Of a DNA stretch of 64,000 bases, positions 1 to 64,000 are shown one piece after another. The notes below the pieces were generated by a model. The model was not told the DNA's origin and searched no databases. It was given only the letters and a program-made list of their open reading frames with translations. Source of the stretch: Candidatus Scalindua sp. SCAELEC01 (GTDB lineage: Bacteria > Planctomycetota > Brocadiia > Brocadiales > Scalinduaceae); NCBI GenBank assembly GCA_004282745.1, contig SHMT01000007.1, forward strand, positions 1 to 64,000, given 5' to 3'. Positions within the stretch are counted from its first letter, which is position 1. Every line of letters starts with the position of its first letter. Position numbers and translations under genes: made by a program.

Positions 1-178
1 TCCCACCTTCACCCAGAAGAGAGGTGGGTGGCGGAGAAGGGAATAAAAAATACTCCTTAAGGTGAGCTTTATTACAATTAAATCTATGCTTTTCCTTATT
101 TTTACCCACACATTCTGTAAAAGAGCCTTTTTTATTAATAAATTTCATAAACCATCTCAACGTATTTAGTTCACCCAT
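1..178 (-). CDS. possible partial reading frame at left edge
   Basis: An ATG at 176-178 opens about 59 codons with no stop before the window edge, beginning MGELNTLRWFMKFINKKG. There is no clear ribosome binding site and no recognisable domain. The end near the edge reads FPSPPPTSLLGEGG, which looks like translated repeat DNA. It lies where a permease might follow the solute-binding protein gene, but it does not look like a permease. It is probably not a gene. Confidence 0.15.
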   Translation of the reverse strand, partial: MGELNTLRWFMKFINKKGSFTECVGKNKEKHRFNCNKAHLKEYFLFPSPPPTSLLGEGG

Positions 179-199
179 TTAAGACTTTTTCTTTTGGGC

Positions 200-1255
200 T
201 CATTTGATAAACAGCTCTTGACAAAACCTTCCCGCTTGTTCAATATTTTTTGTAACATCATAATAATCAATTTCCATTGCCTTGATCTGGGAAATGTCCG
301 GAATAGAGGATGGTCTTTGCACATTCTCTCGTAACGGCATTTGTGCTGATGTACTAAAGGCTAATGCGCTCTCAACCTCTTCGGTTAACAGATAGTCTAC
401 CAATTGCATCCCATTTTGAGGATTTGGTCCATTTTTAATAAGTGCGACAGTATTGGGTATTATTAACGTTCCAAAACCATCTTGGTCTGGGTAAATTATT
501 TTAACAGCACTCCCTTTCGTTATTGCCACATTTGCGTCATCAGTATCCGTAAACCCTATCGGGACTGTTCCCTCAACCACAAGATCTCTCGTTACAGAAT
601 TTCCGTTTACAACGACAACTTCATTATCAACCAACCGTTTCAAGAAGCTTTCAGCCTTTTCCTTTCCAAGAGAGGAATACAGGGCTGCTATGTGTGTTGC
701 CGTAGTACCGAAAAGAGGATATGCCATAGTAACTCTCCCCTTCCATTTTTGACCTGTTAACTCAAAAATAGATTCTGGAACATCCTTTTCTTTCAGTAAT
801 TTTGTATTATAGATAAGAACTCTTGCCCGCGCCGCAAAACCTGTCCACAAATAATCTGTATCCTTAAAAGCTTGTGGAAACTGTTCCCAATGGACTGATT
901 TATAGGGAGCTAAGATTCCCGCTTTCGCCAGATAAATTGTCCTGCTCACTTCGGAATTCCAAAAAACATCTGCCTTGGGGCGTCTCTTCTCCGCTAGTAA
1001 TCGGTTAACCAACCCCACTGTCTTTGCGGCCTCAACATCATAAAGGGCTTTTACCCGTATGCCGCTCTTTTCCTGAAAAGCCATCAAGATCGGTTCGCTA
1101 AATGTCTGATCTACTGATGTGTAAACGACAACCTCTTCTGCTGAAGACAGTGACGCTCTCATAAAGAGAAATACCAGTATCATTGTCACTACATAACGCG
1201 TATTCAATAGCGTATTGTTCATGAGATGTATTTTATTGTTCATTTCCTCTGCCAC
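200..1255 (-). CDS. ABC transporter solute-binding protein, iron(III)/family 1 type
   Basis: Periplasmic binding protein of the FutA/AfuA-like family 1 class. A hydrophobic signal (VVTMILVFLFMRASLSSAEE) is followed by VVVYTSVDQTFSEPIL, the family's typical first strand, and then 'PKADVFWNSE' and 'GTVPIGFTDTDDA' segments. The GTG start at 1255 is preferred because AAGGTGG lies four to five bases upstream; in-frame ATGs at 1243 and 1222 are less well placed. The gene overlaps the end of the upstream nucleotidyltransferase gene by 23 bp, so it is translated as the last visible gene of the RiPP operon. No ATP-binding or permease gene is visible. The ligand is inferred to be ferric iron or another anion; a role with the peptide product is only suggested by position. 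Confidence 0.85.
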   Translation of the reverse strand: MAEEMNNKIHLMNNTLLNTRYVVTMILVFLFMRASLSSAEEVVVYTSVDQTFSEPILMAFQEKSGIRVKALYDVEAAKTVGLVNRLLAEKRRPKADVFWNSEVSRTIYLAKAGILAPYKSVHWEQFPQAFKDTDYLWTGFAARARVLIYNTKLLKEKDVPESIFELTGQKWKGRVTMAYPLFGTTATHIAALYSSLGKEKAESFLKRLVDNEVVVVNGNSVTRDLVVEGTVPIGFTDTDDANVAITKGSAVKIIYPDQDGFGTLIIPNTVALIKNGPNPQNGMQLVDYLLTEEVESALAFSTSAQMPLRENVQRPSSIPDISQIKAMEIDYYDVTKNIEQAGRFCQELFIK

Positions 1256-2531
1256 TCATCCACCTTTTTAGGATGGCGTCTTCTTTGATGCGGGGGACCT
1301 CAAAGACTATCCTCCCATATCGAAAAAGAAGCATAAACGGACGAATCATGTAGTAGAGAAAGCGCCTTTTAGAGGAGAGGGGAATCGAATATCTCTGAGA
1401 CATAGATTCTCGGTCAGGAAATAGGTGACGGAGTAAAGTTCTTGCCTTTTCTTGAAAACTGTGAGACACTTGTGTTTGAATGATTTTGGGTGGTACTACT
1501 GAAAGAGAATCTTCTCGAATAAGGATTTTCCTACACATTATGGACACCACTTCTCTCTCTCCCCCCTTCGACGTAAACCCACTCAATATCTTACCGATCG
1601 TTCCACCATTCTCCTCCATGATCTTCTTCACAATGCAGAGGGTCATAAAAACGGGATTGGCAATTTGGTATTTCTCAGCCCTATCCCTCAGCCTATGCCA
1701 AGATATCTGATCGCTGAAGTGTTTAATAGTTTGATAGATATCATGTATCTGTATCAGTGCTCCTCTACTCGTAAAGCCTGCACCAAAACCTTGATATCGA
1801 TTTTGATACCGATGTTTTAAAAAATGGAGACAAAGGTGGAAGATGCAATCCTCTGGACTGAGGATACGTACAGGACGGCCTGAAATCTTGACCGCCATCG
1901 CTCCTCTCCTCCACTCCGCAATCATCTCGTTATCAAAGTCTCGGATTCGAGACGGATGTATTTTGTTCGCTATGTGCCAATGTATTTCTACCGGAACACT
2001 CTTTTCCTGATGGATATAGTTCATGTGGTGATGGCGATTCCTTTGATACCAACCAGAAGTTTCTCTCTCATCGAGAAAATAACCTGCTCCGTAAAGTATG
2101 CGTTCTGCATCGGGAAGAGCCTGTTTCTTTACGAGGAGATCAATATCACTCATCGGCCTTAACCCGATATCACCATACACCGTTTGAGCCAATGCGGCAC
2201 CCTTGAGTATAATAACTTCTATCCCTCCATTGTCAAACGCCTCTAAAATTCTTTCTAATTCTGCATACAGGCACATATTCCTGGCTACCGTATCGTAGTA
2301 AGCGGCCTTTACCTTTCCCATAAACTCTACGGGAATTGAGTCGGTTTTCTGGAACGACTTTAAAGAATTGTAGAGTAATGGCCCTATACCGTGCCAGGAT
2401 GCAGACGCCAAAATCTCGTCCCAATTAATGGAACCCTTTAGCAGCCCCTTTACCTTTGCCCTTGTATCCTCTGAAATTTCTGTTCGCGTACAGCTAAGCA
2501 AGAGCTGGTTTTCATAAGATAGATGCAACAT
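1233..2531 (-). CDS. nucleotidyltransferase family protein (NTP_transf_5 type)
   Basis: The 432-residue protein matches the uncharacterised nucleotidyltransferase family often found beside PqqD, B2 and HPr-kinase-like genes. The catalytic region is at residues 106-136: ILKGAALAQTVYGD, then RPMSDIDLLV with the metal-binding DxD at 129-131. A helical C-terminal half follows. It starts 9 bp after the B2 gene and overlaps the solute-binding protein gene, which indicates cotranscription. By family it should transfer a nucleotidyl group to a small molecule, sugar or peptide; the substrate is unknown. In this setting it may modify the RiPP or a carrier, which is inference. Confidence 0.8.
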   Translation of the reverse strand: MLHLSYENQLLLSCTRTEISEDTRAKVKGLLKGSINWDEILASASWHGIGPLLYNSLKSFQKTDSIPVEFMGKVKAAYYDTVARNMCLYAELERILEAFDNGGIEVIILKGAALAQTVYGDIGLRPMSDIDLLVKKQALPDAERILYGAGYFLDERETSGWYQRNRHHHMNYIHQEKSVPVEIHWHIANKIHPSRIRDFDNEMIAEWRRGAMAVKISGRPVRILSPEDCIFHLCLHFLKHRYQNRYQGFGAGFTSRGALIQIHDIYQTIKHFSDQISWHRLRDRAEKYQIANPVFMTLCIVKKIMEENGGTIGKILSGFTSKGGEREVVSIMCRKILIREDSLSVVPPKIIQTQVSHSFQEKARTLLRHLFPDRESMSQRYSIPLSSKRRFLYYMIRPFMLLFRYGRIVFEVPRIKEDAILKRWMSGRGNEQ

Positions 2532-2540
2532 AGATAGCTT

Positions 2541-3041
2541 TTAAAGATTAGCAAACGAAATACTCTCTTCCTCGGGGAAGATATACGTTACCTTGTAGCT
2601 CTTTACTACCTCGCTATTTTTTTCAAGAAAGATTTTTCCCTTATAAAGGAGCCATGCATGTCCCTCAAGTCTCTTTTGTGGAGAACCGGCCGGTAGTAAC
2701 ATTGTGTTAAATCTTACCCCAAAACAGATAGTCACCTCCATTCCGGACTTCCGTAAAAGGTGGTAGAGTACTAAAGATCGTTTCAGGCAGGGATTTTTAC
2801 CTGCCAGATATTTACGGCTCAGGATGTAGTCCGTAAACCGAACAACTTTATCCTGAAATTCCTCACTATCCGAACTCTTATTGATCTTCAAGGTTCTCGG
2901 TGTAAAAACTCTCATTAATCCCGGGAGAGAATAAAATCTCAGGACCAGAGGCAATGTGGTTATGATAAAGAGTATTTGTATAAAGATCCAGATATCTTCG
3001 ACTGTTTTGAAGTTTTTTCTCATTTTTTTGTAAACGTTCAC
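2541..3041 (-). CDS. lasso peptide B2-type leader protease (transglutaminase-like)
   Basis: 166 residues with a membrane-spanning N-terminus (IQILFIITTLPLVLRFY) and a transglutaminase-fold cysteine protease domain. The catalytic Cys is in NPCLKRSLVLYHLL (Cys85) and the His in LEGHAWLLYKG (His128), the two best conserved B2 motifs. B2 proteins cleave the leader peptide of lasso and related precursors after recognition by a PqqD-like B1 protein; here that B1 partner is the next gene upstream, 63 bp away. The annotated start is GTG at 3041 with a poor ribosome binding site; ATG at 3023 is an alternative. Between this gene and the PqqD gene lies a fragment of repeat family A. Confidence 0.82.
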   Translation of the reverse strand: MNVYKKMRKNFKTVEDIWIFIQILFIITTLPLVLRFYSLPGLMRVFTPRTLKINKSSDSEEFQDKVVRFTDYILSRKYLAGKNPCLKRSLVLYHLLRKSGMEVTICFGVRFNTMLLPAGSPQKRLEGHAWLLYKGKIFLEKNSEVVKSYKVTYIFPEEESISFANL

Positions 3042-3066
3042 CGCAGAGTTTTCTCTATTTTTTTGA

Positions 3067-3116
3067 ATGAGTGCTTGTACGGAAACCCTGTGTTTGAACG
3101 AAAACTACCCATCTAC
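3067..3116. repeat. repeat family A fragment
   Basis: About 50 bp match the terminal arm of family A (GTGCTTG, ACGGAAACCCTGTGTTTG, then AACTACCCATCTAC). The fragment overlaps the 3' end of the PqqD gene. The last codons and the TAG stop of that gene fall inside repeat sequence. Confidence 0.7.
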
Positions 3117-3392
3117 AACCTTTACTAATTTTTCACGAACAAGCTCAGAAATAAGAGCGAGAACACTTTCCCTTGCCTTTTCAGGTGAAACATCAAACTC
3201 TTCCAGAAGCTTTGTCCCTATCTCATCAAGCGTTAAATCTGCACTCAACAGTCCCCAAATATGGACTCCTGTCTCATTGAGGGTAAAGTACGCCTTGGTC
3301 CCCAGATGAAGGAGAACGGCCTCTTTCCCCTCCTCTAATTCCGTTACCACAACATCTGTATCGGGTTTCACTTTCTGATGTAACTCTATCAT
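3105..3392 (-). CDS. PqqD-family RiPP leader-binding protein (RRE, B1-like)
   Basis: 95-residue PqqD-like protein. The region AVLLHLGTKAYFTLNETGVHIWGLL is the PqqD signature (beta strands followed by LNxTGxxIW), and the C-terminal half forms the expected helices (LDEIGTKLLEEFDVSPEKARESV). PqqD domains bind RiPP leader peptides and present them to processing enzymes; in lasso systems a free-standing copy is the B1 protein that partners the B2 protease, which follows here. The leader motif it would bind is present in the precursor at 7423-7596. The C-terminus KVVDG and stop codon are encoded in a fragment of repeat A, so the original end may have been altered. Confidence 0.85.
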   Translation of the reverse strand: MIELHQKVKPDTDVVVTELEEGKEAVLLHLGTKAYFTLNETGVHIWGLLSADLTLDEIGTKLLEEFDVSPEKARESVLALISELVREKLVKVVDG

Positions 3393-3418
3393 TAATAGTA
3401 CCTCTTTAAAATATGTTC

Positions 3419-3864
3419 AGCCACGAATGAACACGAACAATCACGAATCATAATATGATAATTCAAATAACGATCCTTTCGTATTCAAGCCGTTCTTTGC
3501 CAAAATTTAGGATAATTACCAACTTTAAGCCAGTAGCTTTTAAATAATTTAGTGATTGAGCTATATGAGCATTTGTAATTTTCTCTACTGATTTAAGCTC
3601 TAAAATAATTTTGTTCTCAACCAAAATATCTGTACAGTATTTTCCAACTATTTCTTTTTCGAAATATACCGTTATTGGTTCTTGTTGCTTTGATTCAATC
3701 CTCTCTCGTTGAAGTAATACCATCGAAGCATTCTCATAGACCTTTTCTAAGAATCCAAAACCAAGTTTATTATGTACCTGCATCGCTAATCCAACAATTT
3801 TGTATGACAAATCTTTATATAAAATTTTGTTATCATTCGTGTTCATTCGAGTAGATTCGTGGCT
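3419..3864. repeat. inverted repeats flanking the GxxExxY cassette
   Basis: 31-bp imperfect inverted repeats at 3419-3449 and 3834-3864 both begin AGCCACGAAT from the outside and contain GAACACGAA. They bracket the single GxxExxY gene, and the gene's start codon lies within the right-hand repeat. This looks like a single-gene cassette inserted between the radical SAM and PqqD genes. Confidence 0.7.
3463..3846 (-). CDS. GxxExxY protein (PDDEXK_3 nuclease-like family)
   Basis: 127 residues with the name-giving motif GFLEKVY (31-37), the upstream AMQVHNKLG helix, and a PDDEXK-like core with Asp73 and Glu83-x-Lys85. The family is widespread in environmental bacteria, often in multiple copies flanked by short repeats; its cellular role is not established. 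Here it is flanked by inverted repeats, lies in the same orientation as the RiPP genes and is not expected to act in peptide maturation. A second, broken member of the family lies at 42475-42663. Confidence 0.85.
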   Translation of the reverse strand: MNTNDNKILYKDLSYKIVGLAMQVHNKLGFGFLEKVYENASMVLLQRERIESKQQEPITVYFEKEIVGKYCTDILVENKIILELKSVEKITNAHIAQSLNYLKATGLKLVIILNFGKERLEYERIVI

Positions 3865-3871
3865 AAACTAT

Positions 3872-4870
3872 TTATACCTTCCAAACAAGACTCGACCAGG
3901 GACTTTCGTGGTCATCTTTCAGCCAATCGACTTTATCAAAATAATTTAAACAATAGAAGCAGGGAAAATAGTCAGAATCTCGGAATTCACCCTTACCGTA
4001 GCGTTCGCGCTTATCCTGGTGAAAGGTTTTATTCAAATGAATAAAACCTTTCTGTGCCTCTGCAAAACTCATCGTATCTAAGTTACCAATTATGTCACCC
4101 TCTATTGCACCGTTTCCGTAACCGGACAGATGACAGCATAAGGTGACATTACCCCTCCAGTCAATGTTCAACTCCTTTGACTGAAGCGGACTGCAGGGGA
4201 AGAGGTTGGTCGTATGATATCCAGGAGCCATGATTATGGGCATGGGAAAGGATTGTTGAAGTTCTCCGATTATACCCTCGATCACCACACACTCCTCAGG
4301 AGAAAGAGAAAGACCTTTTTCAACATTCCCGGGTGTCGGCATGAGATGGCAAAACCTCAACCCACGACTCCCCAGCTTCGTTGCAAGCTCAGCCATCTCC
4401 TTTAATTCTCCCTTATTGTATGACATAACGGTCGTATTAATGGTAAAGGGGATATCTTTTACCATGCAGATACTAAAAGCCTTCATGAGTCGACGATATG
4501 CCCCCCTCCCTCGCACCCTATCGTGCACCTCCTCCCTGGCACTATCCAGACTAAACGTAATACCTCTCAGTCTGTCACGATAGGGAAGTAACTGGCTATA
4601 CATCTCAACAAAATTCCATCCGTTTGTGACAAAGCCAAAGTTATATCCCGCTTCATACACATTCTTGAGAATCTCATTGAATCGGGGGTGAAGTGTCGGT
4701 TCTCCTCCCGTAAAAGAGAGGTGATCAAAACCGTGCTCCTTGCAGTTTTGGAGGATCTTATCCAGAATCTCCAACTTTAGGCTTTGACCATCACTACTAT
4801 GTCTACCTTCCATGCAGTGCTGACAACTTAAATTACAGTGATTTGTTAGTTCGATTACGATACTTGGCAT
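3872..4870 (-). CDS. radical SAM protein with C-terminal Cys-rich (SPASM-like) region
   Basis: 332 residues. The CxxxCxxC motif that binds the SAM-cleaving 4Fe-4S cluster is at Cys12, Cys16 and Cys19 (HCNLSCQHC), followed by GGEP at 55-58. The C-terminal third has Cys residues in FPCSP, CCHLSG and CFYC, consistent with an auxiliary cluster as in SPASM/twitch RiPP maturases. Such enzymes install crosslinks, epimerise residues or otherwise modify peptides, with leader binding by PqqD; the PqqD gene follows after an inserted cassette. It is the best candidate for the main modifying enzyme of this locus because no lasso cyclase is present. No paired peptide motif proves the chemistry. Confidence 0.85.
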   Translation of the reverse strand: MPSIVIELTNHCNLSCQHCMEGRHSSDGQSLKLEILDKILQNCKEHGFDHLSFTGGEPTLHPRFNEILKNVYEAGYNFGFVTNGWNFVEMYSQLLPYRDRLRGITFSLDSAREEVHDRVRGRGAYRRLMKAFSICMVKDIPFTINTTVMSYNKGELKEMAELATKLGSRGLRFCHLMPTPGNVEKGLSLSPEECVVIEGIIGELQQSFPMPIIMAPGYHTTNLFPCSPLQSKELNIDWRGNVTLCCHLSGYGNGAIEGDIIGNLDTMSFAEAQKGFIHLNKTFHQDKRERYGKGEFRDSDYFPCFYCLNYFDKVDWLKDDHESPWSSLVWKV

Positions 4871-4884
4871 TTAATGTAAATCCC

Positions 4885-5374
4885 AATTTCTAATATCTAA
4901 ATCCTAAATAAATTCAAAATCACAATATTTAAAGCCAAAACGCTTTTATCAAAATATTGCCTCCTATTACCATTATTTAGATTTTTCTAATATAGCTCCA
5001 AATATTTTCGTAAGCTCATTAGATTCCTGAATTAGGATTTTCTGTTCTTTTTCAAATTCTTTGATACAATTAATAAGTTTCAACCAATAACGACTTTCCT
5101 TCGCTTCCTTACGACATATTTTAATCCTCATAATGAAATCTTTTTTGCTTAGAGATTCGTTAGCTTCAATATAATTTGCTCCTACCGAACCCGCCGATCT
5201 AACCAATTGTTTACTGATTTCAATATTAGTTAAAGATTTCGGTGTATTGTTAACCAATGCAATAACATCTTTAGCAAATTTGAATGTTCTGTCCTCTAGG
5301 TCGTAATGTTTTGAACTTTGTATTTTATCATTTGACATTGTTTAGGATTTAGTGCTTAGATTTTAGAATTTATA
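4885..5374. repeat. inverted AT-rich repeats flanking the four-helix-bundle cassette
   Basis: AT-rich sequences at about 4885-4914 and 5341-5374 are inverted copies built on CTAAATCCTAAA and AATTTCTAA. They bracket the single four-helix-bundle gene between the GNAT and radical SAM genes, the same arrangement as the GxxExxY cassette. Confidence 0.6.
4973..5338 (-). CDS. four helix bundle protein (23S intervening-sequence family)
   Basis: 121 residues with the family pattern: DRTFKFAKDVIALV, ISKQLVRSAGSVGANYIEANESLSKKDF, then KICRKEAKESRYWLKLI. The family was first found encoded in 23S rRNA intervening sequences and forms small pentameric four-helix bundles of unknown function. The gene is flanked by inverted AT-rich repeats and appears to be a self-contained cassette inserted in the RiPP operon. 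A biosynthetic role is unlikely. Confidence 0.85.
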   Translation of the reverse strand: MSNDKIQSSKHYDLEDRTFKFAKDVIALVNNTPKSLTNIEISKQLVRSAGSVGANYIEANESLSKKDFIMRIKICRKEAKESRYWLKLINCIKEFEKEQKILIQESNELTKIFGAILEKSK

Positions 5375-5408
5375 ATAATAAATTGGTTCTATGAACACGC
5401 TTGGCATT

Positions 5409-5969
5409 TTATTTTCCCCTGTTTTGGATATTAATTTCTTTGGTCAAAGAGATTCTGAATGTATCAAAACCAAATTTCTTCCAGAACAGCTCTCCCTCTT
5501 TGTTGTGGGCAGTAAGGGACAATTCAATACGTCGAATCTTTCTCGATTGGAACCATTTCAATGCATCGTTAACTAACTGCCTCCCAATACCCCTCCTGCG
5601 AAAGGATGGTACAACAAAACACTCTTCGATAACGCCCCACTGCATTGGTTTGATTGGTAAGGTTGTTCTCTTTTTCACACCATAGCGGATCCTGGAAAAA
5701 ATGGATTGCCGCTGGGCATTTACCGTGTAACTATTGATCCTGATATCGATAAAGCCTCCTAACGCACCACAGTACTCACAAACCAAAATGGAGCCATTAC
5801 TTCGCCTTAACTTTTTTTCTACATAACAACTCCAATCAAAATGTGGTACCAATTCGTAGTATTGGGCCAGTTTCTGGTGATACTCTATCTCTTGTTGATA
5901 AAGGTCCGAGAGATGAGGAATATCTTTCTCTGTCGCCTTCCGAATCTCCATTCTCTTACTAGGGTTCAT
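5409..5969 (-). CDS. GNAT family N-acetyltransferase
   Basis: 186 residues with the GNAT acetyl-CoA-binding signature RRRGIG at 124-129, preceded by the strand VIEECFVVPSF and followed by a C-terminal strand-helix (IELSLTAHNKEGELFWKKFGF). The start ATG overlaps the stop of the HPr-kinase-like gene by 4 bp (ATGA), so the two are translationally coupled and probably work together. GNAT enzymes acylate amines; in a RiPP locus this could modify a Lys or a freed N-terminus of the product, which is inference from context. Confidence 0.85.
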   Translation of the reverse strand: MNPSKRMEIRKATEKDIPHLSDLYQQEIEYHQKLAQYYELVPHFDWSCYVEKKLRRSNGSILVCEYCGALGGFIDIRINSYTVNAQRQSIFSRIRYGVKKRTTLPIKPMQWGVIEECFVVPSFRRRGIGRQLVNDALKWFQSRKIRRIELSLTAHNKEGELFWKKFGFDTFRISLTKEINIQNRGK

Positions 5970-6958
5970 TCTTTAGGTCTTGGCACTATCCCTGATAATA
6001 CTTCCGTAATCTTCTCCGGTTCTTCATACAAATCTCGCCCTGCAAAGAGTTGATAACAATCCGTCTGGGATACTAGCAGCTTAAGTATCTCAATTTGCAT
6101 AGCCACTATTGCCTTATCCAGCATGATCCCACCACTATTTTCAATAAGCATGATCAAGCCCTTACTCTTCTCAATTTGGCTTATATGACTTTTACCCTGA
6201 GACACTATCTTTGGAAAGATAAGTACCCTGGGAAAGCAACTGTTCAAATGCCCATCAGGGTATAACAAATTAATATCCAAAAACCTCTTATGGCCATTCA
6301 GAGAGTGTGGTACCATAGGATTATCGAGGTCTGGATAGAGAACTGATAAATGTGGATCAAATGAAAATCCCTTTTGAAAGGCTAGGGCCTCTATGCCATC
6401 TGAACGGTGTCTAATGAGGTTAACGTCATCTGATAGATACCCCCATCCCTGTCTAATTAAGCTAAGTGCCGCAGTAGATTTACCGCTGCCACTGCCTCCC
6501 AGAAATAGAATACCAAAATCGTCTTTCACTAAACCATTTGCATGAAGTGCATATAGTCCGTGATTACGAAAAAGCCACAAAAGGGAAAGCATAAGAAACT
6601 CCTGTTGGTATTTAGGGGGGCTCTCCCAAAAATGGGGATCGATAGAGCCATTTCCTCTGCTACAGGCAAGGTTTAGTTTGAAGATAGAATTCCCCCTTAC
6701 TAAATAGCAGAAATCTCCGTCCTGTAAAACACGCAGGGAAGGAGAGTCACAAAGCACCTGCGCTCTCTCAGGGACTTTAAAAAGAGAATTTTCCCTTTCA
6801 AACCTCAGAGTTATATCAGGAGAGTTAGAAATAGAACCATTTCTTGTCATAAAGAAACAATCCTCAATAGCACCAATAACCCTTTCCCCAAGTCGTCTAT
6901 CTTTGCACTCGACCTGCAAGTTTGTATGAGAAATAGAAAAAGACCCTAAAACACTCAT
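5966..6958 (-). CDS. HPr kinase/phosphorylase-like P-loop protein of RiPP type
   Basis: 330 residues. The C-terminal half contains the HprK-like ATP site: LHANGLV (139-144), Walker A GGSGSGKST (154-162) and YLSDDVNLI (174-182). The N-terminal half is divergent. HprK-like proteins in lasso peptide loci phosphorylate a Ser near the C-terminus of the precursor; here the precursor ends in F-S-P, giving a possible target Ser. The gene starts 24 bp after a strong hairpin terminator and has no clear ribosome binding site, so expression should be low relative to the precursor. It overlaps the GNAT gene by 4 bp. Confidence 0.8.
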   Translation of the reverse strand: MSVLGSFSISHTNLQVECKDRRLGERVIGAIEDCFFMTRNGSISNSPDITLRFERENSLFKVPERAQVLCDSPSLRVLQDGDFCYLVRGNSIFKLNLACSRGNGSIDPHFWESPPKYQQEFLMLSLLWLFRNHGLYALHANGLVKDDFGILFLGGSGSGKSTAALSLIRQGWGYLSDDVNLIRHRSDGIEALAFQKGFSFDPHLSVLYPDLDNPMVPHSLNGHKRFLDINLLYPDGHLNSCFPRVLIFPKIVSQGKSHISQIEKSKGLIMLIENSGGIMLDKAIVAMQIEILKLLVSQTDCYQLFAGRDLYEEPEKITEVLSGIVPRPKE

Positions 6959-6981
6959 TCTAATAGATGAACATAGTAGAT

Positions 6982-7012
6982 AAAAAAAAGGGGCGAGGTT
7001 AAACCTCGCCCC
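6982..7012 (-). terminator. intrinsic terminator between precursor and enzyme genes
   Basis: Perfect 9-bp GC-rich stem (GGGGCGAGG / CCTCGCCCC, 5-nt loop) at 6990-7012, followed on the minus strand by eight T residues. It would end most precursor transcripts and let a fraction read into the HprK-like gene. Confidence 0.85.
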
Positions 7013-7019
7013 TTATATA

Positions 7020-7422
7020 TTAATATATCACTAGATAATATTTTAGGCTTCTCTCAGCTTTGGACCCAACTTGGTCGAGCCAGAAACAAACAAATTTTCT
7101 CATGTGAACTGTCTCGACCGGGTTGCCAAATAAACATCTACCGCTTTCGAACCTGTCCCAGACCGCAGGGCGAATCGCACCAGCGCAGGCTTTCCCTTAA
7201 GGTATAAAAAAATAGCTAAACAGTTTTTCTTCCTACGTAAAAGGTGTAGTAGGAGTCTCAACGGTAATAGTTTCTCTGCCCGGTGAATCCGTTTGCCAGC
7301 CCCCGTCCGTCCACCTAAATGACGTGGTCGGGCAGGAACCGCACGAGCGGGCGATACACATTCTAGCGGGGACGGGCAGTCAAAAAAGAAAAAATCGCCG
7401 ACTGAGAGACTAAGTTGTAAGA
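7020..7422 (-). other. GC-rich region with RNA-structure potential downstream of the precursor
   Basis: About 400 bp between the precursor stop and the terminator, richer in GC than its surroundings in the middle part. Complementary segments include 7302-7308 with 7370-7376 (CCCGTCC/GGACGGG), 7276-7282 with 7329-7335 (CTGCCCG/CGGGCAG), 7339-7342 with 7347-7350, and GGTCGAG near 7073 with CTCGACC near 7112. The first two pairs interleave, so they form either a pseudoknot or alternative structures. No known RNA family was recognised. Confidence 0.4.
7233..7361 (-). CDS. possible 42-residue peptide gene
   Basis: An ATG at 7359-7361 opens MCIARSCGSCPTTSFRWTDG and continues to a peptide ending in VETPTTPFT. 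It lacks a ribosome binding site and is in the GC-rich structured region. It could be a second short product of the precursor transcript or a chance frame. Its position and Cys/Thr-rich composition make it worth noting but not firm. Confidence 0.2.
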   Translation of the reverse strand: MCIARSCGSCPTTSFRWTDGGWQTDSPGRETITVETPTTPFT

Positions 7423-7596
7423 CTATGGACTGAAAGGACCAAAGAACCCGGCCGTAATCTTTGTAGCGTCCCCATGTTTCGTGAGTTTCGGCTCAATAAA
7501 CGTTAATTTGGGATTCGTAAAGGCCTTTTTGCCCTGTGAAGCATCCGAGCTCTTCTCTTGAATCTCTTTTCGTCCAACTGACTGTTTTTCTAACAT
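7423..7596 (-). CDS. RiPP precursor peptide with lasso-type leader
   Basis: 57 residues starting MLEKQSVGRK. The leader contains FTNPKLTFIEPKLTKHGDAT: a repeated PKLT and the pattern F-x-x-P-x-L-x(3)-G-x(4)-I-T, which is the aromatic-xxPxLxxxG...T leader signature recognised by PqqD-type B1 proteins. After the conserved Thr the chain ends AGFFGPFSP. This tail has no Asp or Glu, so a lasso macrolactam cannot form in the usual way; the two Phe and the Ser are candidate targets for the radical SAM and HprK-like enzymes. AAGGAGG lies 7-8 bases upstream of ATG and a consensus promoter lies about 110 bp upstream. It heads the operon of biosynthetic genes. Confidence 0.8.
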   Translation of the reverse strand: MLEKQSVGRKEIQEKSSDASQGKKAFTNPKLTFIEPKLTKHGDATKITAGFFGPFSP

Positions 7597-7707
7597 ACTT
7601 TTTCCTCCTTCATGTTTTTAACTGGTGAACGGTTCTCAAATTAAAAACTTCATTATAGTGATCTGCTTCTGCTCTAAGCCTTACTCTTCTCCTTTCATTT
7701 GTACTAC

Positions 7708-7736
7708 ATTATATACTAAGCTATTGCACAATTCAA
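7708..7736 (-). promoter_or_regulatory. sigma70-type promoter of the precursor gene
   Basis: On the minus strand TTGAAT (7731-7736) and TATAAT (7708-7713) are separated by 17 bp. The start would give a leader of about 105 nt before the precursor ATG at 7596. Confidence 0.7.
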
Positions 7737-7874
7737 TATGACAAAAGGTGACATGGATAACTTTTTTTAGGTTCAAAACGTTTACGAAAATTAATGTGAA
7801 GCATTAAAGATACTCATATACACAAGTATTCCTCGGTGGTTTCGTTGATATAAGCCACCTGAGCAATTTATTTC

Positions 7875-9566
7875 TTAAAAGTCTGCCTCTCCTAATACAT
7901 TGACCGAGAACTGAAATATGTCACGTGTTAACAGACCAATTTTAAATTGAAATGTCCCGGTATCTCCAGGCAGAAATGGAGTCGTTGCACTACCTTGAGG
8001 AGTCATCGTTGATCCAACGCCCCCTGGACCACCATCAGCATTGAGCAATACGTTCCCCTCTGAAAGCTCTATGACTTCGAAGAAGATATTATGGATAGTT
8101 CTAAAACTAGAGTTACCGAATCTAGACCTGATCAAGAATGTTCCTGCTGGGCCACCTGGAACTGGAGTAGGATCAAACTTAGTAACTAACTCGTCCTTGC
8201 GAAGGTTAACTAAATGGTTAATAACCGGAAAGAATTCAATAGCACCGATGTCACAAGTATCACGTCGAGGCTTGTCAACCTGGTCAGTTGCTGGGCAAAC
8301 ATCGTCATTAGCTGCATCGATGGCAAAACTATTTTCCATAAGTGGAAAATGCGTTCTCCCAGGCTGTCCCGGATTTTTTAAAGGTCCTAAGCCGGAAGTA
8401 CCAATAATGTCACCTGGTTGAAATTCTATGTCGCATTCATCAAATTTTAAAAAAGAAATAATGTTATTGCCCAGCGACTCCACTCCATTCCCGGAACAAT
8501 CTGGACCCCTATCGGCCACATTATCAGCAATAATAGTGTTTTGAAGAAATATAGTATCTTCGCCATAATGAAAAAAATTAGAGATGCCCCCCCCATTTGA
8601 TTGATCTGATTTTGTCCTCTCTCTCTCCGCTATATTTTTAGCTATAGTGGAATTAATTATTTTTATCCTGCCGCTAAAGTTACCGATACCACCACCAGAA
8701 GCACCTCTATCAAAAGTACTTTCTGCCACGTTTCTAACAATGGAAGAATTGATTATATCCAAGGTGGCTATTTGGTTTCCTTTGTCACTGCTTCGGTTTG
8801 AAATGCCGCCTCCAAATCCCGCAGAACGAAAGAAACCATCTTCATTAGGATCTGATAACTCTGCTATGTTATTATCGATAGAGGAGCTGCTTATTATTAC
8901 GGTACCGTCTTCGTTCAAGATACCACCACCATCATTTGACACATTATGAGCAATGGAGGAGTTTTCTATTGTTACCGTTCCGCCACTATTTGCAATTCCA
9001 CCGCCACAAGTAGCACCATTATCAGTTATGATGGAGTGGCTTATACCCACTCTACCGTTTATGTTAAGGATGCCTCCACCACAACAACTAAAATACTCAT
9101 TATTGCCACAACCAACTGAACCCCCCCTAATAGTAAGCCCTTCAATTAAAAGGTCTCCTGGAAAATCAACTTCAATAATACGAAAAAAGGGCTCATTCCG
9201 ATTACCTTTTTGAATAATGGTTGTAAAAGCACCAGCACCTGTAATGGTGATGCTGCTAGTGATAATCGGTAAGCCATTAGCTCCATTAGTTCCGTTGTTG
9301 TTGATTTGCATTATGTTATAAGTACCTGCTTCTAAATTAATAATATCGCCTTCATCATTGGCATTTGCTGCATCAATTGCCTTAATCAGTGCATCAACAT
9401 TACCAGCAGGAACCGTGAACACTACGCCATAGATAGTGTGCGGTAAAGCCATAAAAAAGGCGATAGAGAAGATTGCCACACAGACACTTACCACGAAACT
9501 AGGCAGCGTTATCCCCATTTTGCCCTTAATTTTTGATCCCTTGGTTCTGCTTTTTATTTTACTCAT
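7875..9566 (-). CDS. secreted parallel beta-helix protein with shared C-terminal module
   Basis: About 563 residues. The frame extends to a GTG at 9590, but AGGAGG lies 7 bases before the ATG at 9566, which is taken as the start. A signal/membrane segment (LPSFVVSVCVAIFSIAFFMALPHTIYG) leads to NVDALIKAIDAAN, then repeated 'IENSSIAHN', 'ISSSSIDNN', 'IINSTIAKN' rungs with GGGI-N turns typical of right-handed beta-helices. The helix ends with a CDIGAIEF segment as in choice-of-anchor Q proteins. The final 110 residues (from about LVNLRKDEL) form a module also found in three other secreted proteins here. It is likely a surface or extracellular protein; its ligand is unknown. Confidence 0.8.
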   Translation of the reverse strand: MSKIKSRTKGSKIKGKMGITLPSFVVSVCVAIFSIAFFMALPHTIYGVVFTVPAGNVDALIKAIDAANANDEGDIINLEAGTYNIMQINNNGTNGANGLPIITSSITITGAGAFTTIIQKGNRNEPFFRIIEVDFPGDLLIEGLTIRGGSVGCGNNEYFSCCGGGILNINGRVGISHSIITDNGATCGGGIANSGGTVTIENSSIAHNVSNDGGGILNEDGTVIISSSSIDNNIAELSDPNEDGFFRSAGFGGGISNRSSDKGNQIATLDIINSSIVRNVAESTFDRGASGGGIGNFSGRIKIINSTIAKNIAERERTKSDQSNGGGISNFFHYGEDTIFLQNTIIADNVADRGPDCSGNGVESLGNNIISFLKFDECDIEFQPGDIIGTSGLGPLKNPGQPGRTHFPLMENSFAIDAANDDVCPATDQVDKPRRDTCDIGAIEFFPVINHLVNLRKDELVTKFDPTPVPGGPAGTFLIRSRFGNSSFRTIHNIFFEVIELSEGNVLLNADGGPGGVGSTMTPQGSATTPFLPGDTGTFQFKIGLLTRDIFQFSVNVLGEADF

Positions 9567-9590
9567 GTTCTGTCCTCCTATTGGCCACAC

Positions 9591-9985
9591 GATAAACGTA
9601 AGGCCTTATTGTCAAATAAGTAAAAAGTCTAGCAACACATTTTTCGTATTATACATTTAAGCGATTATATAGCCATTTTTTGTCCCCTAATAATTGTAAA
9701 TCTAAAGTCAAAATACCTCATTTTCTCTATATATGGATAAAACTTCTGCTTCTGAGTTCATTAATAGTCTTCAGATTAATCGGTAGCTGAGGAATGCGAT
9801 TGGATCTTACATTGAGTATTATAGTAAATTCCAAGGCCATTTGATTGGAAGAAAAGATAAGTAAAAGGGTCTCAATTGAGTGATATTTTGCAAATTTACA
9901 CCACTAGACACTAGTTTGTATTAGAAGGAAAGAATCTTGTACAGTTTTCCCTCCCTCCTATTTTACTTACACCCAAGAATGTTAT
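9591..9985. other. intergenic region, no feature seen
   Basis: About 395 bp, AT-rich. No gene, terminator or convincing promoter could be assigned. Confidence 0.5.
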
Positions 9986-10424
9986 TTACTCTTCCTCCAG
10001 AGACTCCGAAGGATCAAACACAAATTTAAATGGTTCTGGTCGCAGAGTTTCCTTACCCTCTCTTTCTTGGATTTCTGAATCTTTAGCAGTAACTCTTAAT
10101 GGTGCAGTTTCTTCCCCCTTTGGTAAAATGATTATCTTGGTAATATGTTTTATATTACCGTGATTATTTTTTTCCTCCTTTTCCGAATCTATTTGATACC
10201 CATAATTTGAGCTCAGCTTCTCCAAGGCTTCTTTTATTGATAGCTTTTCAAATTCCACACTGATCTTCTCTTCTTCAATGATATTACCTACAACTTCGAT
10301 TTCCATCTTCCTTCCTATCTCTTCCATAATCTAGGTTAATGATGCACCCTTTGCACTGAGCGAGATATGGTCATCTTTTACTGTAAGTTCAAAACCTGCC
10401 TTTTCCTCTCTTTCGATTAAGCAT
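9986..10424 (-). pseudogene. decayed STN-like small protein gene (copy 3)
   Basis: A 113-residue frame (MEEIGRKMEIEVVGN..., then FEKLSIKEALEKLSSNYGY) is closely similar to the C-terminal two thirds of the intact protein at 15446-15958. Upstream the homologous sequence continues through ISLSAKGASLT to an in-frame TAG just before the MEEIG codons. Before that, the MLNR start is joined directly to the EEKAGFEL region, so the signal-peptide codons are deleted and the frame is shifted. This copy could only make a cytoplasmic fragment. It precedes a beta-helix gene just as its paralogues precede other secreted-protein genes. Confidence 0.75.
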
Positions 10425-10516
10425 ACTATTACCGTCCTTTCATTACTTGTATTAGATTCCTAGTGTGTGGTTCGCGATACTTTATTTTGACAATTTCACG
10501 GGAAGACAAGATAGTA

Positions 10517-10625
10517 TACTAAAACCGATCTGGTTCTCGGATTTACTGAAAACCAAATCTTGGTTGCAGTTATACTCGCTCAATTTTATACCGGATTTTA
10601 TCCGAAAACTATTATCAGATGAGTA
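10517..10625. repeat. repeat family B, copy 1 (TA target duplication)
   Basis: 109-bp element beginning TACTAAAACCGATCTGG and ending AGATGAGTA, flanked by TA on both sides (10515-10516 and 10626-10627). An internal GGATTTTATCC hairpin is shared with the other copies. The element has no coding capacity. Confidence 0.75.
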
Positions 10626-10769
10626 TAATTCACCAATCTCTCAAATATAAACAGGTTGTCAGAAAACCCTAAAGCTAAAAAAACAAGTATTGATATAAAA
10701 CAACTTATGGCTTAAAATTTCAATTTACCTATTCTCGGATAGCCAGTCAAGATGTGTCCCCTCGGTACC

Positions 10770-12305
10770 CTAATATATACCCCCTCTTAGATAAACAAAG
10801 AATCTTAAAAACTGAATTTTTTCAAGGCCTATTATAAACTTTACTGTAATCGATTCATTATCTGAAAATTCTCCATCACTACCTACATAAGGTGTCAAGG
10901 TGGCTCCAACACTACCACCAACAGTATTGAGCACAACCCCATGAGAGAACTTTATAACTTCAAAGAATGGATGTAATATTGTTTTTCCACTCGTGTTTCT
11001 AAAAGTTGCTGTAATGTTAAGTGTCCCTGCAGTAGCATAAGGGGGAACTGGTGTTGTGCTAAAGAAATAATCCAATGCCTCCAAATCAACCATGTCTTTA
11101 TCAACAATTGGGTAGTATTCAATCGCACCGATATCGCAGATAACAGTACTATTCTCTTTGCCTTGCAAAGGACGTGGCATGTGGAGTTGATCGTTTATAG
11201 GGCAAAAAGCATTATTGCCTGCATCAATAGCTGGACTATTTTTCTGTAATGGGAAATGTCCTCTTCCTGTCGTTAAAACAACATTTAGAAATTTTTCCAA
11301 TTGAGGATCTGTATTTTGAAGGTCACCATCTCCCGTAAAACCACAGGTGCCGTCACTGTCCAGGTTGTAGCCTTTGGATGTGATGAAGTTGTTTCCGCAG
11401 TCTGTTCCTTTAAGCTGTTTGGCCACAATAGTATTTCGTGTAATCACTTTACCGCCACGGATATCGATGCCACCTACAGGATTACCTGGGCCAGAACAGC
11501 CACTGCCAAAGTCAGCTTTATTGCTACTAATAGTGCAATTTGTTAATTCCACTGAACCTCCTATGGCTACGATACCCCCACCGAAGCCTGCTGATCGGCC
11601 GCCGCCTATACATGGTACCGGAACACCAACAGCGTGGTTATGGCTCACAGTACAGTTGATAAGTTTCATGGTGCCTGAGTTATATACGCCACCGCCCCAG
11701 TCAGCTACATTGCCGCTAATGGTACTGTTAATCAGTTCCACCGTGCCTTTCTCATTTGAGATACCTCCGCCATTGCCAACTGTAGGGGCCTTGTTACCGA
11801 TAACGGTGCAGTTTATAAGTTTTAGTCTGCCGGCATTGTTTAAGATACCACCACCAAAACCGCGCAAGGTAATAGAATCACCAAAACGTGTTTTACCATT
11901 ACGTACAGTTAGATCTTTAAGAATCAAATTTCCCCCAGATGCCACATGGAAGATGCGGAAGGAAGAAGCGGCCGAACTGCTACGGTTGATGGTCGCCCCG
12001 TTACCATTAATTGTGAGCTCGCTGGTAATGGAAGGTAAGCCGTTATGGCCATCATTTAAGTCGACCGCAACGTTCAAAGCATAAGTACCAAAAGCGCCCA
12101 ATATAATTGTGTCTAATCCCGGATTTGTAGTTTCATCGTTTACGGCATTAATAGCATTAATCAATTCTGTAACATTGCTAACAGGGAATTCTTTGGCATT
12201 AGCGGTGCGTGGCACAACTATTGTAAAGGCGACAGAGGAAACCGTCAGCACACTTACAATCAAGTAAGACAGCCAAATTGTCTTTTTTATATTCCTTACT
12301 TTCAC
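10770..12305 (-). CDS. secreted parallel beta-helix protein with shared C-terminal module
   Basis: 511 residues. The GTG start at 12305 is supported by GGAGAG a few bases upstream. The signal peptide (IWLSYLIVSVLTVSSVAFTIVV, then TANA) is followed by VTELINAINAVND, and repeated rungs such as 'LINCTVIGNKA', 'LINSTISGNVA' and 'LTNCTISSNKA' with GGG-turns. CDIGAIEYYP closes the helix as in choice-of-anchor Q proteins. Residues from about 400 form the shared C-terminal module (TPVPPYATAGTLNITATF to FLRFFVYLRGGIY). It is paralogous to the protein encoded at 7875-9566 and probably acts outside the cell. Confidence 0.82.
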   Translation of the reverse strand: MKVRNIKKTIWLSYLIVSVLTVSSVAFTIVVPRTANAKEFPVSNVTELINAINAVNDETTNPGLDTIILGAFGTYALNVAVDLNDGHNGLPSITSELTINGNGATINRSSSAASSFRIFHVASGGNLILKDLTVRNGKTRFGDSITLRGFGGGILNNAGRLKLINCTVIGNKAPTVGNGGGISNEKGTVELINSTISGNVADWGGGVYNSGTMKLINCTVSHNHAVGVPVPCIGGGRSAGFGGGIVAIGGSVELTNCTISSNKADFGSGCSGPGNPVGGIDIRGGKVITRNTIVAKQLKGTDCGNNFITSKGYNLDSDGTCGFTGDGDLQNTDPQLEKFLNVVLTTGRGHFPLQKNSPAIDAGNNAFCPINDQLHMPRPLQGKENSTVICDIGAIEYYPIVDKDMVDLEALDYFFSTTPVPPYATAGTLNITATFRNTSGKTILHPFFEVIKFSHGVVLNTVGGSVGATLTPYVGSDGEFSDNESITVKFIIGLEKIQFLRFFVYLRGGIY

Positions 12306-12351
12306 TACACTCTCCTTTCTATAAACAATCTAAAATTAAGGCATTTATTAA

Positions 12352-12737
12352 TTATTGAATCAAAAGATTAATATTTATGGGTTTTACTCCTCCTCCCATA
12401 TCTTCCGCAGGATCAAACTCAAATTTAAAGGGTTCTGGGTGTTTAGATTCCTTGGTGGCGATTCTAATTGAAGCCATTTCTTTTCCCTTTGGTAAAATGC
12501 TTATCTTCATGATCTCTGATTTATCACCATAGTCTCCTTTTTCACCCTTTTCCGCATCAGTTAGATATCCGTAATTAGTGCTTAGCTTCTCAAGTGCCTC
12601 GGCCAAGGATAGCTTTTTAAACTCTATACTGGTTCTTTCTTCCTCAGTGATATCACCAACTACGTCGATAGCCATCTTAGTTCCTATCTCTTTCAATGAA
12701 GCATCCTTTGCACTTTGGGAAAAAAGGTTCTCCTTTT
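12352..12737 (-). pseudogene. truncated STN-like small protein gene (copy 2)
   Basis: The frame encodes SQSAKDASLKEIGTKMAIDVVG and then FKKLSLAEALEKLSTNYGY, matching the protein encoded at 15446-15958 but lacking six residues (SEVMEE in the intact copy) and the whole signal peptide. Upstream coding sequence runs into the last codons of the delta-60 gene with no ATG or good ribosome binding site; only a TTG at 12696 could start it. It is a 5'-truncated copy in the same relative position as its paralogues. Confidence 0.7.
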
Positions 12738-15029
12738 CTATTGTTCCATCCCAAAGATATCTACGAAGAACCTAAAGCTTGAGCGTTGCAACAGGCCAAT
12801 CTCATAATCCACCCTTACACATTCCCCTGGCATTAACAGAGCATCTGCATATCCACCCGTTTTCGGAAACAGGATCACTGAACCCTTCCCAGGAGGGCCA
12901 CTGTCCCTATTGAGAAATGCAACAAAGCTCCCAGAAGTCTGCTGTGTCACACTCCTTAGTTCCGTGAGGATGGCCCCTCCCATAGGTTCTGTGTTGCAGA
13001 AGTCTACACTAAAGGTAAATGTTCCTCCCGGACCGTCAGGAACTTGAGTGGGATCGAAAGTGAAAGTGGATCGATCTGGCGTTCCACTGAACCGGTTATT
13101 CACAAGTTCAAGTTTATCAAAGGAGCAGATAGCGTAAAGTCCTTCACCTTGATATTTGACCAAAATAGCTGCGTTGGGATTAGATGGATTCAGTTTGTTA
13201 ATGGAATTACCATTTTTCTGAAGGAGATTCTGCACACCATTGAAAAGAGGGTGACCAGAGTTGATAGGAACTATTTGGTCGATATCGTTATGAACTGGCT
13301 CAAATGTGAGACCGCATTTGGACAGTAAAGGATTCCACAGATCAGCTTCCTTTTGTGGATGGCCTGAAGCTGAACCGCCAGCGAGATAGATATTCTTTCC
13401 TGCTCTTAAGTAGTCAATAAGAACCTGAGGATGGGGCTTTGGTGGTGCTGGATAGTCAGGATGAACAGTTGATACTCCAGTCAGAAAAATTCCATCGTAC
13501 TGCAAAAGATCTTCCAGGGTGAAATCAGTCGTTTCCTCTATTTTTTTCCATTTATGACCACCAATAACTTCCATAGTGTTTTTTAACTGATCTCCTACTA
13601 AACCACTATTTTGAGGAAACTTAGCTGAGTAGACAAGAAAGCTGCCTTGTGTGCCACCAGTAAAATAGCTCGCCGCATTCAGAGCAAATTGACGTGCATC
13701 GTCAGGTGTGTGAGTGAAACCTCCTTCGTCGCTCAACGTCCACTCATCGTTATTTACAATGATAACGCCCTTGGACGTTACGGTATCGGATGAAATATAG
13801 CGGGCTAATGCGAACCTCCCTCCTACAAACCCCGCAGCTACCAGCTTACCGTCGGCTTGGACAACCAGGGCACGGGCTTCTTGAGGGCCACCACCGAAGT
13901 CTGTCGTGACTTTGCCGCCAGTGCCAAAGCTCGGATCAAGGCTGCCATCCAGGAAGTAGCGGGCTAAGGCGAAGTTAGCATCTGTTCGTCCCGCGGCCAC
14001 CAGCTTGCCATCGGCTTGGACAACCAGGGCATTGGATTGGTCAAGAGAAGTACCGAAGTCGGTCGTGACTCTGCCGCCAGTGCCAAAGCTCGGATCGAGG
14101 CTGCCATCCGGGGTGTAGCGGGCTAAGGCGAATTTAGCACCTGTTCGTCCCGCCGCCACCAGCTTGCTGTCGGCTTGGACGACCAGGGCTGAGGCTTCGT
14201 CCAGGCTACCGAAGTCGGTCGTGACTTTGCCGCCGGTGCCAAAGCTCGGATCGAGGCTGCCATCCGGGGTGTAGCGGGCTAAGGCGAATTTAGCACCTGT
14301 TAGTCCCGCAGCTACCAGCTTGCCATCGGCTTGGACGGCCAGGGCTGTGGCAATGTCCACGTCATTGAAGTCGGTCGTGACTTTGCCGCCGGTGCCAAAG
14401 CTCGGATCAAGACTGCCATCTGGGGTGTAGCGGGCTAAATTGAACTTTGCTCCATGTCCTCCCCCCGCCGCCACCAGCTTGCCATCGGCTTGGACGACCA
14501 GGGCATAGGCCTGGGTTAAGAGGCCCCCGAAGTCGGTCGTGACTTTACCACCGGTGCCAAAGCTCAGATCAAGGCTGCCATCCGGGGTGTAGCGGACTAA
14601 TGCGAATTCCCTTTCGCCTCCCCCCGCCGCCACCAGCTTGCCATCGGCTTGGACGACCAAGGCATAGGCAATGTTAAAGTCATTGAAGCCGGTCGGTTCG
14701 AAGTCGGTCGTGACTCTGCCTCCAGTGCCAAAGCTCGGATCGAGACTGCCATCCGGGGTGTAGCGGGTTAATAAGAATCCTCTTCCCCTCCCTTTCCCCG
14801 CAGCTACCAGCTTGCCATCGGCTTGGACAACCAAGGCCTGAGCAATGTCAGAACCAAGGAAGGCGGTCGTAACTGTCCCACCGGCGCCGAAGCTCGGGTC
14901 TAAATCTCCGGGAGCAGCTACAACCGGACGCACTGTGCAAAGGCTCAGCATATACAAGACTAACAACGTTAGCATGCTGTATATAGCTGCTCTTGATAGG
15001 CATTGGAATTTTGATGTGTGTTTATTCAC
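12738..15029 (-). CDS. secreted delta-60 repeat protein with GATase-like domain and shared C-terminal module
   Basis: 763 residues. It starts at GTG 15029 with AGAGG upstream and has a signal peptide ending near VRPVVAAP. Residues 40-410 contain seven delta-60 repeats, each with LDPSFGTGGKVTTDFG and ALVVQADGKLVAAG, probably a seven-bladed propeller. A central domain (VIIVNNDEW... DGIFLTGVS... VLIDYLRAGKNIYLAGGSASG) resembles class I amidotransferase-like/ThuA folds without an obvious catalytic triad. The final 110 residues are the shared C-terminal module, ending SSFRFFVDIFGMEQ. It is likely an extracellular binding or scaffold protein. Confidence 0.8.
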   Translation of the reverse strand: MNKHTSKFQCLSRAAIYSMLTLLVLYMLSLCTVRPVVAAPGDLDPSFGAGGTVTTAFLGSDIAQALVVQADGKLVAAGKGRGRGFLLTRYTPDGSLDPSFGTGGRVTTDFEPTGFNDFNIAYALVVQADGKLVAAGGGEREFALVRYTPDGSLDLSFGTGGKVTTDFGGLLTQAYALVVQADGKLVAAGGGHGAKFNLARYTPDGSLDPSFGTGGKVTTDFNDVDIATALAVQADGKLVAAGLTGAKFALARYTPDGSLDPSFGTGGKVTTDFGSLDEASALVVQADSKLVAAGRTGAKFALARYTPDGSLDPSFGTGGRVTTDFGTSLDQSNALVVQADGKLVAAGRTDANFALARYFLDGSLDPSFGTGGKVTTDFGGGPQEARALVVQADGKLVAAGFVGGRFALARYISSDTVTSKGVIIVNNDEWTLSDEGGFTHTPDDARQFALNAASYFTGGTQGSFLVYSAKFPQNSGLVGDQLKNTMEVIGGHKWKKIEETTDFTLEDLLQYDGIFLTGVSTVHPDYPAPPKPHPQVLIDYLRAGKNIYLAGGSASGHPQKEADLWNPLLSKCGLTFEPVHNDIDQIVPINSGHPLFNGVQNLLQKNGNSINKLNPSNPNAAILVKYQGEGLYAICSFDKLELVNNRFSGTPDRSTFTFDPTQVPDGPGGTFTFSVDFCNTEPMGGAILTELRSVTQQTSGSFVAFLNRDSGPPGKGSVILFPKTGGYADALLMPGECVRVDYEIGLLQRSSFRFFVDIFGMEQ
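13797..14915. repeat. tandem delta-60 coding repeats
   Basis: Seven units of about 150-170 bp encode the delta-60 repeats. Units 4-6 are nearly identical at DNA level and rich in GC compared with adjacent DNA, which suggests recent expansion or homogenisation. Confidence 0.75.
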
Positions 15030-15445
15030 AAAAGCCTCTTTCTGAGGATAATAGGATCAAATCTTGCTATCCATCTCATGTCGCCCTCATAAAAAATGTA
15101 ATTATAAAATAAATAAATCGTTTCTCACTTCCTTGCTCATGCAGAGTCAATCCCTATTTTCAACTTTCATAAACCTGATGGTTAACAGTTGTTTTGCTTC
15201 GAATATAGCATACAGGGCCTTTTTTTCAGAAACTCCCCTGGACAATGACTCCAAGGATTTACATGTTATCCCGAGTTAGTCAGAACCTGGTAAGAAGCCT
15301 GCTTAAAATCTTTTAAGAAAAGAGGCTTAGTCTCTATTTTCCTCGCCATTGATATTTCCAAGAAAACCGCACGTTTTTCATACTTGATAATGATAGTAAA
15401 TAATCAAAGGCTTTAACATTGTTTTGCTTAGCCCTAACATAGCTT
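15030..15445. other. intergenic region, no feature seen
   Basis: AT-rich sequence between the STN-like gene and the delta-60 gene. No gene or clear regulatory site was found. Confidence 0.45.
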
Positions 15446-15958
15446 CTATTTCTGTATAAACTCCGCAGGGTTAAACTCAAATTTAAAGGGTTCCGGTCTT
15501 TTGGCATCCTTAGCCTTCCTCTCCTGGGTTTCAGATTCTCTAGCAGCAACTCTTAATGGTGCGGTTTCTTTCCCCTTTGGAAGGACAACGATCTTAGTTA
15601 TCTTTTCTTCTCCCTTTTCTGAATCCATTACATATCCATAGCTTGCACTGAGTTTCTCCAACGCCTCTTTTAATGATAGCTTTTCAAATTCCACACTAAT
15701 CTTCTCTCCCTCAGGGATATTACCGATTATTTTGATTTCCATCTTCCTTCCTATCTCTTCCATAACCTCACTTAATGATGCATCCTTTGCACTGAGTGAG
15801 ATAAGTTCATCATTTACCGTAAGCTCAAAACCCGTCTTTTCCTCAGATTCCCTTTCGGCCTTTTCTCCTAGAAGCAATGATGGAATCAATAACAAAGATA
15901 TAAGCAAGAGGATAGGAACCACAGAAAACTTCTCTATACCTTCATTTCGATTAAGCAT
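15446..15958 (-). CDS. STN-like (secretin/TonB short N-terminal type) exported protein, intact copy
   Basis: 170 residues with a strong ribosome binding site (AAAGGAGGTG) and a signal peptide (VVPILLLISLLLIPSLLLGE). The mature part has the pattern of STN domains: ISLSAKDASLSEVMEEIG, then IIGNIPEGEKISVEFEKLSLKEALEKLSASYGY and a strand KITKIVVLPKG. STN domains occur at the periplasmic face of secretins and TonB-dependent receptors; stand-alone versions are rarely characterised. It lies first in an array with three secreted proteins, each preceded by a copy of this gene, so a role in their export or assembly is possible but unproven. Confidence 0.65.
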   Translation of the reverse strand: MLNRNEGIEKFSVVPILLLISLLLIPSLLLGEKAERESEEKTGFELTVNDELISLSAKDASLSEVMEEIGRKMEIKIIGNIPEGEKISVEFEKLSLKEALEKLSASYGYVMDSEKGEEKITKIVVLPKGKETAPLRVAARESETQERKAKDAKRPEPFKFEFNPAEFIQK

Positions 15959-16248
15959 ACTTCCACCTCCTTTAATTGCATTGTTCTTTCACAATAAATT
16001 AACATTTCTTTTAATTTACCATACACTTTCTCCACCTTTAATAATCTTGCATACTTTCGATATTATCTCTATCAACTTTTCGCACTGTTCTCATCTTTTT
16101 AGTTTATAAATAACAAAACTTATGCCATATACAGGTAATTTAATCAGGTTTATTTCTCTTTGCTCATAAATGGAGTGATAGTAGTGATTAATAGGGAAAT
16201 CAATAAAACTCTGTTTTGATTGGGGACAGTATGAAATTTACCCAAAGT

Positions 16249-16293
16249 GTGCATCTGCACAAAGTGTGCAATGCACACTTTGTGCAGATGCAC
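16249..16293. repeat. perfect 22-bp inverted repeat with single-base centre
   Basis: The arms at 16249-16270 and 16272-16293 are exact reverse complements around one A. Each arm contains GTGCA-type steps (GTGCATCTGCAC, then AAAGTGTGCA). It lies about 335 bp before the hicBA pair. It could be an operator, a cruciform site or an mRNA hairpin; there is no T tract, so it is not a typical terminator. Confidence 0.8.
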
Positions 16294-16390
16294 AGTTAAA
16301 TAGGTAACTTTTGTCTCTTTTGCTTTGGTTAATACTCTCTCTTTCTGTCATTATAATACTGCTTATCAGGAAAAAAACAATATAGACAAT

Positions 16391-16443
16391 AGTTGCATTT
16401 GGGAGTATCTTTAGTTGCATTAAATGTGCAACTTTAGTTGCAT
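16391..16443. promoter_or_regulatory. cluster of AGTTGCAT repeats, operator-like
   Basis: AGTTGCAT occurs at 16391, 16413 and 16436, spaced about 22-23 bp (two helical turns), with an inverted TGCAACT at 16427. The cluster lies 90-140 bp upstream of the hicBA promoter and could bind a regulator. Confidence 0.4.
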
Positions 16444-16531
16444 TTTTGAGAGAATTGTATCTAGGAAAATAATGATCTTTTGAGATGTATATGGATGAGG
16501 TGTGATTTAGATACCGTAAACTTATCTAATA

Positions 16532-16560
16532 TTGACAAAATTTCTAACATGTACTATTGT
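16532..16560 (+). promoter_or_regulatory. sigma70-type promoter for hicBA
   Basis: TTGACA at 16532-16537, a 17-bp spacer and TATTGT at 16555-16560. The start point would lie about 60 bp before the hicB ATG. Confidence 0.6.
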
Positions 16561-16626
16561 TAAACTAACTACATTTTATAGGATCTGCTCAACTCGATAA
16601 AATCTCTATGGAAAGGGAAATCTTCT

Positions 16627-16881
16627 ATGGCAGAATATCTTATTCCCATATCAATTGAGTATTTAGAAGAAGGAGAATACCTGGCTACAAGCCAAGTTCT
16701 ACAAGGATTTCTGGCCCAAGGAAGAACTATCGCAGAAACTATTGAAATCGCAGAAGATGTCGCTCGAAAGATCATTGAATCATGCATTGAACATGGAGAC
16801 ACCCTCCCTGAAAACCTTGCCATAGGTACTAGCCCTAATTTCAAACTAGACATTAATATTCCCGTTCCGGTAGAGAAATGA
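16627..16881 (+). CDS. hicB: HicB family antitoxin
   Basis: 84 residues with the HicB partial RNase-H-like fold: IPISIEYLEEGEYLATSQVLQGFLAQGRTIAETIEIAEDVARKII. It neutralises the HicA toxin encoded immediately downstream (ATGA overlap of 4 bp). The protein has no obvious added DNA-binding domain. A sigma70-type promoter and repeated AGTTGCAT boxes lie upstream; autoregulation by the complex is common in the family. Confidence 0.88.
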   Translation: MAEYLIPISIEYLEEGEYLATSQVLQGFLAQGRTIAETIEIAEDVARKIIESCIEHGDTLPENLAIGTSPNFKLDINIPVPVEK

Positions 16882-17108
16882 GCAGTCGCCTTCCTGTGTT
16901 GAAGCCATCAGACGTAATCCGCAAGCTTCGGAAGGCAGGGTTTATGTTTGATAGACACGCAAAAGGAAGTCATGAAATCTGGTATAATCCTGACACTCGC
17001 AAACGTACGATCGTCCCCAATCACTCCGGCAAAAATATCCCTAAAGGTACTTTGCGTGCGATCATTCAACAAGACGGATTTACGATTGAAGAATTCAATA
17101 GTCTTTAG
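16878..17108 (+). CDS. hicA: HicA family toxin (mRNA interferase)
   Basis: 76 residues, a dsRBD-like fold with the catalytic His in KGSHEIW (His32), followed by RKRTIVPNHSGKNIPKGTL and AIIQQDGF. HicA proteins cleave mRNA. The gene overlaps hicB by 4 bp in the antitoxin-then-toxin order, which couples synthesis of both. All family positions appear intact, so it is probably active. Confidence 0.9.
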   Translation: MSSRLPVLKPSDVIRKLRKAGFMFDRHAKGSHEIWYNPDTRKRTIVPNHSGKNIPKGTLRAIIQQDGFTIEEFNSL

Positions 17109-17109
17109 C

Positions 17110-17544
17110 ATCGTAGCTTTACTATCTTATAGCATGCCTTATTCATGTTGGGAAAATTGTAAATCTACAAGTGACTCTCAAAACGAAGATGCATCTTTTC
17201 ATTTGACAGGATAAAGGCAAGTACACCAGAGGAATCTTACCCTCATGGGGTGTATTAAAAATCTCATTATATAAGGAAAGCAGGAAACCAAGAAAAGGGA
17301 AAAGAAAAGGTAAGAAACACGGACTTTTGTTAAACATCGCCTTGGTTACCATTAATTACGAAATATCAAAACCTAAATGCAGGAGGTCAAACCTGACTTA
17401 TCGACAAATATCGCTTTAAAGGATTAATAGAAACAGTACTCTAACGCCATATGATGAGTCAGCATAATCTCTCGCGAACCACTTCCGCACCTCCTTATTT
17501 TACTTATCCCCTTTTTTCATAATTAGTGTTTATTCCAAACCAAG
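17110..17544. other. intergenic region between two hicBA loci, no feature seen
   Basis: About 435 bp between convergent hicA genes. No gene was recognised. Confidence 0.45.
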
Positions 17545-17709
17545 TTATTTTCTTATAATTCCACAAAGACTTTCTTTAATTTCAGAATGGCGAGGCACGG
17601 GAGCTTTTTTCCCATTTCTAGGGTTTGTGTAAATATCATGTTTTTTCCCGTGGCGTTTCAAATAACAACCTCCCTTGATTAGCTCCCTTATAAAATTACC
17701 TCTTTTCAA
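17545..17709 (-). CDS. hicA: HicA family toxin, short second copy
   Basis: 54 residues beginning at TTG 17709, overlapping the hicB stop by 4 bp. The sequence has LIKGGCYLKRHGKKHDIY (catalytic His24 in KKHDIY), NPRNGKKAPVPRHSEIKE and a final CGIIRK, the HicA layout at nearly full length. The start could lie slightly elsewhere. It lies downstream of its HicB antitoxin and differs from the first pair. Confidence 0.75.
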   Translation of the reverse strand: MKRGNFIRELIKGGCYLKRHGKKHDIYTNPRNGKKAPVPRHSEIKESLCGIIRK

Positions 17710-17912
17710 ACCTCAACTCCTATTTCCTTAATCTTTACATCTTTGTTGGATTTTACCACTTCATCTTCCATCATCATATGATAGGCGTCTTTTATGTTCT
17801 CCTCTAACTCTTCAATGGTTTCTCCTTGGCTGAAGACACCTGGAATTTCCCTTAATCTTCCGACATACCAATTATCATCAATCCAATATTCTAAAGAAAA
17901 GTGTCTAATCAT
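17706..17912 (-). CDS. hicB: HicB family antitoxin, second copy
   Basis: 68 residues: FSLEYWIDDNWYVGRLREIPGVFSQGETIEELEENIKDAYHMMMED is the typical HicB core. It partners the short HicA gene that overlaps its stop codon. The protein is a minimal antitoxin lacking a DNA-binding extension. Confidence 0.85.
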   Translation of the reverse strand: MIRHFSLEYWIDDNWYVGRLREIPGVFSQGETIEELEENIKDAYHMMMEDEVVKSNKDVKIKEIGVEV

Positions 17913-17992
17913 ACTGCCTCCTATTTAAGTTTTAAGTACAAATATACGTAACAAAGTTCTTTACTATAAATTCTGTTTTTTTACCTGTTCCC

Positions 17993-18085
17993 TTAGTTGG
18001 TAAGTTCCGCAACATTGGTGTCAATCGCATCCAATTCATCTGCAAGTATTTCGCCAGGGTGTATAGGGTCTTTCCAATTTTTCAT
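17993..18085 (-). pseudogene. truncated HigA-type antitoxin
   Basis: 30 codons reading MKNWKDPIHPGEILADELDA, then IDTNVAELTN and a stop. IHPGEIL-x-EL is the N-terminal signature of HigA/VapI XRE-family antitoxins, whose helix-turn-helix should continue for another 60 residues. The rest and any HigB partner are missing. It lies between hicBA copy 2 and an hpnB fragment. Confidence 0.7.
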
Positions 18086-18092
18086 TATTTTA

Positions 18093-18239
18093 ATATTTGT
18101 CCCGGTTAATTTGTGAATCGGCATGGTCCTGCTCCAACCGGGAAGGAAGTGTCACGGGGAGCGAATCCGCCTCATTTCGGGCCGATACAGACTTGGCCAT
18201 TGTGAAAGGGACACCTGCATAGTCAAACGTTTCCCATCT
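18093..18239 (-). pseudogene. duplicated fragment of hpnB
   Basis: A short frame with RWETFDYAGVPF and SARNEADSLPVTLP matches residues 31-77 of the HpnB protein encoded at 19478-20629. DNA identity is high, but about 14 bp are deleted between the MAKSV and SARNEA codons. It is a partial copy with no complete domain and no function expected. Confidence 0.8.
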
Positions 18240-18249
18240 CTCCAAGATC

Positions 18250-18747
18250 TTATTCGAGCTTCGCTTGATTATCGAGTTCAATATCCCTTAAGATTTTGAG
18301 TTTTTTAATATCGTCTTTATCACGATCTCTGCCTGTTATCTCTTTCATTTTTATCAAGTCTTCTTTTGAAACTATGGGATACTCCGTATCTCTTACCACA
18401 AAGATTATTTTCTTGGCATCTTTATAGTTGACTGGAGAGGCAATGACCAAATCAACTTCTTCAATTCCACGGTAAAAGTTAAGAGCCTTCATATTTTTGT
18501 TTTGTATCCAGTTATTTCTTGTTTGAGAGTCGGCTAATCCCATAGGGTCAACCGGTATCTTGCAAGTAAATCCTGACTCTTTGAGAGTTGTAACCGCCTT
18601 TGCAATATTATTATCTTCAAGCTCCAGGATAATATCCAGATCAGCCGTCATGCGAATATGTCCGTGAAGATTTACCGCCACACCTCCAACAATCGCATAC
18701 CTCACTGCTGCATTATTTAGAGCCCTGATGACTTCCTCGTAAAACAT
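18250..18747 (-). CDS. AbiEii-like nucleotidyltransferase
   Basis: 165 residues with YAIVGGVAVNLHGHIRMTADLDIIL, the GGxAxxxHG and DxD pattern of AbiEii/MNT-type nucleotidyltransferases, and a C-terminal KEDLIKMKEITGRDRDKDD region. Such proteins act as toxins that nucleotidylate tRNA or as antitoxin-type enzymes, depending on subgroup. The gene overlaps a small upstream gene by 35 bp, consistent with a two-gene toxin-antitoxin unit. Its precise activity is not known. Confidence 0.75.
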   Translation of the reverse strand: MFYEEVIRALNNAAVRYAIVGGVAVNLHGHIRMTADLDIILELEDNNIAKAVTTLKESGFTCKIPVDPMGLADSQTRNNWIQNKNMKALNFYRGIEEVDLVIASPVNYKDAKKIIFVVRDTEYPIVSKEDLIKMKEITGRDRDKDDIKKLKILRDIELDNQAKLE

Positions 18748-18949
18748 CTCTCTGCTCCCTGATTTTTTTATTGAAACAATTTGCCTCTTCCAGCCATTGA
18801 AGGATCTGTTCCGGAGTCCAGGTAATATTATGCCTCAATTTTGCCTCTTCAGATTCCCACCCTCCGAAATCAATGATGTTTCCCTTACTATCGTACTTTA
18901 TAGATAAATCACTCTTTTTCGTACCCGACGTTATATCTTCATTAGCCAC
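18713..18949 (-). CDS. small protein partnered with the nucleotidyltransferase
   Basis: 78 residues of no recognised family: GNIIDFGGWESEEAKLRHNITWTPEQILQWLEEANCF, then a charged tail. It overlaps the nucleotidyltransferase gene by 35 bp and lies first, the usual antitoxin position. The partner role is inferred from layout only. Confidence 0.55.
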   Translation of the reverse strand: MANEDITSGTKKSDLSIKYDSKGNIIDFGGWESEEAKLRHNITWTPEQILQWLEEANCFNKKIREQRDVLRGSHQGSK

Positions 18950-19330
18950 TCTCCAGTCCTCCTTTACTGTATCGTGTTTGATAGAAGAAAAGCATCTTCA
19001 TAAAATTATGAAATATATATCCGTTTGAAATAATAATTTGGTCTATTGTATTAATTCTGAGGCTTATAATACTCAGGTTATGACTACCGAGAAACTCACG
19101 GCTGCAGAAAAAATAACATACCCCTTTCTCTATTAGTCATCATGGTATTTTCACAATTGTTTTACTCGTTATAGATTACAAATGGTAACTCCCACACAAT
19201 CAACTATTAATTGCCGTTAACATCATACCACTTTGGAGTGAAAAGTATAATAAAAAGAGGCTCGGCCTGTCAATATGACACCCCAATTTCCACACAAATC
19301 TTGCACCCTTTTCAGAGTTAAAATCTATAT
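18950..19330. other. intergenic region, no feature seen
   Basis: About 380 bp of AT-rich sequence between the nucleotidyltransferase pair and repeat A. No gene was identified. Confidence 0.4.
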
Positions 19331-19475
19331 AGTGCTTGAACGGAAACCATGTGATTGAACTAAAACTGCCCAGATACAAGGCGCGCTGATTTCGTAACCG
19401 GAACGTACACAAGTACGTGAGGATTACGAAATTATTACAGCAACGCCGTAGATGAGTAGTTTTGGTTCAATCACT
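19331..19475. repeat. repeat family A, copy 1 (reverse orientation)
   Basis: 145-bp element with ends AGTGCTTGAACGG and GGTTCAATCACT. Near-duplicate 4-mers (ATAT and ATCT) flank it. It ends two bases before the hpnB stop codon. Confidence 0.8.
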
Positions 19476-19477
19476 AT

Positions 19478-20629
19478 CTATTTTTTTACCCGTGCACCCC
19501 TCCACTCGCGTCTGCCGGAAAGGTAGTTGATAGCGGAAGAGACAGTCATTGCCGCATAGAGTATCCCTGCGAGAGGAAAGGCAATCCCTCTCACCATACT
19601 AAGCCCAAAGAAACGGAGCGTTGGGATGTAGGTAATTACCATTAACACGTGGGCAACGCAGGAGAGAGAGAGAACTGCGGGTGAACCGGTACCCGTGATC
19701 CATGCGCAAATACCTCCAACGGGTACTAGGAATAAGATGGCCATCCCCAGGACCGTTAAACATAAAAGGAACCATGAACATCGCAATTGTACAAAAGCAT
19801 TACGGGCAACCATATTCCAAACCTCGGCCAGTTGACGGTAGGAGCGAATGCTTACGGCAGACTTTGTAAGGGAGAGGGCTATTGGCAATTCTGCCTGTTT
19901 TACCCTCTTAGCAAGTGCGAGGTCATCAATCCACGCATCTCGATGCCCCTCAATACCTCCAATTTTGTCAAGGGCCTTTCGCTCAATGAGTATGCAGCCA
20001 CCAGCCGCTGCAGATACAGGTGATCGTCGGTCCCTCACTTTCTCAAATGGATACATAACATGAAAGAAGTAGACAAAGGCGGGAATAAGAAGCCGCGGCC
20101 ATACTCCTTTCGTATCGAGTAGTACCATCAGGGAGACCATTGATCTTTTTTCCGTCAATGCCTTGGCAACCAAACCTCTCCAGAGATTTGGACGATGAGA
20201 AATATCTGCATCCGTAAAGAGCAGCCACTCCCCTGAGGAGGTTTTGATACCTTGCTGGAGTGCCCATAATTTGCCCGTCCAACCAGGTGGCGGAGTCGTT
20301 CCAGATACGATGCGAATCTTGCCATCAAACCTCCCTGCAATCTCAAGTGCACATTCTGCTGTATGATCATGAGATTCATCATCGATCACGATAATTTCTG
20401 AATCGGGATAGTTCTGGTCCAACCAGGAAGGGAGTGTCACGGGGAGTGAATCAGCTTCATTTCGGGCCGGCACAATAACAGACAGACTTGGCCATTGTGA
20501 AATCGGTACGTTTACGTGGTCAACCGTTTCCCATCTCTCTCTCATCCTCCAGCGCAGTGGCATACATACCAGCAACAACCATATTAAGGCTGAAGCGTTA
20601 CAGAAGAAGAGCAAAAAGAGGTTTAACAT
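19478..20629 (-). CDS. hpnB: hopanoid-associated family 2 glycosyltransferase HpnB
   Basis: 383 residues with the HpnB layout: N-terminal membrane segment, LSVIVPARNEAD (GT2 start, about 49-60), VIDDES (81-86), PPGWTGKLWA (114-123), TDADI (139-143), LIPAFVYFFHVMYPF, AAAGGCILIERKAL, IDDLALAKRVK, and C-terminal membrane helices. HpnB is found in hopanoid gene sets and is thought to act on hopanoid or membrane lipids; the acceptor is not shown here. No other hopanoid gene is next to it. Its 3' end abuts repeat A, and a partial copy of its 5' region lies at 18093-18239. Confidence 0.85.
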   Translation of the reverse strand: MLNLFLLFFCNASALIWLLLVCMPLRWRMRERWETVDHVNVPISQWPSLSVIVPARNEADSLPVTLPSWLDQNYPDSEIIVIDDESHDHTAECALEIAGRFDGKIRIVSGTTPPPGWTGKLWALQQGIKTSSGEWLLFTDADISHRPNLWRGLVAKALTEKRSMVSLMVLLDTKGVWPRLLIPAFVYFFHVMYPFEKVRDRRSPVSAAAGGCILIERKALDKIGGIEGHRDAWIDDLALAKRVKQAELPIALSLTKSAVSIRSYRQLAEVWNMVARNAFVQLRCSWFLLCLTVLGMAILFLVPVGGICAWITGTGSPAVLSLSCVAHVLMVITYIPTLRFFGLSMVRGIAFPLAGILYAAMTVSSAINYLSGRREWRGARVKK

Positions 20630-21238
20630 AATACCACGAGAATAGGAGTAAGGGTCCGAAAATAAAGAATTTCATTTTAATCTAATGTCGGTTATACTTG
20701 AAGAGAAATACTTAATTATTCAGCGAATTACAAAACAGAATTCAGGAGTCAGAAGTCAGAATAAAAAACTTTAAATACCATTGTTATGATGCGTACCGAA
20801 TAAGATTCAAAATTCTTAAATACTAGAGACATTATAATTAGTATAACGTTTCATTAAAATATCGACACTGCTGCATATGTTAGCCGCAGGCTTCAAATTG
20901 CGTAATATCAATGAAAGATAGAGACCTAAAGGTGTAATAAACTGTAAGCATATTAATGAATATGCTGTACTGATTGCTTGTTCAGTATTGAATACTGATT
21001 CTACATGTTTTAAACTATTTACGCATTTGGAGCAATCTGCATGGCTGGTCCAGCGATAAAATCAGTGGAGACATTCTCAACGTAGTTGCAGGTTGATGGA
21101 ATAATTTACTAAGCTGCTAATGAAGACTTGCAGTTAGTTCTAAGTTGTTTCGTGTCAGAAAAATATTCTGAATTCTTTCTCCTGAATTCTGGATGCTGAA
21201 TAGATACAAATACTTTATAAAATCTGGTCTGTTTCACG
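20630..21238. other. intergenic region, no feature seen
   Basis: About 600 bp between divergent hpnB and gph. It is AT-rich; no gene or clear promoter could be supported. Confidence 0.4.
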
Positions 21239-21904
21239 ATGAATAACACCCCTTACAATGCCGTTATATTTGACCTGGACGGGACCTTACTCAATACGTT
21301 GGAAGATCTGGCCAATTCTATGAACCGCGTTCTTGGACAAAATGGGTTCCCCACTCACCAAACAGATGCATATCGTTATTTTGTCGGAGATGGAGCCCTC
21401 GAACTTGTCAACAGGGCACTACCTATTGAGAAGAGAATTGACAGTATAGCAACTCAATGTCTTGAGGATTTTCGCACCGACTACAGAGAGAATTGGAAGA
21501 TCAAAACTGCCCCCTATGAGGGAGTTCCAGAAATGCTGGATGCACTAAAAATGCGCAAGGTCAAGATGGCGATATTGTCAAACAAGCCTCACGAACACAC
21601 GAAACGGTGCGTGACAGAGCTTTTGCCACAGTGGGATTTCAGTATTGTACTCGGCCAGCGCAACGGGATACCTCGAAAACCGGACCCAATTGGTGCATTT
21701 GAGGTGGCTGAGCACATGAACATACCACCGTCCGAATTCATCTACCTTGGTGATACAGACATTGACATGAAGACGTCCGTTACTGCAGGGATGTTTCCCG
21801 TGGGAGCGCTCTGGGGTTTTAGGACCGCCGAAGAGTTACAGGAGAGTGGTGCACAGGCATTGATCTCACATCCGCTTGAGATTTTACCCCTCTTGGTCCC
21901 TTAA
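21239..21904 (+). CDS. gph: HAD-family phosphoglycolate phosphatase
   Basis: 221 residues. HAD motif I is FDLDGT (11-16; Asp12 and Asp14), motif II ILSNKPH, motif III near RKPDP and motif IV YLGDTDIDMKTS. Overall it matches Gph-type phosphatases, which remove phosphate from 2-phosphoglycolate; other HAD substrates such as pyrophosphate are possible. The gene stands alone. Confidence 0.8.
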   Translation: MNNTPYNAVIFDLDGTLLNTLEDLANSMNRVLGQNGFPTHQTDAYRYFVGDGALELVNRALPIEKRIDSIATQCLEDFRTDYRENWKIKTAPYEGVPEMLDALKMRKVKMAILSNKPHEHTKRCVTELLPQWDFSIVLGQRNGIPRKPDPIGAFEVAEHMNIPPSEFIYLGDTDIDMKTSVTAGMFPVGALWGFRTAEELQESGAQALISHPLEILPLLVP

Positions 21905-21964
21905 TGAGATTGTTTTGACCATTTTTGGTAAAATATTCATTAAAAGACTTTTTCATTATGTCTG

Positions 21965-22140
21965 ACCCATCCGAATGGCTGATAGGCCGGGCGGATAAGC
22001 ACCAAATGATAAATTCCAAATCACAAACAAATTCCAATGAAGAAATCCAAAATGCTAAAAAGGCTGATTCTGGTCATTCGCCTGCCCGAATGAATCGTTC
22101 AGGCGGCGACATTGTAATTTGATACTTGTTTGTTGTTTGT
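21965..22140. repeat. two REP-like palindromes within inverted AT-rich repeats
   Basis: GC-rich palindromes at about 21965-21997 (CCATCCGAATGG with GGCCGGGCGG) and 22078-22108 (GCCTGCCCGAAT with TTCAGGC). The sequence between and around them has AAATTCCAA and TTGTTTGT inverted segments. These match REP-like units at 41.2, 41.5, 46.4 and 51.5 kb. Confidence 0.6.
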
Positions 22141-22286
22141 AATTAAGACAATTTTTTAAATAAAACTGCTAAGCAATTCCAACATCTGATCAGAATTGCC
22201 ATAATTTATAAATTCTGTTTGGTTTTTGCTTGTCCGGGTTAGGGAAAAACAATTTGGCCTTTTGCATAGCCGAATTTGCACATCGT

Positions 22287-23315
22287 CTATGGCACCAGAA
22301 CCATTTTCCCGAACTGTCTTCGCTCTATCATCTTAGTTTGTGCCTCTACAGCCTCTTTCAGCTGAAATACCGAGTCAACGACAGGCTTTAATTTACCAGA
22401 CTCAACCAGGCGTAATACCTCCATTAGCTCCTTCCTGCTCCCCATGTAACAGCCAGAAATGGAGAGCTGTTTGGCAAAGAAAAAGCGCAGGTCAATATTC
22501 ACTGTTGGACCGCTGGTGGCACCACACGTTACAACCCTTCCCCCCCGTTTGAGGCATAAGAGGCTCTTCTCAAATGTCTCCGGTCCGATGTGTTCGAATA
22601 CAACATCAACGCCGTTACCATGGGTAAACTCTTTTACCTTCTCCACAAAGTCGTCTTGTAGATAGTTGATTCCAAAATCTGCACCCAACTGCCCGGCCTT
22701 TTCCAATTTCTCAAGAGTGCTCGCCGTCGTTATCACCTCTGCACCGCTCAGCTTTGCTACCTGAATTGCTGCACTACCGATACCACTGCCAGCAGCATGA
22801 ACCAATACGGTTTCTCCCGCTCTCAGTACGGCACGTGTCTTAAGCATATGCCATGCAGTTAAAAATACGAGCGGTACGGCCGCCCACTCTTCAAAGGATA
22901 ACACATCAGAAATTTCAACAATATTCTCAGCCGATACTTTAACATATTCCGCATAGCCGCCGTCAATTTGAAACCCCATTATCTTGAATTCGCTACAGAG
23001 ACTATCATTGGCCGAAAGACAGTATTCACACTTACCACAACTTAAGCCCGGTGCAACAAGTACTCTTTGACCTTCACATACCTGTTTTACACCGGCACCA
23101 ACTTGTGCTACCTCACCACTGATTTCACACCCAAGGATATGAGGTAAAGGGATCGAAAAGCCAGGTATTCCTTCTCTTACCCATATATCGAGATGGTTCA
23201 AACCACATGCCTTTACCTTAACCAACACCTCAGAAGAAGAGATCTCTGGAACTGGGCGGTCTGCATATTTTAAATTGCTCACGTCACCATGGTCATAAAA
23301 GACTACGGCCTTCAT
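22287..23315 (-). CDS. zinc-type medium-chain alcohol dehydrogenase
   Basis: 342 residues of the MDR superfamily. Catalytic zinc ligands are Cys37 (ACGLNHLD) and the PHILGCE segment (His59, Glu64). The structural zinc site is Cys93, Cys96, Cys99 and Cys107 (CGKCEYC...C). The NAD(P) fold is AGSGIGSAAIQVAKLSGAEV. The likely reaction is NAD(P)-dependent alcohol or quinone/enone reduction; the substrate is not evident. It starts immediately after the rubredoxin stop (TAA then ATG), so the two form an operon. Confidence 0.85.
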   Translation of the reverse strand: MKAVVFYDHGDVSNLKYADRPVPEISSSEVLVKVKACGLNHLDIWVREGIPGFSIPLPHILGCEISGEVAQVGAGVKQVCEGQRVLVAPGLSCGKCEYCLSANDSLCSEFKIMGFQIDGGYAEYVKVSAENIVEISDVLSFEEWAAVPLVFLTAWHMLKTRAVLRAGETVLVHAAGSGIGSAAIQVAKLSGAEVITTASTLEKLEKAGQLGADFGINYLQDDFVEKVKEFTHGNGVDVVFEHIGPETFEKSLLCLKRGGRVVTCGATSGPTVNIDLRFFFAKQLSISGCYMGSRKELMEVLRLVESGKLKPVVDSVFQLKEAVEAQTKMIERRQFGKMVLVP

Positions 23316-23480
23316 TTAGCCCCCCACTACTTGAAAAGCATCTTTATTTGCACCACATGCAGGACAGACCCAATCATCGGGGAGATCTTCAAATGACGTA
23401 TTTGGTTCAATACCAGCCAAACTATCGCCTTTCCCCGGATCGTATACATAACCACAAACCGTACATTCCCAACTTGACAT
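23316..23480 (-). CDS. rubredoxin
   Basis: 54 residues, a full-length rubredoxin: [15 protein letters not shown] with Cys6 and Cys9, and [15 protein letters not shown] with Cys39 and Cys42, the four iron ligands. AGGAGG lies 6-8 bases upstream of the ATG. It carries single electrons between redox partners in anaerobes, and the stop directly abuts the dehydrogenase start. The rubredoxin-accepting FprA flavo-diiron protein at 27769-28986 is a plausible partner. Confidence 0.95.
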
Positions 23481-23658
23481 ATAAACTCCTCCTAAAAGTA
23501 TGTTAATTCTTCATTAAAAACAAAACCGTTAACTGATAACCTTACACTTAAATACCTATTTCGAAATATCTCGTCAGTATCTTAAAACACAACGACGATA
23601 CACAGCTATTTATCTTACCTCATAAATTTGGATAAAACAAAGTCTTTTTTTAAGGACT

Positions 23659-23943
23659 CTACGTATCCGTATTCTCAGGAATAACTTGACGGAACGACAC
23701 CCCCTTAATCCTCTTCAGGCAATCTTCTAAAGCCCGTTCGATGGTATCTCCTAAACCGACGTATGCGGTATTGGTACAGTCACGCGTAATAAGGGTAGGA
23801 ACCGCAATGAAAGTTCCTCTGTCCGAACCACCTAAAGGTTCTCTCACATTAATAAATATTTTCCCCTCTTCTCTCTCTAATTCAAATTGATGTACGCGAG
23901 ACAAGACATCGTCCCGATTTAAGAGTCCTTCTGTGTTTACCAT
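23659..23943 (-). CDS. conserved hypothetical protein
   Basis: 94 residues, unrecognised. The sequence has an N-terminal helix region and ALEDCLKRIKGV. No signal peptide or metal motif is visible. A GTFIAVPTLITRD strand region suggests a compact alpha/beta fold. It lies in the gap after rubredoxin. Confidence 0.45.
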   Translation of the reverse strand: MVNTEGLLNRDDVLSRVHQFELEREEGKIFINVREPLGGSDRGTFIAVPTLITRDCTNTAYVGLGDTIERALEDCLKRIKGVSFRQVIPENTDT

Positions 23944-24256
23944 CCTATCTCCTAAGATAAATGTCTACTACAAAATAAAATTACAAAAAACCAAAACATA
24001 AAGCCTTCGTTTATGTTCTAACAGAAGTATTGTTGCTGCAATTTGTTAAAATAAAGTTTCAAAGGTCAGGGGTCATCCTGACTACATAATCACCTTATTC
24101 TTATAAATTCTTTGGCTAATCTTTAGTTTCTCTTTAATTTTTCCCAAAAACGATAACATATTGTTCCGACTGTTCTATAAGTAGATATGGTTTATTGATG
24201 AAATGTACTTTTTATCGCTTTATGCAACAAGCTCTCTACTATACATTTTTGTTCTT
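23944..24256. other. intergenic region, no feature seen
   Basis: About 310 bp, AT-rich, with no gene recognised. Confidence 0.4.
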
Positions 24257-25774
24257 TCATGGGATTATGGCCCCTCGAAGATCTACAAATAACTTAAAAC
24301 TATTAACTGTTTGAAGACCAATGACAAACACTACCGTCACTGATTCGCCTGGTGACAGTATGTGATCATTGCCTACATCGGGAGTCAAAGTAGCTCCCAC
24401 TTCACCTGCTCCCCCATCAGCATTGAGAAGCACATTTTCACCAGAGAGTGTTATAACTTGCAAGAAGGGCTTATCTATAGGAATAGAACTCGTGTTGGTA
24501 AAAGTCGCAGTAATGGTAATGGTGCCTGCTTGACCACCTGGGACCGAGATGTGGCTAAACGATTTTTTTAGTTTATCAAGCGATACAAGATCGTTAACAA
24601 TTGATGAAGTATTTATCTGTAAATTCCAGATATGATTCTCAGTTAACAAATTCAATGGATCGTTACGAACCTTCGTGGTTGAATCTTGAATCACAACCTC
24701 AACCGTGTGTGAACCAATATCAAAGTTGGTGGTATCGATAATAAACTGAAGGTCTGACACCTGAGGTTCACCATTCACATTCCATATCACATCTAAAGGA
24801 TCTGTGAGCGGTTCAGGTACCTCTATCTGGAATAGTTGATTTTTACCTTTTTGGATTAGCAAATCTGTATCAAAGGGGATACGCGAATCTAAGGGTGAAA
24901 CCCAGTTATAGATGCGTTTTACAAGTGCCTCTTCATTAATTTGCTCAAATGGACAAAATAAACATCTCATCTTGGAATTTCTTGTAGGACGGTATAACCC
25001 TGTTAAGCAATATTTTGCACCTTCATAAAGCCCTGGAATTCCAGAAGTAGTATCTGTTGTTGGAATAAGTGTGGTAAAGTCAATCCAACCAGTTGGCGGC
25101 CCTCCACCAACATTCCATTTGATCAAATTACGGTCTGTCTCCATAGTTACATTGGGCTGGAAAGGCTCTATTGTATTGTTACAAGTTGGTGGACTCGATG
25201 TATATTCATCGGCTAAATGTCCGAAGCTGTGTCCTATCTCGTGTAGAACAAGTTCTACAACAGCAGAATGTGTTGATGCAACTGCAATTGCTCCTCCAGA
25301 ACCACCATATTCGGAATCGTTTACAATTACTAAAATAATATCCCTCTGATTAAATTCGAGGCTATTTGCAAGAATATCATTGACCTTTGAAATATTGACA
25401 CAGATAAGACGCTGAATTCCCGCACAGTTATAAGTTGCATTAAATACCGTGTCCTTAAATTCTCCACGTTCAGGATGGTCAGCTCCAGATTCACTGCTTA
25501 TCACTTCAATCCGATGAACATTAAAATAATTTTGATATTCTTTAAAAGGTTCTTGACTGAAAAACCCATTAACAAGATTTTCAACATCATTTCCATATTT
25601 CCCCATTTCACTCTCAGTATATCCATCACCCAATATGACTAAATCAACTCTGTTTGCTGAATCACCATTATGTCTCATCGTAAAGGCAGGTTCTCCCCTT
25701 GTCAATTGAAAGTTACTTAATAAGAAGAGAGAAATACCTATAACAATATAATATCTAAATATATGATTTAACAT
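24257..25774 (-). CDS. secreted M64-family metallopeptidase with shared C-terminal module
   Basis: 505 residues. The signal/membrane N-terminus leads to the M64 (IgA-type peptidase) domain: RVDLVILGDGYTESEM (about 42-57) and the zinc site HEIGHSFGHLADE at 178-190 (His178, Glu179, His182 plus a third ligand). Paired Cys in KYCLTGLYRP and MRCLFCPFEQ may form disulphides. Residues from about 395 (VSLDKLKKSFSHI) carry the C-terminal module shared with the three secreted proteins at 7.9-15 kb, ending NSFKLFVDLRGAIIP. The gene follows the small exported protein gene by 37 bp. It is likely an extracellular peptidase. Confidence 0.85.
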   Translation of the reverse strand: MLNHIFRYYIVIGISLFLLSNFQLTRGEPAFTMRHNGDSANRVDLVILGDGYTESEMGKYGNDVENLVNGFFSQEPFKEYQNYFNVHRIEVISSESGADHPERGEFKDTVFNATYNCAGIQRLICVNISKVNDILANSLEFNQRDIILVIVNDSEYGGSGGAIAVASTHSAVVELVLHEIGHSFGHLADEYTSSPPTCNNTIEPFQPNVTMETDRNLIKWNVGGGPPTGWIDFTTLIPTTDTTSGIPGLYEGAKYCLTGLYRPTRNSKMRCLFCPFEQINEEALVKRIYNWVSPLDSRIPFDTDLLIQKGKNQLFQIEVPEPLTDPLDVIWNVNGEPQVSDLQFIIDTTNFDIGSHTVEVVIQDSTTKVRNDPLNLLTENHIWNLQINTSSIVNDLVSLDKLKKSFSHISVPGGQAGTITITATFTNTSSIPIDKPFLQVITLSGENVLLNADGGAGEVGATLTPDVGNDHILSPGESVTVVFVIGLQTVNSFKLFVDLRGAIIP

Positions 25775-25811
25775 CCGTAGTACCTCCTGGTTTAAAAATT
25801 AATCTGTTAAC

Positions 25812-26327
25812 TTAAGGAAGTTGTGTTTCTCCAATAAGCTCTATAACAAATTCTGTTCCTGTCCAGTGAGGTTTATAAAATTTCAGCAGGCTGATATTTG
25901 GATTATCTGGAAGTAGAATAGAAAAATCTACACTTTTTCGGTAAAGAAGTCTTGAGGATATCAGGTCGCCTGTTTCGTCGGCAGTTTCTGCCCGTATAAT
26001 AAAAGGATCCGCAATGTAAACCCGGTTGATTTCATTTTCTCGAGCATCGAAGGCAATGACAACAAGTTGTTCGGAAGTGAGTTCTGGATTGCGTTGCTTA
26101 GGTGGTGATTCAGGTGTACGGCGTTGTTCAGTAATCAGAACTCGGTACATGGGGGACGGTTGTTCTTCAACAGCCTGTTCTTCTGGCGATAAAGTTTTTT
26201 CATCAGTCACTGTGCTTAATTTAATGTGGATTTCCTTAGTTGTTCCAGTACGAGCTGTCGAAGCCGTTTGTATAAAGAGGATTAAAATAATTAAAAACAA
26301 AAGAAACAAAGGATTTCTATTATGCAT
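25812..26327 (-). CDS. exported hypothetical protein, operon with M64 peptidase
   Basis: 171 residues from the ATG at 26327. The AGGAGGAGG ribosome binding site lies inside the codons of the longer frame, so the GTG at 26357 is not the start. A signal peptide (NPLFLLFLIILILFIQTAS) is followed by a basic region, then SEQLVVIAFDARENEINRVYIADPFIIRAE and ISLLKFYKPHW. No family is recognised. It lies 37 bp upstream of the M64 gene and may be its partner or inhibitor, by position only. Confidence 0.6.
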   Translation of the reverse strand: MHNRNPLFLLFLIILILFIQTASTARTGTTKEIHIKLSTVTDEKTLSPEEQAVEEQPSPMYRVLITEQRRTPESPPKQRNPELTSEQLVVIAFDARENEINRVYIADPFIIRAETADETGDLISSRLLYRKSVDFSILLPDNPNISLLKFYKPHWTGTEFVIELIGETQLP

Positions 26328-26357
26328 TTTAATGAACCTCCTCCTTTTTATATCCAC

Positions 26358-27046
26358 TTTTTTACCTTAATATAATGCTAGCATCCTGATACTTTATCAT
26401 AGACGGCTAATTGTCAAAATCAAGAGAAAAAGCCAACTTAATGGATGAAAAAAGAGGAAGTGCAGTATAACTTCTCACACATTCATGATGGTACCTCCGA
26501 TTTATTCAGCAAAGGGGCGTAATGCCTTCTGACCGATACCTTTTCTCATTTAAATGACAGTATCAATCCGCTCGAAAACTTCTGACAATAAAAACAGGTT
26601 GTCAGTTCGCCGTAAAGATTCAAGCATTATTCATAGAAGTTCGTTGATTCTGTCTCCTTAACAGGGCGAGTAATTTGATCGCTCTCCTTATGCATCATTT
26701 ATCACCCAATGCATATAATGTCAATTTTTTATTTTAATACATGGTGGTGAGCCCTTCAACATAGGGCACTTTCAGCCCCTACTTCTTGCCGGTTTGAATC
26801 GGCGCTCTCAAGAGTGGACCACTTGTGTGCATGGTTTTGCTGAACGTTGTTAATACTGCTGATCAATAGCTAATCAAGCAGGGCAGGTCTTCTTTTTTGT
26901 AATTCTTTTTCTGTAAAGAGATTCATTATCTATTTCCGAAAACTCAAGGTACTCCAGTATAGAAAAGGGCTGGGTAAATTAATTTGTATTTTTTACCCAG
27001 CCCTATAGAACTGAACTCAAGGATCTATTATTATTGCATTCCCTTT
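26358..27046. other. intergenic region with a possible minus-strand promoter
   Basis: About 690 bp. On the minus strand TTGACA (26719-26724), a 17-bp spacer and TAAATG (26696-26701) could drive the M64 operon about 330 bp away. A GC-rich block near 26750-26880 could not be assigned to a gene. Confidence 0.35.
26966..27004 (-). terminator. terminator after the Cys-rich protein gene
   Basis: 13-bp perfect stem (AGGGCTGGGTAAA / TTTACCCAGCCCT) with a 13-nt loop, followed on the minus strand by TTTTC. It lies 43 bp after the stop codon. Confidence 0.7.
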
Positions 27047-27637
27047 TTACGGACTCGTTTTCTCCGAGAAGATTTCAGACAATTTTTTCTTAAGAGCATC
27101 ACGCCTCTCTTTGCATTCGCTCCCAGCCTTGTACTCTTCTAGCATGGTATCTACTAAAAGATCCGCTACTTTGTCTAACTTTGCACCAATCTTTTTTTCA
27201 AGGTTGGCCTTCATCTTCTCTTTTAACAACTGTTTCTTTGCACAATTTACAATTTTTAACAGATCATCTACACAGTGACCATCGCCTGCCTTACATCCGC
27301 TTTTCTTCTTACAGGGAGTATCACATCCCGGTTTATGTTCACATCTCCTCTCATGTTGACATGCATGTGAATGAGCACTGCATTTCGGCTTACTTGTACA
27401 ATCCTTTTCATGGCCACATGTTTGTTGCTGTTTACAACAAACAGGCTTAGACTCACACTCCGGGGTCCCCTTGCAAGCGGGAGTTTTACTTTTCCCTACG
27501 GACGTTGTCTCTTCCTTCTTTGGAGCTTGAGTTCCTTGAGCAGATACTGAATTCGCAACTCCCACAAAATTCAATCCAAAACAGAAAAGACTCAAAAGTG
27601 AAACACATAAGACTACGGGTTTTAACTTTAACAACAT
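27047..27637 (-). CDS. exported cysteine-rich protein
   Basis: 196 residues from the ATG at 27637, where AAGGAG has better spacing than for the ATG at 27643. A signal peptide (VVLCVSLLSLFCFGLNFVG) leads to a Lys/His/Cys-rich middle part with 13 Cys in about 70 residues (for example CCKQQQTCGHEKDC, HACQHERRCEHKPGC), and a helical C-terminal part with two more Cys. The density of Cys and His suggests metal binding or multiple disulphides. No known family was recognised. Confidence 0.6.
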   Translation of the reverse strand: MLLKLKPVVLCVSLLSLFCFGLNFVGVANSVSAQGTQAPKKEETTSVGKSKTPACKGTPECESKPVCCKQQQTCGHEKDCTSKPKCSAHSHACQHERRCEHKPGCDTPCKKKSGCKAGDGHCVDDLLKIVNCAKKQLLKEKMKANLEKKIGAKLDKVADLLVDTMLEEYKAGSECKERRDALKKKLSEIFSEKTSP

Positions 27638-27768
27638 TCTCATCTCCTTACAAAATTATCAAATAAAATAAACTAAAATAAAATAACCGCTTAAAATTCC
27701 GCAATCTATTTAAACAGACATTATTTTTTACACGTGTCCTAACACAAAACTCGCAACTTTTGTTCCCT

Positions 27769-28986
27769 TTAAACGCTTTTGGAGACATCCTTCTTAAGAA
27801 GCGCAGTTGCGCACTTCCTTCCAAACTCTTCGCAACCGTTCATTGCCTCTTCCGAAGGAATCATCCTCAACTTAAAACCCTCTTCAATAATCCTAAAGCG
27901 TAAACTCTTCAAGATATCTTCGATGATCTGTACCGCCTCTCCACTCCACCCGTAACAGCCGAATACGGCAGCGGCCTTACCTCTCACATTGAGCATTACC
28001 AAACTTGATATGATATCAAATATCGGTTTTGGGGCCTTCGCGTTAAGGGTAGGTGATCCCAAAATCATCGCATCCGAGATCTCAATTTCGTTCATTAGGG
28101 TATCCAAATCAATCTCCGCAGCATTAAAGAGTGAAACTTCGGTCTCCGGAAGACTTGCCCCTTTGGCAATCCGCTTTGCCATCTTTTGCGTGCTGCCATA
28201 TGAAGAGACGTAGACAACAGCAATCTTCTTTTTAGCGTTGCGATGGGTCCCTCTTCCCGACCATTCTCTGTACGCGTCTATATATCTCTCTAAATTCTCC
28301 CTTAATATTGGACCGTGAGACGGTGCAATCGTGTCGATCTCAAGATCTTGTATGTTATTAAGGGCGCTCGCAAGATACATCTTAAAGGGTCTGAGAATCG
28401 CATTGTAGTAAAATTCGAATGCCCGGAACGCCTCTTCTTTATCTTCCAATTCGTCATTAAATCTTACGTCACTGCAATAGTGTGAACCAAAGGCGTCACA
28501 GGGAAACAGGACTTTATCCTCTACCAGATAGGTAAACATACTATCAGGCCAATGGAGGAATGGGGCAGAGATAAACTGCAAGGTCTTATTACCGAGATCA
28601 ATGGTATCGCCATCTTTCACCTCTTGATATTCAAACTCCTTATGCAAAATATTTTTTACGAAGGTCCTGGCCCCTCTTGAGAAAACGGGAATTGCTTGAG
28701 GAGCTAACTCCATCAAACGAATTAATCCTCCGGAATGGTCAGGTTCGGTGTGATTGATGACAATATAACTGATATCCTCCAATTTCACCAATGACCGGAT
28801 TTTTTCAAGGAAAAGATCTACAAACTGAGCCTTTACCGTGTCCACAATCGCTATCTTTTCTCCACGGACAAGATAAGAGTTGTAGGTAGTTCCATGTTCT
28901 GTCGGTACGACAATATCGAACACAACAAGTTCCGGGTCCACTACCCCCACCCAATAGACATCGTCCTTAATCTTTACAGTATCCAT
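27769..28986 (-). CDS. fprA: FprA-family A-type flavo-diiron protein
   Basis: 405 residues. The N-terminal metallo-beta-lactamase domain has diiron ligands His79, Glu81, Asp83 and His84 (HTEPDHSGG), with later FLHWPD, FPCDAFG and IAPSHGP segments. The C-terminal flavodoxin domain (VVYVSSYGSTQKMAKRI) binds FMN. Such enzymes reduce O2 to water or NO to N2O with electrons from rubredoxin or F420-like donors. The rubredoxin at 23316-23480 is a possible donor. The gene lies 3 bp after metV, forming an operon. Confidence 0.92.
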   Translation of the reverse strand: MDTVKIKDDVYWVGVVDPELVVFDIVVPTEHGTTYNSYLVRGEKIAIVDTVKAQFVDLFLEKIRSLVKLEDISYIVINHTEPDHSGGLIRLMELAPQAIPVFSRGARTFVKNILHKEFEYQEVKDGDTIDLGNKTLQFISAPFLHWPDSMFTYLVEDKVLFPCDAFGSHYCSDVRFNDELEDKEEAFRAFEFYYNAILRPFKMYLASALNNIQDLEIDTIAPSHGPILRENLERYIDAYREWSGRGTHRNAKKKIAVVYVSSYGSTQKMAKRIAKGASLPETEVSLFNAAEIDLDTLMNEIEISDAMILGSPTLNAKAPKPIFDIISSLVMLNVRGKAAAVFGCYGWSGEAVQIIEDILKSLRFRIIEEGFKLRMIPSEEAMNGCEEFGRKCATALLKKDVSKSV

Positions 28987-28989
28987 TTT

Positions 28990-29661
28990 TTATTCTCCTT
29001 GTAGATGTTTGTATTCCAGTTTGCGGGGAAGACTTCCAGTACTTACGGACCACCTTTTGGGAGGTTGGATTTCATCCATGGAATCACTCCTTCCCTGTTG
29101 ATCGAGTTGGTCATAGATCTGCTGCCAAACACACGGTATATCCTGGGCGACTTCACATTTTCCACCCATTGAGCCACCACAGGGGCCATTCATAAGGCTC
29201 TTTGAACACCTGCTGACCGGACAAAAACCACCCGTCTCATCCAAGACACAATCACCACACCCAGCACATCTTTCTATAAAGACACCTGGTTTCACGGGTG
29301 CACCCATAAAGGTTGTGTTAAGGCCGGGAAATACCCTCACAGGCGTAAACTTCTCAACCAGCGTCTGCACCCCAATACCGCACGCAATAGAAACGACCGC
29401 ATCACAATCATTTATATAATCACTGACAGGTTCTACATATTCCTGTTCGCACTGCCTCAAGACGGTATCCTCTTTAACCTCTAATTGCCTCCCCTCTCTC
29501 TTTGCAGCAATGCGCAATTTTATCGAAAGCTCCTCAACCTGCTTCTGGCCACCGGAATGACAAACCGTAACACAATCCCCGCAACCGATCACCGCAATTT
29601 TGTTGTACCCCTTCACCAGTTCGTTTATCTCTTCAAACGGCTTTGATTCTGCAACTATCAT
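28990..29661 (-). CDS. metV: MetV-like methylenetetrahydrofolate reductase partner protein
   Basis: 223 residues rich in Cys: VIGCGDCVTVCHSGG, LRQCEQEYVEP, IACGIGVQTLVEKF, RCAGCGDCVLDE, CPVSRCSKSLMNGPCGGSMGGKCEV. This is the methylenetetrahydrofolate reductase C-terminal family (MetV), a zinc- and iron-sulphur-binding partner of MetF in acetyl-CoA pathway organisms. No metF is adjacent; instead it precedes fprA by 3 bp. The pairing suggests a redox link between one-carbon metabolism and O2/NO detoxification or electron disposal. Confidence 0.85.
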   Translation of the reverse strand: MIVAESKPFEEINELVKGYNKIAVIGCGDCVTVCHSGGQKQVEELSIKLRIAAKREGRQLEVKEDTVLRQCEQEYVEPVSDYINDCDAVVSIACGIGVQTLVEKFTPVRVFPGLNTTFMGAPVKPGVFIERCAGCGDCVLDETGGFCPVSRCSKSLMNGPCGGSMGGKCEVAQDIPCVWQQIYDQLDQQGRSDSMDEIQPPKRWSVSTGSLPRKLEYKHLQGE

Positions 29662-29868
29662 TGTTCAACCCTCCGAAAAAATCCCGCGATTTTCAAACCT
29701 TCATGATAGCATAAATAATGAAATAATGAAAAGGGCTAATTTATAAGTTGGACAAATTTCTCCCTTTTGCTTAAAATGAGATCTTGTCTGTAACTTCAAA
29801 GGTCTCTACCAAAAATAGGACGGTTTTGGTACCGAGACCTTCCACCCACTCTACTAAGGAATTTTTTA

Positions 29869-30489
29869 ATGATCATAAAAAAGGTTGTCGTAGGCCCCCT
29901 TGAAGTAAATTGCTTTATCATTGCCTGTGAAGAGAGTAAAAAGGCGGCCATTATTGATCCGGGAGGCGATGCAGATGATATTATCAACACAATAGAAAAC
30001 GAAGGACTAAAACCAGAATTCATTATCAATACCCATGCACATTTTGACCATGTTGGCGCAGTAAAAACCCTCCAGGAACACTTCAAGATTGACTTTCTGC
30101 TGCATAAGGATGACCTGTTCCTGATAGACACTCTCGATAAGCAGGTTATGATGTTTGGACTCGATCAAGTGGAAAAACCCGAAGTCAATAAGTTTGTCAG
30201 TGGAGGGGATACGGTCACTCTAGGACAGCTGACTATTAAGATCATTCATACCCCCGGTCATACGCCTGGGGGTGTTTGCTATTTTGTAGATGAGACACTG
30301 TTTGTCGGTGATACGCTGTTTGCCGGTTCAATAGGAAGGACCGATTTTCCCGGTAGCTCCTATGATCAGTTAATTCATTCAATCAAAGAGAATCTGTTTC
30401 CACTGGGTGACAATGTAACCGTATACGCCGGACATGGTCCATCTACAACCATAGGTAACGAAAAGGCGCACAATCCGTTCTTAACTTAG
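29869..30489 (+). CDS. MBL-fold hydrolase, glyoxalase II-like
   Basis: 206 residues with the metal motif THAHFDHVG at 55-63 (His56, His58, Asp60, His61), HTPGHTPGGVCYF, and a final VYAGHGPSTTIGNEK. The size and pattern fit YcbL/GloB-like thioester hydrolases rather than full glyoxalase II, which has an extra helical domain. The likely substrate is a glutathione- or CoA-type thioester, not proven. It is followed by pfk after 55 bp, in the same direction. Confidence 0.82.
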   Translation: MIIKKVVVGPLEVNCFIIACEESKKAAIIDPGGDADDIINTIENEGLKPEFIINTHAHFDHVGAVKTLQEHFKIDFLLHKDDLFLIDTLDKQVMMFGLDQVEKPEVNKFVSGGDTVTLGQLTIKIIHTPGHTPGGVCYFVDETLFVGDTLFAGSIGRTDFPGSSYDQLIHSIKENLFPLGDNVTVYAGHGPSTTIGNEKAHNPFLT

Positions 30490-30544
30490 GGTCAGAGAAA
30501 AAATACTTTTATCTCGAACTCTTAACAATTGGAGAAAACGTATT

Positions 30545-31597
30545 ATGAAAAAGGTTGGAATTTTAACTGGCGGGGGAGACTGTCCAGGACTCAATGCCAC
30601 CATTCGCGGTGTTGTGAGAAAATGTATTGTCGATTACGATTATAAGATGTATGGAATCCTTGAGGGCTGGAGAGGATTAATTGACGGAAAGGTCAAGGAG
30701 CTCGATCTCTGGAGCGTTTCCGGAATACTTCCCAAAGGAGGTACCATAATCGGTACAAGCCGCACAAACCCTTTTGGCAAGGATAACAGCGGTGATCCGG
30801 AAAAAATCCTGGATAACATAAAAAAGCTGGGCCTTGATGCTATTGTCTCCATTGGTGGAGAAGATACCCAGGGCGTCGCTTATCAGTTGTTCAAGATGGG
30901 TGTTAATGTTGTGAGTATCCCGAAAACAATTGACAATGATCTTATGGGTACCGATTACACCTTTGGCTTTGATACTGCCGTAAACGTTGCAACCGAGGCC
31001 ATCGACCGCCTACACACAACTGCAGAATCACACAACAGGGTTATGGTAGTCGAGGTTATGGGTAGGCACGCAGGATGGATTGCAATGTTTTCCGGGATTG
31101 CAGGTGGTGCAGATGTCATCCTGATCCCGGAGAAACCCGTAGACATTGATGATGTCTGTGACATATTAAAAAAACGTCATGAACGTGGTAAACGATTCAG
31201 CATCGTCGTTGTTTCAGAAGGGATAAAGATCAATTTTGAAAACAAAGAAGAAGAAGATTTTATCCTTAAAGATGCAAAAACAGATGCATTTGGCCACGTA
31301 ACTCTTGGCGGTGTTGGACCTCTCCTGGCAAAGATGATCGAGAAAAGAACCGGATTTGAGTCACGGTGCACCGTATTGGGGCACATCTTGAGAGGCGGAG
31401 CACCTACTGCCTTTGACCGAATCTTAAGTACCCGGTTTGGTATCGCTGCTTCAGAATTGATACATAAAGGCGAATTTGGAAAGATGGTTGCATTACAAGG
31501 GAACAAGATCGTCGCCTTGGATCTCAAAGATGTATCAAAAAACATCAAAACAGTTGATGATTATTGGTACAACATTGCCAAGGTATTTTTTGGATGA
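30545..31597 (+). CDS. pfp: 6-phosphofructokinase, probably pyrophosphate-dependent
   Basis: 350 residues. LTGGGDCPGLNATIRG (8-22) and MGRHAGWIAMFSG are PFK signatures. Phosphoryl-donor residues favour pyrophosphate: GGEDT at 104-108 has Asp107 where ATP-PFK usually has Gly, and PKTIDND at 126-132 has Lys where ATP enzymes have Gly. GGAPTAFDR binds fructose 6-phosphate. GGAGAA lies upstream of the start. A PPi enzyme can run in both directions and is common in planctomycetes; fbp is also in this window. Confidence 0.88.
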   Translation: MKKVGILTGGGDCPGLNATIRGVVRKCIVDYDYKMYGILEGWRGLIDGKVKELDLWSVSGILPKGGTIIGTSRTNPFGKDNSGDPEKILDNIKKLGLDAIVSIGGEDTQGVAYQLFKMGVNVVSIPKTIDNDLMGTDYTFGFDTAVNVATEAIDRLHTTAESHNRVMVVEVMGRHAGWIAMFSGIAGGADVILIPEKPVDIDDVCDILKKRHERGKRFSIVVVSEGIKINFENKEEEDFILKDAKTDAFGHVTLGGVGPLLAKMIEKRTGFESRCTVLGHILRGGAPTAFDRILSTRFGIAASELIHKGEFGKMVALQGNKIVALDLKDVSKNIKTVDDYWYNIAKVFFG

Positions 31598-31662
31598 GGG
31601 GAATAGATGGTTCGAAATGACCAGCCCATATGTAATCCCGTAACAATCGTAAGAGTGATAAC

Positions 31663-32082
31663 ATGAAGATTATAACTGACTCCGTAGAAATCTCTACACA
31701 AGGAAACACGGACATTATCGATCTCACACAAGAAATAGTAGAGATGCTGGATAAAGCCGACCTCACTCAAGGGAACCTGACCGTGTTTGTGTCTGGCTCC
31801 ACAGCAGGTGTGACCTCTATTGAATACGAACCCGGCTTAATTAAGGACCTTCCGGAAGCCTTTGAGAGAATTGCCCCTACTGAAATGAGCTACCACCACA
31901 ACGCTACGTGGGGTGACGGTAATGGTCACTCCCATGTGCGTGCCGCCTTACTGGGCTCATCCTTTACCGTGCCCTTTCACAATGGCAAACTCCTCTTAGG
32001 CACGTGGCAGCAGATTGTTGTAATCGATTTTGATAATCGACCACGTAAACGGAGCGTGGTTGTTCAAATAATGGGTGAATAG
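31663..32082 (+). CDS. YjbQ family protein (UPF0047)
   Basis: 139 residues: TQGNLTVFVSGSTAGVTSIEYEPGL, HHNATWGDGNGHSHVRAALLGSSFTVPF and LLGTWQQIVVIDFDNRPRKRSVVVQIMG, the diagnostic YjbQ pattern with conserved His residues. Some members have weak thiamine-phosphate synthase activity; the physiological role is uncertain. Repeat A begins 3 bp after the stop codon. Confidence 0.9.
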   Translation: MKIITDSVEISTQGNTDIIDLTQEIVEMLDKADLTQGNLTVFVSGSTAGVTSIEYEPGLIKDLPEAFERIAPTEMSYHHNATWGDGNGHSHVRAALLGSSFTVPFHNGKLLLGTWQQIVVIDFDNRPRKRSVVVQIMGE

Positions 32083-32085
32083 CTC

Positions 32086-32334
32086 GTGTTTGAACGAAAA
32101 GTACCCATCTGCTTCGTTGCTGTAACAATTCCGTAATCCTCACGTACTTGAGTACGCTCCGGTTACAGACTTATCACGCGCCTTGTATACTAAAACCGAT
32201 TTGGTTTTTCAAAGAACCAAATAATGGTGAAGGTATACTCGCTCCGTTTTAGCTCGGATTTTATCCGAAAACAATTATGAGATGAGTATACCTGGGCACT
32301 TTTTGTTCAAACAGAGGGTTTCCCGTTCAAGTAT
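32086..32334. repeat. repeat family A, copy 2, interrupted by family B
   Basis: Left part 32086-32185 and right part 32291-32334 together form a family A element. The inserted block 32188-32288 is a family B copy and the TA is duplicated at the junction. Other A copies show the unbroken CCTTGTACCTGGGC (or near) sequence here. Confidence 0.85.
32188..32288. repeat. repeat family B, copy 2, inserted into family A
   Basis: 101-bp element from TACTAAAACCGATTTGG to GAGATGAGTA, flanked by TA at 32186-32187 and 32289-32290. It gives direct evidence of insertion into a TA dinucleotide. Confidence 0.85.
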
Positions 32335-32388
32335 TAGCTACGGATTTAAGAATTTTCCCCTTTGTGATATATTTTTCTTGATATTATC

Positions 32389-32589
32389 ATGTCGCACTTT
32401 ATGATAATAAGGATTGTACCGCGATTCATTGAATCGCTTTTTCTTAAATCTCTCAAAAATGTTCGTGTTGTTACTCTTCTTGGCCCAAGGCAGGCAGAAA
32501 AGACAACGCTTACGCAAAAGATTAGAGAGTGGAAACCTGTTGAGTGTCTCGACCTTGAAGACGAGGTTTATCTTGACAAACTAGGCTAA
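32389..32589 (+). pseudogene. truncated AAA ATPase (AAA_14-like)
   Basis: 66 codons containing VPRFIESLFLKSLKNVRVVTLLGPRQAEKTTL and LDLEDEVYLDKLG, the N-terminal part of the AAA_14/DUF4143 ATPase family, which is normally near 400 residues. The Walker A reads GPRQAEKTTL, with Glu replacing the essential Gly before Lys. A stop follows and the rest is absent. Confidence 0.75.
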
Positions 32590-32651
32590 AAGCAGCTCTT
32601 TCTGAGTGATTTTCATAAGAAACTTCTGGTTATTTTTTAACAAATTATTAC

Positions 32652-32681
32652 TTGAAGACAGCCTGCTGAAAGTGGTATAAT
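32652..32681 (+). promoter_or_regulatory. promoter placed for a leaderless transcript
   Basis: TTGAAG (32652-32657), an 18-bp spacer and TATAAT (32676-32681). The next gene's ATG begins 8 bases after the -10 box, so transcription would start at or beside the ATG. Confidence 0.5.
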
Positions 32682-32688
32682 CACGGCA

Positions 32689-33186
32689 ATGACTACACAA
32701 ATCACAAATAACTTGAGTGGCTTTCTGGATAGAAGCGGAATTGCAAAAGTACTCCAAGTAAAGACAGATTTTGTTAACAATGCACGTTCGTTCACAAAGC
32801 AGGTTAAGGCAAACCGGGAAGAGATAGGAGAGGCGTTTACCGCCCTTATGATGAAGGTCGCCATTTTCAAGCTGGCAGCGGCCGCAGTAACACTTGCCGT
32901 TATGGCAACGCTATTCCTTACCCATTTACAAATATTAGCACCGATAACCGCTCAATTCTCAAAATGGGCCACTTCGCCCTTAATTGGATTTATCCTCTTT
33001 GTTATCGTATTGAAGTTTGCTGCCATCTCAACAGGCATTTACCTTACCGTCCTCTCTGCAAAAGAGATGACGGGTCTGGAAGCCCGCTTGTGGTTTAAGG
33101 CAACAGTGAAACGACAACTCCAACTCCTTTTCAGAAGGAAAATGTCGCTTCAAAGAGCTACTGTCACTCCTTCGTCTTCAAGATAA
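32689..33186 (+). CDS. small membrane protein of unknown function
   Basis: 165 residues with two predicted membrane helices (IFKLAAAAVTLAVMATLFLTH and LIGFILFVIVLKFAAISTGIYL) and basic ends. A holin-like or phage-shock-like role cannot be shown. No ribosome binding site precedes the ATG, while a promoter -10 box lies 7 bp upstream, indicating a leaderless mRNA. A degenerate repeat A copy follows the stop codon. Confidence 0.55.
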   Translation: MTTQITNNLSGFLDRSGIAKVLQVKTDFVNNARSFTKQVKANREEIGEAFTALMMKVAIFKLAAAAVTLAVMATLFLTHLQILAPITAQFSKWATSPLIGFILFVIVLKFAAISTGIYLTVLSAKEMTGLEARLWFKATVKRQLQLLFRRKMSLQRATVTPSSSR

Positions 33187-33199
33187 ACTAAGACACACA

Positions 33200-33330
33200 C
33201 CTACTGCGTTGCTGTAATAAGTTTGTAACCCTCAATTACTCAGGCATCAAGTGCCCGTTCGTTCCGGTTACGAAATTATTTCGCGCCTTGTATCTGGGCA
33301 ATTTTAATTCAACTTGAGGGCTTCCGTCAA
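33200..33330. repeat. repeat family A, copy 3 (degenerate)
   Basis: Contains CTACTGCGTTGCTGTAATAA, the GTTCCGGTTACGAAATTATT core and the CGCGCCTTGTATCTGGGC segment; the left end is diverged. It begins about 14 bp after the stop of the membrane protein gene. Confidence 0.65.
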
Positions 33331-33480
33331 TCAATTAAATTATTTAATTTAACAGAATAACCTGAACACTCCATCTTTCGTCAATTCTTCGCCAATTCAT
33401 GCATTTGTCTTTCCCAATATGATATTAATTGATTTCGCTGCTTTTATGCGTACGTCCTGTATAATTACTGAATAGTTATT

Positions 33481-35541
33481 TCATTTAATTGTAGCACTTG
33501 AGGAGAGCTCAATATCTTCGCGCTTCCTCTCTTCATAATACAAAAACAACATCCTTTTATATGCCGTTTCCAAGGCTCGAACAAAAGAGCGGGTATCAAA
33601 AAGAGGAGAGGTCGTACGATTTCTTGCCAATTTTCTCCGAATAGCATCACGCTTCGTTGGTGAAGAGGCGAACCCAATAACCAGGTTCTCATACTCTGAT
33701 ATATCTTTTGTTACGAGTTCTGGCAAACCAACTGCATGGAGCATACTTGAACCCACCCTAGACGCAAAGTGTCCCCCTTCAATCGTAACTACGGGAACTC
33801 CCGCCCATAACGCATCACAACCCGTAGCGTGTCCATTATAAATCCGTGTATCCAGCATGAGGTCCGCAAGACGTAATCGCGCGAGATGGTCATCTTTTGT
33901 CTCCACTTTGTCGGCAAAGACGAGGCGGTCGGGATCTATACCTTTTTGTATCGCCTCTTCCCTGAGATTTTTCTCCGCAAGGGAATTACTTCGTGACAAC
34001 CACAAGACACTGTCGGGTACCCGGTGTAAAATACGCATCCATGCGTCAAAGAGAACGGGCTCTATTTTATACGCATTATTAAGAGAGCAAAATACCATTG
34101 CGTTTTCAGGTAAGCCAAAATCGGTACGCATGAAAGGCTTTCCGGAAATGCTCTGTGTATGATCACTCACCATATAGCTCTGAGGCATATATACCACTTC
34201 CTCGGAATAGCAATGGCGTAGATCATGGGGTATCAGAATCTTATCAGCAATGATATAATCGAAAAAACCGCCACCACTTGACCCTGCAAATCCCAAATAA
34301 TTCACCTGTAATGGAGCCGGGCGCATTGCACTAATTTCCAGTCTTCCTCCCTCGGTAAACACTACGAGGTCAACGAGGATATCGATGTTGTCATGGTATA
34401 TTTTCTCGGCAGCTTTCCGGTCATCACAATCACTAATATCAATAAAGTGGTCTACCTCTTCACTAATTTTTTTTCGGTATTGGCTACCGTCGTCTTTTCC
34501 ATACGAATAGGCAAAAACCTCAAAGGACTCGCACTCATGAAGGGCAAAAACACTTTGCATCTGGTGGGCAACGGGGTGGTTATTAAAGTTATTTGACAGA
34601 TACCCTAATCTTACTTTTTTCCTATTCTGAGAACGGCTACTAAAATCAAAAGGAGGAAAATTTTGGGATATTTGTTTGCTTATTTCACTGCACCTTGAAG
34701 AGGCAATCTTAATGTTCTCTTCAGGGTCAATTTTTCTTGAAATACTCATGAAGGGAGTCTCCACAGTCTTCTCTCCCCTTTCAAGATTACTCTTTACCAT
34801 GAGATCTAATTTTGGTTCAAGTTCTTCAATTTTATGCCAACTACAGGTTGCTTGCAGTTGTCGAAATAGGTTTATTACTGTATATTTATCGTTTGGATTC
34901 CTCTCCAGTGCCTGCTCAAAACTCTCGATAGACTCTTCCACCTCTCCAATTTCTCCTAAAGAGAGTGCAAGATTACTGTATGATTGGGAGAAGTGAGGGT
35001 CTATTTCTCGTGCACGTCGAAAATTTTTGATCGCCTCTTCAAAAGCCCCTAATTTGTGGAAGGCCTGTCCCATATTATCATAGGCTTCCACATAACGAGG
35101 GTTGATTTCTAGTGCCCTGCGATAACGTAATATTGCTGCTGGTAATCGATTCTGTTCGTACAACACAACACCCAAACCATTGTGGGCACACGCACTGTTT
35201 TGATCCAATTTCAGGGCCTGTTGATAAGCACGGATTGCATCATCAAGCTGTCTCTTTATTCTATAGACATTGCCAAGGTTATTGTGATACGGAGAACTTG
35301 TCGGTTTTATTGATATCGCTTTGGTAATAAGCGCTACTGAAACGTCATATTTACCCTGCTGAGTAGAGACAACTCCCAATAAATTGAGGGCATCCGGATT
35401 CTGAGGACTCTCTCTTAAAATCTGCCGATAGATAAGGGAAGCATTCTGCAAATCTCCAACTTGATGATAAGAGACACCTCTCTTTAATAACGCAACCTGC
35501 CTCTTCACACTAACTTCTTTTCTTTGCAACTTGGTCTTCAT
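33481..35541 (-). CDS. TPR repeat protein with O-GlcNAc transferase (SPINDLY) domain
   Basis: About 686 residues from the ATG at 35541, which has AGGA six bases upstream; a longer frame to 35625 has no ribosome binding site. The N-terminal half has about six TPR units (for example NNLGNVYRIKRQLDDAIRAYQQALKL). The C-terminal half is the GT41 catalytic domain: VRLGYLSNNFNNHPVAHQM, QVNYLGFAGSSGGGFFDYIIAD, VFCSLNNAYKIEPVLFDAWMRIL, DTRIYNGHATGCDALWAGVPVVT. It is predicted to glycosylate Ser/Thr of proteins; acceptors are unknown. Confidence 0.88.
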   Translation of the reverse strand: MKTKLQRKEVSVKRQVALLKRGVSYHQVGDLQNASLIYRQILRESPQNPDALNLLGVVSTQQGKYDVSVALITKAISIKPTSSPYHNNLGNVYRIKRQLDDAIRAYQQALKLDQNSACAHNGLGVVLYEQNRLPAAILRYRRALEINPRYVEAYDNMGQAFHKLGAFEEAIKNFRRAREIDPHFSQSYSNLALSLGEIGEVEESIESFEQALERNPNDKYTVINLFRQLQATCSWHKIEELEPKLDLMVKSNLERGEKTVETPFMSISRKIDPEENIKIASSRCSEISKQISQNFPPFDFSSRSQNRKKVRLGYLSNNFNNHPVAHQMQSVFALHECESFEVFAYSYGKDDGSQYRKKISEEVDHFIDISDCDDRKAAEKIYHDNIDILVDLVVFTEGGRLEISAMRPAPLQVNYLGFAGSSGGGFFDYIIADKILIPHDLRHCYSEEVVYMPQSYMVSDHTQSISGKPFMRTDFGLPENAMVFCSLNNAYKIEPVLFDAWMRILHRVPDSVLWLSRSNSLAEKNLREEAIQKGIDPDRLVFADKVETKDDHLARLRLADLMLDTRIYNGHATGCDALWAGVPVVTIEGGHFASRVGSSMLHAVGLPELVTKDISEYENLVIGFASSPTKRDAIRRKLARNRTTSPLFDTRSFVRALETAYKRMLFLYYEERKREDIELSSSATIK

Positions 35542-36029
35542 AATACATCCTATTCCTGAGATAAACCCTATTCTTAACCGTTTACCGTTATCAGTAAATG
35601 CCCCAGAATAATGAGCTAACTCCATACCAAATTTATCAAAAAATCATCCTTTTAGCCAAAATCCACAGAAGCATCTACTAAAAAAACACTTAGATAGATA
35701 ATTTCTTGGTAAAACCCAAGAGTATTTTTCAAACTATTTTCCCTATCTTCATGCATTGTATAATTTTTCATCAAGTTATCTCCACTGCAAATTGATTTTT
35801 TGGAGTTTCAGGGCAGGAGATGATAGGATTCGAACAACTACTCTCTGATTGTTGCTTTTAATACATGTGATCCATTATAGCGGGAACTCAATCTTCCTTG
35901 CATTTTTGTGTCAGGCGTTAAAGGAGAATATTTTACAATTGTATCCGCAAAATATTCTTGAATTTTAGCAAACAATGTTCTATCCTCACACTGCTTATTA
36001 AAAACAACACCTCCCCTCTTGTCTTCTCC

Positions 36030-36770
36030 ATGGATAACGCAACACTGATCGAACAAATTGAGGCTTTACCTTACTGGTACCATAAGATCGAAATCACTGA
36101 TGGTATTGTTACACCGGGTTGGGCCCCTATCAATCAGGACGCTTACAAAATACCCTCTAATCTAAGCGGGAAGAGGGTACTTGACATCGGTGCGTGGGAT
36201 GGGTTCTGGACTTTTGAGGCACTTAAGAGGGGCGCAAAAGAGGTTGTCGCTATCGATGATTTTTCTGATTTTCTGGGCACTTTACAGAAAGGTGATCGAC
36301 GTTCCTGGGACACCTTTGATTTATGCCGTTCTGCATTGGGATATGCCGAAGAGTGTTGTAAAAGAGTTGAAATGTCAATTTATGATATTTCCGAAAAGAG
36401 GCTCGGTAGATTTGATCTCGTCTTTTTCTTTGGAACAATTTACCATTTGCGTTATCCCTTATTGGCGTTGGACCTGATCTCTTCTCTCTGTGACGGTGAA
36501 GTTTTTGTTGAATCTGCTATTTTAGATGATTACAGTGCGTTCCAAGGAGGACTAGAGCGCGGATATCCCGGTAAACAGATGGTAATGGAATTCTATCCAG
36601 GAAACCAATACGGAGAAAATGAGAGTAATTGGTGGAGCCCTACACTCTACTGCCTAACGAACATGGTATATGCTGCAGGATTTAATAAAGATATCGAAGC
36701 GTGGAAATTAGTGGAGAGGCCGAAAAAGCTTTCGTCTTGTAGGGGGTTCGTCCATGGAAGGAAAACGTAG
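36030..36770 (+). CDS. CmoB-like SAM-dependent methyltransferase
   Basis: About 246 residues from the ATG at 36030; the frame extends to a TTG at 35958 that lacks support. The sequence has PYWYHKIEITDGIVTPGW, the SAM-binding VLDIGAWDGFWTFEALKRGA with acidic VVAIDDF, FFGTIYHLRYPLLAL and ETPS-like downstream segments. This resembles tRNA mo5U34 methyltransferase-type proteins (CmoB family), although shorter than full CmoB. The substrate is uncertain. A 15-bp hairpin terminator follows the stop. Confidence 0.7.
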   Translation: MDNATLIEQIEALPYWYHKIEITDGIVTPGWAPINQDAYKIPSNLSGKRVLDIGAWDGFWTFEALKRGAKEVVAIDDFSDFLGTLQKGDRRSWDTFDLCRSALGYAEECCKRVEMSIYDISEKRLGRFDLVFFFGTIYHLRYPLLALDLISSLCDGEVFVESAILDDYSAFQGGLERGYPGKQMVMEFYPGNQYGENESNWWSPTLYCLTNMVYAAGFNKDIEAWKLVERPKKLSSCRGFVHGRKT

Positions 36771-36827
36771 GTCTATAACTACCGGTCACCCCTCTGACAG
36801 ACGAAGCCATTCACCGTATGAATAGGT

Positions 36828-36865
36828 GGGTAATGCTTAAGGTGTGAAAACCTTAAGCATTACCC
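36828..36865 (+). terminator. hairpin terminator after the methyltransferase gene
   Basis: Perfect 15-bp stem (GGGTAATGCTTAAGG and its complement) with an 8-nt loop, followed by CTATTTTATG. It lies 58 bp after the stop. Confidence 0.7.
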
Positions 36866-36885
36866 CTATTTTATGAGGGTTACTT

Positions 36886-37031
36886 AGTGTTTAAAAGAAA
36901 CTACCCATCTACTGCGTTGCGGTAAAAATTCCGCAATCCTCAAGCACAATGGTACGTTCCGGTTACGAAATTGTTACGCGCCTTGTACCTGGGCAGTTTT
37001 GGCCCAAACAGAGGGTTTCCGTTCAAGCACT
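36886..37031. repeat. repeat family A, copy 4
   Basis: 146-bp element from AGTGTTTAAAAGAAACT to GTTCAAGCACT, flanked by ACTT and ATTT. Its right end overlaps the metK stop codon by two bases. Confidence 0.8.
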
Positions 37032-38202
37032 ATTTAACCCCTGCCTCTTTTTTCAAGATCGCCGCCTTGTCAGTCTTCTCCCAGGTAAAGGCCTTACCAG
37101 TTCTTCCAAAATGGCCGTCCCAGGCAGTAGCTTTATAAATTGGTCGTCTCAGATCTAAATTCTTTATTATACCCGTTGGAGTCAGGTCAAAGTGCTTTTC
37201 AACCAATTTTTCAATCTTCTCTTCCGGAATCTTCGCTGTCCCTTCCGTTGAGACCAATACGGAAACAGGTTTTGCAACACCAATAGCATACGACAACTGC
37301 ACTTCACACCTCTCCGCGAGCTTAGCAGCCACAATATTCTTGGCAACATAACGAGCCGCATAACAGGCGCTACGGTCAACCTTCGAAGGATCTTTACCGG
37401 AAAATGCACCACCACCATGCCTTGCCCTACCCCCATATGTATCGACAATGATCTTCCTGCCCGTTAAACCACAATCCCCCTGTGGCCCTCCTATAACAAA
37501 ACGACCGGTAGGATTAATATGATATTTCGTTTTACTATCTAATAACTTTGCAGGAATAACCTTCTTAATGATCTTATCGATAATGTCTTTCTTTAATTTT
37601 GCATGGGTTACGTCCGGAGTGTGTTGCGTAGAGATAACGACCGTATCCACCCTTACCGGTTTATGGTCTTCATACTCAACCGTTACCTGTGACTTACCAT
37701 CTGGACGGAGATAAGGAAGGGTGTTTTTCTGCCTCAATTCTGTGAGCTTCCCAACCAACTTGTGGGCCATACAGATAGGAAGTGGCATCAACTCTTTTGT
37801 TTCATTACAGGCAAATCCAAACATCAATCCCTGGTCACCCGCTCCCTCGTCCTTGTGCAACCCTTTACCCTTACTCACACCTTGTGAAATATCCGGAGAT
37901 TGCTTACCAATTGTGTTAATAATCGCACATGATTTGTAATCAAAACCCATTGCAGAATCGTTGTAACCGATCCTCTTGATCGTATCCCTGACAATATCCT
38001 GCACAGAAATAACCGCCTTCGTGGTTATTTCTCCTGCAACAACAACCATACCTGTTGTCACCAGAGTCTCACATGCAACTCGTGAAAGCGGGTCCTGTTC
38101 AAGGATAGCATCTAACACAGAGTCAGAAATTTGATCGGCTATTTTATCAGGATGTCCCATAGACACCGATTCAGAAGTAAATAAATATCTCCCCTTTTTC
38201 AT
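37030..38202 (-). CDS. metK: S-adenosylmethionine synthetase
   Basis: 390 residues, full length. [21 protein letters not shown] (N-terminal), [15 protein letters not shown] (ATP-binding), and [29 protein letters not shown] (C-terminal signature) are all present. It makes S-adenosylmethionine from Met and ATP, supplying among others the two radical SAM/methyltransferase genes in this window. The stop TAG is shared with the end of a repeat A copy. No SAM riboswitch was recognised upstream. Confidence 0.97.
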
Positions 38203-38241
38203 ACATCCTCCCTCTCTTATTTTAAAATTCCCATTGAGTTG

Positions 38242-40848
38242 CTATTTACCGCAACACTGTTTAAATTTCTTTCCACTCCCACAAGGACAAGGCTGATTTC
38301 TCCCTACTTTCGAACCAATACGAATCGGTTCAAGTTTTTGCTCTTCCTGCTGACTGCTGCTTGATGATACAGCCCTCTCTTTTTGGGTAACCGGGGCTTC
38401 TGGTACTAAATTCTCTGAATCCTGGTAAACAAAGTTATCAGGATGCCATACCTCTTTATAACGGTCTATCGTTTCTGGTTTTACCCGTATCTTAAATATC
38501 AGGTCACTGACTTCTTCCCGTATAGACGTAGACATGCTCTCAAACATTATCAATGCTTCTCGCTTATACTCTATCTTCGGATCTACCTGAGCATATCCCC
38601 TTAGTCCGATACCTGATTTCAAGTGGTCCATTGCATATAAGTGATCTTTCCATTTTGTGTCAATTTTATCGAGCATGAGAATCTGTTCAATTTTCCGTAA
38701 CGATTCTTCCCCTATCTCCTTCTCTTTTTCTTCATAAGCCTGAAAAGCCTTATCAATTAACATCTTCTCAATATCTTCCCGAGGTTCTTCCTCTGCCCTC
38801 TTCTTATTGTCCAGTTTTATTCCCGTTTTCTGTTCATACCAGTTGAACAAACTCTCTAACTCCCACTCGCTACTATGCAACTTTGGATTTAAATAGTAAT
38901 CCACCGAATCCTGGATACTCTCCTCGATCATCTGCAACATATCATCTCTGAGACCTTCCTGTCTTAAGATCTTTTGTCGACGCGTATAGATAGTCTTTCT
39001 CTGTTCATCCATAACTTCATCGTATTCGAGCAAATTCTTACGTATTTCGAAGTTATGCTCTTCAACCTTCTTCTGTGCCCTCTCAATCGATTTGTTTATC
39101 ATGGAGTGTTCAATTGCCATACCATCAACCATGCCAAACTTTTTCAATATCCCTCCCACTCTTTCCGGGGCAAAGATGCGCATTAAATCATCTTCAATTG
39201 AAACATAAAATCGTGATGAACCGGGATCCCCCTGGCGAGCTGCACGGCCGCGTAATTGATTATCGATGCGTCTCGATTCATGTCTTTCTGTTCCAATTAT
39301 GTGGAGGCCTCCCGCTTCCGCAATACCATCACCGAGGACGATATCTGTCCCTCTCCCGGCCATGTTCGTAGCGATCGTAACATTTCCTCTCTGACCGGCC
39401 TTTGAGACTATGGCAGCTTCCCGTTCATGATGTTTTGCGTTAAGTACCTCATGTTCAATCCCGCATCTCCTCAGCATGGTACTGAGCAGCTCAGATTTCT
39501 CTATTGAAATGGTTCCAACCAATATAGGTCTACCTGATTTATGAACCTCTACTATCTCCTCTACGATCGCATTATGTTTTTCTTTCGGGGTACAATACAC
39601 CTTATCCGGATAGTTATGGCGCCTCAAAGGTTTATTGGTTGGGATGACAACAACCTCCAGACCATAGATCTTGTCAAATTCCGTTGCCTCAGTGAAGGCC
39701 GTACCTGTCATGCCTGAAAGCTTTTTATAAAGCCTGAAATAGTTCTGAAGCGTGATTGTTGCTAATGTTTGATTCTCCTCCTTTATTTTCAAACGCTCCT
39801 TTGCCTGAACTGCCTGATGAAGGCCATCACTCCATACTCTACCCTCCATCAATCTCCCGGTAAATTCATCAACGATGATGACGTCTCTCCCCCTCACAAT
39901 ATAGTCGGTATCCTTGCTATATAACGAATGTGCACGCAGGCTTGATTCAATGTAATGAGGCCAATCCATATTGATATCTTCATAGATGCTGTCAACTCCC
40001 AGCTGTTTTTCGACAAAGTTTATGCCCTCTTCGGTTAAGTTAACACTCTTCTCTTTCTCTTTTATCTCATAGTGTGTTCCCCGTTTCATTCTCCTTGCGA
40101 TCTTATCAGCTGTATAATATTTATCAGTCGACTCCTCGGATGGACCGGATATAATCAGAGGTGTCCTTGCCTCATCAATCAAGATACTGTCAACTTCATC
40201 AACGATAGCGTAGTTTAATGTCCCCTGAACCTGCTCTTCCAGATGCACCCTCATATTGTCCCGCAGGTAGTCAAAACCAAACTCGTTATTCGTGCCATAG
40301 GTAATATCGGCCTTATAGGCTTGCTTTTTCTCTTCATAGCTCTGGTTCCCCTGTATCGATCCAGACGTAATACCTAAAAATTCGTACATCGGCCCCATCC
40401 AATCCCTATCTCTTTTGGCAAGATAGTCGTTGACGGTAATGACGTGTACGCCTTTCCCCTCAAGCGCATTGAGATATGCCGGTAACGTTGCAGCAAGGGT
40501 CTTCCCCTCTCCCGTTCCCATCTCTGCAATCTTTCCCTGGTGCAGAACTATACCTCCAATTAATTGAACATCAAAATGGCGCATACCCGTACTCGATCCG
40601 TCAGGATTCGGTATTAACAACACTCGACTGCTCGCCTCTCTCACGGTAGCAAACGCCTCCGGTAAGAGCTCATCTAACTTCTCTCCACCGGCAAGACGTT
40701 CCCGAAACGTGTCCGTCATTTCTCGGAGTTCGGCGTCGGTAAGAGCCTTCATCCTACTTTCAAGTGAATTTATCTGCTCAACAAGCGGATTGAGTGTTTT
40801 TAAGACTCGCTCGTTAGAGGAGCCAAATATCTTGGTAAAGATACCCAT
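38242..40848 (-). CDS. secA: preprotein translocase ATPase SecA
   Basis: 868 residues. Walker A-type MGTGEGKTLAATLPAYLNAL, DEVDSILIDEARTPLIISG, AGRGTDIVLGDG and the C-terminal zinc SEC-C motif NQPCPCGSGKKFKQCC are present. It drives protein export through SecYEG, consistent with the many signal peptides in this window. It is upstream of metK by 39 bp in the same orientation. Confidence 0.98.
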   Translation of the reverse strand: MGIFTKIFGSSNERVLKTLNPLVEQINSLESRMKALTDAELREMTDTFRERLAGGEKLDELLPEAFATVREASSRVLLIPNPDGSSTGMRHFDVQLIGGIVLHQGKIAEMGTGEGKTLAATLPAYLNALEGKGVHVITVNDYLAKRDRDWMGPMYEFLGITSGSIQGNQSYEEKKQAYKADITYGTNNEFGFDYLRDNMRVHLEEQVQGTLNYAIVDEVDSILIDEARTPLIISGPSEESTDKYYTADKIARRMKRGTHYEIKEKEKSVNLTEEGINFVEKQLGVDSIYEDINMDWPHYIESSLRAHSLYSKDTDYIVRGRDVIIVDEFTGRLMEGRVWSDGLHQAVQAKERLKIKEENQTLATITLQNYFRLYKKLSGMTGTAFTEATEFDKIYGLEVVVIPTNKPLRRHNYPDKVYCTPKEKHNAIVEEIVEVHKSGRPILVGTISIEKSELLSTMLRRCGIEHEVLNAKHHEREAAIVSKAGQRGNVTIATNMAGRGTDIVLGDGIAEAGGLHIIGTERHESRRIDNQLRGRAARQGDPGSSRFYVSIEDDLMRIFAPERVGGILKKFGMVDGMAIEHSMINKSIERAQKKVEEHNFEIRKNLLEYDEVMDEQRKTIYTRRQKILRQEGLRDDMLQMIEESIQDSVDYYLNPKLHSSEWELESLFNWYEQKTGIKLDNKKRAEEEPREDIEKMLIDKAFQAYEEKEKEIGEESLRKIEQILMLDKIDTKWKDHLYAMDHLKSGIGLRGYAQVDPKIEYKREALIMFESMSTSIREEVSDLIFKIRVKPETIDRYKEVWHPDNFVYQDSENLVPEAPVTQKERAVSSSSSQQEEQKLEPIRIGSKVGRNQPCPCGSGKKFKQCCGK

Positions 40849-41763
40849 CTCTTATATCAAACCTTAAAAAAGATAATTAAAAAAACAGTTGCATTCCAGT
40901 CAGCTTCATAGATACCCATCACAAAATATTTTTTACAATTTCACGCAAACTCATTACTTTCAACAATTTAGCACAAGTCATGACTGGGGCAGATTTTAGT
41001 GAATTAAACCAAATTTGAGAAAACCTGTCAACTTAAATAAATGATATGATAAAGGATATGACAAAATTTACCCTAACTTGGACGAGCCGCAAAAGGATTT
41101 CAGATTTACGAATTACGAATTACGATTTGAGATTTACGATTTTTTAAGGGATTGGTCAAAATGTTTTTATTAAGGCACCAAATATCTTCTTTAGTAACTT
41201 ACCTGCCCGAATAGGTACAGGCAGGCAAAACAGCGACAACATGTTGGTAACTTTGGCGCTGTAAGCGCCTAAGGTCTAGTTGCTTCCATTTTTTTCACTT
41301 TGCTAGTGAATTTCACTCCTTGTGCTTATCGAGAAATCTCTCTACCGTTTTGGAATCAACTAGCAAAATCTGCCAACCTAAGAAATCAGCAGACTACAAG
41401 GCTTTAATCAAGGCATCAATTTAATCATATTCCTTGGAAAATTGGCAAATGGAAAGAGTTAAAAGAAAACGAGTTATTTGCTTAACGCCATTTTGGGTAC
41501 CTGCCTGAACGACTCATTCGGGCAGGTGTGCTAACGTACAACAATAATATAACACATTGATTTGTTTGTGCTTAAAATGGAAATTCCTCATACCAAGGTA
41601 AAACCTTGTATTATTAGTCCTGAAAAGTTAAAATTGATCTTCATGGAAGACTGCAAATTGCAAGTCAAATACGGGCGTGTTATGCGGTATTTACTTTAGA
41701 GATAGATGTTTATTTGGATATACATTGCAATAGCCGTGTTATTCAGAAACTGGTTGTCTACTT
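40849..41763. other. gene-poor region with REP-like palindromes
   Basis: About 915 bp. GC-rich palindromes lie at about 41202-41225 (CCTGCCCGAATAGG with CAGGCAGG) and 41499-41527 (ACCTGCCTGAACG with ATTCGGGCAGGT). Between them a minus-strand stretch translates to LVDSKTVERFLDKHKE and may be a gene remnant. No intact gene was found. Confidence 0.45.
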
Positions 41764-41910
41764 AGTGATTGAACGGAAACCCTGTGTTTGAACAAAAACT
41801 GCCCAGGTACAAGGCACGGAATAATTGAGTAACCGGAACGTACTCAAGTACGTGAGGATTACGGAATTATTACAGTAACGCAGGAGATGGGTAGTTTTCG
41901 TTCAAACACT
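41764..41910. repeat. repeat family A, copy 5 (perfect 4-bp target duplication)
   Basis: 147-bp element in reverse orientation, flanked by ACTT at 41760-41763 and 41911-41914. It lies 43 bp before a toxin-antitoxin gene pair. Confidence 0.85.
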
Positions 41911-41953
41911 ACTTAGAATCTAATAACTATCAAACCAAAATGGAGGAAATGAT

Positions 41954-42169
41954 ATGCCTACGCTTCCACTGGAAGAGATGACAGTGACAGAGAAACTCCA
42001 GGTGATGGAAGAACTCTGGAGTGATCTTTGTTGTAATCAAGATCAAATTCCCGTTCCTCAATGGCACAAAGACATATTAGATAGACGGGAGGAGTTAGTG
42101 AAGAAGGGGAAAGCAACATTCGTGGACTTGGAAACCGTCAAGAAGCGGATTGCGGCTAGAATTGCATGA
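41954..42169 (+). CDS. addiction-module antitoxin (RHH/Unstab_antitox type)
   Basis: 71 residues: PLEEMTVTEKLQVMEELWSDL, then WHKDILDRREELVKKGKATFVDLETVKKRI, the pattern of short antitoxins paired with RelE/ParE toxins. GGAGGAAATGAT precedes the start. It overlaps the toxin gene by 4 bp (ATGA). Confidence 0.85.
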   Translation: MPTLPLEEMTVTEKLQVMEELWSDLCCNQDQIPVPQWHKDILDRREELVKKGKATFVDLETVKKRIAARIA

Positions 42170-42462
42170 AGATTCATATCATTGACCAAGCTGAAAATGA
42201 CCTTGTTGACGGATACAATTTTTATGAGAATCAGGAACAAGGGGTCGGTGCCTATTTCCTTGATAGTTTATACTCTGACATCGAATCCTTGATATTGTAT
42301 GCCGGAATACATCGGGTAAGACATAAAGGCTATCGACGGATGCTTTCGAAGCGATTTCCCTTTGCAATTTACTACACAATTTCAGGGGATGAAATAAAGG
42401 TCCATGCAGTTATTGACTGCCGCAAAGATCCCGCTTGGATTCGAGGCAAATTAAACACATAA
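42166..42462 (+). CDS. RelE/ParE-type toxin
   Basis: 98 residues: MKIHIIDQAENDLVDGYNFYENQ, YRRMLSKRFPFAIYYTISGDEIKVHAVIDCRKDP, matching the RelE/ParE fold with the conserved basic YR..LSKRFPFAIYY strand. It overlaps the antitoxin gene by 4 bp. Whether it cleaves mRNA or targets gyrase cannot be told. Confidence 0.87.
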   Translation: MKIHIIDQAENDLVDGYNFYENQEQGVGAYFLDSLYSDIESLILYAGIHRVRHKGYRRMLSKRFPFAIYYTISGDEIKVHAVIDCRKDPAWIRGKLNT

Positions 42463-42474
42463 CGAACAGGACAC

Positions 42475-42663
42475 TCATCCCAACTTCATATATCCTTTAT
42501 AAAGGGTTGGGACACTCTGCTGCCTTTTAAATTGCATACCCCTCAGATGTAACTCATGGCAAAGCGCATCTTAATAACCCGATTCGAAAAGTCCTGGTCC
42601 TAAAATACGATGTACCTCAATTGCGATGCCAATTATCTTCTCTGATATCTCGTATTCATACAT
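42475..42663 (-). pseudogene. broken GxxExxY gene
   Basis: The frame starts [20 protein letters not shown] and [10 protein letters not shown], then meets a TAA where the family has Glu (Y-E-D-A-L), continues DALCHELHLRGMQFKRQQSV, and stops after KLG. The nuclease-like core is missing. A relative is intact at 3463-3846. Confidence 0.8.
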
Positions 42664-42694
42664 AATAAATAAATCTCTTCTTATTTTTCATCAG

Positions 42695-42785
42695 CCTTTA
42701 TTATTCTCTGCGTTCTCTGCGCCTGCGTTAAAAGAAGTACTAAATCCTCAATGCGCAAATGTTTAAAATGGAAATTCCTATAAAA
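42695..42785. repeat. direct repeat D, copy 1
   Basis: About 90 bp containing TATTCTCTGCGTTCTCTGC, CCTGCGTTAAAAGAAGTACT and AAAATGGAAATTCCTATA. A similar stretch lies on the other side of dinG at 44994-45087. Confidence 0.6.
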
Positions 42786-42833
42786 TCAAATTATTATTCA
42801 GTAATATTTTACTGATAAATCCAAGCCGGAAAA

Positions 42834-44972
42834 TCACTTGTGATAATGGTTATCAAAAAACCGTTCAACCAATTTTATGTCAGTCACCTTTTCACAATTG
42901 GGAAGTGAATTGAGGAAAAATTTCCCATAGTGCTTTGTCTTTATTCGGGGGTCTAAGATTGCCACAATACCAATATCAGACTTTGTCCTGATCAAACGGC
43001 CAAATCCCTGCCGCAACAGGGTTATTGCCTGCGGTATCTGGTAGTGTATAAATGGGGATTTTTGCTGTTTTTTTAGCAGCTCCATCCTCGCCTCAATGAT
43101 GGGGTCATCCGGTACGGCAAAGGGTAATCTGGTAATAATGACACACTCCAGGGCTTTACCAGGTACGTCGATCCCCTGCCAGAAAGTGATGGTTCCAAAT
43201 AGGATAGATTTGTTGCTTCTCTTAAATTCTTCAACCAACTTGTACCGTGGCTTATCCCCTTGTCTAAATATCGTGAAAGAGGACAAGCTTTTCTTGAGTC
43301 CCTCATACACTCCGTTCAGCATCTCAAAGCTGGTGAACAAAACAAAGGATCTCCCTTGCGTGATTATAAGCAAATCTTTTATCTGTTCGATAATCTGTAA
43401 TTTAAATTCTCCAGGTTCCCGGTTTGGGTCAGAGATGTTTTCCGGCAGGTAAATAAGTGCATTTTTTGAAAAATTAAAAGGTGAGCCTATGCACTTTTCA
43501 ATACACTCTTCTCTTCCCACCTGAGAGGCGAGTCCTCCGGTATCAATCGTATGAAAAACCGCTTCCGAATTCCCCGGTCGGGCAGGCACCCCTAATCGCT
43601 CTTTGATATAATGAAAATTTCCATTGGTTGATAGGGTCGCAGAGGTCAATACAACAGGCCTGATTTTATTGAATACCTGCCTCCGAAACTCATCAGCAAT
43701 ATTAATGGGCGCTGCAAAGAGAGAGCATCTCTTCGCACTATGACTCAAAGGTTCAAACAGGTTATCCAGTTGAAGGGCATCTGAGAATCGGGTTTTCCCT
43801 GTTTTTTGCCTCCCCCGAACTTCCGCCCAAAATACTCCCTCTTCCAAATCCTGGTCGATAAAAGTTGAGAGATTTTGATTCGTTTCATCACAACGCCTTG
43901 CATAGGCTTCGATTTCCAGACCCTCATCTTCTCTTTTTGCCTGATCTCGCAATACTCTAAGCAGTGATGAGATATTCGATAAGGGTTTGCTTAAAACGTT
44001 ATCAATGGCACCCTTCTGCATGATCCGTTTGCTTACCCTCTCATCACTGAATGTGTTCATAGCCTCAGAGAATAAGAGGTCACACGCCTCCTTTGCCTCA
44101 ACCAATGCCTGTTCAATTTCAACTCCCTTTTTACGAGTGTGAAGGTATCTTGGCAACATCCCCTTGCCTGTCTTCGGATTGAAGATGGCGTCTAGTAAAA
44201 ATTTTACCTTAAGGTTTGAAATCTCAATACTAAAATAGCTCGTCGCTACAGATTCTAGGGTATGTGCTTCATCAAAGACTACCGCATCAAATTTCGGCAA
44301 CACACATCCGTCATTTACCAAGTTTGCAAAAAACAGATGGTGATTCGTTACCAGGATTTGTGCTTTAAACTCTCTCCTTCGTGCCTTATTGTAATAGCAC
44401 TCTTCTTTAAATTCGCATTTTTTACCGAAGCAGAGATCGGATTCCCGGCAAATGTTTCCCCATGTTGATCTCGATGGTTCAAATTCAAGCTCTGATCGTA
44501 CCCCACTCTTAGTCTCTCCCTCCCATTTAATAATTTCCTCAAATGCTTTTGCCTCCTCTCTTGTTTCAAGGAGCCCTTGCTGTTGCACTTGATTGAATCT
44601 CCTCAAACACAGATAGTTTTGTCCACCGATACAAATAGCAAACGAAAATGCATTACTTCCTGTACCTAACGATACGGAGCGTAATACATCACGAAGAAAA
44701 GGAAGATCATTCTGTACCAGCTGTTCCTGAAGCGTTTTTGTATAGGTTGAGATAACAACCTTTCTATTTTTTTTTGACGACCACAATATATAGGGTACCA
44801 GATATGCGAGACTTTTCCCAACTCCGGTACCCGCTTCAACAATAAGGTGTCTATTCTCATTGATAGACTTCCCTATCAAATGAGCCATCTCAATCTGTTG
44901 GGGTCTCGCCTCATAACCCATTAAATTCTTGGCTAATATACCCTTTTTCCCAAACACATCTTCTATCAACAT
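42834..44972 (-). CDS. dinG: DinG/XPD-type ATP-dependent DNA helicase
   Basis: 712 residues. Walker A AGTGVGKSLAY, iron-sulphur region with Cys clusters (CIGGQNYLCLRRF; CRESDLCFGKKCEFKEECYY), DEAH box VFDEAHTLE, and motif VI-like LRQGFGRLIR are present. It is an SF2 5'-3' helicase of the DinG/XPD group, acting in repair or in removal of RNA-DNA structures. It is flanked by direct repeats D. Confidence 0.9.
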   Translation of the reverse strand: MLIEDVFGKKGILAKNLMGYEARPQQIEMAHLIGKSINENRHLIVEAGTGVGKSLAYLVPYILWSSKKNRKVVISTYTKTLQEQLVQNDLPFLRDVLRSVSLGTGSNAFSFAICIGGQNYLCLRRFNQVQQQGLLETREEAKAFEEIIKWEGETKSGVRSELEFEPSRSTWGNICRESDLCFGKKCEFKEECYYNKARRREFKAQILVTNHHLFFANLVNDGCVLPKFDAVVFDEAHTLESVATSYFSIEISNLKVKFLLDAIFNPKTGKGMLPRYLHTRKKGVEIEQALVEAKEACDLLFSEAMNTFSDERVSKRIMQKGAIDNVLSKPLSNISSLLRVLRDQAKREDEGLEIEAYARRCDETNQNLSTFIDQDLEEGVFWAEVRGRQKTGKTRFSDALQLDNLFEPLSHSAKRCSLFAAPINIADEFRRQVFNKIRPVVLTSATLSTNGNFHYIKERLGVPARPGNSEAVFHTIDTGGLASQVGREECIEKCIGSPFNFSKNALIYLPENISDPNREPGEFKLQIIEQIKDLLIITQGRSFVLFTSFEMLNGVYEGLKKSLSSFTIFRQGDKPRYKLVEEFKRSNKSILFGTITFWQGIDVPGKALECVIITRLPFAVPDDPIIEARMELLKKQQKSPFIHYQIPQAITLLRQGFGRLIRTKSDIGIVAILDPRIKTKHYGKFFLNSLPNCEKVTDIKLVERFFDNHYHK

Positions 44973-44993
44973 TCTTTTCTACTCTTTTTTCTT

Positions 44994-45087
44994 CAATCTT
45001 TATTACTCTCTGCGGCCTCTACGCCTGCGCTAAAAGAGAATACTAAAGCCTTGAATCATAGATATGTAAAATGAAAATTCCTATACA
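44994..45087. repeat. direct repeat D, copy 2
   Basis: Matches copy 1 across TATTACTCTCTGCGGCCTC, CCTGCGCTAAAAGAGAATACT and AAAATGAAAATTCCTATA. Confidence 0.6.
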
Positions 45088-45153
45088 ATAACGCAGCCAC
45101 CTTAAAACTCATTCTTTCTCAGCTTTTTTCAGGATAAACCAAATCCTTTTACC

Positions 45154-45181
45154 TTGCAAATTTTTTATTATATTATATAAT
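45154..45181 (+). promoter_or_regulatory. possible promoter upstream of ftrB
   Basis: TTGCAA (45154-45159), a 16-bp spacer and TATAAT (45176-45181), about 205 bp before the start codon. The spacer and distance are tolerable rather than ideal. Confidence 0.35.
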
Positions 45182-45385
45182 CTCACGTTATCTTGCTGAT
45201 ACGAGAATAATCATATTTGACATCAAGGTACGCTTTAGAATCAGCAAGGTTAAGCACATTCCACACAAAAATGCAAGTGATAAAATCTCGCATACTCTTT
45301 AAATATATCAAATAAAACAGGTAGAAAAGCTTACTGGACATTTTTCAATTTCCATATCAGAATACATTGATTTGGGAGAAACGCT

Positions 45386-45697
45386 TTGGATAATCAATTA
45401 AGTCAAATTGAGACTGATATACGTAAATTCATTGAGGAATATGTAGAAACTGGTCCGTATGAGTTGAATCCAAACACAAAGCATGTTGATAAGGTGATCA
45501 AGGGCTTAGCAAAGAGAAAACTCAAACATGGCCAATACTATTGCCCCTGTAGAATGCTTTCTGAAAACAGGGAAATTGATGACAAAATTATCTGTCCGTG
45601 CGAGTATCATATTGAAGAAATAAGGCAAGAGGGTATCTGCAGTTGCGATCTCTTTGTAAGACAGGATTACCAATTCGTCTCTCCATCGCAATCCTGA
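45386..45697 (+). CDS. ferredoxin-thioredoxin reductase catalytic subunit
   Basis: 103 residues starting at TTG with GGGAG upstream. The FTR cysteine set is present: Cys53/55 (CPC), Cys70/72 with His75 (CPCEYH) and Cys85/87 (CSC, where plant enzymes have CHC). These bind a 4Fe-4S cluster and the active-site disulphide that passes electrons from ferredoxin to thioredoxin. No thioredoxin or variable subunit gene lies beside it; bacterial forms are often alone. Confidence 0.9.
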   Translation: MDNQLSQIETDIRKFIEEYVETGPYELNPNTKHVDKVIKGLAKRKLKHGQYYCPCRMLSENREIDDKIICPCEYHIEEIRQEGICSCDLFVRQDYQFVSPSQS

Positions 45698-45933
45698 TCT
45701 GCACCAACATCTTCAGGAAATTTTACCGTTTTTTTGTTTGAGAAAGATCTGTGCGTTACAAAAACCCACCTAACAGAGTTTTGTATCACCTCCGGGGAAT
45801 CTGCGTGTTCCGAATCCAGAGTCAACCTTAATGGAGCATCACAAAGAGGTGAAACGCAACGGACAATTTGGATTGTAGGCAGTTACCGTAGCACCTTTTA
45901 TTTATTACATGCATAAAAAAAGAAGGAGTTTGA

Positions 45934-46362
45934 ATGCCTCTGATAACCTGGAATGAAAGCATGTCCGTAAATATCGAAGAAATTGACCGTCAGCATCAAG
46001 AATTTGTGGACATCCTCAATATCTTATTTGACGCTATGAAAGTAGCCAAAGGTTCTGAAGTGTTGGAAGAGGTGATCACCAAACTGGTAGATTATGCCCA
46101 TTATCACTTTCAAGCTGAAGAGAAATATTTTGATGAATTTGAATATCTTGAGGCAGATCTACACAAGATAGAACACAAATATTTTCTGGAGCAAATTGAT
46201 GCGTTCAAGAAGGCATTAGATGAGGGTAATACCTTACGGTATAATAATGACACTCCACTCTCAGTGGATGTATGGAAGTTGTTGAAACACTGGTTACTTA
46301 ATCACATAATGGATTTTGACAAAAAATATGTCCCTCTTTTCAGAGAAAAAGGCGTTAATTAG
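45934..46362 (+). CDS. bacteriohemerythrin
   Basis: 142 residues with diiron ligands in the usual spacing: His21 (DRQHQEF), His58 and Glu62 (HYHFQAEEKYF), His77 and His81 (DLHKIEHKYF), and the C-terminal WLLNHIMDFDKKY (His124, Asp129). AAGGAG lies 6-8 bases before the ATG. It binds O2 reversibly, or NO, and fits an anaerobe that meets oxygen. Confidence 0.95.
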   Translation: MPLITWNESMSVNIEEIDRQHQEFVDILNILFDAMKVAKGSEVLEEVITKLVDYAHYHFQAEEKYFDEFEYLEADLHKIEHKYFLEQIDAFKKALDEGNTLRYNNDTPLSVDVWKLLKHWLLNHIMDFDKKYVPLFREKGVN

Positions 46363-46393
46363 GGTGCAGAAAAAAACAACTTGTTGTTTTATC

Positions 46394-46423
46394 GCCCGTC
46401 CGAACGGTATGAGCCGGGCGGGC
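46394..46423. repeat. REP-like GC-rich palindrome
   Basis: GCCCGTCCGAACGG, a short middle and GCCGGGCGGGC form a hairpin. Sister copies are near 21.97, 22.08, 41.2, 41.5 and 51.54 kb. Confidence 0.6.
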
Positions 46424-46615
46424 GCTCAGTTTTAGGTCAGATTTGGTCGATCTAATCAAGCGGGACCACAGGCGTAGCCTAAGCTACAGCGAGGATACTG
46501 CGAGTGAAGAGCGGCCGAAGGTGACAAGTTATTCTTTCCTGGGCCCTGAGCGTAAGCATTCCCCGGTTCAAAGTTCGCCGTTCCTGGTTACCTTTTACCG
46601 TCGATGTTAATTGTA

Positions 46616-46793
46616 TACCCATCGAAAAATGGTTTTAGGAATTTCTGGGTCGGAGTTTACTTGAAATTTTGATTTTTCGATTGAACACAACCAGAGGCTT
46701 AGTAATACTAAGTCGAGGATTTTGAGATTGAGAAAAGTCTAAATTTCATGCGAAATCGGGTTCTGAAAACCGAAAACCAATTTGTGATGGGTA
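46616..46793. repeat. repeat family C, copy 1
   Basis: 178-bp element with terminal inverted repeats TACCCATC...GGTTTT and complement, flanked by TA at 46614-46615 and 46794-46795. Copy 2 at 57541 is exactly the same length. Confidence 0.85.
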
Positions 46794-46795
46794 TA

Positions 46796-46902
46796 TACTA
46801 AAACCGATTTGGTTTTCGATATCCCCGGACACAGGCCGCCGAGGACTTTAGCCGCTCAATTTGATCTCGGATTTCCTCCGGAAACCATTATGAGAGGAGG
46901 AT
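46796..46902. repeat. repeat family B, copy 3, abutting family C
   Basis: Begins TACTAAAACCGATTTGG directly after the TA that ends the family C copy; the right end is diverged. The middle differs from other B copies. Confidence 0.7.
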
Positions 46903-46946
46903 AGACTGACAATTACTTTATGAACACACTACAAGTCTCTACCCTA

Positions 46947-47885
46947 TCAATACGCTGAAGAATCTGTTTGCTTTGAGACTAACTGTCCAATAATTTTTGC
47001 AACTTTTTTCTTATCATTGCCTACATAACGAATCTTGCCTTCCTTATCAAGTACGTACATAACGGGTATTTTTTCTATACTAAACAACTTTGAGACCATA
47101 CCCTTCCACCGCATCCCCTCGAACACTTGCGGCCACCCCACATTATTCATACCTACAAAGGTTTTTAAATCCTCGATATTGTCATCTAAACTAATTCCAA
47201 TAAATTGCACACCTTTGTCTTTATATAACCTGTATACTTTTTTCACTTCTGAGAATTCTTGTAAGCACTGATCACTCCATGTTGCCCAAAAATCAAGGAC
47301 AATAACCTTTCCTAGGTGCTGTGATAGGCTGATGGGGTTACCCTCATAATCTTTAACATTTACTAAATCCGGCGCGTGCATGCCGATTCGTAATCTCCCG
47401 CTCAGTTCTTTGCCGAATGCATTAGCGGCCCGGGGTTCTACCTCCTTTAATGCCGCAACCACCTCTTTTGCCTCCTCTATGTTACCACTTTGCACAAGAG
47501 CTTTTGCCTTAAAGAACAGCAACCTCGCCTTAAAATTATCGGTAATCTCACCCCGCTCAAGTATCTTATCAAAGTAGGGAATCGCCTTTTCATAATCTCC
47601 CATTTCATTATACGTAGCACCCACGTAAAACATCGCTTCCTGTGCCTCTTCTGTACCAGGATACTCTTCGATCAACGATCTAAGTTCGGCTTGGGCTTTC
47701 TCATAAAAGCTCTTAGCATCAGCAGCATTCATCTTCGCGATATTCCCCAGATTATTCCTAATAATATCTAACTGCAATCCTGCATCCGGGTCAGGCCTCA
47801 ATGCCAAAGCGGTGTTCGCTACCACTCCCCAAGAAAACAGCAATGTTATTAAAATAGCAGAAGTAACAGCACCTCTCTTTTTCAT
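46947..47885 (-). CDS. exported TPR/thioredoxin-like (TlpA-type) protein
   Basis: 312 residues. A signal peptide (ITLLFSWGVVANTALAL) is followed by TPR-like helices (about 60-155) and a thioredoxin-fold domain (IGMHAPDLVNVKDYEGNPISL, VIVLDFWATWSDQC, VQFIGISLDD, IEKIPVMYVLDKEGKIRYVG). The usual WCxxC is replaced by WSDQC, so one active Cys is lost and it cannot form the normal disulphide. It may be an adaptor or a peroxiredoxin-like protein in the periplasm. Confidence 0.85.
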   Translation of the reverse strand: MKKRGAVTSAILITLLFSWGVVANTALALRPDPDAGLQLDIIRNNLGNIAKMNAADAKSFYEKAQAELRSLIEEYPGTEEAQEAMFYVGATYNEMGDYEKAIPYFDKILERGEITDNFKARLLFFKAKALVQSGNIEEAKEVVAALKEVEPRAANAFGKELSGRLRIGMHAPDLVNVKDYEGNPISLSQHLGKVIVLDFWATWSDQCLQEFSEVKKVYRLYKDKGVQFIGISLDDNIEDLKTFVGMNNVGWPQVFEGMRWKGMVSKLFSIEKIPVMYVLDKEGKIRYVGNDKKKVAKIIGQLVSKQTDSSAY

Positions 47886-48294
47886 AGTTAATAATTCCTT
47901 AATTAATTATCAATAAAAGTAATTCTAGCACTCCTCTCGGTAATGAAAGCACACAGAGGTTTATGAATAGATGGATTCTAAGAAATATTTTCGAAAAAAT
48001 CCAACAAATAAATCCTACCTCATCTGTCAGAGATAAATAAGAGAAAGAAATAAGTCACTGAATATGAAGTACCCATCACAAACTTTTTGAAGTATAAGAT
48101 TTATCATTTGTAGGATCAACCTATTGTGTTATAATCCACATTTTACTGTTTCTTTTCCGAATAAAATGAGCTGTTACACGTATCATCTTTTTTCTATTTT
48201 TTTTCAAAATTTTTCTTACGAGAGCAACTTAGGTAACAACAAATAGAGTACCATTTCGTTTTACTGAATTTTATGCAATAAAGGGAGAGTTTGT
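47886..48294. other. intergenic region between divergent genes
   Basis: About 410 bp, AT-rich. A short GTACCCATCACAAA near 48070 resembles a solo end of family C. No promoter was assigned. Confidence 0.35.
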
Positions 48295-49314
48295 GTGGAT
48301 AATAGAGGGATGACGGCGCAAAGACACATTATCGGGCAAGAGAGAAAATATTCTCGGGCAACGGGCAGCCTGACAGGACTATTGATGGATTTAATTTATG
48401 CATCGAAAGTTATTTCGCGTGAAGTGAATAAAGCGGGAATTGCAGATGTGCTTGGACTCACCGGTGATAAGAATGTTCATGGTGAAGAGGTAAAGAAGCT
48501 GGATGAATACGCCAATATGCGACTCTTTCAGGCTATGGATCATGGCGGCCATCTGTGCGTAATGGCTTCTGAGGAAAATGATGAGATCATTCCCATCCCA
48601 CAGGAGTTCCCAAAAGGGAAATACGTTCTCCTCTTTGATCCCCTTGACGGTTCGTCTAATATTGACGTAAATGTAAGTATTGGGACTATATTTTCTATTC
48701 ATCGAAAAAAAACGGATGGTGAAGAGGGAAAGCTTGAAGACTGCCTGCAAAAGGGAAGAGATCAAGTTGCTGCTGGATACGTGATCTATGGTTCGAGCAC
48801 AATGTTGGTATTCACAACTGGTCAAGGCGTAAACGGGTATACGTTAGACCCAAGTGTGGGAGAATTCATTTTATCACATGAGGACATAAAAACACCCTCA
48901 AAAGGGAAGATGTATAGTGTCAATGAAGGGAACGCAAATTTCTGGGATGACGGAACGAAAGGCTATATTCGCTACTTGAAAGAGAAGGATGCCGCATCAG
49001 ATCGACCATATTCTTTGCGTTATATCGGCTCACTGGTAGCGGATTTTCACCGAAATTTACTCTGCGGTGGCATTTTCTTGTACCCAGCAGACTTAAAAGA
49101 CCCCAAGAAACCAAAAGGCAAATTGCGTCTCTTATACGAGGCTTCACCTCTGGCCTTCATCGTTGAACAAGCTGGAGGAATTGCAACTGATGGTACTAAC
49201 AATATATTGGACATCTTACCAACTGAACTCCATCAAAAAGTTCCTTTGATTATTGGATGCAAAGAAGACGTACTGAAATATCAAGAATTTGTGAAAAATA
49301 ACTCTCCGTTGTAG
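48295..49314 (+). CDS. fbp: fructose-1,6-bisphosphatase, class I
   Basis: 339 residues from a GTG start with GGGAGAG upstream. [20 protein letters not shown] is the class I metal and sugar-phosphate signature, with SEENDE and [25 protein letters not shown] also conserved. It dephosphorylates fructose 1,6-bisphosphate in gluconeogenesis. With the PPi-type phosphofructokinase at 30545-31597 the organism can control flux in both directions. Confidence 0.95.
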
Positions 49315-49424
49315 ATGGAGAAAGTTCGGAAAAATACCAGATTATTTTTTCCTGACCCCTAAGACCCTTTAGCTTTTAATTCTAAATTCTAGATAAAAAA
49401 TCAATTTTTCCATAGGAGAAAAGA

Positions 49425-50354
49425 GTGACGATATATAACAATATTCTTGAAACAATTGGGCGTACTCCTGTAGTAAAAATGAATAGGATATCCGAAGATA
49501 CAGGTGCCAATATTTTTGGAAAGTTGGAAATGTTCAACCCTGCGGGTAGTGTAAAAGACCGAATAGGATTAGCAATGATTCAGGATGCAGAACAGAAGGG
49601 GCAGTTAAAGCCTGGTGATACAATTGTTGAACCGACATCAGGCAACACCGGGATCGCACTGGCTATGGTTGCTGTCGTAAAAGGTTACAAGGCAGTTTTT
49701 ACCATGCCTGATACCATGAGTGTTGAGCGACGTGCACTTCTCGGATTGTTTGGAGCGGAAATTGTCCTAACGGAAGGCGCGAAAGGGATGAAGGGTGCCA
49801 TTGAAAAGGCTGCGGAACTTGTTCGTGAAAAGGGGTATTTTCAACCCCAACAATTTGACAACCCCGCAAATCCAAAGATTCACAGAGAGACAACAGGACA
49901 AGAAATAATTGAAGACTTCAAAGGAATTGATCTCAACTATTTTGTTGTAGGTGTTGGTACAGGTGGTACAATCAGCGGAGCTGGAGACGTATTGAAAAAT
50001 CATTTCAAAAATTTAAAAAACGTGGCTGTCGAGCCTGTAGAGTCTCCGGTCTTATCGGGCGGAGATCCAGGCCCACATAAAATACAGGGGATTGGGGCTG
50101 GCTTTGTACCGGGTATTTACAATAAAGGTGTCGTTGACGAGGTTCGGCAGGTTTCCAGCATCGAAGCATTCGACATGGCTCGGCGTCTGGCAAAGGATGA
50201 AGGGATTTTTTGTGGTATCTCTTCTGGTGCAAATGTGCATGCCGCTCTTCAGATTGCAAAAGAAGCCGGCCCAGAGAAAAATGTACTGGTCGTATTACCC
50301 GATACAGGTGAGAGGTATATATCTACTGATCTATTTAAGCTCCTCGAAACATAA
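49425..50354 (+). CDS. cysK: cysteine synthase A (O-acetylserine sulfhydrylase)
   Basis: 309 residues from a GTG start with GGAG upstream. Lys44 in AGSVKDRIG holds pyridoxal phosphate; PTSGNTGIALA and GVGTGGTISG bind substrate and phosphate. It makes Cys from O-acetylserine and sulphide. The cysE gene starts 4 bp after its stop, so the two form an operon and probably the cysteine synthase complex. Confidence 0.95.
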   Translation: MTIYNNILETIGRTPVVKMNRISEDTGANIFGKLEMFNPAGSVKDRIGLAMIQDAEQKGQLKPGDTIVEPTSGNTGIALAMVAVVKGYKAVFTMPDTMSVERRALLGLFGAEIVLTEGAKGMKGAIEKAAELVREKGYFQPQQFDNPANPKIHRETTGQEIIEDFKGIDLNYFVVGVGTGGTISGAGDVLKNHFKNLKNVAVEPVESPVLSGGDPGPHKIQGIGAGFVPGIYNKGVVDEVRQVSSIEAFDMARRLAKDEGIFCGISSGANVHAALQIAKEAGPEKNVLVVLPDTGERYISTDLFKLLET

Positions 50355-50358
50355 GAAA

Positions 50359-51324
50359 ATGGAAAATACGATCGACAGTAAAAAAAACGAGTTGCGTTTA
50401 AACCAAATTACAGAGACTATTCTGGATTCTTACGAAAGACTGGGTGGTATTAACCATTTGGAAGGACCAAACCTTCCCTCTAAAAAGGAGGTTTCAAGAC
50501 TTGTAAAATCACTGTCAACAATTATGTTTCCAGGATTTTACGAAGAAGCTACCATCAATAAAAACCACCCAGAAGGATATCTACTGGCACAGTGTTCAAC
50601 CGTTCTCGAATGTCTGACAAACTTACTACAAAAGAGCTTGAGACATGAGTGTAAGGACGGCGTTACATGCCTTCGCTCTGAAGGAGATTGTTGGGACGAT
50701 GCTGTGGAAATTGGATTTCGATTGATGGAAAACATTCCCATGATCAGGGAGGTGGTGCATCAAGATATCAAGGCGGCATTTAAAGGTGATCCGGCTGCTT
50801 CCAGTTATTTTGAGATTGTCTTAAGCTACCCCTCTGTTCAAGCGATATTGGTACACCGTTTAGCCCATTTTTTAGAGATGCAAAAAGTACCCTTTATCCC
50901 GAGGATGATGAGTGAATACTTGCATGAAAAGACCGGAATAGACATCCATCCGGGTGCAAAAATCGGTAATGGGTTTTTCATCGACCATGGTACAGGAGTC
51001 GTAATTGGAAGCACATCGATAATTGGAAATAATGTAAAGCTCTATCAGCATGTCACGCTGGGTGCACTCAGTTTGACAGATGTAGACAGGTTGAGGAATG
51101 AACAGAAGAAGAGACACCCTACCGTTGAAGATAACGTTACCATTTATGCCGGAGCAACCATCCTTGGAGGAAAAACTGTCATTGGAAGTGGCTCGGTGAT
51201 AGGGGGAAATGTCTGGCTCACACGGTCAGTACCACCCGATACAACCGTAACTTTCGATTCTCCTTATCTCATTTTCAAGCAAAAAGACAAGGTAGAAAAA
51301 CATGTGATCGATTATCAAATTTAA
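50359..51324 (+). CDS. cysE: serine O-acetyltransferase
   Basis: 321 residues from the ATG at 50359; the frame extends upstream into cysK but only as an overlap. The C-terminal left-handed beta-helix is clear (IDIHPGAKIGNGFFIDHGTGVVIGSTSIIGNNVKLYQHVTLGALS, VTIYAGATILGG). The long N-terminal part is of EpsC type. It supplies O-acetylserine to CysK. Confidence 0.93.
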   Translation: MENTIDSKKNELRLNQITETILDSYERLGGINHLEGPNLPSKKEVSRLVKSLSTIMFPGFYEEATINKNHPEGYLLAQCSTVLECLTNLLQKSLRHECKDGVTCLRSEGDCWDDAVEIGFRLMENIPMIREVVHQDIKAAFKGDPAASSYFEIVLSYPSVQAILVHRLAHFLEMQKVPFIPRMMSEYLHEKTGIDIHPGAKIGNGFFIDHGTGVVIGSTSIIGNNVKLYQHVTLGALSLTDVDRLRNEQKKRHPTVEDNVTIYAGATILGGKTVIGSGSVIGGNVWLTRSVPPDTTVTFDSPYLIFKQKDKVEKHVIDYQI

Positions 51325-51342
51325 AATGCTCTCATCCATCTC

Positions 51343-51373
51343 CCCCCTGTCAAAATGTGATTTTGACAGGGGG
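51343..51373 (+). terminator. hairpin after cysE
   Basis: 13-bp perfect stem (CCCCCTGTCAAAA and complement) with loop TGTGA, 19 bp after the cysE stop. The T tract is weak. Confidence 0.6.
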
Positions 51374-51506
51374 CGAGAGTTTCGGTCCGCAGCATACCCG
51401 TTGCAAAGTGTTTTTTGGCTGTGATATAACATCGCTCAGCCTCCCCAACAGGTAAAAGGCTATTCGGTGAACCCTGCATCTATGAACGGTAAACCCGTGG
51501 TATGTA

Positions 51507-51645
51507 TACTAAAACCGACTTGGTTTTCGGTTTTACCCGTCCGAACGGTTGACAGGCCGGGCGGGCCGGAAACCAAATCTTGGTTGCGGTTATACTCGCT
51601 CAATTTTCTCTCGGATTTTATCCGAAAACCATTATGAGATGAGTA
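51507..51645. repeat. repeat family B, copy 4 with nested REP
   Basis: Ends TACTAAAACCGACTTGG and GAGATGAGTA with TA at both sides (51505-51506 and 51646-51647). A REP-like palindrome (about 51535-51566) is inserted in its middle, where copy 1 has none. Confidence 0.8.
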
Positions 51646-51650
51646 TATTT

Positions 51651-51911
51651 ATGAAAAAATTTGTCGATCCTAAAATGTTTGGCTTGCCCCCTTCAACGAA
51701 ATTGAATCAGGTTGGTACCAACCAGTTCGCAATACTTATACAACGTAAAAGCCGAATCATTATGAAAGACGGACACACCATACTGACAAAGGCTTCCAAA
51801 ATCAAAGCGCACATTCCAAATGCTCACGTTACGTTACAGACATCAGCCCCTGTTTGTAGCAAGACAAAAATATTCTTGGAAGAGAACGATATCCGTGTAC
51901 AGGCATGTTGA
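51651..51911 (+). CDS. hypothetical protein starting beside repeat B
   Basis: 86 residues from ATG 51651, three bases after the TA duplication of repeat B. The frame also has an ATG at 51639 within the repeat. The sequence (FVDPKMFGLPPSTKLN, then FAILIQRKSRIIMKDGHTIL) is unrecognised. No ribosome binding site is visible. Confidence 0.35.
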   Translation: MKKFVDPKMFGLPPSTKLNQVGTNQFAILIQRKSRIIMKDGHTILTKASKIKAHIPNAHVTLQTSAPVCSKTKIFLEENDIRVQAC

Positions 51912-51955
51912 CGTTTTCACAGAAAAAAAATCGGCGGGCCCACAAGTAATTTTGC

Positions 51956-52528
51956 TCAAACCCTTATACCTAGCTCAGAAAGAAACTTTAAAAGAAGCCC
52001 TTTTGACAGACCAATCACCGTTGAAATATTCCCCTTTATTTCCTCGACAAAAGCTCTTCCATACCCTTGTATTCCATACGCCCCCGCCTTATCCAACGGT
52101 TCACCCGATTTAACATAATCCGCTATTTCATTCTTAGATAACGATTTAAACTTCACTTCGGTTTTTTCATAACCTACTAATTCCCTGCCAGATTCAGTAT
52201 CGATAACGGCGAGCCCTGTGAGGACATTGTGCCAGTTACCACTCAGCCGTTCCAGCATCGCATACGCCTTTCCAGAGGTAAATGGCTTACCAAAAATTTC
52301 CTTATGAAGCGTAACAATCGTATCGCAACCGATTATGATTGAATCACTATATCTGGCAGCTACCTCTCTCGCCTTACCACGGGCATTATGGCAAACCAAT
52401 GCTTCTGTCTCTCCACCACTCTCTTTTTCAATAAAGTGTATCGGTGGACTGACGATAAAATCGAATCCCATCTCTTTTAATATCTGCTCTCTTCTTGGTG
52501 AAGATGATGCAAGGTAGAGGCTTTTCAT
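51956..52528 (-). CDS. maf: Maf nucleotide pyrophosphatase
   Basis: 190 residues. YLASSSPRREQILKEMGFDF is the Maf signature; IGCDTIVTLHKEIFGKP and KAGAYGIQGYGRAFVEEI complete the active site. Maf hydrolyses dTTP, UTP or CTP and modified nucleotides as house-cleaning. It follows carB by 12 bp. Confidence 0.93.
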   Translation of the reverse strand: MKSLYLASSSPRREQILKEMGFDFIVSPPIHFIEKESGGETEALVCHNARGKAREVAARYSDSIIIGCDTIVTLHKEIFGKPFTSGKAYAMLERLSGNWHNVLTGLAVIDTESGRELVGYEKTEVKFKSLSKNEIADYVKSGEPLDKAGAYGIQGYGRAFVEEIKGNISTVIGLSKGLLLKFLSELGIRV

Positions 52529-52540
52529 TTACCGTTGTAT

Positions 52541-55500
52541 TTATGTATGGTATTCTTGAATAGGTTTGACATCGAGCCCACCCGTCAGCATCGATTTGAT
52601 AGCACTCTCAGCCGCAATAGCACCGGATAGTGTTGTACAGTAAGGAATCCCTGACACTATTGAGTAGCGGCGAATGTTGTATGACCTTTCTTGGGCAAGT
52701 TTGCCTTCCGCAGTATTAATGACCAACTGGACTTCTCGGTTCTTGAGATGATCTATGATATTGGGACGTCCCTCATACTCCTTATTAATGGTTGTAACCG
52801 GTATCCCCTTATCAGCAATGGCCCGTGCGGTTCCCCCTGTAGCAACTAATCTAAAGCCTGAATGGTGTAGTTTATTGGCAATCTCTACTATCGGGGGTTT
52901 GTCCTTGTCTCTCACGCTGATAAAAACAGTACCGGAGAGAGGCAGACTCCCATCAATGGCCATTTGCGATTTCGCAAATGCCTTACCAAAATCGACATCA
53001 ATCCCCATCACTTCACCCGTTGATTTCATTTCGGGTCCCAGGAGAGTATCCGTTCCTTGAAATCTAATGAATGGAAAGACCGCTTCTTTAACAGCGACAT
53101 GTTTTAGGTCAGCTTTCCCATTGAGCTTTAACTCGCGGAGTTTGCGACCAGCAATAATTTGAGAAGCCACTTTTGCAAGTTGAATACCCGTTGCCTTACT
53201 AACAAAAGGCACCGTCCTTGAAGCGCGAGGATTTACTTCTAAAACAAAGATAGTTTCAGCTTTAACCGCAAACTGTATATTGATGAGGCCAAGGACATTG
53301 AGTTCTAATGCCAGCGATTTTGTCTGAGACTTTATCTCGTCTATGGTTTTTTCCTGTACTGAATGAGGTGGTAGGGAGCAGGCGCTATCTCCAGAATGCA
53401 CACCGGCTTCCTCTATATGTTCCATCACACCGCCAATAAAGACCTCCTCACCATCACATACTGCATCAACGTCAATCTCAACCGCATCTTCCAAAAACTT
53501 ATCTATGAGAACCGGGTGTTCAGGAGAAACGTCAACCGCATGCGACATATACCTCTCAAGCTCATCTTCGTCGAAGATAATCTTCATTGCCCTGCCACCT
53601 AAAACATACGAGGGTCTGATCAACACAGGATACCCTATTGAGGAGGCAATCTCTTTTGCCTCTTCAAACGAATTGGCACTCCCATTATCTGGTTGCAAAA
53701 GATTGAGCTTTGATAAAAGTGCGGCAAATCGTTTGCGATCTTCAGCCGTATCGATATCATCAGGTGATGTACCAAGAATCTTGACCCCGGATTCAGCTAA
53801 CGGTACCGCAAGTTTCAAAGGTGTCTGACCTCCAAACTGAACAATAACCCCTTCAGGTTTCTCTTTTGCAATTATTTCAGTAACGTCTTCAAAGGTCAGT
53901 GGCTCAAAATACAATCTATCAGAAATATCATAATCGGTACTCACCGTCTCAGGATTACAATTGACCATAATTGTCTCAAAACCCATCTCCCGCAAGGCCA
54001 TCACACAATGCACACAGCAATAATCAAACTCAATACCTTGACCGATGCGATTAGGGCCGCTCCCTAAAATCACTATTTTCCTCTTATTTGTCGGGTTTGC
54101 CTCACACTCTGTCTCATATGTTGAATAAAAGTAGGGCGTATACGCTACGAACTCGGCGGCACAAGTGTCAACCATCTTGAAAACAGGGCGTATTTCGTTC
54201 GCTTGACGGTACTCGCGAATGGAAGATTCTTTCGATTGTAACAACCGTGCCAAACGACAATCGGATAAACCGTACTCCTTTGCTTTCCTCATGAGATCGG
54301 GAGCAATCAATTCATCATTTAAGGAAGAGGATGAAGTTTCTGACATCCGCTGGTTTTTAATCTCTTCTTCCAGATCAACAATCTGTTTCATATTATAGAG
54401 AAACCATCTATCTATTTTAGTTACTTTATAAATTTCTTCGATACTCATACCCAATCGTAAACTATCTGCAACATACCAAATCCTGTCGTTCTTTGGGTTT
54501 AATAAATGATTTTTTATTAATAACTCTTTCTCTGTAGGATTCAAATCCGTTAGCCGCAGGTGCTCATCAAACCCATACAATCCGATTTCTAAAGACCTTG
54601 TGGCTTTCCCAAGCGCCTCCTTAAACGTCCTTCCGATAGCCATAACCTCACCAATAGATTTCATATGTGAAGTAAGTGTTTTATTTGCTTCGGGGAATTT
54701 CTCGAAATTGAACCTTGGGATCTTTACGACACAGTAATCAATCGAGGGTTCAAAGGATGCCGGTGTGTAACGGGTGATATCGTTGGGAATCTCGTCAAGT
54801 GTATACCCTACTGCCAACTTTGCGGCAATTTTAGCGATAGGAAAACCGGTAGCCTTTGAAGCAAGGGCGGAACTTCTTGAAACTCTGGGATTCATCTCGA
54901 TGACGGTCATTTCACCATTCTCGGGATTTAATGCAAATTGAATATTAGAACCTCCCGTTTCAACTCCAATCTCACGAATGATCTTGATCGAAGCATCACG
55001 CATTATTTGGTACTCCTTATCCGTCAATGTTTGTGCCGGGGCTACCGTAATGCTGTCTCCCGTATGAATGCCCATAGGATCAAAGTTCTCGATGGAGCAG
55101 ATTATCACAACATTATCCTTAAGATCTCTCATGACCTCAAGCTCATATTCCTTCCAACCCAGGACCGATTTCTCAATGAGCAACTCATGAACTGGACTTG
55201 CTTCCAAAGCAAAATTCACATACTCTTCCAACTCCTCTTTATTGTAAGCAACATTGCTGCCGATACCCCCCAGGGTAAATGAGGGACGTAAAATGACAGG
55301 AAACTTGATCTCCTTTACAATGTCTTTTGCTTCCTGTAAGGTGTGTGCGTATCCGCTTTCTGGTACCTTAAGGCCGATACGTTGCATAGCCTCTTTAAAT
55401 TGTTCCCGATCTTCAGCCTTTTTGATTGCCCCAAGTTTTGCTCCTATTAATTCCACATGGAACTCATCCAGTACACCCTCTTCAGCTAAAGAGACCGTCA

Positions 55501-55792
55501 AATTTAAAGCTGTTTGACCTCCCAATGTAGGCAACAAAACATCGGGTCTCTCTTTTTGTATGATTTTGGACAAGACCTCAACCGTCATCGGTTCGATATA
55601 CGTCTTATCCGCGACTTCAGGGTCGGTCATAATAGTTGCAGGGTTACTATTTACAAGAATGATTTGGTAACCTTCCTCCTTTAGGGCCCTACACGCCTGA
55701 GTACCGGAGTAATCAAACTCACACCCTTGCCCAATTACTATCGGACCCGATCCAATAATGAGTATTTTTTGAATATCGGTTCTTTTCGGCAT
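52541..55792 (-). CDS. carB: carbamoyl-phosphate synthase large subunit
   Basis: 1083 residues. Two ATP-grasp halves ([35 protein letters not shown]), a conserved [13 protein letters not shown] region and the C-terminal MGS-like regulatory domain ([15 protein letters not shown]). It makes carbamoyl phosphate from ammonia, bicarbonate and ATP. Its ATG is one base after the carA stop. Confidence 0.98.
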
Positions 55793-55793
55793 T

Positions 55794-56960
55794 TTAGTCC
55801 ATCATCTCAATAAATCTGTCAAATAGGTAACCTGAATCATGGGGTCCACAAGAGGCTTCAGGGTGAAATTGGACAGCAAGGACCGGCACATCCATACACT
55901 CTAAACCCTCAACGGATTTATCATTCAAATTACAATGGGTGATCTCTACCTTTCCAAAATTTTTACTTTGCCCCTCTTTCAATGAAGTTCCATCTACGGC
56001 AAAGCAGTGATTTTGAGACGTAATATCCACCTTCTTTGTACGTAAATCCATAACCGGTTGATTACCACCATGGTGACCAAACTTCAACTTATATGTCTTA
56101 TATCCCAAGGCTAAAGCCAAAATCTGAAACCCAAAACATATGCCAAATATAGGTTTCTTTCCCATCACACCTTTCATATTGTTCACCATATATGGCACTG
56201 CTGCTGGATCGCCTGGCCCGTTGGATACAACAATTCCGTCTGGATTTAATGACAAGAGCTCTTGGGAGTTCATGTCAGCTGGGACTACGGTTACTTTACA
56301 ATTCCGACTCTTCAGTTTTCTTAAAATATTATGTTTCACGCCACAATCATAAACAACCACATGAAATACCTTTTCCCCTTTTTGCCGACTTTGCTCCTGG
56401 TACCGAAGAGCTTCTCCATTTTGAGCAGGAAAAACAAACTCTTCCTCTTCCCACTCATATGCCTTCTGACACGTAACCTCTTTTACCAAATCTGTGCCAA
56501 TCAATCCGGGAAAAGTCTTCGCCTTTGCGACCGCTCTTTCGTGGTTCAAATCCACTGTAGAAATGATGGCCTGCTGCTCCCCAAAGTCTCTAATGTGTCT
56601 TGTCAAGGCCCTGGTATCAATCCCTTGTATCCCCTGAATTCCCTTACTCTTAAGAAATGCATCCAAACTCATTTCTGAACGCCAATTACTGGGATATGGA
56701 CTATATTCCTTTACGACAAACCCTCCCAGATATGGCCGGAAAGACTCATAATCTTTCTCACAAATTCCATAGTTTCCGATCATTGGATAGGTCATCATAA
56801 CAATTTGTCCCTGATATGAAGGATCGGTAAGGATTTCAGGGTAACCCGTAATACTGGTATTAAATACCACTTCACCCGATGTCTCTCCTGGAGCTCCAAA
56901 AGAGATTCCCTCAAAAACCTTTCCATCTGAAAGAGCTAAAATAGCTTTATTGTTTTGCAC
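55794..56960 (-). CDS. carA: carbamoyl-phosphate synthase small subunit
   Basis: 388 residues. The class I glutaminase site is [14 protein letters not shown] with the catalytic Cys and, further on, [18 protein letters not shown] with His and Glu. The usual GHQ after Cys is GFQ here; this may not affect activity. The gene is followed by carB and maf. Confidence 0.96.
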
Positions 56961-57540
56961 GATAATACGTTAATACGAATAGATAAGAAGAGAAAAAATC
57001 ATTTTTGATAGATGTTACTAATTATGTGTGTACGTGTCAAGCTGGAGAATTTTTTTACCTTGACAGTAATTGAGTGTCTGATAGTATAGCGTTATATATA
57101 TTTAGTACTTAGTAGATATTTTTTTGTCGAAATAGAAAAATATTTTGTAGAAGAAAAGGTTGGTCGTGTGTAGAATCTCCAAGTTGGTAACAAGGAAAGA
57201 GCGCTTGTAATTACGCATTTGGGAAGTGGCGCAAGAATATGTTTCATCCTGCCTATTGCAATCTGCTAAATGTAAGTTCCGCATCAAAATCATTAAAGGA
57301 ATGTTACTCGCAATCGGTTTTTAATGATATATGGGATGAATGCCTTGCACAGGAAAGGGAAGAAGTTACAAAATCTGGCTCTTTTTGAATCCTATAGCAG
57401 AAAATGAGCAGTCGTTGTTGCCGGTATTTTCCTTTAGCCTGACAAATTCTGGCACAGTCCCTAATTCCCAAGTTGGACTCCGGTTTTATTACCGGGCAGA
57501 TCGCTTCTTTTCACTCTGGGTATTCTCGCCACCTTTATTA
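56961..57540. other. intergenic region upstream of ribBA
   Basis: About 580 bp. A plus-strand stretch near 57310-57386 reads VFNDIWDECLAQEREEVTKS before a stop and could be a remnant of a small protein. No intact gene was recognised. Confidence 0.35.
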
Positions 57541-57718
57541 TACCCATCACAAATTGGTTTTCGAAATTTCTGGGTCGGAGTTTGCTTGAAATCTTGATTT
57601 TTCGATTGAGCGAGACCAGAGGCTTAGTAATACCAAGTCGAGGATTTTGTGATTGAGAAAGATCTAAATTTCATGTGAAATCGGGTTCTGAAAGCCGAAA
57701 ACCAATTTGTGATGGGTA
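57541..57718. repeat. repeat family C, copy 2
   Basis: 178-bp element, ends TACCCATCACAAATTGG and its complement, with TA at 57539-57540 and 57719-57720. It matches copy 1 along its length. Confidence 0.85.
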
Positions 57719-57940
57719 TATACCAAAACGAGAAGCTTGAATAGGGTCCTGATATACTTGGCATACTTACAACGTTCTTGCAGATTACGTGAGTTGTCAC
57801 AGCTATTTTCTCACCCGCCATAAACTATACCTATCGAAGGTGTCAAGCAACCTTGACTTGATTGTGTTTTTGTCAAAAATGCTTCCCTTCTCAGAATTTA
57901 TTAAATTTTATTTGTTTGATAAGACAGAGGATTCACCTAC

Positions 57941-59167
57941 ATGTTAAATACAATAGAAGAGGTCATTGACGATTTAAAGAATGGCAAAATGGTTATCGTA
58001 GTAGACGATGCAAACCGAGAAGATGAAGGAGATATAACGATTGCGGCTGAAAAGATTACGCCGGAAATAGTGAACTTTATGTTAACCCACGCCAGGGGAA
58101 TCATCTGTTTAACTATCACTGAAGAACATTCAACCCGACTTGGTCTAACACCAATGGTACCCAACAACACCTCTAATTTTCAAACTCCCTTCACCGTTAC
58201 AATAGACGCGAAAGAGGGAATAACGACGGGTGTTTCTACAAGTGACAGAGCAAAAACAATACTAACTGCCGTCAGCGACAACTGCACTCCACAAGATCTC
58301 GTGAAACCCGGCCACATCTTCCCACTCAGATCTCACAATGGAGGTGTTTTGGTGCGGGCTGGCCATACAGAAGGTGCCGTTGATCTCGCGCGATTGGCAG
58401 GCCTTAAACCCTCAGCCGTGATCTGCGAAATCATGAACGAAGATGGGAGCATGTCAAAGCTACCAGAACTAAAAAAATTTGCAGTAAAACATGGCCTGAA
58501 AATTTGTACAATAGCGGACATTATCAAATATCGTCACGAAAAAGAGCGCTTAATAGAGAAGCGGGTTTCTGTAAATCTCCCTACAACCTATGGGAAATTT
58601 GTGTTGCACCTATACCGTTCTTTTACTGATGAATATCTCCATTTGGCTTTATGCCTTGGAAATATAGGGAGTTTCGATGACTCCCCTGCCCCGATTCAGA
58701 CAGAGCCAATCTTGATACGAGTTCATGATGAGTGTTTAACCGGTGACATTTTTGGTTCTATAAGATGTGATTGTGGCGAACAACTTCATGCAGCATTGAA
58801 AATGATACAAAAAGAGGGCAAGGGTGTTTTGCTCTATATGCGGCAGGAGGGACGGGGTATTGGTCTTGAAAATAAACTGCATGCATACGCATTGCAAGAG
58901 GGAGGTTTAGACACCGTTGAGGCAAATACAAAACTGGGATTTGTTGTTGATAAACGTGACTACGGTATTGGTGCCCAAATATTGCGCGATTTAGGTATTT
59001 CGAAAATGCGGTTATTATCAAATAATCCCAAAAAATTTACGGCTTTGTCCGGTTATGGTCTGGAAATCGTTGATAGAGTTCCCATTGTTACAAAACCAAA
59101 AGACGAAAACCAAAAATACCTCCGTGCGAAAAAGGACAAACTTGGGCATATTCTTGAAGGTGTGTGA
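57941..59167 (+). CDS. ribBA: bifunctional riboflavin enzyme RibBA
   Basis: 408 residues. Residues 1-200 are 3,4-dihydroxy-2-butanone 4-phosphate synthase ([40 protein letters not shown]). Residues 205-400 are GTP cyclohydrolase II ([15 protein letters not shown] zinc Cys; [10 protein letters not shown]). These feed both branches of riboflavin synthesis. No FMN riboswitch was seen. mobA starts immediately after the stop. Confidence 0.96.
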
Positions 59168-59776
59168 TTGTCTTTGAAAACTATGACAGCCATAATCCTC
59201 GCTGGTGGTAAAAGTAGTAGAATGGGCCGTAATAAGGCTCTTCTCAAGATAGAGGGAACGTCATTTATCGAGAGACAGATAGCCCTCCTTCATGAACTCT
59301 TTGACGATATTATCATTTCCGCCAATACCCCATCCGAATATGCATTCTTACCCATACCCGTCATTAAGGACCTCTATCCGGAGAAAGGTCCTTTAGGAGG
59401 CATCTACACGGGCCTAATTGAGTCAAGCAGCCCGTACACCTTTTTTCTTGCCTGCGACATGCCCTTTGTTGAATTACCGTTAATAAGACATCTCAAAGGA
59501 CTCACCAGTGGTGTTGATGCGGTTGTCCCCAAAAGCGAGAGAGGATTAGAACCGCTCCATGCATTTTATTCAAAAAAATGTATCGAACCAATTAAGAAGG
59601 CACTTGACCATAGCAACTTGAGGATCATTAGTTTTTTTTCAGAAGTCTCGGTTAAAATAGTAGAATTGGATAGCCTTTCCTCCTCACAAACCTTAAAGGA
59701 ATCTATTACTAACTTGAACACGAGAGATGACTACGAAAGCGCAAAAAAACGAATCGGCAAGAGAAATTTATCATGA
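59168..59776 (+). CDS. mobA: molybdenum cofactor guanylyltransferase
   Basis: 202 residues. LAGGKSSRMGRNKALL (11-26) is the nucleotide-binding signature; LGGIYTGL, LACDMPFVELPL and GLEPLHAFY are also typical. It attaches GMP to molybdopterin. The TTG at 59168 has AAGGTG a few bases upstream in the end of ribBA; ATG 59183 is an alternative. Confidence 0.9.
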   Translation: MSLKTMTAIILAGGKSSRMGRNKALLKIEGTSFIERQIALLHELFDDIIISANTPSEYAFLPIPVIKDLYPEKGPLGGIYTGLIESSSPYTFFLACDMPFVELPLIRHLKGLTSGVDAVVPKSERGLEPLHAFYSKKCIEPIKKALDHSNLRIISFFSEVSVKIVELDSLSSSQTLKESITNLNTRDDYESAKKRIGKRNLS

Positions 59777-59825
59777 GTGTTGGACTGAAATAGACCTTTG
59801 TCGATTGGAATAAGGGGCAAATTAT

Positions 59826-60614
59826 ATGATGAAACAGAGAATTGGGGTAGTGTTGGAATCTCTTCGATTAAATATTAAGGATGGAATTAAGACCGCTTCC
59901 ATTCTTGGTTTTCATGGTATTCAAATAAGTACGGCACAAAAAGTACTGACACCAGAAAATTTTTCACAAACAGGCAGACGTGAATTTCGCAGACTGCTCA
60001 ATATAAACCAGTTGAGCCTCTGTGCCATTGGTGAAGGGTTTGGCAGCGGCTTCGTCAATGAAAATGAATTTGATTTCTCAATCAAAAGGATAAAAGAAAC
60101 AGTAAATCTTGCATTAGACCTGCAAACAAATATTGTAACAATACAGATTGGTTCGCTCCCCGCAGATTCAGGGTCTTCACACGGAAGTATGGTGCGTTCA
60201 GCACTTAACGAAATCGGCAGATATGCAGAAAACTATGGCTGCTGCCTCGCTGCCAATATCTCTTTTGACAGCATCACACCGGTGAAAGATTTTCTGGTAT
60301 CATTAGAAACAGAGGGTATCAAATTAACCTATGACCCGGTCTCCTTACTCATGAACAAATTGGACCCTATTAAGAGCATTTTTGACTTACATCAATATCT
60401 GATCCACACAAATATTTTTGACATCAAACAATCGGGAGAGGGTAGGCAGAGGGAGGTTCCTCTTGGAGAAGGGATAGTACCAACTCAGGAATTTACCTCT
60501 ACCCTTGATGCAGTTGGCTATCAAGGGTTTTATGTGATCAATTCTCATGGATCCGAACAACCCGTTGAAATCATCAAGAGAGGAAAAGAATTTCTTGAAA
60601 AAGTGTCACATTAA
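59826..60614 (+). CDS. sugar phosphate isomerase/epimerase (TIM barrel)
   Basis: 262 residues with a xylose-isomerase-like TIM-barrel pattern: GFHGIQIST, LCAIGEGFGSGF, ALDLQTNIVTIQIGSLP, KLTYDPVSLL, VPLGEGIVPTQEFTSTLDAVGYQGFYVINSH. Such proteins isomerise or epimerise sugars or act like endonuclease IV; the substrate is unknown. A fragment of repeat C lies at its stop codon. Confidence 0.75.
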   Translation: MMKQRIGVVLESLRLNIKDGIKTASILGFHGIQISTAQKVLTPENFSQTGRREFRRLLNINQLSLCAIGEGFGSGFVNENEFDFSIKRIKETVNLALDLQTNIVTIQIGSLPADSGSSHGSMVRSALNEIGRYAENYGCCLAANISFDSITPVKDFLVSLETEGIKLTYDPVSLLMNKLDPIKSIFDLHQYLIHTNIFDIKQSGEGRQREVPLGEGIVPTQEFTSTLDAVGYQGFYVINSHGSEQPVEIIKRGKEFLEKVSH

Positions 60615-60659
60615 TATGAAATCTGGTTCTGAAGGCCACAAATCAATTTGTGATGGGTA
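60613..60659. repeat. repeat family C fragment
   Basis: The right end of family C (ATGAAATCTGGTTCTGAAGG then AATTTGTGATGGGTA) truncated at the end of the isomerase gene. TA follows. Confidence 0.65.
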
Positions 60660-60959
60660 TACCCGTTCAAAGCATTTCGCAACCCCATCAAGAAGACTAT
60701 ACTCACGGCTCAATTAGCCGCTTGCCTTACCACTGATATCGAATTATCGTAATTAGCGTCTTCACAGGTATAGCAAGAATAACCTTGAATTTTGATGAGT
60801 ATTACTCTATCTTTGCAGTGTATAAAAAAGCAACTTCTTATCGTTCCATTTACCAGAAGAGTGGTTGGGTGCGAATAGAATCGCACCTCTCCCATTGAGT
60901 GTCACCTGGAGTCGACGTTATAGGGAGGAATCCCATAGTCTGATTGAATCCTCTTAACT

Positions 60960-61106
60960 AGTGTTTGAACGAAAACTACCCATCTACTACGTTGCTGCAA
61001 CAATTTCGAAATCCTCAAGTACTAGTGTACGTTCCGGTTACGATATTGTTACGCGCCTTGTACCTGGGCACTTTTCATCCAAACACAGGGTTTTCGTTCA
61101 GACACT
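60960..61106. repeat. repeat family A, copy 6 (perfect target duplication)
   Basis: 147-bp element from AGTGTTTGAACG to CAGACACT, with AACT at 60956-60959 and 61107-61110. It ends 4 bp before the ATG of the mannosyltransferase gene and supplies the DNA just upstream. Confidence 0.85.
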
Positions 61107-61110
61107 AACT

Positions 61111-62361
61111 ATGGAAACATGCCTAAAGAAAAAGATGCTGGTACGGTTTGCCGTCATAGCATTTACTGTGATATGCCTGGTTACACTCTATGGACACCGT
61201 CTATCTTTTCCTCCTGAGAGTTACTTTGATGAGGTTTATCACGTAAAGAGAGCCTCACAGCTTGCCATAGAACAGCAATTTAATCGTAAGATAACAATCC
61301 ACCCGCCTCTGTGGCATTTTTCTTCCGCTTCTTGCATCTCTTTTTTTGGAGACCATTCTTGGGCCTGGAGGATACCATCGGTGGTTTGTGGTTTATTGGT
61401 TGTATTTCTGGTTTTTGTATTAACCGTAAAGATTTTCAAAAACTATCTTCTTGCCTTTTTAACCTCCTTTCTTTTTACCTTTGACTGTATGTCCATAACC
61501 CAAGCACGTATTGGAATGCTCAATTCAATGATGGTTATGTTCATGCTTTTGTCCCTGTACTGTTTTTTACAGTTCTTTCTGGACGAAATATGGCCAAGGG
61601 AAAAGGCCTTTTTATTGTCCGGTATTTTTCTTGGTCTCGGTTTGGCGACTAGAATGGTCGCATCTTATCAGATTATCATCTATGGAATAATAATTGGGGT
61701 TTATCTTGTTACAGCAAGAAAAAATACTTGGCAGACGCTCAGGAGCGCACTCCTCTATCTAATCCTTGTCCCTATCGCCATCTATTTAGGCACCTATCTT
61801 TTTATTACCGTTTTGTATAAAAACTCATTGACAGATTTTTTATTCCATCTGCATTATGGCTATAAAGGTCTGGTGCTCACGAAAGGCCACCATTACGGTT
61901 CCCCTTGGTGGAGTTGGCCGTTAATGACACGACCTATATGGTATTTTTTTGAACGTCACAAAGAGACCGGCATCGTAAATGGGATTCTCTGTATCGGTAA
62001 TCAGGCAATCTTTTGGATTATTCCAATATCAATCGGACATGTTGTCTGGAAATTTATTCGAAAAGGAACATGGGCATATGGCCTGATCCTTTTAGGTTTT
62101 TTCGGTCAATGGCTTCCGTGGGTATTTGTAGGTCGGGTAAAATTTTTCCATTTCTTTTATACCGCAATGCCTTTTGCCTGTATGTCTATAGCTGTTCTTC
62201 TTCTTTGGATATGGCAAATGAAAAAGTTGGGAAAAATTGTTGTTATTGCTTATCTGTTTTTAGTCTTAAGTCTGTTTATTTACTGGTATCCTCTACTCAC
62301 CGGTTTTCCAATAACCTATAAATATTACCTGCAGCACATGTGGTTTCGATCGTGGATTTGA
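61111..62361 (+). CDS. PMT-type membrane glycosyltransferase
   Basis: About 416 residues from ATG 61111; the reading frame runs back through repeat A to 60961, so upstream residues are repeat-derived. Features: PPESYFDEVYHVKRA (acidic pair), HPPLWHF, about ten membrane helices, LNSMMVMFMLLSLYCF, and a C-terminal SPWWSWPLMTRPIWYFFE and PWVFVGRVKFFHFFYTAMPF (PMT_4TMC type). It transfers a sugar from a lipid carrier to protein or lipid. The GT2 gene following makes the carrier sugar. Confidence 0.85.
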   Translation: METCLKKKMLVRFAVIAFTVICLVTLYGHRLSFPPESYFDEVYHVKRASQLAIEQQFNRKITIHPPLWHFSSASCISFFGDHSWAWRIPSVVCGLLVVFLVFVLTVKIFKNYLLAFLTSFLFTFDCMSITQARIGMLNSMMVMFMLLSLYCFLQFFLDEIWPREKAFLLSGIFLGLGLATRMVASYQIIIYGIIIGVYLVTARKNTWQTLRSALLYLILVPIAIYLGTYLFITVLYKNSLTDFLFHLHYGYKGLVLTKGHHYGSPWWSWPLMTRPIWYFFERHKETGIVNGILCIGNQAIFWIIPISIGHVVWKFIRKGTWAYGLILLGFFGQWLPWVFVGRVKFFHFFYTAMPFACMSIAVLLLWIWQMKKLGKIVVIAYLFLVLSLFIYWYPLLTGFPITYKYYLQHMWFRSWI

Positions 62362-62379
62362 AACAATATTGTACTTATC

Positions 62380-63111
62380 ATGAAGTATTCCGTAATAATC
62401 CCAATTTGCAATGAAGAAGATTCACTTTTGCCCTTGTATAATTCGCTCAAGGACATTATGAATACGTTAAATGAACAATATGAGATCCTTTTCGTGGATG
62501 ATGGTTCCACAGACTCCAGCTTGAAACAATTAAGACGTGTTTTCATGGATTCGAAGAGTATGGCAATTGTTATCTTGAAAGAGAGGGTCGGTAAGGCAGA
62601 AGCCTTACAGGCCGGCTTTGATAATGCCGTGGGAGAAATTTACATCACACTAGATGGGGATGGACAGGACGACCCGAGAGAAATCCCATCTCTCTTAAAT
62701 AAAATGGATGAGGGTTATGATGTTGTCTATGGCTGGCGACGTCGGAGACAGGATCCTTTTATAACGAAAATTGCATCTAAAACTGCCAACATGATTCGTA
62801 GATTGATGACAAAAGAGAAAATCCATGATGTTGGCTGCGCTATGCGCGTTTTTAGGAAAAAAGGTATTGAACACGTATGCTTATCGAAAGGACTCCATCG
62901 TTTCTTTTCTGCCATAATGGTAAAGTTGGGATATTGTATCGGAGAGGTTGAAGTGGTTCATTACCCTCGGGAAACGGGTATTTCAAAATATGGGATATGG
63001 GATAGGCTGGTAGAAGGAACTATTGATAGTATCCGGTTCTGTTTTCTGGATACTCAGACTCTTATGAGTCACAAAAGAAAATACCGGATTAAAGAAATTT
63101 TAAGAAAATAA
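62380..63111 (+). CDS. dolichol-phosphate mannosyltransferase-like GT2
   Basis: 243 residues with GT2 motifs VIIPICNEEDSLLPL, ILFVDDGSTDSS (DDGS near 46), LDGDGQDDP and HYPRETGISKYG. It resembles DPM1/ArnC enzymes that make polyprenyl-phosphate sugars. It lies 18 bp after the PMT-type gene, which would use the product. Confidence 0.87.
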   Translation: MKYSVIIPICNEEDSLLPLYNSLKDIMNTLNEQYEILFVDDGSTDSSLKQLRRVFMDSKSMAIVILKERVGKAEALQAGFDNAVGEIYITLDGDGQDDPREIPSLLNKMDEGYDVVYGWRRRRQDPFITKIASKTANMIRRLMTKEKIHDVGCAMRVFRKKGIEHVCLSKGLHRFFSAIMVKLGYCIGEVEVVHYPRETGISKYGIWDRLVEGTIDSIRFCFLDTQTLMSHKRKYRIKEILRK

Positions 63112-63157
63112 ACATGATTTTAGCACATGAAATATACTTCGCAACATATCAATCACG

Positions 63158-63466
63158 TCAAACATAAGCATCGGTTTTTTGTCGTTCTTTAGCAATCTTT
63201 GCCTCTTTGCGAACAAGATAAAGGTTGCGGGTATAGATAGCGATACCAATAGACTGCCCAAGAATAAAGACTGGGTCCTTCCGCCAGAGCGCATAGGCAA
63301 GAAGTGTTAATCCCCCAACGATACTGAAATACCAGAACGCAATGGGTATGACACTTTTTCCGGCTTTCTCTGAGGCAAGCCATTGAACAAAAAAGCGTAG
63401 AAAAAATAAAATCTGGCCAAAAACACCCACAACGATCCAGATATGTCCGATCATAACATCCAGCAT
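63158..63466 (-). CDS. LAB_N (lipid-A-disaccharide synthase N-terminal) domain protein
   Basis: 102 residues: IWIVVGVFGQILFFLRFFVQWLASEKAGKSVIPIAFWYFSIVGG is the LAB_N signature, with two or three membrane helices. GGAGGGG precedes the ATG at 63466. These small membrane proteins often accompany GT2/PMT lipid-sugar genes; the role is uncertain. It converges with the GT2 gene. Confidence 0.88.
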   Translation of the reverse strand: MLDVMIGHIWIVVGVFGQILFFLRFFVQWLASEKAGKSVIPIAFWYFSIVGGLTLLAYALWRKDPVFILGQSIGIAIYTRNLYLVRKEAKIAKERQKTDAYV

Positions 63467-63849
63467 ATTTTTACCCCTCCATTACTTTATGCACGCCCAC
63501 AAGAAGTATAGATTAAAACACCTATAAATGTTACCATTTTTTTCATCTTTCCAAAGTTCATATTTTTGTGACAGACAATATCCTTAAGGAGTGCATATGA
63601 AATCACAGAGAGAGAAATGAATGATTTGGTGGGAGCCTGGAACACCTTTGCCCCCACCTGTTGTCTATCAGCAGGCAGGAAGCTAAGATGTTCAGTGGTT
63701 GTTAATACATACAATTTTGTAAACCAAATTGACGAACGTGGCCATAGCACAAGTGCAACCAGACCCTCATTAAAGGAAGCACTTTTTACATTCAATTCTA
63801 GGTTTTCTTGATATAGCCACTCTGACAGTTATTAAGAATCTATGGCACG
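63467..63849. other. intergenic region
   Basis: About 380 bp. Two opposing open frames of 64-102 residues have no family match and no ribosome binding site, so they are left out. Confidence 0.35.
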
Positions 63850-64000
63850 CTAAGGTTGATACGTTGCCACGGGAGTTGGCTCGGCAACAAGTGCAATGGA
63901 GGTGTCGACTTTAAAATTTGATTGGGTTTTATGCCTCTCCGCAAAAAAGAGGTCAAAATCATACGTATTACCAACCGTTAACCCCAATGTGTCCAAATTA
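63850..64000 (-). CDS. partial fibro-slime domain protein (3' end)
   Basis: The last about 49 codons of a gene running off the right edge: LGLTVGNTYDFDLFFAERHK, SNFKVDTSIALVAEPTPVATYQP, stop. The AERH...SNF..DTSI pattern is the end of fibro-slime (PA14-like) domains of large surface proteins. Only the C-terminus is visible. Confidence 0.7.
   Translation of the reverse strand, partial: NLDTLGLTVGNTYDFDLFFAERHKTQSNFKVDTSIALVAEPTPVATYQP

Follow-up and report, generated by a model that had tools for sequence, protein, structure and literature searches.

A conserved cluster for a probable radical SAM RiPP without lasso cyclase in Candidatus Scalindua and its association with secreted CTD proteins

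Results

Gene content of the cluster

The 64,000 nt stretch of Candidatus Scalindua DNA analyzed here (the window) carries a real and conserved gene cluster that is not of the lasso type. We consider it likely that the cluster directs the synthesis of a short, cyclase-less RiPP, which is built with parts of the lasso processing machinery, modified by a radical SAM enzyme, probably phosphorylated, and used as a partner of surface proteins with a common C-terminal domain (CTD). We observed directly which genes are present and conserved, that a cyclase is missing, that the leader keeps the lasso register, and that CTD proteins co-occur with the cluster and a motif is shared; the enzymatic steps and the function as ligand or tail we infer.

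Profile searches detected on the minus strand all genes named in the preliminary description, which had listed PqqD, a B2 protease, a radical SAM enzyme, an HprK-like kinase, GNAT, NTP_transf_5 and a lasso-type leader (Table 1). Because the precursor leader and the enzymes keep their order across genera and phyla, the cluster is not a chance arrangement. The span 200-7596 had been taken as one cluster; its core enzymes were retained, but three other members had to be removed. None of the ortholog clusters has a counterpart of the solute-binding protein (200-1255) next to it, and the GxxExxY ORF (3463-3846) and the four-helix-bundle ORF (4973-5338) are missing from all relatives. Since the latter two are in addition each flanked by inverted repeats of 39-48 nt, we regard them as insertions. 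No exporter is encoded within the cluster. A hairpin identified by a consensus scan, which overall gave fewer such sites than in shuffled sequences, is suggestive of a terminator.

Table 1. Features of the cluster and its upstream neighborhood in the window
Feature	Position	Strand	Remarks
NTP_transf_5 nucleotidyltransferase-like protein	1233..2531	-	PF14907, E 2e-60; DxD motif
B2 leader peptidase, lasso-type	2541..3041	-	NF033537, 50.4 bits, cut-off 33
PqqD/B1, stand-alone RiPP recognition element (RRE)	3105..3392	-	PF05402, 66 bits
Radical SAM enzyme	3872..4870	-	PF04055, 87 bits; SPASM-like Cys
GNAT acyltransferase, accessory	5409..5969	-	PF00583
HprK-like kinase	5966..6958	-	TIGR04352 match to C-terminal kinase, E 2e-12, under the model's own cut-off
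Intrinsic-terminator-like hairpin, 12-bp stem, T8	6988..7014	-	Between precursor and kinase gene
RiPP precursor, 57 aa	7423..7596	-	Sub-threshold lasso-leader matches; homologs across genomes
Secreted choice-of-anchor Q protein, CTD residues 472-567	7875..9590	-	Directly upstream of precursor
STN/FecR_C-like periplasmic partner, broken copy, in-frame TAG	9986..10417	-	C-terminal FKFxFDPSE motif
Second CTD protein	10770..12305	-	
Second STN/FecR_C-like gene, apparently 5'-truncated	12352..12735	-	
Third CTD protein	12738..15029	-	Delta-60 repeats / DUF5122 beta-propeller + CTD
Intact STN/FecR_C-like gene	15449..15958	-	
Fourth CTD protein of the window	24257..25774	-	

Precursor, maturation enzymes and proposed pathway

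The ATG of the precursor is preceded by the ribosome binding site AAGGAGGAAAAAGT; the leader ends with ...FTNPKLTFIEPKLTKHGDATKITA and is followed by the predicted core GFFGPFSP. The lasso-leader models NF033528 and NF033521 gave sub-threshold scores of 22.6 and 15.8 bits. An alignment of the precursors revealed F26, PKLTF, EPKLTK, GDAT, I47 T48, F52 and F55 as invariant. The leader keeps the lasso register F/Y(-17)xxP(-14)xL(-12)...T(-2), with the positions P(-14), L(-12) and T(-2) of lasso leaders as reference (PMC10368454). The cores are Phe-rich, comprise 6-11 residues and vary in length and at most positions except for the invariant FxxF. Judged from the alignment, this combination of a near-constant leader and a variable core is a RiPP signature. 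Every aligned core contains a Ser/Thr; it mostly falls within residues 53-56 but occupies no fixed position.

In the radical SAM enzyme the cysteines of CX3CX2C, C226-x13-GxxxxC245-C246 and C304xxC307 are invariant, a SPASM/twitch-like arrangement that bears out the extra C-terminal Cys described before. The enzyme has no N-terminal RRE extension, and its gene is co-located with the RRE and the precursor. The AlphaFold model (pLDDT 83.5) has BlsE, SkfB and PqqE as nearest solved structures, a mixture of peptide maturases and other radical SAM enzymes. The kinase shows H139, K160 (P-loop GSGSGKS), D177 and D178 as invariant residues and thus contains the His-Lys-Asp-Asp motif described for kinases of lasso peptides (PMC9266682). 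Invariant residues are likewise Cys85 and His128 of B2, with Glu140 at the third position, and D129 and D131 of NTP_transf_5. PqqD is 65-72% identical across the Brocadiales loci and scores below the cut-off of the lasso-specific PqqD models. GNAT is restricted to 3/10 Brocadiales clusters (G000, the genome of the window, G001 and G019). The rule that GNAT accompanies a TAGFFG core holds in the Brocadiales clusters and was discarded, as Nitrospira L052 has this core and no GNAT nearby.

These data suggest the following pathway. PqqD/B1 would bind the leader via F(-17)xxP(-14)xL(-12), and the radical SAM enzyme would modify the GFFGPFSP core at the invariant Phe residues of FxxF, most likely by a C-C cross-link or a change at C-alpha/C-beta. 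A thioether of the sactipeptide or ranthipeptide type was rejected, because none of the aligned cores contains the Cys that serves as donor. The HprK-like kinase may then phosphorylate Ser/Thr of the core tail, NTP_transf_5 may decorate the phosphate, and B2 is expected to cut after the T(-2)-A/G(-1) pair, which would release a peptide of 6-11 residues; in the GNAT-bearing subset it may be N-acetylated. With an invariant kinase motif and GNAT in a subset only, a phosphorylated or acylated product is plausible. The peptide would finally work together with the large secreted CTD proteins encoded just upstream.

Distribution of the cluster

Precursor homologs occur in 12/59 Brocadiales genomes and in other phyla. 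The radical SAM gene together with the precursor is present in nine Brocadiales genomes besides that of the window, and most of these ten contain the full set of precursor, HprK-like kinase, radical SAM enzyme, PqqD, B2 and NTP_transf_5 at one site, with one B2 match per genome in all 10. NTP_transf_5 homologs lie inside the cluster in G001, G026, G028, G037 and G039 and in loci L044 and L052. Close relatives of the cluster were found in Deltaproteobacteria, Nitrospira/Nitrospiraceae and Thiohalocapsa, looser ones in Acidobacteria and KSB1. Gene order is the same in Deltaproteobacteria (L044), mostly kept in Nitrospiraceae (L050/L053) and Nitrospira (L052) and rearranged in Thiohalocapsa (L059). 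In the close set of other phyla the radical SAM enzymes are 50-75% identical. The linkage of this gene to the cluster, on which the preliminary description had beforehand made its reading depend, thus extends over 10/10 Brocadiales and further phyla. Among open-licence PMC papers we found no published description of this gene combination.

Association with CTD surface proteins

The gene directly before the precursor normally encodes a large secreted protein whose C-terminus is formed by a hitherto undescribed Ig-like domain, the CTD, and this holds for nearly all loci, including those of other phyla. This link between precursor and CTD proteins is new and was not part of the preliminary description. 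Even an orphan precursor elsewhere in the genome of the window (G000:C10) has a CTD gene upstream. Across the 59 genomes, CTD proteins were present in 8/10 with and 1/49 without the cluster (Fisher p=1.8e-7, with genomes of the same order not being independent samples); in the lone exception, G051, a precursor lies at a contig end. A CTD profile search found the domain in 9/10 cluster genomes. No CTD protein occurs in G037 or in Nitrospiraceae L050/G060 despite the presence of the cluster, so the domain is not obligatory. Fold searches with the CTD gave no match below E 0.001, only weak Ig folds (chitin-binding, macroglobulin, pilin-like). The STN/FecR_C-like protein is accessory: as strong matches were restricted to G000, G001, G019, G047 and G051, it was rejected as an obligatory part.

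Twelve CTD proteins of Brocadiaceae end, or nearly end, in a degenerate precursor copy (FFGRFRP), as illustrated by the tail ATRISGNGFFGRFRP compared with the precursor ATRITGNGFFSAFVP; the motif common to cores and tails is FFGxFxP. When 2073 distinct protein C-termini from the compared loci were scored against the precursor profile, CTD tails took all of the first 9 ranks and 12 of the first 15. This background of real C-termini is more convincing than shuffled CTD tails, which gave a modest separation. Likeness to the leader is weak outside the FFGxF end, and the FFGRF tail is missing from the CTD proteins of Scalindua, Deltaproteobacteria and Nitrospiraceae. Docking of the tail onto the CTD was not retained as a model, since in an AlphaFold monomer of CTD plus tail the tail remained disordered (pLDDT about 50).

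An alternative that we regard as rather unlikely is that the peptide is secreted in free form as a signal or antimicrobial, with the CTD proteins merely being frequent neighbors, for example co-transferred on one island. A conserved leader with a variable core is typical of bioactive RiPPs, some loci lack CTD proteins, and the cluster appears to be horizontally spread, with a deltaproteobacterial copy that is 63% identical. Against this stand the CTD adjacency in several phyla, the shared FFGxFxP motif and the distribution of further CTD copies, which number 16-21 in two genomes and are scattered far from the cluster, yet are confined to cluster-bearing genomes. We therefore favor the CTD partnership. 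As many Brocadiaceae CTD proteins hold FFGRFRP in cis, the peptide and the tails probably share a binding surface on the partner or compete for it. It is possible, as a tentative extension, that both form a bipartite surface system without precedent in biology, in which the modified RiPP is the trans version of the cis tail FFGxFxP and plugs, caps or is attached to CTD proteins by strand complementation or like a ligand, with the STN/FecR_C-like protein as further partner.

Absence of a lasso cyclase

The window starts at a contig end (G000:C14:1), and the question of a cyclase just outside was therefore settled with complete genomes of relatives. The single-contig genomes G037 and G039 hold the intact cluster and a single B2 gene each and contain no full-length Asn_synthase protein, which excludes a distant cyclase in these organisms, barring a macrolactam-forming enzyme of an entirely different type. 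The genome of the window encodes five full-length Asn_synthase proteins; they start with MCGI, pass the canonical asparagine-synthase cut-off, score far under the lasso-cyclase cut-off, and none adjoins the cluster. By these sequence features they are canonical AsnB-like enzymes. The absence of a cyclase, noted before from the window, thus persisted in the genome-wide search.

Among the features of a lasso cluster, a B2 protein with Cys/His and a B1/PqqD RRE with a Y/FxxPxL...T(-2) leader are present; an Asn-synthetase-like macrolactam cyclase and an Asp/Glu acceptor at core positions 7-9 are missing. In agreement with the earlier remark that the tail lacks these residues, none of the aligned cores, or of the cores from further loci and phyla, is acidic at these positions. 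A true lasso pathway with a cyclase gene at a distant site, or a former lasso cluster that has lost its cyclase and decayed, is therefore highly improbable, although B1, B2, kinase and NTP_transf_5 as well as the leader register match phosphorylated lasso peptides such as paeninodin, pseudomycoidin and bsf: a core of only 6-11 residues does not suffice for threading, the radical SAM gene is linked throughout, and the strong conservation of leader and enzymes in several phyla argues against decay. A PQQ- or mycofactocin-like redox cofactor, for which the set of PqqD, radical SAM enzyme and peptidase and the structural proximity to PqqE would speak, can hardly be the product, as the core of a cofactor should be invariant but varies here in length and at most positions, no Tyr/Glu pair is present and no linked dehydrogenase family was seen.

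Discussion

The pathway outlined here for anammox bacteria is compact and amenable to testing. The core motif in secreted-protein tails and the genome-wide co-occurrence with CTD proteins suggest that the RiPP may serve one family of surface proteins as its specific partner instead of being a free metabolite.

The radical SAM enzyme resembles the peptide maturases SkfB, PqqE and SuiB in its TIM-barrel core and Cys-rich C-terminal domain. In contrast to these, the core contains no Cys, Lys or Trp as substrate residue, an RRE is not fused, and the SPASM Cys set is reduced (C226, C245, C246, C304, C307). The SynChlorMet (Scm) cassette of NCBIfam likewise combines PqqD (ScmD), an HprK-like protein (ScmC) and radical SAM/SPASM enzymes (ScmE/F); our search of open-licence PMC papers found no paper naming it. 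The matches to ScmC, D, E and F were far under the curated cut-offs, and the cluster has one radical SAM enzyme instead of two, plus a B2 peptidase and a lasso-type leader. The HPr-rel-A system (TIGR04352/TIGR04353) also pairs an HprK-related kinase with a PqqD-family chaperone; compared by profile scores, the cluster remained under the cut-offs (46.9 of 200 bits and 21.5 of 35 bits).

With the clusters of phosphorylated or glycosylated lasso peptides (paeninodin PadeK, pseudomycoidin PsmK/PsmN and bsf of Bradymonas) it shares the stand-alone B1 (PqqD), B2, the HprK-like kinase, the nucleotidyltransferase and P(-14), L(-12) and T(-2) (PMC9266682, PMC10368454). Unlike these, it is devoid of cyclase, ABC transporter and acceptor Asp/Glu and contains a radical SAM enzyme instead, its core is very short, and CTD surface proteins are linked. 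Furthermore, kinases of the paeninodin type have a fixed phosphorylation site, whereas the Ser/Thr position varies here. The lasso B1/B2 genes are common lasso markers in genome mining. The cluster described here indicates that B1/B2, together with tailoring genes of the PadeK/PsmN type, can also be employed for another kind of RiPP, whose pathway lacks a cyclase and includes a radical SAM enzyme.

Organization of the gene cluster

In the window, which opens contig C14 of a Ca. Scalindua genome, the precursor gene is followed on the minus strand by genes assigned by family to an HprK-like kinase, a GNAT, a radical SAM enzyme (rSAM), PqqD, a B2 peptidase and NTP_transf_5. Comparison of the neighbourhoods revealed no counterpart of the SBP gene near any rSAM ortholog. 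The GxxExxY and four-helix-bundle genes are missing from the clusters of all relatives; each is bracketed by imperfect inverted repeats of 39-48 nt, and both units resemble small mobile cassettes. A scan also located a terminator-like hairpin, a weak hint that would be consistent with higher expression of the precursor than of the enzymes.

Positions of features in the window
Feature	Position	Remark
SBP gene	200-1255	
Repeats around GxxExxY gene	3415-3868	
GxxExxY ORF	3463-3846	inside cluster; private insertion
Repeats around four-helix-bundle gene	4871-5378	
Four-helix-bundle ORF	4973-5338	inside cluster; private insertion
Terminator-like hairpin	7014-6988	between precursor and kinase genes
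Precursor gene	7423-7596	minus strand
STN/FecR_C-like gene	9986-10417	beside first CTD gene; interrupted by in-frame TAG
STN/FecR_C-like gene, intact	15449-15958	further intact copies elsewhere in genome

The precursor and the absence of a lasso cyclase

An alignment of 11 precursors showed that F26, PKLTF, EPKLTK, GDAT, I47-T48 and, in the core, F52 and F55 are invariant. With T48 set as position -2, L38, P36 and F33 are located at -12, -14 and -17, which matches the lasso-leader register (PMC10368454). From residue 50 onwards the predicted core reads GFFGPFSP in the window; other predicted cores include SFFNVFTPA, AMPFFGTFVP and NNGFFGTFVS, and none contains Cys. Because the leader is conserved and the core is variable with a fixed FxxF, the sequences indicate a RiPP precursor and not a decayed gene.

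A lasso peptide could be rejected, since both the cyclase and the acceptor residue are missing: no core contains Asp or Glu at positions 7-9, in line with the preliminary description, which had noted the lack of both. In the two complete single-contig genomes with the cluster (G037 and G039), Asn_synthase matches were only partial genome-wide (E 1e-5 to 5e-4), and the cluster B2 was the only B2 match in each. The proposed genome-wide search for a distant cyclase yielded five full-length Asn_synthase proteins in the window genome, all starting with MCGI and all canonical glutamine-dependent enzymes according to the NCBIfam cut-offs.

Conservation of the cluster

Using the window rSAM as query, a protein search identified the gene in 10 of 59 Brocadiales genomes, the window's own and nine with orthologs (E < 1e-118, 56-73% identity to the window protein), apart from ordinary rSAM paralogs (E > 1e-25). 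G001 (Candidatus Scalindua sp.) was the sole same-genus relative in the search. A precursor is present around all nine orthologs, and in most of these genomes the complete enzyme set is located at one site. G019 has a split set, its kinase and B2 genes being at C71, and so does the fragmented MAG G046, where B2 and NTP_transf_5 are on a separate contig. Precursor genes occur in exactly the ten rSAM genomes and additionally in G051, at a contig end, and in G045, with a remnant cluster of kinase and B2 fragments.

A wider scan of 84,980 species genomes revealed relatives in a deltaproteobacterium (63%), Nitrospiraceae and Nitrospira (52-55%) and Thiohalocapsa (42%), and more distant loci in KSB1 and Acidobacteria (34-40%). 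In two Acidobacteria a short ORF with FVEPxxSVPVDVLExT-xFFQA is located ahead of the kinase gene (L056:7794-7967, L057:7680-7886); thus, the T-then-FF junction is kept even in remote clusters. With their differing leader, these ORFs represent a divergent branch within the same family. A KSB1 candidate precursor with the glycine-rich core LDEGGIGSTGVTGGIGGF adjoins rSAM, B2, kinase and PqqD genes (L054:4657-4842).

In the Brocadia MAG G046 there are three or four precursors, and the kinase genes are duplicated (L030:1988-2219, L030:10305-10481, L169:10222-10449), which suggests core diversification. A distant rSAM paralog with a common SFTGGEPT motif is found in many Lokiarchaeota (L060-L070, others up to L117).

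CTD proteins beside the cluster

The gene immediately upstream of the precursor encodes a secreted choice-of-anchor Q protein. Its final ~100 residues constitute an Ig-like C-terminal domain (CTD) with no match in Pfam or NCBIfam. Structure prediction gives a beta-sandwich (block pLDDT of about 88 or higher across the domain), and the model has no significant PDB match. The N-terminal portions of CTD proteins are diverse (among them beta-propellers, CBM9 and delta-60 repeats). In almost all species, those of Deltaproteobacteria, Nitrospira, Nitrospiraceae and Thiohalocapsa included, genes for CTD proteins adjoin the cluster. Among the 59 Brocadiales genomes the CTD is present in 8 of 10 with the rSAM cluster versus 1 of 49 without it (Fisher p=1.8e-7, a value that overstates independence because members of a single order are related), and the association was found again across phyla. 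The single exception without a cluster is G051 with its contig-end precursor. A profile search added a CTD in G001 and detected none in G037 and the Nitrospiraceae genome G060, both with the cluster.

An orphan second precursor of the window genome (contig C10, L127:1610-1786, core GFFGAFSP) is located directly 3' of a CTD gene, and the stretch analysed there contains no maturation genes. In some genomes CTD genes are accompanied by a gene for a small, secreted protein of STN/FecR_C-like type that carries the motif FKFxFDP at its C-terminus.

Brocadiaceae CTD proteins extend 30-50 residues past the domain and carry KGFFGRFRP, RSFFGRFRP, RGFFGRFYP and similar sequences at or near the C-terminus, so that FFGxFxP is common to these tails and the precursor cores (for example tail MATRISGNGFFGRFRP versus precursor DATRITGNGFFSAFVP). 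When 2073 distinct protein C-termini of the fetched loci were ranked with a precursor profile, the best nine were all CTD tails, as were 12 of the top 15. Across the 59 genomes, a DNA-level pattern search for FFGxFxP followed by a stop codon showed the FFGRF(R/Y)P form solely next to CTD domains. The tails contain Arg at the place of Ser/Thr in the precursor cores and are therefore unlikely kinase substrates. An AlphaFold monomer model showed no docking of the tail onto the CTD. The similarity is best read as tails that may be degenerate precursor copies working in cis, or as a precursor that may be a processed tail working in trans.

Proposed maturation pathway

The novelty check, which covered only the open-licence PMC literature, found no paper matching this system. 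The rSAM contains CX3CX2C and an invariant C-terminal C226-x13-G-x4-C245-C246 ... C304xxC307, by its sequence a putative reduced SPASM/twitch arrangement; the structure model is nearest to BlsE, SkfB and PqqE. Two rSAM genes, from different anammox families, share an in-frame TAG in place of one particular C-terminal Trp codon (L029:9996-11004, L036:9601-10618; KVD*LK and KKD*FK, compared with KVDWLK). NPW homology can still be recognised beyond the stop, so that either a tolerated truncation or readthrough is involved.

Based on the enzyme families, the chemical steps are probably as follows. PqqD would serve as a stand-alone leader-binding element, the rSAM would act on the invariant Phe pair as the obvious target, the kinase and NTP_transf_5 would act like PadeK-type kinases and the PsmN-type gene, and B2 would free the core peptide. 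The kinase contains the His-Lys-Asp-Asp set reported for kinases of the PadeK type, and NTP_transf_5 is the same type of gene as PsmN of pseudomycoidin, which is required for hexose addition to phospho-Ser (PMC9266682).
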